Assembly (NCBI GenBank): GCA_936920195.1
Contig: CAKZHE010000244.1
Location: forward strand, 1-36,101
Source: an uncultured cyanobacterium
Lineage (GTDB): Bacteria; Cyanobacteriota; Cyanobacteriia; Cyanobacteriales; FACHB-T130
Length of the DNA: 36,101 nucleotides
Direction: 5' to 3'
A program made the position numbers and the translations under genes. Each line of letters opens with the position of its first letter. Positions within the stretch are counted from its first letter, which is position 1. Below the pieces are notes generated by a model, which searched no databases, was not told the origin of the DNA, and saw only the letters and a list, made by a program, of their open reading frames with translations. Positions 1 through 36,101 of this stretch are shown piece by piece.

Positions 1-90
1 TGAGAGGCTCTGCCTCGGATGACAAAGCGAGGCAGAGCCTCGCGATTCGGTTCCCAGGCAGAGCCTAGGAACCAGTTTAAACCAGTTTAA
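1..90. repeat. Palindromic repeat family A, copy 1 (truncated by window start)
   Basis: This is an array of small hairpins built from the units GAGGCTCTGCCTC and TTCCCAGGCAGAGCCT, ending in a direct-repeat tail (aaccagttt aaaccagttt). The same family occurs at 4405-4525 and 36031-36101. Positions 1-42 are identical to 36060-36101. The left part of the element (the first hairpin and linker seen in the other copies) is cut off by the window edge. Confidence 0.9.
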
Positions 91-125
91 ATTGCACAGC
101 TTTCCCAGATCAAATTTAACGCTAA

Positions 126-395
126 TTAGGCCGGAGATTCCTGTAAAAGCGCATCCAACCTACCCTCGGCATCCAAGTCGTGAATATCATCGCAGCCGCC
201 AATATGTCGATCGTTGATAAAAATTTGTGGTAAACTGCGCCTGCCCTTTGCCCGTTGGCTCATTTGGGTGCGAGCCTCTTCGTCCCCATCAACGCTATAT
301 TCCGTAAAATCAATCCCTTTTTGCTTCAATAAATGCTTGGCTCGAATGCAGAAGGGGCAAGTTCTCCAAGTATAAATCTCAACTTTCGCTGCCAT
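126..395 (-). CDS. grxC: Glutaredoxin, GrxC type
   Basis: This 89-aa protein is a dithiol glutaredoxin, which uses glutathione to reduce disulfides and mixed disulfides in the cytoplasm. The active site CPFC is at residues 13-16 after a short beta strand (VEIYTW). The downstream LPQIFIND contains the cis-proline, and GGCDD is the glutathione-binding segment. Length and motif order match bacterial glutaredoxin 3. The ATG is preceded by a strong ribosome site (GGAGGAAGC) on the minus strand, which fixes the start. It looks monocistronic; the next gene upstream is divergent. Confidence 0.95.
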   Translation of the reverse strand: MAAKVEIYTWRTCPFCIRAKHLLKQKGIDFTEYSVDGDEEARTQMSQRAKGRRSLPQIFINDRHIGGCDDIHDLDAEGRLDALLQESPA

Positions 396-483
396 TGCTT
401 CCTCCAGTATTCAACACGACTTGCTTAATTGTACTATGGGATATGAGCATTGACAGATTTGGGCGCACAACTAGAAGATTGAA

Positions 484-918
484 ATGGCCTATAGTGAATT
501 TACCCTCAAAAAAGTCAAATCTGAATTTAATTTGCCAATCATTGAGAATTTATTCTCAGGAATTGATTTCAATGTCGATAAAAACTTGGGTTTAACTGGG
601 TTTTGTGACTATATTTTCAGTGCCTCATCAGAACAACTTTATTTAGAAACGCCAGTAATTACGATTGTTGAAGCTAAAAATGAAAACATTGTTTCAGGTC
701 TAGGTCAATGTATTGCGGAAATGTATGCCGCTCATCTTTACAATCAGCAAGAAAATTTGACTTTGCCTTGTATTTATGGGGCGGTAACTACGGGGGATGA
801 ATGGAAGTTTCTCAAATTAGTTGAACGGACAGCATATATTGACCGAGATTCCTATTATATTAGCAACATCGAGCAAATTCTGGGCATTCTTTGCCAAATG
901 GCACAACCTCAAACTTGA
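484..918 (+). CDS. Shortened PD-(D/E)XK-like hypothetical protein
   Basis: This 144-aa protein has a segment TIVEAKNENI followed by GLGQCIAEMYAAHLYN, which fits the core E-x-K strand and following helix of restriction-endonuclease-like folds. Cyanobacteria carry many close relatives, annotated as hypothetical, that as I recall them are about 200 aa. Those relatives have a stretch of roughly 50 residues between the N-terminal KSEFNLPIIEN and LFSGIDFNVD. Here the two segments are directly joined, so I suspect an in-frame internal deletion. The start ATG has only a weak ribosome site. The 3' end overlaps larB convergently by 10 bases. Function is unknown. Confidence 0.7.
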   Translation: MAYSEFTLKKVKSEFNLPIIENLFSGIDFNVDKNLGLTGFCDYIFSASSEQLYLETPVITIVEAKNENIVSGLGQCIAEMYAAHLYNQQENLTLPCIYGAVTTGDEWKFLKLVERTAYIDRDSYYISNIEQILGILCQMAQPQT

Positions 919-1727
919 GATAATTTAACCCCAGTTCGCAAAATTTGTCCAGCTAGAATTGCTGCCCCAAAACCATTATCAATATTCACCACTCCTACTC
1001 CTGCGGCACAGGAATTCAGCATAGTTAATAATGCCGCCAAACCGCCAAAACTTGCCCCATAACCGATGCTAGTGGGAACAGCAATCACTGGACAATCCGC
1101 TAACCCTGCCACTACGCTAGGTAAAGCACCTTCCATTCCCGCTACTACAATTAAAACATTAGCTTGAGCGATCGCCCAACGATTATCCAGCAGGCGATGG
1201 ATACCCGCTACACCGACATCCCACAGCCGCAAAACGTTAAAACCGCAAAGTTCGGCAGTCACAGCGGCTTCCTCGGCAACTGGTAAATCTGCCGTGCCAG
1301 CGGAGAGAATACTAATAGTACCAGGATAGCTTGGGGTTTCGGAAGAGCGATCGCCTTTGGCGCTGGGCTTTGCCCAATCGCCTTTGGCGGTGGTTAAGGT
1401 ACAAATTCTCGCCGCCGGATAGTAATAAACTTCTGGAATTTGGGCAACCAGTTGAGCATATACATTCGGCTCAATTCGAGTTGCCATCACGACTGGATGG
1501 CTAGCTCGCATAGCTGCCATAATTTGGACAATTTGCTCGGGAGTTTTGCCCAAACCCCAAATCACCTCTGGAAATCCGGTTCTTAACGTGCGGTGATGAT
1601 CGATTTTAGCAAATTCACCCACTGGTTCAAAGGCGAAATGTTTCAGTTTATTTAAAGCCGCATCGGGAGTAATTGCCCCCGCTGCCACCGATTCGAGTAA
1701 AGATTGTAAAGCTTCAGGTTGAGTCAT
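909..1727 (-). CDS. larB: LarB, pyridinium-3,5-biscarboxylic acid mononucleotide synthase
   Basis: LarB carboxylates nicotinic acid adenine dinucleotide and hydrolyses it, the first step toward the nickel-pincer nucleotide cofactor of lactate racemase-type enzymes. The 272-aa protein has the N-terminal RTGFPEVIWGLGKT motif. The PurE-like C-terminal domain shows AGTADLPVAEEAA, VVAGMEGALPSVVAGL, PTSIGYGASFGG and NIDNGFGAA. Length is normal for the family. Between about residues 115 and 140 there is an unusual low-complexity insert containing two AKGD segments, encoded by repeated cgcctttggcg and HIP1-like sequence, just before the PurE-like domain. No other lar gene is in the window. Confidence 0.93.
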   Translation of the reverse strand: MTQPEALQSLLESVAAGAITPDAALNKLKHFAFEPVGEFAKIDHHRTLRTGFPEVIWGLGKTPEQIVQIMAAMRASHPVVMATRIEPNVYAQLVAQIPEVYYYPAARICTLTTAKGDWAKPSAKGDRSSETPSYPGTISILSAGTADLPVAEEAAVTAELCGFNVLRLWDVGVAGIHRLLDNRWAIAQANVLIVVAGMEGALPSVVAGLADCPVIAVPTSIGYGASFGGLAALLTMLNSCAAGVGVVNIDNGFGAAILAGQILRTGVKLSQV

Positions 1728-1735
1728 TTTAGAAA

Positions 1736-1884
1736 GGGAACAGGGAACAGGGAACAGGGAACAGGGAGGAGAGGGAATAGGGAATAGGGAATAGGGAATA
1801 GGGAATAGGGAATAGGGAATAGGGAATAGGGAATAGGGAATAGGAAGGAGAGGGAGGAGAGGGAGGAGAGGGAGGAGAGGGAAT
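1736..1884. repeat. Heptanucleotide tandem repeats (STRR type)
   Basis: Four copies of GGGAACA (1736-1763) are followed by a short GGGAGGA break, then ten uninterrupted copies of GGGAATA (1773-1842), then about four copies of a 9-bp GGGAGGAGA unit up to the next stop codon. Short heptamer arrays of this kind are typical of filamentous cyanobacteria. They fill the whole gap between larB and the small antitoxin-like gene. Confidence 0.95.
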
Positions 1885-2087
1885 TAGGATTTAATAAACC
1901 TCTTCAAATATTCAAAATCACCTTTTATTGCTGTTCCCATCTCTACAGCCTTAAACACTGCTTGAGCATTAGCAGCAATTTCATTCCGACGACTATCAAT
2001 CCGTCGTTTGCGGATTAATTCAAATAAATAATCTTGCTCTTCAATTGACAAACTTTCAACCTGTTCAATAATTTCTTGAAAAATCAT
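1884..2087 (-). CDS. Small antitoxin-like protein (no partner toxin)
   Basis: I choose the ATG at 2087, giving 67 aa, because AGGAG lies about 7 bases upstream on the minus strand. The longer reading (to 2123) would run into a dispersed repeat. The sequence has a helix with LSIEEQDYLFELIRKRR followed by a second helix with RRNEIAANAQAVFKAVEMG. Many short cyanobacterial proteins of this style are annotated as hypothetical or antitoxin-like and sit upstream of a small toxin gene. Here the downstream position is occupied only by tandem repeats, so it is probably an orphan. Function is inferred only from this resemblance. Confidence 0.6.
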   Translation of the reverse strand: MIFQEIIEQVESLSIEEQDYLFELIRKRRIDSRRNEIAANAQAVFKAVEMGTAIKGDFEYLKRFIKS

Positions 2088-2112
2088 TATAAAAACTCCT
2101 TGGGGGATTGAT

Positions 2113-2140
2113 GGGGCAACCACGGGGGGATTGCCCCTAC
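2113..2140. repeat. Dispersed palindromic repeat B
   Basis: This 28-bp element is an imperfect palindrome with GGGGCAA arms. Its exact reverse complement occurs at 13325-13352, inside a MITE. It abuts the stop codon of the substrate-binding protein and lies upstream of the small antitoxin-like gene. Confidence 0.85.
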
Positions 2141-3912
2141 TATTCTACCAACTTTAGTTCGTGAATATTCCAGAATGCTCCCCCTAGAGCAGAATACTTG
2201 ATTCCTTGGATGCGATCGCGTACTGCCGTCATCGAAAAAGGATTCACTAGGTAAATCAAAGGCAAACTTTCTTGAGTAATCCTTTGAGTTTCGGCATAAA
2301 TCGCCTTCCGCTTGGTTTCATCCAACTCTCCCGCTCCTTGCACATACAGACGCGCTATTTCTTTTTCCCAATCAGCAAATTTCTGCCCAGTTAGCTGTGG
2401 CTGTCCTTTTTGGGGCTTCTGATTAAAGCTGTGCAATCCCCCCTCCAAAGACCAAACATTTGCCCCATCATTGGGTTCCACACCGCCAGTAAATCCCAAT
2501 AAATAGCATTCCCAATCGAGGGTATTACTGATTTTATCTACCAAAACTCCAAAAGCAATTGGGTTAAAGTCTACTTGAATGCCAATTTTGCTTAAATCCT
2601 GTTTAATTTGGGAACCCATTGCTTCCCGAATTTTATTTCCAGAATTGGTAATCAAAGTAAATCGGACTCGATTGCCTTCTGAGTCCAGTAGCTCTTGTTG
2701 CTCATTATACTTGAACCCAATAGATAATAGCAATTCCTTGGCTTTGTCTAAGTTATATTCATAAACTTTCAATCCAGCTTCAGGCGAAAAATAGTAGGGG
2801 CTTTGAACGGAAATCGGCGAATTTTGGAGTTCTCCCAGTCCTCGATAAATATTATTAATCATCCGTTGGCGGTCGATGGCATAGGCAATAGCCTGTCTAA
2901 ATTTCACCTGATTAAACCACTTGGATTTCATCGGTTCAACTAGGGGAATGCCGTTGCGTCGTCCTTGATTGAGATTGAAAGCAATAAAGGTTGTCCCGGA
3001 GGCGGGACCGCCATTATAAATTGTGTATTTTCCTCGCTTTTCTCCCTTTTTTAGTAAGGAAAAATAGTCGGGAGAAACGCCCACTGAATCCAATCCACCA
3101 GAGCGAAATTGTAGTAGAGAAGTATCGGTATTCTCCACAATTTGCCAAATCACTTTTTCAATATAAGGTTGCTGTTGGTCTTGTTTGTCTTTGCGCCAAT
3201 AATAGGGATTGCGGCGAAAGGCTACTCGTTCGCTAGTGGCATAACTTTCTAGTTGATAAGCCCCATTAAATACTATTTCTTTGGGGGGAGTATTAATTCC
3301 CCAAGTGGTGAGAAATTTGGGTTTGCCTGTTTGATCTTTCGTGGTGATAGTTTCCCGCAAAACGTGAGCGGGCAAAATTCCGATCCCAGTCGATCTTAAA
3401 AAAGGTGCAAATGGTTCAGTAACAGTAAACTCTACATGACGAGCGTCAATTTTTTTGATTGTCGGTAGGGCGCGATTTTTACCAATCCGTAGGACATCCC
3501 TAACGTCAGTGGGAATCTCTTCGTTCAGATAAACTTCGTTGTACGAAAAAACTACATCATCGGCAGTTAAAGGTTCGCCATCAGACCATTTTAAATCTGG
3601 TCTTAAGGTAAAAACAATCCGTTTTTTATCTGGAGAAATTTCCCAAGATTCAGCCAATTCTGGTTCAATTTCCCCAGTTAAACCATTTTCAGTAATTAGT
3701 CCGCTGTAGGTCAAGCCAAAAATATTCGGCGACTCTTGATTGAGGGCTAAATTAAAGGTTTTGGGATCGCTGAGGACGCTGAAAACCACTTGAGATGGGG
3801 CGGTTTTCGTTTCTCCTGGACTGCAACTGCTGAGGGCGATCGCTACCACTAAACTCAACATTACCACTAACCAGCGTCGCCAGTTTTTAGAAACCAAGTA
3901 AAGATTTTTCAT
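2140..3912 (-). CDS. ABC transporter substrate-binding lipoprotein, family 5 (peptide/nickel type)
   Basis: This 590-aa protein is an extracytoplasmic solute receptor of the DppA/OppA family. It begins with a signal peptide (KNWRRWLVVMLSLVVAIA) and a lipobox LSSC, so it should be membrane-anchored on the periplasmic side. Family features include LSDPKTFNLA near the mature N-terminus, LTYSGLITENG, DLKWSDGEPLTADDVVFSYNE, FRQAIAYAIDR and a C-terminal ESLPLIYLVNP. Ligand is unknown; peptides are the usual substrate. No permease or ATPase gene is adjacent, which is common in cyanobacteria. It is divergent from the FmdB-like gene. Confidence 0.92.
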   Translation of the reverse strand: MKNLYLVSKNWRRWLVVMLSLVVAIALSSCSPGETKTAPSQVVFSVLSDPKTFNLALNQESPNIFGLTYSGLITENGLTGEIEPELAESWEISPDKKRIVFTLRPDLKWSDGEPLTADDVVFSYNEVYLNEEIPTDVRDVLRIGKNRALPTIKKIDARHVEFTVTEPFAPFLRSTGIGILPAHVLRETITTKDQTGKPKFLTTWGINTPPKEIVFNGAYQLESYATSERVAFRRNPYYWRKDKQDQQQPYIEKVIWQIVENTDTSLLQFRSGGLDSVGVSPDYFSLLKKGEKRGKYTIYNGGPASGTTFIAFNLNQGRRNGIPLVEPMKSKWFNQVKFRQAIAYAIDRQRMINNIYRGLGELQNSPISVQSPYYFSPEAGLKVYEYNLDKAKELLLSIGFKYNEQQELLDSEGNRVRFTLITNSGNKIREAMGSQIKQDLSKIGIQVDFNPIAFGVLVDKISNTLDWECYLLGFTGGVEPNDGANVWSLEGGLHSFNQKPQKGQPQLTGQKFADWEKEIARLYVQGAGELDETKRKAIYAETQRITQESLPLIYLVNPFSMTAVRDRIQGIKYSALGGAFWNIHELKLVE

Positions 3913-4008
3913 AGGTCTGGGAATATGACAAAATCAATAAAGCGATCGCTACTTTCAATTTTAAGACCCTGCGATCGCGTTCTTAGATTTTTTCTGAGGA
4001 TTCTCGCT

Positions 4009-4308
4009 ATGCCATTATACGATTATTTCTGTCCCAGCAATAACCAAAAAATTGAAGTGATGCACAGCATTAACCAAAAAATCACTACCTGGGGAGAGTT
4101 GTGCCAATTAGCCAAGTGCGATCGCGGTGACACGCCCGAAGATGCTCCCGTACAGCGTATGATTAGCGTACCTCGGTTAATGGTTCCTACATCCGATAGC
4201 GATTACAAAAGCCTAGGTATGACGAAATTAGTCAAGCGCGATCGTGGTGTCTATGAAAATGTTACTGCCAAGGACGGAGAAAGCAGAATAGTGGGCGCAC
4301 AGGATTAA
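4009..4308 (+). CDS. FmdB-like zinc-ribbon family protein
   Basis: The likely start is the ATG at 4009 (MPLYDYFCP), giving 99 aa, rather than the longer upstream reading. A purine-rich site (CTGAGGA) precedes it. The N-terminus MPLYDYFC resembles FmdB-family putative regulatory proteins, which normally carry two CxxC knuckles. Here the first knuckle has a single Cys (CPSNNQ) and the second is CQLAKC, so zinc binding is doubtful. The C-terminal half (YKSLGMTKLVKRDRGVYENV) is typical of cyanobacterial versions. The role is unknown. Confidence 0.65.
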   Translation: MPLYDYFCPSNNQKIEVMHSINQKITTWGELCQLAKCDRGDTPEDAPVQRMISVPRLMVPTSDSDYKSLGMTKLVKRDRGVYENVTAKDGESRIVGAQD

Positions 4309-4339
4309 TGGACACATAAATACCGCGAGCAGCTTGGTA

Positions 4340-4598
4340 CTAGGCTGTTGACTTTGTGCCGTTTTAGGAGCTTTTTGCTCATGCAGTTTGCGATCTGTTT
4401 ACTCGTTCCCAGGCTCTGCCTGGGAATGCCCATTGAGAGGCTCTGCCTCGCTTTGTCATCCGCGAGGCAGAGCCTCTGGAATCGCTTCCCAGGCAGAGCC
4501 TGGGAACCAGTTCAAACCAGTTCAATGGTAGTGAGAATATCGAACACAGTTATTGCATGAATAAAACCGCTCAAAAACTCGCAAAGTCAACAGCCTAG
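4340..4598. mobile_element. Fold-back element / MITE with 17-bp terminal inverted repeats
   Basis: CTAGGCTGTTGACTTTG at 4340-4356 is perfectly inverted at 4582-4598. Inward of these the arms stay imperfectly complementary for roughly 30 more bases (both reach a CATGCA motif). The 259-bp element has no credible gene; the reading frame through it is made of repeats. Palindromic repeat A lies in its centre. I see no obvious target-site duplication. It occupies the gap between the FmdB-like gene and tsf. Confidence 0.8.
4405..4525. repeat. Palindromic repeat family A, copy 2 (complete)
   Basis: The full architecture is visible here: outer hairpin (TTCCCAGGC-TCT-GCCTGGGAA), linker, inner GAGGC-TCT-GCCTC hairpin, an 11-base core, the inner hairpin inverted, a second linker, the outer hairpin inverted, then the direct-repeat tail. 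The core and the right linker are in the opposite orientation to those of copies 1 and 3. Confidence 0.9.
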
Positions 4599-4619
4599 GC
4601 AGAGCCTCTCGATTTTGCC

Positions 4620-5279
4620 TTATTTGCTGCCCATTTGAGCCGCAACTTCTTCGGCAAAATTGCTTTCTTTCTTTTCAATCCCTTCGCCCAGAATAAACCG
4701 GACAAAGCGACGGACTTGGATGTTTTCGCCCAAAGTCGCAATATTCTTTTTGATCAACTCATCCACCGTGATACTTTGATCCTTAATGAATGGTTGATCG
4801 ACCAAAGTTAATTCCTTCAGACGCTTTTCAATTCGCCCCTGAACGATTTTCTCCTTGATGTTGTCTGGCTTTTTGGCTAAGTCATCCCGCCCAAGTTCCA
4901 GATCTTTTTCCTTCTGCACCAACTCAGCCGGAATATCATCAATCTTGATATATTCCACATTGGGGCAAGCCGCAATCTGCATAGCAATGTCTCGCACCAA
5001 AGCCTTAAAAGCCTCATTGCGAGCCACAAAATCCGTTTGGCAGTTAACTTCCACCAAAACCCCAATTCGCCCGCCAGTGTGGATATAGCTATCAACTAGC
5101 CCTTCCGATACTGGACGTTCGCCAATGCTATCGGCGCGAGCTAAACCCTTTTGACGCAACCATTCAATGGCCTTTTCGGTGTCGCCTTCGGTGGCTTTCA
5201 GGGCTTTTTTACAGTCCATCATGCCCACACCAGTTTTTTTCCGCAGTTCATTAACAGCCTGTGCTGATATTTCCGCCAT
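4620..5279 (-). CDS. tsf: Translation elongation factor Ts
   Basis: EF-Ts catalyses GDP release from EF-Tu. The N-terminal UBA-like domain is clear ([20 protein letters not shown]), followed by the EF-Tu-contact motif CQTDFVARN. The 219-aa length is the short form common in cyanobacteria and chloroplast lineages. I choose the ATG at 5279 (MAEISAQ) over the upstream TTG; a GAGG ribosome site precedes it. It lies 40 bases downstream of rpsB, in the usual rpsB-tsf operon. Confidence 0.97.
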
Positions 5280-5319
5280 TTGCCTCAATTCCTACTTGAT
5301 GTACATTTTGCCAACTTGC

Positions 5320-6111
5320 TTAGGCATCGCTTTCTTCTTCTTCGTCTGGAATATCTAACTCGCCTTCTTCATATTCCAGATCTTCCTCACCACCATCGTA
5401 ATCTTCATATTCATCTTCGACTTCTAGTTGACCATGACGACCTTCATAAATAGCGTCTGCCAACTTGCCGATAATCAGCTTAATGGAGCGAATGGCATCG
5501 TCATTAGCTGGAATAGGAATATCAACGACATCAGGATCGCAGTTAGTATCTAAGAGCGACACAATGGGAATTCCCAGTTTTTGGCATTCTTGCACCGCAT
5601 TATATTCCCGCCGCTGGTCAACAATTACCACGATATCGGGAACTTTCCGCATTAATTTGATGCCGCCCAGGTATTTCTGGAGTTTGGTCATTTCCCGGCG
5701 CAAAACCGATGCTTCTTTTTTGGGGCGCAAGTCCAGATTACCAGTTTCTTCGAGCCGCTCTAATTCTTTTAGGCGTTCAACTCGCGTTTTAATCGTTGTC
5801 CAGTTGGTGAGCATTCCCCCCAGCCAGCGCTGGTTAACGAAGTAGGAACCGCAGCGCAGGGCTTCTTGGGCAACAATCCCCGCCGCTTGGCGCTTAGTGC
5901 CGATGAACAAGAATTTTTTACCCTGTTCGGCAGATGTCCGCATATAGCTGTAGGCATCTTCCATCAACTGAGCCGTTTGCACCAAGTCGATAATATGAAC
6001 GCCATTGCGAGAAGTATAGATGTATTCAGACATCTTGGGATTCCACCGTCTGGTCTGATGACCAAAGTGAACTCCGGCTTCCATCATTTGAGCCAACGAA
6101 ACAACTGGCAT
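5320..6111 (-). CDS. rpsB: 30S ribosomal protein uS2
   Basis: This 263-aa protein is the small-subunit protein S2. Diagnostic segments include [18 protein letters not shown] near the N-terminus, [15 protein letters not shown] in the middle and [15 protein letters not shown] towards the end. It carries an acidic C-terminal tail of about 35 residues ([20 protein letters not shown] and beyond), as seen in several cyanobacteria. It is first gene of the rpsB-tsf unit, so the operon promoter should lie in 6112-6370. Confidence 0.98.
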
Positions 6112-6376
6112 ATTCTTTTTGAACTCCTGATTCGGGTTAATCCTCCATCCAGGTGTATTTCTCTAGGGAAACACCCGAAAGCCCGGATGTGCGAATTTAT
6201 ACAGCTTTACTAGGATAGCACAGTCGTGGAGGGGAGGTGGGGTGATGGGGGAGAAATGATTAGATTTCAGAGGTATTTTTCATTTGGTTACAAAGTTGAG
6301 ATAATTTGTAGAAAAACAGGTAAAATAGCAATATTTTTGGTTCAGAATTTGTTTAGAGGTAGGTAAGCTAAAATTG

Positions 6377-6929
6377 ATGAAAACTGACACGATCTTTTAT
6401 GAAATATTTAAAGAGTTTCCCAACATCTTTTTTGAATTAATTGGACAACCAGAGATCGATCCGAATACCTACCAATTTCAAGCACCAGAAATTAAACAGT
6501 TGGCTTTTAGGCTGGATGGGTTATTTTGCCCCCGGGCAGAATTTCCTGACCAACCGCTTTATTTTGTGGAAATTCAATTCTACAACGATCCGAGATTTTA
6601 CGAGCGGTTATTTACTAGCATCTTCCTCTATTTCAGCCAATATCAACCGCCTAATCCGGACTGGTATGCCTTTGAATTCAAAATTCAAAATTATCAATTC
6701 AAAATTAAAGACAATTTCATTTTGAATTTTGCATTTTGAATTTTGAATTGGAGCGAAGCGACTTGACGACCTCAGAAAAACCGGATTAGAATTTTCTTTA
6801 GGGGTAGGTATAATTAAGTTAATTGTGGAAAGGCGATCGCAAGCCCAAAAAATTGCCCCACAATTAGTTGTCCAAGCGCGACGAGAGTTAACAGATCCGA
6901 TTCTCCAAGAGCAGGTTTTGATGCTCTAG
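6377..6929 (+). pseudogene. DUF2887/Rpn-type nuclease pseudogene
   Basis: The N-terminal part (MKTDTIFYEIFKEFPNIFFE, then QFQAPEIKQLAFRLDGLF and YFVEIQFYNDPRFYERLF) is typical of the DUF2887 / Rpn-like PD-(D/E)XK family, normally about 250-300 aa. The frame is intact only to about residue 100, where it enters a TTCAAAATTC fold-back repeat (6675-6750) that adds foreign residues and a stop at 6739. After the repeat the family's C-terminal segment LGVGIIKLIVERR to VLML resumes in another frame and stops at 6929. A middle section is missing, so the gene is dead. Confidence 0.85.
6675..6750. repeat. AATTCAAAATTC fold-back repeat
   Basis: The left arm (aattcaaaattcaaaat) is matched by an inverted right arm (attttgaattttgaatt), with a further 15 bases of imperfect pairing inward. 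It could form a long A+T hairpin. It sits inside the DUF2887-type gene and terminates its frame. Confidence 0.85.
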
Positions 6930-6942
6930 GGCAAAGGAGTCC

Positions 6943-9012
6943 TCAAGCGAGAACAACTGCCACCCGAAAGCCAGAACGGAAATTCCGCACGCTGGGCAAA
7001 TATCGATTGCGAATCGCCGAACGGCAAAACTTGGGATTGTGGAGCCACGAACCCCCCCGCAGCAACCGTTTAGCCTGTTCATTGTTAGTTAGCCATGCAC
7101 TGCCATCAGTAGGTGCGCCATCATAACTTTCATGCCAGCGGTCAGCACACCATTCCCAAACATTGCCGTGCATATCGTACAACCCAAAAGCATTAGCTGA
7201 AAAACTGCCCACTTCTGTAGTTTGCTCTCGATAGAGTCCTGGGGAACCATGACCATAAGTTCCTTTATGCAGGACTCCGTTCATCTTCCTATTCATGCCA
7301 CAGTAATTGGCTAAATCAGTGGAAATCGTTTCGCCAAAATGAAAGGGCGTAGTAGTCCCAGCACGACAGGCATATTCCCACTCTGCCTCGCTGGGTAGCC
7401 GATAGGTTTGCTCGGTTTTCTGGGACAGTCGCCCGCAAAATTCCATAGCTTCATACCAAGACACTTGCTCTACCGGGCGCTTGGCACCTCTAAAGTGGGA
7501 TGGATGGGGATTGAGGTCAATATTGATTTTTGGTAAGTCGGCCACGGCTTGCCACTGAGCTTGGGTGACGGGAAACTTGCCCAGAAAAAAAGATTTAACT
7601 GTGACTGAATGCTGAGGACTTTCGTAGGTAAATCGCCCTAATTCTTTCTCTGGAGAACCCATCAAAAAAGTGCCTCCAGGAATGGCAACCATTTCCAGGA
7701 TTACTCCATTCCCTAGATCTTCGGGGAAAAATTCCCCTCGTCCGCGACGGCGATTAATTTCACAGGCTATTTTCTGATTGAAATATCCTGGTTGTTGAAT
7801 CGAGAGAGTTGCTACTTCAAAATCAAACGGCAGAATCAGGGAAAGCGGAGAGGGTGTAGGAGTCTGCCATTGCTTGACTGATTCCCTTGGCTTGAAAGAG
7901 CGCTCATAATCGGCCTTGGGGGGAGCAATCAGTCGCGTGGTCACAGCACTAATCACTCGCGTGGCAATGGTGGCGACATCCTCATCCCGCAAGGCAAGAT
8001 GTTGCTGATATTCTTTCAGGTCAGCTTCAGCGACTGGGCTAAACGGATACTCAATGTCTACTGCTTCTATCAATGCTTGCTCGTACTCTTGCAGCTTGCG
8101 CTGATACTCTCGATAAGGTTGCAATACCTCGTCTTCAATTATCTGGGCTTCAGCGGGAGAGATGCCCCACTCAATGCGTTTTGAGCTTAGTAATCGGCGC
8201 GCAATGACCGAAAACTTACCTTGAGACTGTTTGGCACGACTTTCTAATTCTTTGCGATACTTCAGTCTGGGGTCATCTTTGGGAGACTTGGCAATCCGAA
8301 TTCTGTAACCCTCTGCCACGGGGTAAAATCTAGGGGTCATGGCGGGAGCTGCTTCCTGGACTTTAATCCGGGCATACTCGTGGAGTTCATCTACAGAAAT
8401 CCAACCATCTCCATCTAAATCGGCGGCTCCGTTGGTAATGCCCTGAACTAGATAGTGGGTGTAGATGGAGAGTTCCGAGCCTTCTTGCTCAAAAGAATAT
8501 TGGGTAGAAGATGTGAGGATGGCTCTTCCCTTGCCCCCTAGATGTTCTTGCAGGTTGACGATCCCATCATCTTTGACGATCATACCTTGGGCGATCGCGC
8601 CACTAAAACAACAGTCTAGAATCACTACCTGTCGCTGGGATTTGCTCTCGTTAATGCTTTCATGCAGAACGCCTACGGCTACTGCTGTGGGTTTGACTAA
8701 CTTTCCATTCTCTTTGCGAGTGGCGCGGGTAGAGAGGTAGAGGTTGCCTCGGTCATCTTTTACTCCGTGACCAGAAAAGTAAAACAACAACAAGTCCTCT
8801 TTCTGGCGGTTAGCAAACAGGTTGTAGATGGCATCTTCGATGGCTTGCCGATGGGGATTTTTGAGCATGACAATATCAGTCTTAGCAAAACCGCCCATTT
8901 CTGGGTGGGCTAAAACTTGCTGCATGGCTTCCACATCCTTGACTGCCCCCGGTAGGGGGTTCAATCCCGGCTCATACTCGCTGACTCCAATCAGCAGTGC
9001 GACCTTTGCCAT
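6943..9012 (-). CDS. Caspase-like protease fused to FGE-sulfatase (C-type-lectin-fold) domain
   Basis: This 689-aa protein starts with a peptidase C14 caspase/metacaspase-like domain (about residues 1-240). The catalytic pair is visible: His82 in YFSGHG and Cys135 in ILDCCFSG. A perfect EF-hand loop follows at 198-209 (DLDGDGWISVDE), suggesting calcium control. A helical linker spans about 240-420. The C-terminal domain (about 445-689) is an FGE-sulfatase/SUMF1 module: AIPGGTFLMGSPE, YRLPSEAEWEYACRAGT, DMHGNVWEWCADRW and LLRGGSW. In cyanobacteria such orthocaspase fusions are linked to stress and cell-death ideas; the substrate is unknown. No signal peptide is seen, so it is probably cytoplasmic. 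It is monocistronic. Confidence 0.92.
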   Translation of the reverse strand: MAKVALLIGVSEYEPGLNPLPGAVKDVEAMQQVLAHPEMGGFAKTDIVMLKNPHRQAIEDAIYNLFANRQKEDLLLFYFSGHGVKDDRGNLYLSTRATRKENGKLVKPTAVAVGVLHESINESKSQRQVVILDCCFSGAIAQGMIVKDDGIVNLQEHLGGKGRAILTSSTQYSFEQEGSELSIYTHYLVQGITNGAADLDGDGWISVDELHEYARIKVQEAAPAMTPRFYPVAEGYRIRIAKSPKDDPRLKYRKELESRAKQSQGKFSVIARRLLSSKRIEWGISPAEAQIIEDEVLQPYREYQRKLQEYEQALIEAVDIEYPFSPVAEADLKEYQQHLALRDEDVATIATRVISAVTTRLIAPPKADYERSFKPRESVKQWQTPTPSPLSLILPFDFEVATLSIQQPGYFNQKIACEINRRRGRGEFFPEDLGNGVILEMVAIPGGTFLMGSPEKELGRFTYESPQHSVTVKSFFLGKFPVTQAQWQAVADLPKINIDLNPHPSHFRGAKRPVEQVSWYEAMEFCGRLSQKTEQTYRLPSEAEWEYACRAGTTTPFHFGETISTDLANYCGMNRKMNGVLHKGTYGHGSPGLYREQTTEVGSFSANAFGLYDMHGNVWEWCADRWHESYDGAPTDGSAWLTNNEQAKRLLRGGSWLHNPKFCRSAIRNRYLPSVRNFRSGFRVAVVLA

Positions 9013-9123
9013 ATCAACTTAACTAAGTGCTGTCAATTGCTCTACAAGTAGATTATTGCCTGATTTTACTCAATTGCAACACCTGTAGCGGCTGTCTTAA
9101 ATGTCAAGGGATCGCTACAAAAA

Positions 9124-9918
9124 TTATTTGATTGATTTAGACGCGCTATAGAGCGATCGCATTCCCCAAAAGATTAAATTGGGATCTGATATCATCTCAG
9201 CAGCTAGTTGGGGGGATTGGGATTGTAAGTAGTTGAGTAACTCAGGGCGATCGCCTCCAGTTAAGACAATCTTACTCTGGGGATATTCTTGTTGCCAAGT
9301 GGTAATAAAATCTTTGATGCCTGCTAAAACTGTGTAGATAATTCCACTTTGAATTGCTTCGGGCGTATTCGCTGCCCAACGATGGGGGATAGATAGGGGT
9401 AAATTAGTTGAGGGTAAAGCGGCAGTGCCTTGGTATAAAGATTTGAATTGCAGTCCTAAACCGGGAAGAATTGCGCCGCCAATGAGTTGTTGATGTTGAT
9501 TGGCTCCAGTAAAAGTCATGGCAGTACCAGCATCAATGACTAATATAGGCCAACCCCAGTTTTCTCCGGCTCCCAATAAGGCTAAAGCTCGGTCAATGCC
9601 TAGGGTGGGATAGAGATTTTGGAGTGGTAAATCGGCTAAAGCAATTTTTTTTAACTTAGGATAATTATCCCACAGACTTGTTTGTTCGGGAATAACTGAA
9701 GCTAAATAAAGTTCTGGGATGAGGGGGAGATTTGGCAGAAAAGAATTAGGGGTAATTTGACCATTTTGCCATGTTTGAGTTAATTGGTGAATTGCTGATG
9801 GAGAGAGGCGATCGCTATCCCAACTTTCTTGTAATTCTGTCCCTTGAAACCAAGCCCAATGCCAGCGAGAATTCCCAATTGATAGGGCAATCCAAACCTC
9901 TGGTAGAGAATCTTTCAT
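9124..9918 (-). CDS. coaX: Type III pantothenate kinase
   Basis: CoaX phosphorylates pantothenate, the first step of coenzyme A synthesis. The 264-aa protein shows the ASKHA-fold signatures of type III enzymes: the phosphate loop IGNSRWHWAWF, VIDAGTAMTF and GGAILPGLGLQ. The acidic residue that usually precedes the GNT/S loop is replaced by Ser (ALSIGNS), which I believe is usual in cyanobacterial CoaX. The neighbouring truncated toxin gene ends one base upstream of its ATG, so the two could be transcribed together. Confidence 0.93.
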   Translation of the reverse strand: MKDSLPEVWIALSIGNSRWHWAWFQGTELQESWDSDRLSPSAIHQLTQTWQNGQITPNSFLPNLPLIPELYLASVIPEQTSLWDNYPKLKKIALADLPLQNLYPTLGIDRALALLGAGENWGWPILVIDAGTAMTFTGANQHQQLIGGAILPGLGLQFKSLYQGTAALPSTNLPLSIPHRWAANTPEAIQSGIIYTVLAGIKDFITTWQQEYPQSKIVLTGGDRPELLNYLQSQSPQLAAEMISDPNLIFWGMRSLYSASKSIK

Positions 9919-10167
9919 TCATTTATCTTGTATAAATAATGGAACATCATAAAGTTTAAATACTTGATCTACCGTAATGATTGTTAAACCCTCTACTAAA
10001 GCCTGAGAAATTAACATTCGATCAAAAGGATCTTTATGGTGCATTGGCAAATCAGCAACCCTGATGCCATGAATCAAGGTGATCGACAAAACCTCAAAAC
10101 GACTAAAGTGCAAAGCCTCTTCTAAATTGCTAGGGGCGATTAACTTACCTAAAGACAGAAAACCCAT
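9919..10167 (-). pseudogene. N-terminally truncated PIN-domain (VapC-like) toxin
   Basis: The 82 aa match the C-terminal two thirds of a VapC-type PIN ribonuclease: ITLIHGIRVADLPMHHKDPFDRMLISQA and IITVDQVF are standard for the family of about 125-130 aa. The first ~45 residues, which hold the first catalytic Asp and normally a conserved Glu, are missing; MGFLSLGKL corresponds to the family's internal LGKL segment. The ATG still overlaps the antitoxin stop (TAATG), so translation coupling was kept. The product should be catalytically dead. It may instead be kept as a decoy, but decay is simpler. Confidence 0.75.
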
Positions 10168-10541
10168 TATTCATCACCATAAAAAGCAGCAATTACTTCT
10201 TCTGAAGTCCGATCAAAATCATCAGCAATCTTAACTTGACCTTGCCAAAAGCCTGCAATTCTTGGCTTTTTAACAGTTTCAGATGCTTCTGGCTCTAAAT
10301 CTTCTTTTGTCATAGTGTCATCAAAGATGGAGATGCCGTAAGAAGCCATCAAGTCAAAAATTTCTACCCGTGGAATACCTAGCAATTCTGCTGCTCGTTC
10401 GGTGCTAATCCTATCATGTCTTAGTAAAGTCATTACATAGGCTTCTTTAGCTTTGCTTTCGGCTTCTAGTTTAATGGTTTCTGGGATGTTGGCGATCGCT
10501 ACTGTAAATCTGACTTCGGTTTCCAGTTGTGTAGTTGGCAT
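10167..10541 (-). CDS. UPF0175-type antitoxin with C-terminal toxin-binding tail
   Basis: The first ~75 residues resemble UPF0175 antitoxins (EAYVMTLLRHDRISTERAAE, then LLGIPRVEIFDLMASYGIS), which look like ribbon/helix DNA-binding proteins. The last ~35 residues (KKPRIAGFWQGQVKIADDFD) resemble the tail by which Phd/YefM-type antitoxins wrap VapC toxins. The 124-aa protein therefore looks like a fusion of a DNA-binding module and a toxin-neutralising tail. Its stop overlaps the start of the truncated PIN gene by one base. Confidence 0.75.
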   Translation of the reverse strand: MPTTQLETEVRFTVAIANIPETIKLEAESKAKEAYVMTLLRHDRISTERAAELLGIPRVEIFDLMASYGISIFDDTMTKEDLEPEASETVKKPRIAGFWQGQVKIADDFDRTSEEVIAAFYGDE

Positions 10542-10565
10542 GATTTTCCACTTATCCTCTCATGG

Positions 10566-10662
10566 CTAGGTTTGCTGCAAAACATTGTGAATCAGTTCTG
10601 CTGCTAGTTCTAGCTTATCGCGGTGAGTGAGAGCTTCCATCCCAAATGCGGCAAGGGGACTC
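10566..10662 (-). pseudogene. Probable displaced 3' end of the XRE regulator gene
   Basis: Downstream of iscB an open frame encodes GSPLAAFGMEAL, then THRDKLELAAELIHNVLQQT, and stops at 10566. It has no start of its own; in this frame the 5' part is the iscB element's right end. The upstream XRE gene ends in VTVDVKNSP before running into the element's left end. Joining VDVKN to SPLAAFG gives a continuous protein with a normal-looking amphipathic C-terminal helix. I infer that one gene was split by the iscB element. Confidence 0.55.
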
Positions 10663-10731
10663 CCGTTATACCCGATAGGGTTAGCGTCCGGGGAATTGCC
10701 GCCAACAGACAAATTGAGCGATAGGGAATCC

Positions 10732-12021
10732 TTATTTTGAAAGCGCATAGTCATAACCGTCAGCCTGATGGATTGTTTTCAAATACTTGGGATGAACATC
10801 AAACTTCGACGATGGTAATTGCAGGACAAAACTGGGACGATGCCTAATCGCGATTCGCCCCACATAGTTCCCGGCAAATTTCCCAGAAGGGATATTCGCT
10901 TTCACGATATCGCCAGTCTGAAAACCTTGGAAAGACTTAGCTGATGGGGCATGAGACTTGGAAAAGCCGTACTTATTTGGGCGAGTTCGCTGGCGAATTC
11001 CATGACCTTTGGCAGTCACAAAGAGGGGCGTTACTCCTCTAATTAGTAACCGCTCAGGAGTTGATTTGCCAACATTTGCCGCATCAGCCCAGTGGGATTT
11101 TTCAATTCCTCTGGTTTGGCGGTTAAATTTAGTCAATCCTCCACTCCCTACCTCTACGGGTAGTCCAGTGGCTTGCAATCGTCTAAATAATTCCCAACGA
11201 GTTGCGTTGACAGCAGCGGCATCCTTCAATGGGCGTTTAGCTTGCGCCAGAATTCTTTTCAAAATTTCTGGCTTTTTAGCTAAAAACTCCTTGATATCCT
11301 GAGTACCTTTCTTCAGATTGCAGGGTTCACAGGCTAGGCAAAGGTTAGAAATTCGGTTGGTTCCACCTTTAGCCTTGGGATGAATATGCTCAACTTGTAG
11401 TGGGACGTTTTCAACGCCACAATAAGCACATTTTCTTTCCCACTTCTGGAGTAGATACTCCCGAACTTCATACCCGTGCAGTTCCCCCTGTTGGTACTCA
11501 ACCCCAGAAATCTCCGGGTTTTCTATTTGCTGTAAATCAAAACGCACCAACTCTTGAGAAATTGCCGTAACTGGACACAACTTTCTAATTCGTCTAACCC
11601 AAGTTTCAATGTTGGCAATGCGACTCTCCAGACTTGGTGGTAGCCATCCGTTTTTGCGAGTTCTATTTAGAAAGCGAGGTTGGCGGTAACGGGTTTTGCG
11701 GTTACGCCTACCCCGTCTCAATGCTCTACGGGAATCAAGAGCATTTTTGATTTGTTGCCCTCGGTGAGAAACTTCTAAGGCAGTTGTCACCCGTCCAGTT
11801 TCCTCTTGAACTACTGCGATTCCAGTTGTTTTGCTTCCTGGATCAATTTTGATTCGATGGGGATGAGTTACAGATTCTTCAAGCGTTCTGTCCTGTAAAA
11901 CAATGGTGAATGGATAGCGCTTAAATACCCTAGCTCTCCCTTTATTTAATAATTCTCTTGCTCTTGCTGGATGGCAAGGGTCAAGAGGCTGCAAGTTTTT
12001 ATCTAAAACGAAAACACGCAT
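10732..12021 (-). CDS. iscB: IscB, omega-RNA-guided nuclease (Cas9 ancestor family)
   Basis: The start ATG at 12021 (MRVFVLDKN) gives 429 aa, the usual IscB size. The PLMP/RRXRR N-terminal region is clear (LQPLDPCHPARARELLNKGR). All nuclease residues are present: RuvC-I Asp60 in KIDPGSKTTG, an arginine-rich bridge helix at 98-116, RuvC-II Glu157 in SQELVRFD, the HNH module 198-235 with Cys198/Cys201 and Cys231/Cys234 and His212 in VEHIHP, and RuvC-III His310/Asp313 in HWADAANVG. The C-terminal domain (KYGFSKSHAPSAKSF on) is the usual TAM-interaction-like region. IscB proteins cut DNA matched by a guide at the 5' end of an upstream-encoded omega RNA. It appears intact. Confidence 0.95.
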   Translation of the reverse strand: MRVFVLDKNLQPLDPCHPARARELLNKGRARVFKRYPFTIVLQDRTLEESVTHPHRIKIDPGSKTTGIAVVQEETGRVTTALEVSHRGQQIKNALDSRRALRRGRRNRKTRYRQPRFLNRTRKNGWLPPSLESRIANIETWVRRIRKLCPVTAISQELVRFDLQQIENPEISGVEYQQGELHGYEVREYLLQKWERKCAYCGVENVPLQVEHIHPKAKGGTNRISNLCLACEPCNLKKGTQDIKEFLAKKPEILKRILAQAKRPLKDAAAVNATRWELFRRLQATGLPVEVGSGGLTKFNRQTRGIEKSHWADAANVGKSTPERLLIRGVTPLFVTAKGHGIRQRTRPNKYGFSKSHAPSAKSFQGFQTGDIVKANIPSGKFAGNYVGRIAIRHRPSFVLQLPSSKFDVHPKYLKTIHQADGYDYALSK

Positions 12022-12256
12022 TACTGCATCTCTCAATAAATTGGTAAGGTTGGCCTCGACAATGTTATTCAGCCTTGTTATGTACAACTCACTGGCTTAA
12101 CTCGCTACACCTGTTTAAAGCTGTACGAAAGAGCTACAAACTGGCAAGCATTTGTAGGTTTCGTGAACTGAATAACGTAGTTCTCAGAGAACTTAGTCTG
12201 GTCAAGTTAGAGCGCTCGATCAAGCTCCCGTCATACCCGTTAGGGTTGACGGCGAG
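12022..12256 (-). ncRNA. Candidate IscB omega RNA
   Basis: Known IscB loci encode the omega RNA immediately 5' of iscB. Here that space is gene-free and strongly structured. A hairpin at 12125-12164 has stems CTACAAA/TTTGTAG and ACGAAA/TTTCGT. A second perfect hairpin, AGTTCT-CAG-AGAACT, is at 12179-12193. GTTATTCAG at 12064-12072 is inverted at 12168-12176, which would close a multi-stem core. The left-end hairpin lies at 12230-12253. The guide would be about 16 nt immediately outside that, inside the XRE gene. The exact ends are not visible from sequence. Confidence 0.65.
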
Positions 12257-12546
12257 TTCTTGACATCAACGGTGACTACAGAGCGTCGCGGTGCAGGTGT
12301 GGCTGAGGGTGCAGCCGACAACTCAAAGGTTTCATAAAAATAATCGATTGGCTTGCCATACACAGAAGCAAATGCAGGTAGCTCCCTCTCTGCGTCTACT
12401 TTGCGCTTCCCGTGTTCGATACAAGACAGAGCTTGCTGGCTCATGGTTACGTTATAGCGAATCTCTAGCCTTTCAATCACCTGCTCTTGAGTTAAACCCA
12501 GTGACTCGCGGATAGCCTTGAGACGCTTACCAAGGGAAAACGCCAT
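12220..12546 (-). CDS. XRE-family transcriptional regulator, probably truncated by the IscB element
   Basis: This 108-aa protein has an N-terminal helix-turn-helix (about residues 6-65): GKRLKAIRESLGLTQEQVIE, then the recognition region SQQALSCIEHGKRK. It is followed by FASVYGKPIDYFYETFE and a Ser/Ala/Pro linker. The last ~10 residues (STLTGMTGA) are encoded by the left-end hairpin of the IscB element, so the native C-terminus is lost. A matching distal part lies at 10566-10662. DNA binding could remain. Two TTACACGATT sites lie upstream and could be its own operators. Confidence 0.85.
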   Translation of the reverse strand: MAFSLGKRLKAIRESLGLTQEQVIERLEIRYNVTMSQQALSCIEHGKRKVDAERELPAFASVYGKPIDYFYETFELSAAPSATPAPRRSVVTVDVKNSPSTLTGMTGA

Positions 12547-12553
12547 ATCAGAA

Positions 12554-12637
12554 AATCGTGTAAATGATAGTAAATCCTATATTTTTCCTGAATTATGCTC
12601 TATGCTTGAAATATGTAAACTCACGATAATCGTGTAA
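12554..12637. promoter_or_regulatory. Putative operator pair for the XRE regulator
   Basis: The 10-mer AATCGTGTAA occurs at 12554-12563 and at 12628-12637. The second copy is part of a perfect palindrome CACGAT-A-ATCGTG. Both lie in the divergent region between the XRE gene and the SHOCT-repeat gene, so either or both could be controlled. This is inference from repetition and position. Confidence 0.5.
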
Positions 12638-12693
12638 GCAATCAGAAAACTATCTTTGGTGAAAGAGTAAAATCAGAACGAGAAATTGCGGTT

Positions 12694-13143
12694 TTGAAAG
12701 TTCAAGAATCTGTAGAAGAAAAGCTGAAGCAACTTAAAGATGCTTTTGACCAAGGATTCATTGATGAAGTGGCTTATCAGGCCAAGAAATTAGAAATTGA
12801 AAATCAGTCTAATGACACAAAGAAGAATACGGAACTGAATGAAAAACTACTCAAATTGAAAAATGCTCTTGATGCCGGGGTTTTAACTCAGACTGAATAT
12901 GAGACGAAAAAAGCTGAGTTGATAGCCCAATCGTCACACGCTGAGTTAGATACTAAAACTTCTCAACTGAGAGCAGCTTTAGCATCTGGAATTTTAAGCC
13001 AGCAAGAGTTTGATGTTAAAATTGCAGAAATTCAGAAAGAAATCACCTTCTCTGAAAAACTAAAACAACTTGAAAATGCCAGAAATGCGGGCATCATCAC
13101 GAATGAAGAGTTTGCGAAAAAGAAGGCGGATTTACTCTCATAG
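12694..13143 (+). CDS. Four-repeat SHOCT-like helical protein
   Basis: The protein consists almost wholly of four SHOCT-like units at about residues 10-38, 51-79, 88-116 and 122-149. Each has the pattern L-x-x-L-x-x-A-x-x-x-G-(I/V/F)-(L/I)-x-x-x-E-(F/Y)-x-x-K; for example LKNALDAGVLTQTEYETKKA and LENARNAGIITNEEFAKKKA. SHOCT is normally a single short C-terminal oligomerisation module. There is no signal peptide. The start is uncertain: the frame has no ATG, I use the TTG at 12694, and the frame stays open upstream. Function unknown. Confidence 0.7.
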   Translation: MKVQESVEEKLKQLKDAFDQGFIDEVAYQAKKLEIENQSNDTKKNTELNEKLLKLKNALDAGVLTQTEYETKKAELIAQSSHAELDTKTSQLRAALASGILSQQEFDVKIAEIQKEITFSEKLKQLENARNAGIITNEEFAKKKADLLS

Positions 13144-13183
13144 GAAATTAATATTTCGCCTGAGAATCATTTTCTAAGTGCTG

Positions 13184-13225
13184 GGCGATCGCTCTCCCAT
13201 GCAAGCAAGTCAAAGAGCGATCGCC
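13184..13225. terminator. Hairpin between convergent genes
   Basis: GGCGATCGCTCT (13184-13195) is perfectly inverted at 13214-13225, giving a 12-bp stem with an 18-base loop. Both arms contain HIP1 octamers. It lies between the stop of the SHOCT-repeat gene and the PIN pseudogene, where a bidirectional terminator would be expected; the U-tract is weak. Confidence 0.5.
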
Positions 13226-13230
13226 ATTAT

Positions 13231-13532
13231 TTACAATATTTGCACTGACTGAGTTGCAATTTCTGTCAAACTAGCAAGTTTTACATCATCAGGACTTACG
13301 CAGACCATGTACATATAGTGTTTTGTAGGGGCAATCCCCCCGTGGTTGCCCCTATTCCTAGAATAGTTGCGTAAGTCCTGATCATTTGTAAGCAATGTAG
13401 CGCTTAAAGATTTGGCGGTAGAAACAATTATGGCATCAGGAAGCCGCAATTTATAATTTTTCCGAAAAGCGATCGCTAGTTCTTTGATATTACTTTCCAG
13501 TCATAGTATAAAACAACATTCGTATCTAACAT
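13231..13532 (-). pseudogene. PIN-domain toxin pseudogene (deletion, frameshift, MITE insertion)
   Basis: From the ATG at 13532 the frame reads MLDTNVVLYYD, the start of a VapC-type toxin with its first catalytic Asp, then shifts. In another frame it continues with NIKELAIAFRKNYKLRLPDA and IIVSTAKSLSATLLTNDQDL, the C-terminal half of the domain, so the centre (about 70 residues) is deleted. The coding sequence is then split by a MITE at 13288-13382 and ends with DDVKLASLTEIATQS. It lies 14 bases downstream of its intact antitoxin gene. Confidence 0.85.
13288..13382. mobile_element. MITE with AGGACTTACGCA terminal inverted repeats, copy 1
   Basis: ATCAGGACTTACGCA (13288-13302) is perfectly inverted at 13368-13382. 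The ~90-bp element carries a copy of palindromic repeat B (13325-13352) in its centre. It interrupts the PIN toxin pseudogene near its 3' end. A related element with the same ends but a different core lies at 27551-27637. Confidence 0.85.
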
Positions 13533-13546
13533 AATTAAAGGCTCTG

Positions 13547-13762
13547 TCAATTCCACTCATCCCTAACTTGTTGTTGATACTCCAAAGGATCTACCGTCAG
13601 GTTAATTACCCCGGCATATTTGCTAAGATTCACTTTTTCTTTTTCTTGTAATTCATAAGCCTCTAATAGTTCCTCAATTTTTTGCCAGTCTTGATAATCA
13701 ATCAACACCGCAACTGGGCGCATTGATTCATCAGTAACGATCTGTTTTTTAAAATGTAGCAT
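13547..13762 (-). CDS. Phd/YefM-like antitoxin (partner destroyed)
   Basis: This 71-aa protein has the layout of Phd/YefM-type antitoxins: a short N-terminal strand region (HFKKQIVTDESMRPVAVLID) followed by YQDWQKIEELLEAYELQEK. The acidic C-terminal tail would bind a PIN toxin. It is the first gene of a two-gene unit; the toxin gene 14 bases downstream is a pseudogene. It is therefore an orphan antitoxin, unless it buffers a homologous toxin elsewhere. Confidence 0.7.
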   Translation of the reverse strand: MLHFKKQIVTDESMRPVAVLIDYQDWQKIEELLEAYELQEKEKVNLSKYAGVINLTVDPLEYQQQVRDEWN

Positions 13763-13925
13763 GACTGCCTACTTTAAGCTAAGTTATGTGCGATCGCTGT
13801 CCTGAAATTCCCCCAATCGCCGAAAAATTGGCTTTGAAATTGAGGCGCGATCGCTTTTACCCTAATGTTAGCACTCCTTGAATCATATTCGTCCGCAGGT
13901 TCCAGTTCCTTACACAGGGGTTGAC

Positions 13926-13956
13926 GGTGCGTTACGCTGCGCTAACACACCCTACT
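13926..13956. repeat. Dispersed palindromic repeat C
   Basis: This 31-bp imperfect palindrome (GGTGCGTTACGC to GCTAACACACC) matches the reverse complement of 27573-27603 exactly. Its last 15 bases overlap the 3' end of the DUF815 gene and supply that gene's stop codon. Confidence 0.9.
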
Positions 13957-15225
13957 GATAGAAGGTTCAGAAATGGCTAATTCAGAGCGAAGAAAGTCAA
14001 TGAATTGTCTGGCAGTACGCCCAGAACGTCCATTATGACGAGTTGCCCATTGTAGGGCGCGATATTCTAAATCTTCTGGGGTTAAATTAATCTTGGCTTG
14101 GGCAGCTAAATGATGGATAATTTCGAGATAGGTGGTTTGATCGGCAGGCTCGAAAGTTAAACTTAAACCAAAGCGATCGCTAAAGGATAATTTTTCTTGA
14201 ACAGTATCCCAAACTTGGATTTCATCGGCATCTCTAGGGCGGGGGCGATCGCCAAAAAATTCTCGAATTAAATGACGGCGATTGGAAGTGGCGTAAACAA
14301 CTAAATTTTGGGGTCTAGCGGTGATATTCCCTTCTAAAACTACTTTCAAAGCTTTAAAGGCTTCATCATCTTCTTCAAAAGAGAGATCGTCCACAAATAG
14401 AATAAACTTTTGGGGAACGGGGCGCAACTGGTCGGCGATCGCAGGCAAATCAGCTAAATCGGACTTTGCCACTTCAATTAACCGCAACTGACTTTCCCGA
14501 TAGTGATTTAATAGGGCTTTAACTAAGGAAGATTTGCCTGCTCCCCGACTGCCATAAAGTAAAACGTGCAAAGCCGGATAACCCGCCAAGAGGAAATCGG
14601 TGTTTTGCAACAAAACCGCTTTCTGAGACTCGCAACCAACTAACTCGCTTAACTGGATGGGATCGGGATGGTGAATGCCCACTAATTTACCAGATTGCCA
14701 GCGAAAAGCGCGATCGCCCGCAAATATTCCCACTCCATGTTGGCGATAATGAGCCGCTAGGGTTGCCAAACTGGTAAATATTGGCGGAGTATCCGCAATT
14801 TTCCCAGAATTCCAAGCTACCGGGGGAGCAGAGAGTTGGGCGGCAATTTGCACCCATTTGGCAATTTGTTCGCCGCTGAATTGATAAAGGCTGTGCAGTA
14901 CCATCAAATCTTGTTGGGCAGCCGCGACTAGGGGCGCAGGTAAGTCAGTTAATGGCACTTGCTGCGCCTGTTGGCTGAAGGGGTTGGCATCTGCTAATAT
15001 TTGTGCAACTAAATATTCTTGCCAGCTTTGTCCTCTAGCGGCGAGGGCTTGAAACCAGCGCCCATAGGCATATAGGCAAGTTAGGCGATCTTGAGTAGAG
15101 AGGGATTCCAGTAATTCCAAAAAGCTTTTACCAATGCGATCGCCCAAAACTCCTTGATAAACTAGCAGAGTCGCCGCTTGGCATAGTCGATCCTGAATCG
15201 CCATGGTAATTTCTGAAGCATCCAT
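13942..15225 (-). CDS. DUF815-family AAA+-like ATPase
   Basis: This 427-aa protein has an N-terminal helical region of about 190 residues and a P-loop ATPase domain typical of DUF815. Walker A is GSRGAGKSS (about residue 227) and Walker B is ILFVDDLSF. ATSNRRHLIREFF resembles sensor-1, and NGRSGRTARQFIDFLRSEL closes the domain. The family is widespread and its function is not established. The final residues (SRVC) and the stop are encoded by dispersed repeat C, so the native C-terminus has probably been replaced. It is divergent from vipp1. Confidence 0.88.
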   Translation of the reverse strand: MDASEITMAIQDRLCQAATLLVYQGVLGDRIGKSFLELLESLSTQDRLTCLYAYGRWFQALAARGQSWQEYLVAQILADANPFSQQAQQVPLTDLPAPLVAAAQQDLMVLHSLYQFSGEQIAKWVQIAAQLSAPPVAWNSGKIADTPPIFTSLATLAAHYRQHGVGIFAGDRAFRWQSGKLVGIHHPDPIQLSELVGCESQKAVLLQNTDFLLAGYPALHVLLYGSRGAGKSSLVKALLNHYRESQLRLIEVAKSDLADLPAIADQLRPVPQKFILFVDDLSFEEDDEAFKALKVVLEGNITARPQNLVVYATSNRRHLIREFFGDRPRPRDADEIQVWDTVQEKLSFSDRFGLSLTFEPADQTTYLEIIHHLAAQAKINLTPEDLEYRALQWATRHNGRSGRTARQFIDFLRSELAISEPSISRVC

Positions 15226-15476
15226 AATAATTCTGAGGTGAAGCTACCTTTTTCGACAAGAAGTTTTTACACTAGGAGATGAGAGACTGAGCATCGTCTT
15301 TGGCAAAATCCCTCCAGATTAATCTAGTCCTGAAATGGAGCGCCCTAAATCTTGAGATCGTATTTGGCATTACTGCCCTTGAACCCAGGGAAAAAATTAA
15401 CTGACTAATTGCCCTAACGCAGGCTGGAGAACCTACACTCACTTACCCCCACATACTTAAGAGGATAAAAAGCATT

Positions 15477-16250
15477 ATGGGATTATTTGATCGAATTAGC
15501 CGAGTCATCAGAGGCAATCTTAATGATATCGTCAGCAAGGCTGAAGACCCTGAAAAAATTCTCGAACAGTCGATAATTGATATGCAGGAGGATTTGGTAC
15601 AACTGCGGCAAGCGGTTGCCCAATCCATTGCTTCCCAAAAGCGTACCAAACAACAATACGAACAAGCGGAAAAAGAAGCCAACATTTGGTATCAGCGAGC
15701 GCAACTGGCTTTAGCGAAAGGGGATGAAAACCTGGCGCGGGAAGCTTTGGTGCGGAAGAAAACCCAGTCAGAATCAGCCACTGCTCTAAAAACTTCTTTA
15801 GATCAGCAAAATACTCAAGTAGACACGCTCAAGCGCAATTTGGTGGGGCTGGAAAGCAAGATTTCTGAAGCTAAAGCCAAAAAAGACATCCTCAAAGCCC
15901 GAATTTCCGCAGCCAAAGCCCAGGAGCAACTGCAAACTGCGGTGGGAAATATGAACACTGGCAGCGCCATGAGTGCCTTTGAGCGGATGGAAGAAAAGGT
16001 GCTGATGATGGAAGCTCGCGCTCAATCCGCTGGGGAGTTGGCAGGAGCAGATTTAGAAAGTCAGTTTGCCCAGTTAGAAGCTGGGAGCGATGTTGATGAT
16101 GAATTGGCGCTGCTGAAAGGGCAGATTGCCGCTGCGCCAGCACAGCAGTCTTTACCCCAAAGTAGCTCCACGGCTAAACCTCCAGGGCAGCCAACTGTAG
16201 ATGTGGTGGATTTGGAGTTGGAAGAACTGCGATCGCAAATCAAGCCCTAA
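15477..16250 (+). CDS. vipp1: Vipp1/IM30, ESCRT-III-like thylakoid membrane protein
   Basis: Vipp1 forms rings and rods on membranes and is needed for thylakoid biogenesis and repair in cyanobacteria. The 257-aa protein starts MGLFDRISRVIRGNLNDIVS, the lipid-binding amphipathic helix, followed by long coiled-coil helices (LVQLRQAVAQSIASQKRTKQ on) and FERMEEKVLMMEARAQSA. It has the extra C-terminal helix that separates Vipp1 from PspA (VDVVDLELEELRSQI, after a Gln/Ser/Pro linker). AGAGGA precedes the ATG. A strong hairpin follows the gene. Confidence 0.95.
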   Translation: MGLFDRISRVIRGNLNDIVSKAEDPEKILEQSIIDMQEDLVQLRQAVAQSIASQKRTKQQYEQAEKEANIWYQRAQLALAKGDENLAREALVRKKTQSESATALKTSLDQQNTQVDTLKRNLVGLESKISEAKAKKDILKARISAAKAQEQLQTAVGNMNTGSAMSAFERMEEKVLMMEARAQSAGELAGADLESQFAQLEAGSDVDDELALLKGQIAAAPAQQSLPQSSSTAKPPGQPTVDVVDLELEELRSQIKP

Positions 16251-16282
16251 AACAGCCCAAGTTTAGGAAAATATTCGATCCC

Positions 16283-16329
16283 AAATCTATATTTAAGGGT
16301 GAATAGCATTTACCCTTAAATATAGATTT
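16283..16329. terminator. Long A+T hairpin after vipp1
   Basis: AAATCTATATTTAAGGGT (16283-16300) is perfectly inverted at 16312-16329, an 18-bp stem that can extend by three pairs with one G-U into the loop. A short T run follows. It is probably a terminator that isolates vipp1 from the TPS gene, although the stem is unusually A+T-rich and long. Confidence 0.7.
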
Positions 16330-16354
16330 TTAGCGTAACTTCTGTGTAGATAAT

Positions 16355-19147
16355 ATGAAACAAACTCTCCAGAAAATTTGGTTACTAGGCAACCTATCCC
16401 TGTATTGGCTAGTAATTGCTTCCCCAGTTAAGGCTCAAATTGCGGGAGATAATACCCTAGGCACAACAGTAAATGGTTCTCTCTCATCGCCTTGTATAGC
16501 TGGCTCTTGTTTGATTGATGGCGGCACTCCAAGAGGCAGCAACCTATTTCACAGTTTCGATCAATTTTCTATTCCTAGTGGAGTTACTGCTAATTTTGTT
16601 AACAATAGCTCGGCGGTTCAAAACATTATTAGTCGAGTTACAGGTAATTTACCTTCTGATATTAATGGTACTATTAAATCGAGTGGAACTTATCCTAATT
16701 TCAACTTATTTTTAATCAATCCTAATGGCATTTATTTTGGCTCAAATGCCAGCCTTTCGCTGCATGGTTCATTTACTGCCAGCACTGCCAAAAGCGTCAT
16801 TTTTGGGAATGGCATTCAGTTTATTGCCGAAACTGCTTCTGCCGCTCCACTACTGGCAATTAGCGCTCCCATTGGTTTGCAATTTGGCAACTCAGCCGCA
16901 CCTATTCAGGTACAAAGTTCTAGTTTATCCCTACCAAACGGCAACACTTTAGCTCTCGTAGGTGGAGAGATTAATATGACAGGCGGCATCATTGTTACTC
17001 CCAATGGAAAGACTATTTTAGCCAGTATGGGTGCGAATAGCCAAGTTAACCTGATCTCCTCCCCTACAGGTTGGAGTTTAGGATATGAAGGCGAGCAGAA
17101 TTTTCAAGATATTAATTTGTCTCAGCTAACAACAGTCAGCGCTGATGGGGGCAATATCCAAGTCCTAGCTAGAAATGCTATCCTCACTGGAGGTTCTGGA
17201 ATAGAAGTTCCCTCTTCCAGTACCCAGTCAGGAGGAAATTTAGATATTCTCACCTCTGATTCATTGCAACTTATGGGGACTTCCGGTAGCCCATCCAATA
17301 TTTTTAGTCGCCTATTTACTCAAACTTCCAACAATAAAAATGCTGGAAATATCAATATTAATACCAATAGGTTAATTATTGCCAATGGAGCTGGAATATA
17401 TAGCTCTACTTTTGGTAATGGTAACGGTGGAAAAATTACTATCAATGCTCTGGAATCTTTAGAAGTAGCGGGAAGTTCTAGTCAGGGAGTTTTTAGCGGG
17501 GTGTTTTCCAATACTTCCACTCCAGGGAATGGGCAAGGCGGAAATATCAGTATTACAACTCCAAAACTTACCCTTACAGATAGCGCAACTATTTCAAGTT
17601 CAACAGTTAATCGGGGTGCTGCCGGAAATTTAATCTTTAACTCCAATCAGCTAATCCTTCAAAATGACGCGAAAATTAGTTCCAAAAGTTTTGGAACTGG
17701 CACTCCTGGCAATATCAATGTGACAGCCAATACGGTTTCGCTAGATAATCGATCCGATTTGTCTAATAATACTGTTTCTGCCAAGGGAGGAGATATTAAT
17801 TTTCAGAACTTGACTGTTTTAAGTCTTAGTAGAGGCAGTCAAATTTCTGCTTCCACTTTGAACGGAGAAGGGGGAAATATTAATATTGTTACTGCCAATT
17901 CTACAAGTTTAAATAATAGCAGCATCCTGGCGCTAGCTAGCGGTAGCGGTAATGCCGGAAATATTAATATTGGCACTAATCTGCTCAATCTGCAAAATGT
18001 CTCGCAAATAGCTGCTAACAATACTGGCACAGGAAATGGTGGCAGTTTAGCAATTACAGGCGGGACAATTTTTTTAGATAATCAAAGCAAACTATCTGCT
18101 GAAAGCAAATCGGGGTTGGGAGGAAATATTCAACTTTGGATTAGCAATGCCTTGAATTTAAATAATAGCAGTAAAATATCAATTTCTTCCATTACAGGAG
18201 AGGGTGGTTTTATAACTATTAGTGCTGCTAATTCAATCAACTTAAACAACGGTAGCAATCTGTCAGCGGAAGCCACGGGGAGAGGGTTGGCCGGAAGTTT
18301 AAGAATTGCTACAGAACAGCTAATTTTGCAAAACCGCTCTAGTGTGAATGTCAACAATACTGGCTTGGGTAGTGCAGGCAATCTAGAAATTACCGCCCGC
18401 TCTATTTTTCTCGATCGCCAATCGGAATTGAAAGCTGCCACAGCGTCGGGAGAAGGAGGCAATATTCAGCTTAAAGTCTGGGATTCAATTATTTTGCGGC
18501 ACAACAGCAATATTTTGGCAAATGCTATGAAAAATGGAAATGGGGGAAATATTACTATTAATGCTGGGGGCTTTATTCTTGGCGTACCTTCAGAAAATAG
18601 CGATATTGTTGCTAATGCTTATGAAGGAAGGGGTGGTAATATCAATGCTAGTGCGATGGCAATTTTTACTTTTCAACAAATGGGTAGAAATAGAACCGAC
18701 AAAAGTGATTTTAAGGCTAGTTCAACGTTAGGTATCAATGGCACAGTAGAAATAAGTGTGCGAGATAATATCCGCATTGAACCTTTAAGTGTGAAAAATT
18801 TACCGGGAGAAGTTGCCCAAGGTTGTGCCGCCAGCAATTCATCCTCTAACCAACAATCCCAAAGTCAATTTACATGGCGAGGAAAACAAGGAATCTTACC
18901 TAATCCAGGGGCAATACTGAATAATAATTCTTCTCAAGTTCCGTTCATAAATACTGGTTTTGGGCAAAGCAGCGATCGCGCATCTATTCTAACCAACCCA
19001 ACTAACTCTCCCCCCAGTGAAATTGTTGAGGCAACCGGATGGGAAAGAGATATCAATGGGAAAATTGCCCTCATTCCTCAAAGTACAACCGATCGAAATT
19101 TATCTTGGTGGCTATCTACTTGTTATGAGAGGCAAACTTCACCTTAG
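16355..19147 (+). CDS. Two-partner-secretion (FHA-like) exoprotein
   Basis: This 930-aa protein has a signal peptide ending at VKAQ and the TPS/hemagglutination-activity domain that directs export through a TpsB porin. Visible motifs are RGSNLFHSFDQFSIPSG, IISRVTGNLPSDINGTI and LFLINPNGIYFGSNASLSLHG. Residues from about 250 to 800 are a repetitive beta-helix-type region with recurring GGNI/GNI turns and LNNSS-type strands. The C-terminus (ATGWERDINGKIAL, then WWLSTCYER) is a conserved end seen in cyanobacterial relatives. It should be surface-exposed or secreted. The TpsB partner is not in the window. Its last 23 bases overlap the start of the CHAT gene. Confidence 0.9.
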   Translation: MKQTLQKIWLLGNLSLYWLVIASPVKAQIAGDNTLGTTVNGSLSSPCIAGSCLIDGGTPRGSNLFHSFDQFSIPSGVTANFVNNSSAVQNIISRVTGNLPSDINGTIKSSGTYPNFNLFLINPNGIYFGSNASLSLHGSFTASTAKSVIFGNGIQFIAETASAAPLLAISAPIGLQFGNSAAPIQVQSSSLSLPNGNTLALVGGEINMTGGIIVTPNGKTILASMGANSQVNLISSPTGWSLGYEGEQNFQDINLSQLTTVSADGGNIQVLARNAILTGGSGIEVPSSSTQSGGNLDILTSDSLQLMGTSGSPSNIFSRLFTQTSNNKNAGNININTNRLIIANGAGIYSSTFGNGNGGKITINALESLEVAGSSSQGVFSGVFSNTSTPGNGQGGNISITTPKLTLTDSATISSSTVNRGAAGNLIFNSNQLILQNDAKISSKSFGTGTPGNINVTANTVSLDNRSDLSNNTVSAKGGDINFQNLTVLSLSRGSQISASTLNGEGGNINIVTANSTSLNNSSILALASGSGNAGNINIGTNLLNLQNVSQIAANNTGTGNGGSLAITGGTIFLDNQSKLSAESKSGLGGNIQLWISNALNLNNSSKISISSITGEGGFITISAANSINLNNGSNLSAEATGRGLAGSLRIATEQLILQNRSSVNVNNTGLGSAGNLEITARSIFLDRQSELKAATASGEGGNIQLKVWDSIILRHNSNILANAMKNGNGGNITINAGGFILGVPSENSDIVANAYEGRGGNINASAMAIFTFQQMGRNRTDKSDFKASSTLGINGTVEISVRDNIRIEPLSVKNLPGEVAQGCAASNSSSNQQSQSQFTWRGKQGILPNPGAILNNNSSQVPFINTGFGQSSDRASILTNPTNSPPSEIVEATGWERDINGKIALIPQSTTDRNLSWWLSTCYERQTSP

Positions 19148-21887
19148 TTTTTTTTGCCCTTGGTTGTTAGGATTAGTTTTGCTATGGAATTTTTTGAGCG
19201 CCCAAAAGCTATTTGCTCAATCTGTGCCAGCTCCTTCCACACTCTCAAAATTGCTCTCTTTGCAAGTCAATCTACCTGAAGATCGAGAAACTGCCAATGT
19301 ACAGGTTTTAGTTCGTCAAGGACAAGATTTTTATAATAGCGGTCATTTTTCGGAAGCTATTCAAGTTTTACAATATACAGCGGATGTTTTTAAAAACCAA
19401 GGGAATTATTTTTCTCAAGCAGTTAGTTTAATCAATTTATCCTTAGCTTATCAACAACTGGGGCAATGGGAAGAGGCGGAGCAGGCGATCGCAAATAGCC
19501 TAAATTTATTAAACACCAATCCAGGCGATCGCCGCTATCGACAATTAACTGCTCAAGTTTGGGAAATTTCAGGGCAACTAAAATTATCGACGGGGAAACC
19601 ACAAGAGGCGTTAAAATTTTGGCAAGATGCCACCCAAGCTTATCAGGAATTGTCCGATCTAGCTGCGGCGAGCCGAAATACCATCAAGCAAAGTTTAGCT
19701 CTGCAAGAATTAGGGCTGCAGCGCGAAGCTTTGAAAATATTAATTTCCCTGCTGCCAACTTTAGAGCAACAATCAGATCTTTTCGTCAAAGCAATGGGAT
19801 GGCGGAGTTTGGGGAATGTTTTACGAGTAGTTGGCGAAGTTCCAGAATTGGAAAAATATTATTTGGGGTTTAAAAAACCGCCAAACGGGAAAAGTTTGAC
19901 CTATTTAGAGCAATCAAAACAGTTATTGGAGGAAAGCTTAAAAATTACTGATAAATTACAACTTTCTCAAGAAAGTAGTGTGACGCAACTGAGTTTGGCT
20001 AACACACTTGAAGCTATTTATGAACAGTTACAAAATGCTGCCGAACGGATTGAGAGTAGGAGTAGGAAAGAACAAGCTGCCCAAAAAGCGGAAGAGGTAT
20101 TAACTTCCTATCAACAAATAGTTGACAATCCTTATAATAACCGATTTGTTCGGATTCAAGCGCAATTAAATTATCTTAATTTGAAGATCAAGTTACAAAA
20201 GTTAAACGAATTTAGTAGTAATAATTTATCCCAAATTACATCGGAAATTGATCTGCTCCCGGTCAGTCGAGAGGCTATCTATGCGCGAATCAATTTAGTC
20301 AAAAGTTTAATCAGAATTGCCCAACAATCTGACCATAAAAGTCAATTTTTATGGGCATCCGCCGATCTATTGAAAGTCGCTATTCCACAAGCTCAAAAAT
20401 TAGGCGATCGCCCTGCTGAAAGTTATGCTAGGGGATATTTAGGCAAGCTATACGAACACAATCAGCAGTTCAAAGAAGCGATGCAGTTAACTCAGCAAGC
20501 TCTGTTCATTAGCGAAGAAATTCAAGCCAAAGAAATTAGTTATCAATGGCAGTGGCAGTTAGGAAGATTAGCCAAAAAACAGGAGGATAGAAAGAAGGCG
20601 ATCGCCTATTATCAAGAAGCAATTCAAAGTCTAGATAGCGTTCGCCAAGATCTCAGCAGCTTGAAAAATCCCGAAGTCCAATTTTCATTTCGAGATGATG
20701 CCGAACCAATTTATCGGGAATTAGTTGATTTACTTCTACCTCGATTAGAACCAGAAGTTTCTCAAGCCAATCTCAAGCAAGCTCAGTTAACCATTGAAGC
20801 GCTGCAATTAGCTGAATTAGAAAATTATCTGCGCTGTCAACTATCAAAATCCATTGCCATTGATAAAGTGATTGCACAACATAATTTGAAAACCGCTATT
20901 ATCTACCCAATTGTTTTGGAAGACAGACTAGAAGTCATCCTGAAACTGCCTGGGCAAGAGGAATTAATTCGCTATACTACCTTGATTTATAAAGGTGAAT
21001 TAGAAACTAAAATCAAGAAATTACAAGAGAATATAGAGGAGAGAAAAACAGCAGAAGACCCAACAACAAATTTTGCAGAAATGTATAAAATACTCCTAAA
21101 AAAAGCCGAGCCATACTTAAAAAATCATCATTTCAAAATTGATACTTTATTATTTGTTTTAGATGGCTCTTTACAAAATATTCCGATGGCATCGCTTTAC
21201 GATGGTAATTCCTATCTGATTGGCAACTATAGTCTTGTTATGAATTTGGGACTACAACTTGTTGATGAACAACCTCTAGAAAAAGACAAATTTAATGTTC
21301 TAGTTGCCGGACTTAGTGAAAAGGTAGATGAGGATTTTTCCGAACTTCCGTATGTGAAAGAGGAAGTTAAGCTAATTCCCAATAGCACTGTTTTACTAAA
21401 TTCAGATTTTACTTTTAACACCCTTCAGCAAAAAATGAACTCCCAATCTTTTTCAGTAGTGCATTTAGCTACTCATGGTTTATTTAGCTCTAATCCTGAC
21501 GAAACATTTATTTGGGCGACTAATCAAGAAAAAATCAATGTTAATCGGCTAATTAATTTGCTTCGCAGTCAACAGCAAAATCAACCCAATTCGATTAAAC
21601 TACTAACTTTGAGTGCTTGCCAAACAGCCAAAGGAGATAAATGGGCGGCTTTAGGAATTGCTGGGGTAGCAGTGCGCTCTGGAGCGCGGAGTACCATTGC
21701 TTCTTTATCAAATGTTCCAGATAAATCTACAGCTTTAATGATGAGCTATTTGTATGAAGAACTGGGCAAACCTGGAGTTACAAAGGCAGAAGCATTGCGT
21801 TCGGCACAGCGAAAAATATTGCAAGACCCCGAATATAAAAAACCTTTTTATTGGTCTTCTTTTATTCTCCTGGGCAGTTGGCGATAG
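19125..21887 (+). CDS. Exported TPR-CHAT caspase-like protease
   Basis: I choose the ATG at 19125 because it gives a clear signal peptide (MRGKLHLSFFCPWLLGLVLL, ending near LFAQS) and 920 aa. The GTG at 19017 lies deep in the upstream gene. About 480 residues of TPR-like helix pairs follow (FSEAIQVLQYTADVFKNQGN, then LGQWEEAEQAIANSL). The C-terminal CHAT domain has the catalytic dyad His in VVHLATHGLFSS and Cys in LTLSACQTAKG, ending in WSSFILLGSW. CHAT proteases use TPR regions to capture partners. The 23-base overlap with the TPS gene implies coupled expression. As the protein is exported, its targets should be outside the cytoplasm, perhaps the TPS protein itself (inference). Confidence 0.92.
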   Translation: MRGKLHLSFFCPWLLGLVLLWNFLSAQKLFAQSVPAPSTLSKLLSLQVNLPEDRETANVQVLVRQGQDFYNSGHFSEAIQVLQYTADVFKNQGNYFSQAVSLINLSLAYQQLGQWEEAEQAIANSLNLLNTNPGDRRYRQLTAQVWEISGQLKLSTGKPQEALKFWQDATQAYQELSDLAAASRNTIKQSLALQELGLQREALKILISLLPTLEQQSDLFVKAMGWRSLGNVLRVVGEVPELEKYYLGFKKPPNGKSLTYLEQSKQLLEESLKITDKLQLSQESSVTQLSLANTLEAIYEQLQNAAERIESRSRKEQAAQKAEEVLTSYQQIVDNPYNNRFVRIQAQLNYLNLKIKLQKLNEFSSNNLSQITSEIDLLPVSREAIYARINLVKSLIRIAQQSDHKSQFLWASADLLKVAIPQAQKLGDRPAESYARGYLGKLYEHNQQFKEAMQLTQQALFISEEIQAKEISYQWQWQLGRLAKKQEDRKKAIAYYQEAIQSLDSVRQDLSSLKNPEVQFSFRDDAEPIYRELVDLLLPRLEPEVSQANLKQAQLTIEALQLAELENYLRCQLSKSIAIDKVIAQHNLKTAIIYPIVLEDRLEVILKLPGQEELIRYTTLIYKGELETKIKKLQENIEERKTAEDPTTNFAEMYKILLKKAEPYLKNHHFKIDTLLFVLDGSLQNIPMASLYDGNSYLIGNYSLVMNLGLQLVDEQPLEKDKFNVLVAGLSEKVDEDFSELPYVKEEVKLIPNSTVLLNSDFTFNTLQQKMNSQSFSVVHLATHGLFSSNPDETFIWATNQEKINVNRLINLLRSQQQNQPNSIKLLTLSACQTAKGDKWAALGIAGVAVRSGARSTIASLSNVPDKSTALMMSYLYEELGKPGVTKAEALRSAQRKILQDPEYKKPFYWSSFILLGSWR

Positions 21888-21906
21888 TCAAAAAGTTGTG
21901 GTAGAT

Positions 21907-22725
21907 TTAATTTGGGGGTGTACAGCAATCAACAATTGGTTCAGAAGCAATTTTTTCTAATCCGCTAGAACGCAAAACTTCCCGCCACTGTTGGTTTTTA
22001 GGTTCAGTTCGTTTTAGTTCAGCTAGCGCCTTAAGCATATCGTACCAAAAGCCATTTTTACCGTAAAGGATTGCCTGTTGTAGTAAAGTAGCTGCCTGTA
22101 ATTGAGTTTTTAAATCAGTATTTGGTTCTTCTCGTCTAATCAATCTTTGCACAGAAAGTTTTTTTGGTGTTAGATTCTGGGGACATTCAACATTAATAAA
22201 AAAGTAAAAATAATACCATTGATTAATTTCTAATGGCGGTGCTGTAGCAGGTAAAGTAAAGCTAATTATCCCGGGAGTATTTGTTAAAGTTAATTCACTT
22301 TCATAAACAGTTATTTCGGCATGATTTTCTGAATTCCACCTCCGCAGTGAGAATTTACCAGAGATGATAGAACCGGGAGAATTGGATATATATACCCAAA
22401 AAGTGGGACGTTCTTTGGTTGTTAATCCCCATAAGGGCTTTTCCTCTGAATTTGGTTCAATTATGGGGACTAAGGCAACTAAATTTTCATTCACTCCACA
22501 GCCACGATTAGAGCCGTTAACAGTGTTAGGAGGTTTTCCTCGCGATTCTTTAGCTGCTGGGGGGGTGAAAATAACGCGATCGCCTTCTGCTACCTTTAAA
22601 CTATAACTCTGATTAATTATTGCTGGTGGTAACTGTGCTAAGGTTGATGCTCTCTCCCAAACTAACCAGTTGAGGATTGAGATAATTGCTAATAATAGTT
22701 TGAGAGATTGAGTGCGAATATTCAT
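21907..22725 (-). CDS. DUF928 exported protein
   Basis: This 272-aa protein begins with a signal peptide (LKLLLAIISILNWLVW and ASTLAQ). Its body matches DUF928: GCGVNENLVALVPI, KERPTFWVYIS, LEINQWYYFYFFINVECPQN and a helical C-terminal half (LLQQAILYGKNGFWYDMLKA). The function of DUF928 is unknown. The fold region PTFWVYISNSPG looks like a beta-sandwich module. It overlaps the CHASE2 gene stop by 4 bases (ATGA), so it is the last gene of that operon. It ends 19 bases from the convergent CHAT gene. Confidence 0.88.
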   Translation of the reverse strand: MNIRTQSLKLLLAIISILNWLVWERASTLAQLPPAIINQSYSLKVAEGDRVIFTPPAAKESRGKPPNTVNGSNRGCGVNENLVALVPIIEPNSEEKPLWGLTTKERPTFWVYISNSPGSIISGKFSLRRWNSENHAEITVYESELTLTNTPGIISFTLPATAPPLEINQWYYFYFFINVECPQNLTPKKLSVQRLIRREEPNTDLKTQLQAATLLQQAILYGKNGFWYDMLKALAELKRTEPKNQQWREVLRSSGLEKIASEPIVDCCTPPN

Positions 22726-25067
22726 TTGGCCGATCGGGGGAATGGAGAGGTTTTTAATTGTTTTTGTTGTTGAGAATGATAAGTAGCGATCGCACTACTA
22801 CCCAGAACTAAAGCGATCGCACCGGGAATTAGGGGAACCCAAGCCCCGTGGAGAAATAACGCCCAACAAATCCCATATAAACTGCTAGTTACCACTCCAC
22901 CAATTAAGACTAAATATAAAAGCGATCGCACCCGCCAAGCAATAACTGCACCTACCACAGACCAACCCCACACCCATAATATATCACCCCACAGAGGCCA
23001 AGCCCAAATTATAGGCCGTCCATTTAATACCGCACTGAGAATATGGCTAACTACTTGTGCATGAAAGATTACTCCGGGGATTTCTTGTTGAAATCCCGAA
23101 CCGTAGGGAGTGCGGAAAGCAGTCGCCACACTGGGAGCCGTCACCCCAATTAAAATAATTCGGTCTTTGACAATATTAGCATTAATTTCATTATTTAATA
23201 TTTGTTTTAGCGTCACTGTATCAGCTAATTTCAGGGGCGAATTAGGCGAACGGTAATTAATTAGTATTTGATGCCCTGAAGAGTCAATATTTTGATACCC
23301 ACCAGTGTGATTTTCCCAAGGATTAAAGATTACTTGACCTAGTTTTAAATGCCCTTGTTTAGTTTCTTCCGGTTTAATTCCCTCCTTTTCTAGATATAGC
23401 AGTGCTAGTTTGAGTGCAAAAGCCTGGGATGAAGGACAACGAGATTGCGGATAGGGGTCTAGAAATAAAATCGAACGTCGAAAAGTTCCATCTAAAAAAT
23501 TGTCCGCCAAAATATTGCTAAAACCTATTTGCTGAGGGGGAATTTCTGGCGGAGGAGCAACGCTGGCATCGCTATTTTTGACATCGCCGACAAAACAAGT
23601 CCCAATAATTTGCGGATTTTGTTGCAAGCGAGTAGCCAATTGTTTTTCTTGGGGATTGACAGGGAAATCGCGCAGCAGAGATAAACCAATGGCTCTGGGT
23701 TGATAGGATGCCAGTTTATTGAGGACTAAATTTAAGGCTTTGTCAGATAGAGAACCTTTTCTATCTTGTTGTTCTGGTAGTTGTAAATCTGGTTCAGTAA
23801 TGGTGACAATCAGCAGACGATTGTCGGGAAATTCCTGGGGACGCGATCGCATTAATTGATCATAACTTTGCAATTCCACTGGCTGCAACCATCCCCCATA
23901 CCGCACCCCCATCACTAAGCTAGTTACTGCCAAACTAGCCAGCAAAACTTGTCGCCAACCTTGCCAACTTACTTTAGGATGCTGATTGAGTAAATCTGCC
24001 CAAGTCACAGGTAATTCCGCTGGATTTTGGCAAATAGTTGGCAACCAAGTTGCACAAGGTAAATCGCTTTCTAAACCTTGCAATCTTTCCCGCGCTTCCC
24101 GCACGGCTACATAAAATGATTTGCCACTGGCAAAGCTAGATAGAAAATATTTCAGAAAACTGTGAGCAACCCGATCGGGAACTAGATCCCGCATCACAAT
24201 CATTTGGGGAATTTGGGTATCATCTAGCTGCCAAGATAATCCTAAACCATCACAGGAATTAAAAATTGCTAGCTTTAAACCATTTTCTACCGCTTTTCTG
24301 AGGCCAAACCACAAATCATTAATTGCTAAACTTTCCTGGGGATTAATATAAATTTTCCCGGTTTCCCCTTCCGTTTCGCTATGTCCCGCAAAAAAGATAA
24401 TATCCCAAGGTTGCTCCCACAATTGGTTGTTAATTTCTTGCCGTTTTGGTTCTACTAAAAAGACTGTTTCTGCTCCCGGTAAACTTTCTAGCAACCGTCT
24501 GTCTTCAGCAATATTTATGCCCTCACTATGACCTAAAATAGCTAAAATTCTAATCTTGGTTTTGGGATGGACAGAAATGAACTTTTTAGTTTTAGCAAAA
24601 TTGGTATAGCTGAGGGCAATTTCCGCCTTGGGGTAGCGTTCAATAAAATCCCAAAGATGCCAAGGCAACTTTTGTAAATGATTGTTTTCAGTCCGAATTA
24701 GTACCCGAATATTTTCGTCCCTAGCCAATTCTTCCCGCAAGCGTTTGTCAATCGGACGAAAGCCATCCGCATTCAGCCAGGTAGTTAAGCGATCGCCTAA
24801 TACTTGGGCTGAACTAGAACATTCTACAATGGCATTATTCACCGAACCATCGTAAATGATTTTTCCCGGTTTCAGGCGAGCCGGAGCCGCAATCCGATGA
24901 TAGGTTTCTTGCCAATTGGTTAAGGCATCTGCTAATTCTGGAAACGGTGGTAGTTGCCCCCGCACTTCAATTTCGGGTTGTTTGCCCTCAAAACTAATTT
25001 CTAGCGTGACTCGAAACCCCTGCTGTTCGAGATTGCCGTCTAGCTTCAAAACTACTAATCTATTCAT
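22722..25067 (-). CDS. CHAT-CHASE2 membrane protein
   Basis: This 781-aa protein has an N-terminal CHAT caspase-like domain (about 75-345) with His229 in FFAGHSETEG and Cys272 in IFNSCDG. One membrane helix follows at about 373-390. The CHASE2 sensor domain (about 395-665) starts at YDQLMRSRPQEFPDNRLLIV and has GIVFHAQ-like features (IPGVIFHAQVVSHIL). Three more hydrophobic helices lie at the C-terminus. CHASE2 is normally an extracytoplasmic sensor in signalling proteins, so the CHAT domain should face the cytoplasm. It is the third gene of the sigma-DUF1822-CHASE2-DUF928 operon. Confidence 0.92.
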   Translation of the reverse strand: MNRLVVLKLDGNLEQQGFRVTLEISFEGKQPEIEVRGQLPPFPELADALTNWQETYHRIAAPARLKPGKIIYDGSVNNAIVECSSSAQVLGDRLTTWLNADGFRPIDKRLREELARDENIRVLIRTENNHLQKLPWHLWDFIERYPKAEIALSYTNFAKTKKFISVHPKTKIRILAILGHSEGINIAEDRRLLESLPGAETVFLVEPKRQEINNQLWEQPWDIIFFAGHSETEGETGKIYINPQESLAINDLWFGLRKAVENGLKLAIFNSCDGLGLSWQLDDTQIPQMIVMRDLVPDRVAHSFLKYFLSSFASGKSFYVAVREARERLQGLESDLPCATWLPTICQNPAELPVTWADLLNQHPKVSWQGWRQVLLASLAVTSLVMGVRYGGWLQPVELQSYDQLMRSRPQEFPDNRLLIVTITEPDLQLPEQQDRKGSLSDKALNLVLNKLASYQPRAIGLSLLRDFPVNPQEKQLATRLQQNPQIIGTCFVGDVKNSDASVAPPPEIPPQQIGFSNILADNFLDGTFRRSILFLDPYPQSRCPSSQAFALKLALLYLEKEGIKPEETKQGHLKLGQVIFNPWENHTGGYQNIDSSGHQILINYRSPNSPLKLADTVTLKQILNNEINANIVKDRIILIGVTAPSVATAFRTPYGSGFQQEIPGVIFHAQVVSHILSAVLNGRPIIWAWPLWGDILWVWGWSVVGAVIAWRVRSLLYLVLIGGVVTSSLYGICWALFLHGAWVPLIPGAIALVLGSSAIATYHSQQQKQLKTSPFPRSAK

Positions 25068-25085
25068 GAGCTATTCAGAGGGTAA

Positions 25086-26012
25086 TTAAAGTAAAAATGC
25101 TTCAGTAATGCTGACATCTCCCAAGGCTACTTTAACACTAAATGTTTCGCCAGATTCGCCAGTAAACTGCAATTGAATATTCTTAGTAGTTCTAGCCTGA
25201 GCTTGCATCACTGCTTCGCCGTCTTCATCCAGTACCATCAACTGTAAATCTTGGGGCAAATACTCTTGCCCCCCTGTCGGATAAACTTCGACACAAATAT
25301 CCATTTCTGGTTTAGTCATCGGCTTCAACCCTACACACAAAGCAACGTTTTCTCCGGCTCTTTCCAAATTTATTTGTTTGCCCCGCTGAATGGTATTATC
25401 GCCTCTAGTCAACGTGGTTTTATTTCTAAAGTTAAAGGCTAATTCAGCGTGTTGTGGCTCCAAGAGCGATTCTACAGCCTGCCAGCCAACTTCAAAAATG
25501 TTATCTAGCCAACCCGCAAGATTAATCATGGATTTGGGTTGAAATGTGCTGAGGTGTTCCAGGAAGTCTTCTAGGGGTAGTAGTTGATTAATTGCTAAGG
25601 TTTTGGTTTTCACTTCGGGGACAAATCCTAACACCGTTCCCTGTTGTAAAGATTGATCTAATTTTACTGCTACATAGCCAATTCTATCTGACCAAAACTC
25701 CGGGGGGAAATTGACTGTATCCTCATCAGCTAAAACTGGACGACATTCGATTTTCCCTAATCCATTGATTTCTAAATCAGCGAGATTCATTAGGGATGCG
25801 ATCGCCGGATTATAACTATAGCTTTTTTGCCAGTTAGTGCCAATGCCCATACATTCCAGGTAAAACTTGACCGCATATATCGCCAAATAATTCAAGTACG
25901 CTTGTTCGGCTTTTTCCGGGCTATTTTGCAGGCGCGAATTTTTTTGAGCTAGTCCCCGAATTTCCCTAGTGAATGGCACGGTAAACAAGTAACAATCGGT
26001 AAGGTAGTTCAT
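25086..26012 (-). CDS. DUF1822 family protein
   Basis: This 308-aa protein matches DUF1822, a family seen almost only in cyanobacteria: AYLNYLAIYAVKFYLECMGI, IGYVAVKLDQSL, LGFVPEV and the C-terminal CVEVYPTGGQEYLPQDLQL. There is no signal peptide or membrane helix, so it is probably cytoplasmic. Its function is unknown. It sits 18 bases upstream of the CHAT-CHASE2 gene and 29 bases downstream of the sigma factor gene. The conserved linkage suggests it works with the CHASE2 protein (inference). Confidence 0.9.
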   Translation of the reverse strand: MNYLTDCYLFTVPFTREIRGLAQKNSRLQNSPEKAEQAYLNYLAIYAVKFYLECMGIGTNWQKSYSYNPAIASLMNLADLEINGLGKIECRPVLADEDTVNFPPEFWSDRIGYVAVKLDQSLQQGTVLGFVPEVKTKTLAINQLLPLEDFLEHLSTFQPKSMINLAGWLDNIFEVGWQAVESLLEPQHAELAFNFRNKTTLTRGDNTIQRGKQINLERAGENVALCVGLKPMTKPEMDICVEVYPTGGQEYLPQDLQLMVLDEDGEAVMQAQARTTKNIQLQFTGESGETFSVKVALGDVSITEAFLL

Positions 26013-26041
26013 AGCTAAAGATTGGTGGTGAAGTGGAATAA

Positions 26042-26635
26042 TTAATTGGCTAGATACTCTCGGAATTTGGGCGCAAATTTTTTGAGACTGCGCTGGTAAA
26101 AACTACTTAAGGTTGAGATGCTAATGTTGAACTCTTTGGAAATCTCTTCCCAAGATATATCGGCTAGATATCGGAGAGCCAAGGCTTGAAAACTAGCTTC
26201 TGGGCATCCTTTGACGCAGGCTTTTTGAAAAATGTCATCCGGATCTTCTTCTAGATATGTTTTAATCTCCTCAATTTCAGAAAAATTATCCAAGATCCCT
26301 TCATCTATGGGGATTGTGATTTTCTTTTGCCGTTCATTAATAACATCAATAAACCGCTTGCTGACTAGAAAATTCACCCAAGCAATTACTTTGCCCCGTT
26401 CCGGTTTGTAGTCATCTATCTTTTGGCAGATTTGCATGAATACTTTTTGGAGTGCTTCGGCATAAATATCCGCATAAACATCGGGGTGAAAGCTACTATA
26501 GGGACGGTATAGCTGACCAGATTTCTGAATGGTACTAATCAGTTTGGTGAGAGCTTTTTGACGTTCCTTAGTGGCAGGTGGGTGTTTTTGAGCTTCTAGG
26601 GCTAGTTGTAGTAGTTGCCAATCGAGATCGTTCAT
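26042..26635 (-). CDS. Sigma-70 family (ECF-like) RNA polymerase sigma factor
   Basis: This 197-aa protein has a region-2-like segment (YAEALQKVFMQICQKIDDYK, then GKVIAWVNFLVSKRFIDVIN) and region 4 with a helix-turn-helix (FQALALRYLADISWEEISKE, then ISISTLSSFYQRSLKKF). No anti-sigma factor is recognised nearby. It is the first gene of the operon with DUF1822, CHAT-CHASE2 and DUF928, so it may direct expression of this operon and of the TPS-CHAT pair opposite. A small palindrome GTTCGT-CAGC-ACGAAC at 26720-26735 lies upstream. Confidence 0.88.
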   Translation of the reverse strand: MNDLDWQLLQLALEAQKHPPATKERQKALTKLISTIQKSGQLYRPYSSFHPDVYADIYAEALQKVFMQICQKIDDYKPERGKVIAWVNFLVSKRFIDVINERQKKITIPIDEGILDNFSEIEEIKTYLEEDPDDIFQKACVKGCPEASFQALALRYLADISWEEISKEFNISISTLSSFYQRSLKKFAPKFREYLAN

Positions 26636-27239
26636 TGCTTGATTGCCAAAGCCGGATCAATTGATTTGGGATGGGATTGACTCAAGCCCCTGGATGGGAA
26701 GCCTGTTACTGATTTGAGCGTTCGTCAGCACGAACTTCTATTTCTTTCTCCTATGGAGAATGCCTAAAATATGCGTTCTGAACTTTTTTGACAAAATTTG
26801 ATGGCGATCGCCAGTTTTCCTAGAGCTTATCCCAATTTCACCAACCACTGCTACCCATAGACGATCCCTTTTTCAGGTAGGGGGATCAACCCACTGTAGC
26901 CAGAATAAATGAAATTGGTATTACACCAGATTCTAACGATATCCGCCCATTCTACCATTGACTGCTATATGTAAGAACAACATTTGTGTCGAATTCTAGC
27001 GCACTTTTCTAGATTTATAAAATCAGATCCTCCTAAATCGCCCCCTTTAAACTGCTTCCTAGCCAGTAGGGTGCGTATAGCCATGCCGAAGGCTATACGC
27101 ACCCTACTACTGGTGAGGAATCTCTTATTTTACAAGGGTTTCAGACTAGATTGTAAAGTTCTATAAAGAAGTTAGTTATTTTTGCGTAAAACATATTGCC
27201 CTTGCCAGATAACAATACAGAGCAATCAATATAGCGATT
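26636..27239. other. 604-bp intergenic region upstream of the sigma operon
   Basis: I see no credible gene here. It contains the palindrome GTTCGTCAGCACGAAC (26720-26735), possibly an operator or start of the sigma-operon leader, a plus-strand TTGACA at 26789, and dispersed palindromic repeat D at 27066-27107. The rest has no recognisable structure. Confidence 0.6.
27066..27107. repeat. Dispersed palindromic repeat D, copy 1
   Basis: GTAGGGTGCGTATAGCC (27066-27082) is perfectly inverted at 27091-27107 around an 8-base loop. A diverged copy lies at 34844-34887. The arms extend a few bases further outward imperfectly (CCAGTAG/CTACTGG). Confidence 0.9.
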
Positions 27240-27482
27240 ATGGTGCTAATTCGCGGTCTAGTTCGAGAAATACTTACTACGGGCTACCTGACAGTAGCCG
27301 CCGAAGAACAGTTACGGCAACTACTAGCAGCCAAAAAGTACGACTTGGATGACTTCAGAGCTTTTAAAACTCTAGAGCAAACCGCCATCCGGGGGCGCAT
27401 CCACCAAGAATCTCGCCCCTTGCGGAAAGCAGGGCTGTTTCATTCTGAGTTAAAAAATTTGGCAGGTGGGGAGATGGGGTGA
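27240..27482 (+). CDS. Small conserved cyanobacterial protein
   Basis: This 80-aa protein (VREILTTGYLTVAAEEQLRQ, LLAAKKYDLDDFRAFKTLEQ, then GRIHQESR) resembles a family of small soluble proteins common in cyanobacteria and of unknown function. The last residues (AGGEMG) and the stop are encoded by a G-rich tandem repeat, so the native end may have been altered. There is no clear operon partner; the gap to the next gene contains repeats. Confidence 0.75.
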   Translation: MVLIRGLVREILTTGYLTVAAEEQLRQLLAAKKYDLDDFRAFKTLEQTAIRGRIHQESRPLRKAGLFHSELKNLAGGEMG

Positions 27483-27507
27483 TGGGGAGGTGGGGTGATG
27501 GGGCGAT
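27463..27507. repeat. G-rich tandem repeat
   Basis: Units of GGTGGGG(A)GATGGGGTGAT recur two to three times. A similar short stretch is at 6226-6250 upstream of rpsB. The repeat provides the stop codon of the 80-aa protein. Confidence 0.8.
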
Positions 27508-27550
27508 GCGAGACTGTCAGAACTTCCGCAACGCCTCTCCTACTGGGCTG

Positions 27551-27637
27551 GGACTTACGCAACACCTCTATTAGTAGGGTGTGTTAGCGCAGCGTAACGC
27601 ACCATAAACGCTATATACAGAGCAACTGCGTAAGTCC
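27551..27637. mobile_element. MITE with GGACTTACGCA terminal inverted repeats, copy 2
   Basis: GGACTTACGCA (27551-27561) is perfectly inverted at 27627-27637. The 87-bp element carries palindromic repeat C (27573-27603) in its core, unlike copy 1 at 13288-13382, which carries repeat B. It lies 7 bases beyond the stop of the PEP-CTERM gene. Confidence 0.85.
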
Positions 27638-27644
27638 TGTTATT

Positions 27645-29360
27645 TTAGTTTTGTGGCGCAACTGTTTTTTTCCCGCGACGCTGAAAAACCCAGCCCGAAC
27701 CTAAAATTCCAAAAGTCAATAAACTCAAAATTGAAGATGATTCGGGAATAGTAGTTGTACCGGGGTTAGGATCGGGAGAACAAGGATCGGTAGTGGTATT
27801 ATCAAAAACTTCGATTTGATATTCTCCTGGCAAACGTTCAGGAATAAAAAACTGATAGGACGGAGTAGAATTGCCAGTGTTGGGTACACATTGGGAACTA
27901 GAAGAGGTAGCAAAACTCACAGGCACGCTCTCAGCAACAACGGAATCCAAGGAATCTACAGCAGCTAATCTCATCGCACTAATTGGACTGCTAGCCGAAA
28001 ATGAACTAGAATCCGCAAAAGAAGCCAAGGCAAAAGTTGATGCCGGACTAGAGAAGATAGTAGTACCAGAAAGATTGATAGATGCCCCTGGCATTTCATT
28101 GATAAAACCTGAAGATGTAAAGCCGAGCCTGCGCCCTAATGGGTCAGTAATCAGAAAATTAGCAGAATTCAATAAGCCTTGGAATGGATTATCAGAATAT
28201 AAATGAGAATCACTATCTGCAAAAAATTCTTGCAGACCTGGAGAGAGGATATTGCTGATGAATAGATAAGGATGCAATGGGTCTTCTTCTCTAGGCTGGG
28301 CAGCAAATTCAACTCCAGTAGTTGTAAATCCTCGAGAGCCATTTACCCCAGCATTCTCAGCCGCCCACTCAATTATTCCCGCATCTGAAAATAGTCCTTC
28401 TCCACCTTTCTGCATATCCGGTAACACTACAATATCATTCGCCAGTTCTGCTCTCACATCCAAATATCCCGCCCCCAATTGAGTTTCGATATTTGCTGCC
28501 ATTGCTTGAGCAATTTCTGGGGCAAGGGCAACAAAATTGGAGTGGGAAACGGGCGATGAATCTGGGATTTGCGATTGATACAGATAGGAACCTAAAGAAT
28601 GCTGTGCTTGCACTCCATCAATTGCTGATATTGTTTGATAGGTTTGAGTTAGCGGGTCCCAATAGTCCCCTGGGGCATAAGCTCGACTAGATTCATAAAT
28701 TTTGTTGTTATAAAATAGCCCAACTCGATTGCTGGTAGTATTATCATTTCCTAGCACAATGAATCCATTGCCTATAGGGGGCGAAGTAATACTGTCATCT
28801 TGCAGATATATTAACCCATCACCAATATTTACTTGACTGTTAAATTGAAAATTTCCTATCCAATTTTGGTCATCAGACCCAACTACAAAATCAATGGTAG
28901 AACCTACTTGCACATTGGTACTGAAATCGTATTTTCCCAAACCTGTATTTCCAATCGTAGATTGCAATAGTTGACTTTCTCCATTAATTAAAATCTGATT
29001 TTTCAAGGTACTACCCACACTGGTAGTAGTAATTTGCGGAAATAGTGCTGAAATGTTTACGTCTCCATTAAAGTTGCTGACCCATCTCCGAACTAGAGAG
29101 GTGCTAGAATCAATACCATTAAAGTATCCGCCGTTGGCATCTAGTCCGCCTCCAGATGTTTGCCAGCTACCACTGCTAAAATTTAGGGGGTTAAATCCAC
29201 TACCGTCATCGTAGCCATAAAACCATCCCCCCAACCCTTGAGTTGTCGAAAATTGCGTGCTTGAATCTGTCAGGGTAAGGGCTTGGGCAGAGTTGAAAAT
29301 TCCCCCCAAGCTCACTGCTATCGTGGTCAATCCAATTAATGCAGTTCTTAATCCAAACAT
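27645..29360 (-). CDS. PEP-CTERM-anchored exported protein
   Basis: I choose the ATG at 29360 (MFGLRTALIGLTTIAV), preceded by GTGAGG, giving 571 aa with a signal peptide ending near AQA. The body begins with a beta-rich module (QGLGGWFYGYDDGSGFNPLN on) and has two more extracellular-looking segments of unknown function. The C-terminus has the PEP-CTERM pattern: PESSSILSLLTFGILGSG followed by the basic FQRRGKK. Such proteins are processed by an exosortase and displayed outside the cell. No exosortase gene is in the window. It is divergent from the AIM24 cluster. Confidence 0.85.
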   Translation of the reverse strand: MFGLRTALIGLTTIAVSLGGIFNSAQALTLTDSSTQFSTTQGLGGWFYGYDDGSGFNPLNFSSGSWQTSGGGLDANGGYFNGIDSSTSLVRRWVSNFNGDVNISALFPQITTTSVGSTLKNQILINGESQLLQSTIGNTGLGKYDFSTNVQVGSTIDFVVGSDDQNWIGNFQFNSQVNIGDGLIYLQDDSITSPPIGNGFIVLGNDNTTSNRVGLFYNNKIYESSRAYAPGDYWDPLTQTYQTISAIDGVQAQHSLGSYLYQSQIPDSSPVSHSNFVALAPEIAQAMAANIETQLGAGYLDVRAELANDIVVLPDMQKGGEGLFSDAGIIEWAAENAGVNGSRGFTTTGVEFAAQPREEDPLHPYLFISNILSPGLQEFFADSDSHLYSDNPFQGLLNSANFLITDPLGRRLGFTSSGFINEMPGASINLSGTTIFSSPASTFALASFADSSSFSASSPISAMRLAAVDSLDSVVAESVPVSFATSSSSQCVPNTGNSTPSYQFFIPERLPGEYQIEVFDNTTTDPCSPDPNPGTTTIPESSSILSLLTFGILGSGWVFQRRGKKTVAPQN

Positions 29361-29936
29361 GATTTGATACCTCACAATTTGTTCGCGATAATTTATTGGC
29401 ACGCGGAAGCAGAGGCAACAATTTGCTGCACCATGAATCGGTTTTATTGGCATGGCAAAAAATATCCATTAGCCACGAATTTTTAATGGCATCGCTGGCT
29501 AAATCAATGATTTTTTGTTTTCTGCTTCCTACCTATTCTTCTGAGCTAAAAGAAGTTTTTGTGCAGGAGGATATCAAGCTTTAAGACAAATTCATAATTG
29601 CTTTGTTATTTAAAGTTATTGCTTATATTTGCAAAATTTCGCTGCCAGATGCAGAAATATCCAGTTTAAGTAGATACACTTATCGATGGGCTGATGGATA
29701 GTTTGAGCAATGCTTAGAAAATATCAAGGGTTGCTAGTCAACCGAAATTACACGGAACTTATGGGTTTTTAGGCTAAATTTTATGAGATCTATGATTTAA
29801 GTGCAAAAAAATATCGAGGGCGATCGCACGATTGCGGCTCAAATATAAAAATATTTCCCAAGAAAATTGAGCCATCCATTGCCAAATCCATCTCCTGATT
29901 GTAAATTTGAGGCATTGGCTTACAGGAGGATGCCCA
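29361..29936. other. 576-bp divergent intergenic region
   Basis: The region lies between the PEP-CTERM gene and the first AIM24 gene and should hold both promoters. Apart from a HIP1 site near 29820 and A+T-rich sequence I see no hairpin, repeat or credible small gene. Confidence 0.6.
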
Positions 29937-30602
29937 GTGAAATATGAAATTCGTTATAAACCAGCTTTTGCCGCTATCTTTATCAGCCTTAGTCCTGGAG
30001 AAAGCATAATTGCTGAATCAGGAGCAATGCTGAGTATGGATGCCCAGTTGTCTCTGAAAACCAGTTTTTCTGGTGGCTTTTTCTCCGGGTTACTAAAAAA
30101 GTTTTTTGGCGGTGAATCCTTATTTGTCAATACCTATACCAATAATACTAACCAACCTTTACAATTAGTATTGACGCAATCTGCCATTGGAGATATTAGC
30201 AATATCGATCTCCTCGGTGGTAAAGAAATTTGTTTTCAACCCGGTGCTTATATCGCCCATACTCCAGGGGTAAAAATTGGGATTGAGTGGGCAGGAATTA
30301 CTAGCTGGCTGGCAGGAGAAGGATTATTTAAACTAAAATTGAGCGGTGAAGGGCGGGTATTTTTTGGGGCCTATGGGGGCTTAACTCAAAAACGCATTAA
30401 TGGGGAATTTATCGTAGATACTGGTCACTTAATTGCCTACGAACCAGGATTAAAAATGAAACTGGGATTACCAGGAGGTTTAATTGGTTCTGTGACCTCT
30501 GGCGAAGGATTAGTTAATCGGATTTCTGGACAAGGGGATATTTATTTACAGTCGCGCAGTATTGATGGTTTGGTTAATTATTTGCGTCCAAAATTTTTCT
30601 AA
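29937..30602 (+). CDS. AIM24 family protein, paralogue 1
   Basis: I choose the GTG at 29937 because AGGAGGA lies 6 bases upstream, giving 221 aa (VKYEIRYKPAFAAIFISLSP). AIM24/TIGR00266 proteins are trimeric-looking beta-barrel-like proteins of uncertain role; the yeast mitochondrial member affects inner-membrane architecture. Family marks are LSPGESIIAESGAMLSM, FFGGESLFVNTY, WLAGEGLFKLKLSGEG, FIVDTGHLIAYE and TSGEGLVNRISGQG. It is first of three tandem paralogues. Confidence 0.9.
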   Translation: MKYEIRYKPAFAAIFISLSPGESIIAESGAMLSMDAQLSLKTSFSGGFFSGLLKKFFGGESLFVNTYTNNTNQPLQLVLTQSAIGDISNIDLLGGKEICFQPGAYIAHTPGVKIGIEWAGITSWLAGEGLFKLKLSGEGRVFFGAYGGLTQKRINGEFIVDTGHLIAYEPGLKMKLGLPGGLIGSVTSGEGLVNRISGQGDIYLQSRSIDGLVNYLRPKFF

Positions 30603-30635
30603 ACATCTAGGCAGTGGAGGAGAGAAAGCAATTAA

Positions 30636-31316
30636 ATGAAAGTAGAACTTTTGCACCAACCAGACAGCGCGATCGCCCGGATTAATCTTAATGCTGGCGA
30701 AGAAATTATTGCTGAAGCGGGGACAATGATTGCCATGAGTGGTTTCATCAATGTTAGTACCACTTTAAGGCAAGGGAAAGGCGGCGGCATTCTAGGTGGA
30801 TTTAAGCGAATGTTAGGCGGTGAATCTTTATTTTTGAGCGTTTTTCGTTCGCCTACTGCCAACGGTGAAATTTACTTAGCGCCTAAGTTGATAGGAGATA
30901 TTTTAACCTATCAACTGACTCCCACAGGTTTAGTTGTTCAAGCCAGTTCCTATCTAGCTGGCTCCAATGGGGTTGATATTGACTTAGGATTTCAAGGGTT
31001 TAAATCTTTGTTTTCAGGGGAATCAGTTTTTTGGCTAGATATCAGTGGTACTGGGACTTTGTTGCTGGCTTCCTTTGGCGCAATTTACGAAATTGAAGTT
31101 AATGGCGAATATATAGTAGATACTGGTCATATTGTCGCCTTTGAAAAAAGCCTCAAATTTGAAATTACCAAACCTGGCTCTAGTTGGATTGGAGCCTTTT
31201 TAGGGGGTGAAGGCTTAGTTTGTCGCTTCAAAGGACAAGGAAAGTTGTTTTGTCAAACCCACAATCCCGGAGCTTTTGGGCAATTGGTGGGTTCTAAGTT
31301 ACCTGCTAAAAGTTAA
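30636..31316 (+). CDS. AIM24 family protein, paralogue 2
   Basis: This 226-aa member has the same blocks: LNAGEEIIAEAGTMIAMSG, MLGGESLFLSVF, FQGFKSLFSGESVFWLDISG, EYIVDTGHIVAFE and LGGEGLVCRFKGQGKLFCQ. A GGAGGAG sequence precedes it at a rather long distance. Its stop overlaps the start of paralogue 3 (TAATG), so translation of the two is probably coupled. Confidence 0.92.
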   Translation: MKVELLHQPDSAIARINLNAGEEIIAEAGTMIAMSGFINVSTTLRQGKGGGILGGFKRMLGGESLFLSVFRSPTANGEIYLAPKLIGDILTYQLTPTGLVVQASSYLAGSNGVDIDLGFQGFKSLFSGESVFWLDISGTGTLLLASFGAIYEIEVNGEYIVDTGHIVAFEKSLKFEITKPGSSWIGAFLGGEGLVCRFKGQGKLFCQTHNPGAFGQLVGSKLPAKS

Positions 31317-32032
31317 TGGGAAAAAATATGAACGAAATTGTTTACGAAATCCAACACTCTCCAGCTTATGCCTCTTTGATTATTAACCTCAAACCAAATC
31401 AAAAGATTTTGGTAGAAGCAGGGGCAATGGCAGCGATGGACTCTTGGATTAAAATGAAATCAAAAGTTCAAGGAGGCTTGCTGAAAGGTTTAGGTAGGAT
31501 GGTAGGGGGCGAATCGTTATTTATCAGCGAGTTTGTGGCGGAAGGGAAAGCTGGACAAATTTATATTTCCCCTGGAGTGCCAGGAGATGTACAACACTAT
31601 TCCCTACAAGGCAATGCTTTGCTAATTCAATCTTCGGGATTTGTGGCTTGCAGTCCTACGGTAGAAATTGATAGTAAATTTCAAGGGTTTAAAGGGTTCT
31701 TTAGTGGTGAATCTTTATTTTTGTTAAGAGCTACTGGACAAGGAGATATTTGGTTTAGTTCCTATGGCGGGATTATCGAAATTCCGGTGGATGGTGACTA
31801 TGTAGTGGATACTGGCTATATTGTGGCGTTTGAAGATAGTCTAACTTATCATGTGGAAATGTTGGGGGGTTTGTCTTTTCGAGGTTTAAAAACTGGAATT
31901 TTAGGTGGGGAAGGATTAGTTTGTCGCTTCCGGGGAAAGGGGCGGTTATGGGTGCAGTCTCGGCTGATTTATGGATTGGTAAATTTCTTGAATCCTTTCC
32001 GCCCAGTTAGTACGAGTAAGAAAGATGATTAG
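31316..32032 (+). CDS. AIM24 family protein, paralogue 3
   Basis: This 238-aa member starts at the ATG overlapping the previous stop; an alternative ATG at 31328 (MNEIVYEIQHSPAY) aligns better with the other paralogues. Motifs are LKPNQKILVEAGAMAAMDS, MVGGESLFISEF, FQGFKGFFSGESLF, DYVVDTGYIVAFED and LGGEGLVCRFRGKGRLWVQS. It is followed by a hairpin repeat and the kinase-GUN4 gene. Confidence 0.92.
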   Translation: MGKNMNEIVYEIQHSPAYASLIINLKPNQKILVEAGAMAAMDSWIKMKSKVQGGLLKGLGRMVGGESLFISEFVAEGKAGQIYISPGVPGDVQHYSLQGNALLIQSSGFVACSPTVEIDSKFQGFKGFFSGESLFLLRATGQGDIWFSSYGGIIEIPVDGDYVVDTGYIVAFEDSLTYHVEMLGGLSFRGLKTGILGGEGLVCRFRGKGRLWVQSRLIYGLVNFLNPFRPVSTSKKDD

Positions 32033-32055
32033 TTAAAAAATATCAAAGGAAGTTT

Positions 32056-32101
32056 GTAGTTGGGCTTCAGCCCTAATTCCGGAGGGCTAAAGCCCAACTA
32101 C
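32056..32101. repeat. Hairpin repeat between AIM24 and kinase genes
   Basis: GTAGTTGGGCTT and its complement AAGCCCAACTAC bracket an inner AGCCCT/AGGGCT pair and a short loop. It could act as a terminator or attenuator for the AIM24 genes, and the kinase reading frame extends falsely back into it. Confidence 0.75.
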
Positions 32102-32182
32102 GAGCTTTTTATGGTACAATTGAACTATTGCAGTCGCAAAAGACTGTGCCACAATCAATATCAGCGTCTGGGAGTTGCAAAT

Positions 32183-33439
32183 ATGGCTTGGAATGCAGGA
32201 CAGAAATTGCAAGGCGGTAAATACGTTGTTGAAAAAATTCTTGGTCAAGGTGGTTTTGGAATTACTTACCTGGTGAAAAAAAGCCAAGAAAATCGAGTTA
32301 TTAAAACCCTGAATGCTTCATTCCAACACCGCAGCGATTTTGCCAAGTTTCAGCAAGATTTCTTAAACGAGGCTTTGCGACTAGCCAAATTTAGCCATCC
32401 CCATATTGTTCGCGTTGATGAAGTGATTCAAGAAGGCGAATTATGGTGTATGGTCATGGAATATATTGACGGGAATAATTTAGCCCAACAAACTTGGACG
32501 CAAGGCAGTTTATCGGAAGCAGAGGCTTTGCGCTATATTCGCCAAGTTGGGGAAGCTCTAACTATTGTTCACGACAATGGTTTGCTGCACCGAGATATTA
32601 AACCCTTGAATATTATGGTGCGGAAAACTGAAGCCGAAGCGGTTTTAATTGACTTTGGGATTGCGCGGGAATTTACCCCGAATATTACTCAGACGCAAAC
32701 CCAATTTTTATCGGAAGGATTTGCCCCAATTGAACAATATGATTGGCGAGCCAAGCGGGGAGCTTATACGGATATTTATGCTTTAGCGGCAACGCTGTAT
32801 TCTTTAATTACTGGAGAAATTCCCACGCCTGCACCTGTGAGGGCTTTTGGAGTTAATTTGGAAACGGCAAAAGAAATTAATGATCAAGTTAGCGATCGCC
32901 TGAACCAAGCTATCATTAAAGGGATGGCAATGAAGCCAGAACAACGCCCCCAAAGCGTCTCGGAATGGCTGTCTTTGTTACCCCCGGTGATGGATAATCT
33001 TTCCCTTGACAACTACAGTAAACTAAAACAACTTTTGGCGGCAAAAAAATGGCAAGCTGCCGATGCCGAAACGGGAAAATTAATGTTAAAAGTTGCCAAG
33101 CGGGAAGGTTGGTTGCGCGTGGAAGATATTGCCCAATTTCCGGCTCAAGATTTGCAAATTATCGATCAATTGTGGACAGATAATAGTCAAGGGCGCTTTG
33201 GCATCAGCGTGCAGAAGCGCATTTGGCAAAATATTGTTGGCAATCAAAAGCCTAATTGGGAAACTTGGTGCAGTTTTGGCGATCGCGTTGGTTGGCGACA
33301 AAACGGCAACTGGTTATCCTATTCTAGCTTAGATTTTTCCCTGCAAGCTCCAGAAGGACAATTACCCGCCCTAGTAGTTGCCGATAATTTCACCTTGCGG
33401 CATCAAGAATCTATTGCTGCCTTGCTGTCTCGAAAATAA
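32183..33439 (+). CDS. Ser/Thr protein kinase with C-terminal GUN4 domain
   Basis: I choose the ATG at 32183 (MAWNAGQKLQGGKYVVEKIL, with GGGAG upstream), giving 418 aa. The kinase domain has the glycine loop GQGGFG (21-26), Lys41, HRDIKPLN with Asp139, and DFG at 157-159, so it should be active. The C-terminal GUN4 domain (about 276-398) shows YSKLKQLLAAKKWQAADAET, IDQLWTDNSQGRFGISVQKR and FGDRVGWRQNGNWL. GUN4 binds porphyrins and activates Mg-chelatase. The fusion suggests a kinase sensing tetrapyrrole or a similar ligand. No membrane helix is present. Confidence 0.95.
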   Translation: MAWNAGQKLQGGKYVVEKILGQGGFGITYLVKKSQENRVIKTLNASFQHRSDFAKFQQDFLNEALRLAKFSHPHIVRVDEVIQEGELWCMVMEYIDGNNLAQQTWTQGSLSEAEALRYIRQVGEALTIVHDNGLLHRDIKPLNIMVRKTEAEAVLIDFGIAREFTPNITQTQTQFLSEGFAPIEQYDWRAKRGAYTDIYALAATLYSLITGEIPTPAPVRAFGVNLETAKEINDQVSDRLNQAIIKGMAMKPEQRPQSVSEWLSLLPPVMDNLSLDNYSKLKQLLAAKKWQAADAETGKLMLKVAKREGWLRVEDIAQFPAQDLQIIDQLWTDNSQGRFGISVQKRIWQNIVGNQKPNWETWCSFGDRVGWRQNGNWLSYSSLDFSLQAPEGQLPALVVADNFTLRHQESIAALLSRK

Positions 33440-33457
33440 ATTTTTGTACCTTCCCCA

Positions 33458-34027
33458 ATGGCACTTTCAAATCGCTTTACCGAAGCTCTAGTTTTTGCCC
33501 ACCAACTCCACGCCGAGCAAATTCGCAAAGGTAGTGGAGTTCCCTACATCGCCCACTTGCTAGGGGCTGCCAGTATTGCCCTAGAATATGGAGCAAATGA
33601 AGATGAAGCGATCGCTGCCCTACTCCACGATGCCATAGAAGATCAAGGGGGCGATACTGCTCGCATAGAAATTCGTCGGCGTTTTGGCGATACCGTCACC
33701 GCCATCGTTGATGGCTGCACCGATGCGGATACCATTCCCAAACCCCCTTGGCGACAGCGCAAAGAAGCCTATATCGCCCATCTTGCCACCGCTTCTCCTT
33801 CCGTACTGTTGGTATCCTGTGCCGATAAATTGCACAATGCGCGCTCAATTCTCATCGACTATCGTCAAATTGGTGAAGCCCTTTGGGAAAGGTTTCAAGC
33901 AGGTAAAATCGGAATGCTTTGGTATTATCGAGCTTTAGTTACCGCATTTAGGCAAGTTAGTTCGATGCCCATTGTGGAAGAGTTAAACCGAGTTGTGTCA
34001 GAATTGGAAAAATTAGTCCAAAGTTAG
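33458..34027 (+). CDS. HD-domain hydrolase, MESH1/SpoT-like
   Basis: This 189-aa protein matches small alarmone-hydrolase-type HD proteins, which remove pyrophosphate from (p)ppGpp or act on similar nucleotides with Mn2+. Visible features are RKGSGVPYIAHLLGAA (His33), ALLHDAIEDQGG (His57-Asp58 and Glu61-Asp62), RFGDTVTAIVDGCTD and CADKLHNARSILIDY. No synthetase domain is present. It starts 18 bases after the kinase-GUN4 gene, so the two may be co-transcribed. Confidence 0.9.
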   Translation: MALSNRFTEALVFAHQLHAEQIRKGSGVPYIAHLLGAASIALEYGANEDEAIAALLHDAIEDQGGDTARIEIRRRFGDTVTAIVDGCTDADTIPKPPWRQRKEAYIAHLATASPSVLLVSCADKLHNARSILIDYRQIGEALWERFQAGKIGMLWYYRALVTAFRQVSSMPIVEELNRVVSELEKLVQS

Positions 34028-34104
34028 GCAATTGCACGGCGCAATAATGTAGTAGTCTAGTAACAAAGCCAGGGAAATTTTTCAATGAAATTTCAAAGTA
34101 AAAA

Positions 34105-34455
34105 ATGAAATTCAAAGACATTATTAACAAAGTCCAAATAGATCCAAGGAAATTAACTGAATATGCTCTTAATTTAGACAATCCAAAAGGTTTGAATAAA
34201 GCGATCATGTTTCAAATTCATTTAGGATATACTCAAGATAATTATGAAGGACTTCTACAACAAATTGCCAACAAAGCTCTTGAGGCAACCGCTGTTTATC
34301 AAAATACAGATCGCTATGGTAGCCGCTATCAAGTTGACATAGAAATTACCGGAACTGAAGCAGGAAAACAAGAAATAGTTAGGACTGGATGGCTCGTTGC
34401 ACCTAATAGCGATACAGCTAGATTATTAACTTTGTATGTCAGGAAAAGATTGTGA
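34105..34455 (+). CDS. DUF6883-like protein (putative toxin)
   Basis: This 116-aa protein resembles DUF6883: LTEYALNLDNPKGLNKAIMF, HLGYTQDNYEGLLQQIANKA, RYGSRYQVDIEITG, and an IVRTGWLV segment before a C-terminal LLTLYVRK. In other bacteria this domain appears in polymorphic-toxin-like contexts, but its activity is not established. Its stop overlaps the start of the DUF4926 gene by one base (TGATG), the arrangement of a toxin-antitoxin pair. Confidence 0.7.
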   Translation: MKFKDIINKVQIDPRKLTEYALNLDNPKGLNKAIMFQIHLGYTQDNYEGLLQQIANKALEATAVYQNTDRYGSRYQVDIEITGTEAGKQEIVRTGWLVAPNSDTARLLTLYVRKRL

Positions 34456-34763
34456 TGAAACCAGAATTATTTGATGTAGTTGAATTGGTAGTTAATCTAC
34501 CGGAATATAACCTAAAATTAGGCGCACAAGGAACAATTGTCGAAGAATACAATGATGGATATTATGAAGTTGAATTTAGCGATCCTGATGGTCAAACTAT
34601 AGATCTTTGTCCCTTGTCTATTAAACAATTTATTGTGATTTGGCAAGCAAAGACCAAAATATGGTTATCCCTTCCAGAAAAGCTAACTGCGTTAATTACC
34701 AATTTGCCCAACGAACAACAACAAGAAGTTTTGAATTTTGCTCGCTCTTTATATCAAAAATAA
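34455..34763 (+). CDS. DUF4926-like protein with antitoxin-style tail
   Basis: I use the ATG at 34455, giving 102 aa. The N-terminal ~60 residues match DUF4926 (PELFDVVELVVNLPEYNLKL, GTIVEEYNDGYYEVEF), a small SH3-like barrel. The C-terminal LPEKLTALITNLPNEQQQEV is followed by a LNFARSLYQK helix and resembles the start of DUF2281-type antitoxins. It is probably the neutralising partner of the DUF6883 protein; this is inferred from overlap and known pairing. Confidence 0.7.
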   Translation: MKPELFDVVELVVNLPEYNLKLGAQGTIVEEYNDGYYEVEFSDPDGQTIDLCPLSIKQFIVIWQAKTKIWLSLPEKLTALITNLPNEQQQEVLNFARSLYQK

Positions 34764-34843
34764 TGGGTTTCAGTTGTGCTACTGGCATCATATCATCTCC
34801 GGTTGAACAATTATGATTCATGTTTTCCGGCAACGAAAAGCGA

Positions 34844-34887
34844 ACAGGGTGCGTATAGCTTTGCGGAAGGCTATACTCACTCTGCTG
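34844..34887. repeat. Dispersed palindromic repeat D, diverged copy 2
   Basis: CAGGGTGCGTATAGC, a short loop, then GGCTATACTCACTCTGCTG form the same palindrome as 27066-27107 with several mismatches in the right arm. Confidence 0.75.
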
Positions 34888-35003
34888 GAATCACTCCCCG
34901 GTAGCTGATTTTGCTGTTGAAGAAAAGTAAATAAATGTAAAGAAGTGCAAAAACATCGCTGAAGAATGATAAATATATAAATATTATTAATGTTGAGTTG
35001 CCA

Positions 35004-36062
35004 ATGACTCCGAAAAATCGTTGCTCGCAATTGAGTAAAACAATTATAATCGCGATCGCTGGGATATTGGCAGAACTTGTCCTAAGTACCGCTATGCCTA
35101 CGGAGAGGGCGATCGCCCAAATTATCCCCGATAATACCCTAGGCACAGAAAACTCAGCGATCGCCCCCAAAGATAAAAAGAGTCCTCATCTTACCCTGAT
35201 TGAAGGCGGGGCAATTCGCGGCAGTAACCTATTCCATAGCTTTTCCCACTTCAACGTCAACGAGGAAAGCTCAGTTTATTTTGCCAACCCCACGGGGATT
35301 GACAATATTATCACCCGCGTCACAGGTAATAGTAATTCCAAAATTTTTGGCACATTGGGCGTTAATGGTACAGCCAACCTGTTTTTAATCAACCCCAACG
35401 GGATTATTTTTGGACATAATGCTCATCTGGATATCCGGGGTTCATTTTTTGCCACCACCGCCGACAGCTTGATTTTTCAAGATGGCAGTAAATTTAGTGC
35501 CACCCACCCAGAAGCACCACCTTTACTAACTATTAACGTTACACCTGGATTACAATATAATAACTCGGCGACTACAGCGATCGCTAATTCCGGTGACTTA
35601 AGCGCCAAACAAAATCTCACCCTCGCTGCTGGCAATCTCAACCTCTCTGGAAAGTTAGCCGCTGGGGGGAAATTAACCCTCCAAGCCCTCGATACCATCT
35701 ACATTCGCGATAGTATAGATCATCCTTTTATTGCCGCTGCTGGGGGAAATTTGCTTGTCCAGGGCGATCACTCTGTAGATATCTTTGCTCTCAACCATCG
35801 AGATAGCGGTGCCATTTTATCAGAAAATAGCGATATTGTTGCCAATGCTTTTCAGGGAAGAGGCGGGAATATTAATGCCAATGCTATTGGAATTTTCGGG
35901 TTTAGAAGATTTCTGCGCCAACGCACTGCCGAAAGCGATTTTACTGCCAGTTCAGCATTAGGAGTCAATGGCACTGTTACCATTAATACCCGTTCTGTAC
36001 CCAAATTGCCCTTCGCCTCTACAATTACTCGTTCCCAGGCTCTGCCTGGGAATGCCTATTGA
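35004..36062 (+). CDS. Second TPS (FHA-like) exoprotein, truncated by repeat A
   Basis: I choose the ATG at 35004. The protein has a signal peptide (up to AIAQ) and a full TPS secretion domain: DNTLGTENS, RGSNLFHSFSHFNVNEESSV, IITRVTGNSNSKIFGTL and LFLINPNGIIFGHNAHLDIRG. A short beta-helix segment follows with SENSDIVANAFQGRGGNIN, nearly identical to the 16355 protein. At about residue 335 the frame enters palindromic repeat A, which adds TRSQALPGNAY and a stop. It has 352 aa against 930 aa for its relative and lacks the conserved C-terminus, so it is a truncated gene. It could still be exported. Confidence 0.85.
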   Translation: MTPKNRCSQLSKTIIIAIAGILAELVLSTAMPTERAIAQIIPDNTLGTENSAIAPKDKKSPHLTLIEGGAIRGSNLFHSFSHFNVNEESSVYFANPTGIDNIITRVTGNSNSKIFGTLGVNGTANLFLINPNGIIFGHNAHLDIRGSFFATTADSLIFQDGSKFSATHPEAPPLLTINVTPGLQYNNSATTAIANSGDLSAKQNLTLAAGNLNLSGKLAAGGKLTLQALDTIYIRDSIDHPFIAAAGGNLLVQGDHSVDIFALNHRDSGAILSENSDIVANAFQGRGGNINANAIGIFGFRRFLRQRTAESDFTASSALGVNGTVTINTRSVPKLPFASTITRSQALPGNAY

Positions 36063-36101
36063 GAGGCTCTGCCTCGGATGACAAAGCGAGGCAGAGCCTC
36101 G
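36031..36101. repeat. Palindromic repeat family A, copy 3 (cut by window end)
   Basis: The outer TTCCCAGGC hairpin, a linker (tgcctattga), the inner GAGGCTCTGCCTC hairpin, the core and the inverted inner hairpin are present; the right part is cut off. The last 42 bases equal positions 1-42. It truncates the second TPS gene. Confidence 0.9.

Follow-up and report, generated by a model that had tools for sequence, protein, structure and literature searches.

The window is the whole stretch of 36,101 nucleotides analysed from an uncultured cyanobacterium, and it contains two operons that face each other tail to tail, preceded by an inverted repeat in the PspA/IM30–TPS intergenic region. The features are as follows.

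16283–16329, no strand assigned: inverted repeat of 22 nt with a 3-nt loop, a possible terminator or cis element
16355–19147, plus strand: TpsA-type exoprotein with a TPS domain, 930 aa (Pfam TPS, PF05860, 1e-47; NCBIfam adhes_NPXG, 1e-18)
19125–21887, plus strand: TPR-CHAT protease, predicted to be exported, 920 aa (Pfam CHAT, 4e-48, and TPR; His in HLATHG, Cys in LSACQT)
21907–22725, minus strand: DUF928 protein, predicted to be exported, 272 aa (Pfam DUF928, 7e-47; AF2 model)
22722–25067, minus strand: membrane CHAT-CHASE2 receptor, 781 aa (Pfam CHASE2, 2e-62, and CHAT, 1e-7; motifs FFAGHS and FNSCDG)
25086–26012, minus strand: DUF1822 protein, 308 aa (Pfam DUF1822, 4e-70; AF2 model)
26042–26635, minus strand: sigma-70 factor of ECF size, 197 aa (NCBIfam sigma70-ECF, 3e-12; Pfam sigma-70 r4_2, 2e-6)

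The DUF928 and CHAT-CHASE2 genes overlap by 4 bases, and 19 bases (21888–21906) separate the ends of the two operons. The 23-base overlap of the TPR-CHAT gene with the TPS gene holds for the ATG at 19125; its open frame reaches back to a GTG at 19017. All six reading frames, both overlaps and the gap lie where the preliminary description had placed them, and Pfam and NCBIfam return matching domains. Export of the window proteins is predicted from hydrophobic N-termini and from the signal helix in the AF2 model of DUF928, rather than by a dedicated signal-peptide program. Generic scans of the window for sigma-70 promoters and terminators gave no more hits than shuffled sequence. Elsewhere in the window, a perfect 18-nt inverted repeat (27065–27108) lies between the sigma gene and a 602-aa gene with no family match (27645–29453). 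Another caspase-fold gene encodes a Caspase (Peptidase_C14) and FGE-sulfatase protein (6943–9012, minus strand), and three tandem AIM24-family genes (29907–32032, plus strand) are followed by a GUN4-protein kinase gene (32060–33439). A second, short TPS-domain gene (354 aa; 34998–36062, plus strand) is found close to the contig end.

Both CHAT domains of the window retain the catalytic His/Cys pair. In the alignments of relatives covering the motifs, these residues are conserved in every TPR-CHAT sequence and are invariant in the membrane CHAT-CHASE2 proteins. In the membrane protein the CHAT domain is N-terminal, and CHASE2 with C-terminal transmembrane helices comes after it, in line with the receptor proposed earlier. 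A profile of its residues 1–370 matches proteins carrying CHASE2, nSTAND1-WD40 and other C-termini, so that a constant N-terminal caspase-like module is joined to a variable C-terminus, as in EACC2-caspase systems. The N-terminal segment of about 150 residues is conserved; the named EACC2 alpha+beta domain has no match in the libraries searched. Among solved structures, CHAT-CHASE2 has no relative by sequence.

The sigma factor contains regions 2 and 4 only within its 197 aa, as expected for ECF (group 4) factors of about 200 aa, and matches the sigma70-ECF model at 2.6e-12 (46.7 bits against a cut-off of 42.9). Together with the DUF1822 gene, its gene adjoins the caspase-like gene, which is the arrangement of EACC2-caspase systems. 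A sigma gene stands immediately upstream of DUF1822 in 129 of 166 cases, and three loci (L047, L157 and L158) show two divergent DUF1822-CHAT/CHASE2-DUF928 cassettes flanking one sigma gene. To our knowledge, neither DUF928 nor DUF1822 has an assigned function. The AF2 model of DUF1822 (pLDDT 88) shows an N-terminal part of helices and strands and a C-terminal Ig-like sandwich, and that of DUF928 (pLDDT 85) shows the signal helix, a β-sandwich and a short helical tail. Fold searches with the two models returned generic Ig-like matches only (best Z 7.8 and 8.8, respectively), which are too weak to assign a function to either protein.

To compare the locus across the phylum, we surveyed DUF1822 in 146 genomes; it is present in 102, many of the matches being weak and within proteins of about 1000 aa. 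Such weak matches are seen in the small genomes of one family (f25) of the phylum. Positions of DUF928, TPS and ShlB were obtained for up to 48 genomes, and the survey covered about 100 neighbourhoods, each up to 20 kb long, along with 78 named loci from the CHAT-CHASE2 profile. DUF928 lies within 5 kb of DUF1822 in 24 of 92 cases (0.9 expected, P = 5e-28), and a TPS gene lies within 12 kb of 11 of the 24 DUF1822-DUF928 cassettes in 23 genomes (1.0 expected, P = 8e-10). These expectations come from a plain model of gene density, and genomes that are related do not count independently, so the P values somewhat overstate the strength of the linkage. The conserved gene order does not depend on them. 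Among 83 distinct CHAT-CHASE2 genes with flanks, DUF928 follows directly in 72, DUF1822 precedes in 69 and a sigma gene lies upstream in 62. TPR-CHAT is nearby in 37 of the 83, convergent as in the window in 22, co-directional in 14 and divergent in one. Within the 20-kb DUF1822 loci, TPR-CHAT occurs in 19 of 33 with CHAT-CHASE2 versus 12 of 64 without (P = 2e-4); the corresponding counts for TPS by the local profile, 7/33 versus 6/64, do not differ significantly (P = 0.12). About half of the cassettes are without the TPS/TPR-CHAT half.

The facing layout recurs in distant cyanobacteria. In the window's own family, two loci keep it, including the same 4-base overlap, one of them (L282) as far as its contig reaches. 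In the other (L283), the order is sigma, 15 bases, DUF1822, 21 bases, CHAT-CHASE2, a 4-base overlap, DUF928 and 40 bases, followed on the other strand by TPR-CHAT, 101 bases and TPS. The two operons thus co-occur far above chance, and the absence of statistical co-occurrence, which had been named as one result that would refute the proposed system, is not what we find. CHASE2 receptors sit with TPS/TPR-CHAT operons, apparently a new association.

Regarding secretion, the N-terminal TPS domain assigns the exoprotein to two-partner secretion (type Vb). No ShlB match for a TpsB partner lies in this contig, and six are found elsewhere in the genome. In several relatives the TPS operon includes TpsB, and the TpsB gene adjoins TPR-CHAT in three loci (L049, L060 and L080). 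In four cases, TpsA and TpsB form one protein of about 1440–1480 aa, with POTRA and ShlB after the TPS domain, encoded beside the cassette.

L153, 16177–20490, minus strand: TpsA-TpsB fusion, TPS followed by POTRA and ShlB (by Pfam)
G002, contig C1, 1805008–1809201: TpsA-TpsB fusion (by open frame)
G008, contig C72, 32874–37001: TpsA-TpsB fusion (by open frame)
G066, contig C1, 1706149–1710339: TpsA-TpsB fusion (by open frame)

DUF928 is linked to CHASE2 beyond the DUF1822 cassette. Among the 36 DUF928 matches listed, which come from nine genomes, 24 have a CHASE2 gene no more than 2.5 kb away (0.4 expected), 23 of these 24 on the same strand, and 12 have no CHASE2 nearby; in the listed cases without DUF1822, the link still holds for 14 of 26 (0.3 expected). 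Several such loci combine TPS, TPR-CHAT and DUF928 with a CHASE2-histidine kinase fusion, and in other loci that hold TPS or TPR-CHAT the output of CHASE2 is a cyclase. The receptor thus has varying output domains, of which CHAT, accompanied by sigma and DUF1822, is one. DUF928 is apparently a general partner of CHASE2 receptors, including those with histidine-kinase or cyclase output, which appears to be new. A TPS-TPR-CHAT-DUF928-CHASE2 locus with neither sigma nor DUF1822 recurs in six cases (L285, L288, L292, L294, L297 and L299), with CHASE2 in a histidine kinase where scanned.

The short sigma genes located before DUF1822 have a common upstream motif, TTTGTAACA-N14/15-[CT]GTAAAA. It contains the AAC and CGT elements that ECF promoters usually have. 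The motif lies upstream of 19 of 71 short-sigma genes versus 9 of 1820 other genes (P = 3e-22), and a genome scan finds 38 sites versus 14 for the reversed pattern. The genes downstream of the scan sites, classed after the fact and without a matched control, include sigma genes, one TPS gene, genes for subtilase, RTX-CAP, PPC and exosortase proteins, M50 peptidases, a trypsin-like exported protease and a CHAT-nSTAND1-WD40 protein (in G024). A second motif-bearing subtilase gene lies beside the cassette in L153. This motif, seemingly new, is apparently the ECF-type promoter of this sigma factor; it stands before related sigma genes and, elsewhere, before genes whose products are secreted proteases or surface proteins. 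A candidate motif before the long sigma genes (about 400 aa), ATGCAACC-N13-ATTGAAAT, was rejected because the pattern is the start of their coding sequence. In the surveyed loci, the motif is upstream of none of 40 TPS and none of 56 TPR-CHAT genes, and it is absent upstream of the window's own sigma gene; it is present in the same-family locus L283. With the motif missing at these places, the control of the entire set by the sigma factor that had been suggested is not supported, and co-regulation across both operons is unproven. A single promoter motif common to the regions upstream of 16355 and 26635, proposed earlier as a check, was sought and none was found.

We tentatively read the whole as a cyanobacterial locus for envelope signalling and surface proteins, and give this reading slightly less than an even chance. 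A periplasmic cue would be sensed by the CHASE2 receptor, with exported DUF928 as a periplasmic partner, and this sensing would switch the cytoplasmic CHAT protease. The target of the protease may be the pair of DUF1822 and sigma; in the simplest case, DUF1822 would hold the sigma factor and be cut, and the freed ECF sigma factor would activate its own operon and, in relatives, also genes at a distance that encode secreted proteases and surface proteins. The facing operon would supply the two-partner-secretion exoprotein and the exported TPR-CHAT protease, which most likely trims, releases or quality-controls the exoprotein in the periplasm. The cue, every proteolytic step, the sigma-holding role of DUF1822 and what the exported protease cuts are inferred. 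The gene content, the catalytic residues, the linkage, the DUF928-CHASE2 pairing and the promoter before related sigma genes are observed here. The preliminary description thus stands for the CHAT residues, the receptor architecture and the co-occurrence of the operons, and is not supported for sigma control of the whole set. Taken as one relay of two proteases, in which CHASE2/DUF928 makes CHAT cut DUF1822 and free the ECF sigma factor, the tail-to-tail exported CHAT matures or releases the exoprotein, and DUF928 serves CHASE2 receptors generally, the proposal is doubtful as a complete chain.

The right-hand operon may instead be an EACC2-type caspase switch for conflict or cell death, as Burroughs & Aravind propose, with CHASE2 input triggering the caspase-like domain and leading to suicide or immune transcription, and the TPS operon merely a frequent neighbour. 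The passages of PMC8195603 on these systems give the same gene set of ECF sigma, DUF1822 and a caspase-like protein with a variable C-terminus that includes CHASE2, the motif also precedes the CHAT-nSTAND1-WD40 gene in G024, and a caspase acting as the effector would make a separate toxin unnecessary. However, PADLOC, whose sole result is a weak match to TPR, identifies no defence system, the genes marked by the motif mostly encode surface proteins or proteases that are secreted or membrane-bound rather than intracellular killers, and the linkage with DUF928 and TPS points to the envelope; we consider such a switch unlikely. A further reading separates the two halves. The CHAT-CHASE2/sigma operon would govern secreted proteins generally, and the TPS/TPR-CHAT operon would be a separate unit that does not respond to the same signal, clustered with DUF928/CHASE2 genes by gene-cluster selection or shared transfer. 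The lack of the motif before TPS and TPR-CHAT genes and the occurrence of TPS/TPR-CHAT/DUF928 loci with other CHASE2 receptors agree with this, but the tail-to-tail order recurs in distant genera and, with near-identical spacing, in the same family, and we consider it equally unlikely. Lastly, these genomes have numerous TPS and CHASE2 genes, which could produce chance neighbours or an annotation artefact; the enrichment (P from 1e-9 to 1e-39) and the conserved order in the surveys refute this, and it is extremely improbable.

Few cues are known for the widespread receptor domain CHASE2. From the surveys, DUF928 gains a testable role as a partner of CHASE2 and DUF1822 one as a partner of an ECF sigma factor, and the promoter word of the DUF1822-linked sigma factor is now defined across many species. 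The surveys also point to caspase-fold proteases that work on the surface of filamentous bacteria and not inside the cells alone, and reveal a protease gene inside TPS operons; for the known maturation proteases, a gene within the TPS operon was not seen, according to a 2017 review.

Finally, we compared the locus with known systems. HetF, a CHAT protease that takes part in heterocyst formation and in cell division (PMC8406250), is likewise a cyanobacterial membrane CHAT protein; however, its order is CHAT-TM-TPR, and the HetF equivalog model scores CHAT-CHASE2 at 21.7 bits over about 80 residues, below its cut-off of 1200. The TPR-CHAT of Craspase (type III-E CRISPR; PMC9729208) shares the TPR and CHAT architecture with the window protein, whose N-terminus, unlike that of Craspase, looks exported and whose matches to solved structures by sequence are to TPR only; no CRISPR protein is among the window genes scanned. 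Signal-controlled cleavage of a TpsA adhesin in the periplasm has a precedent in CdrA/LapG (reviewed in PMC5422565). Both cases would pair a TpsA surface protein with a periplasmic protease under cellular signalling. In the window, however, the protease is a TPR-CHAT protein encoded in the TPS operon, with the exoprotein as a candidate substrate, and it has a CHAT domain in place of the LapG-type protease domain, so the likeness lies in the way of working only. The closest system is that of Burroughs & Aravind (2021; PMC8195603), who predicted ECF-sigma/DUF1822/EACC2-caspase operons with CHASE2 variants; it shares with the window the ECF sigma, DUF1822, the constant caspase-like module and the variable C-terminus. 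The passages found describe DUF1822 as a TPR protein; the AF2 model of the window member instead has an α/β part and an Ig-like sandwich. DUF928, a TPS exoprotein, an exported TPR-CHAT protein and a promoter motif do not appear in these passages. Our literature search found no paper on CHASE2 together with a CHAT domain, and none tying the sigma/DUF1822/caspase-like/CHASE2 set to DUF928, TPS or exported TPR-CHAT. The system had been called undescribed; this is incorrect for the sigma-DUF1822-caspase-CHASE2 part, known as a prediction, and agrees with the passages found for DUF928 and the TPS/TPR-CHAT half. The link of the sensor half, predicted in 2021, to the surface half and DUF928 thus appears to be new.
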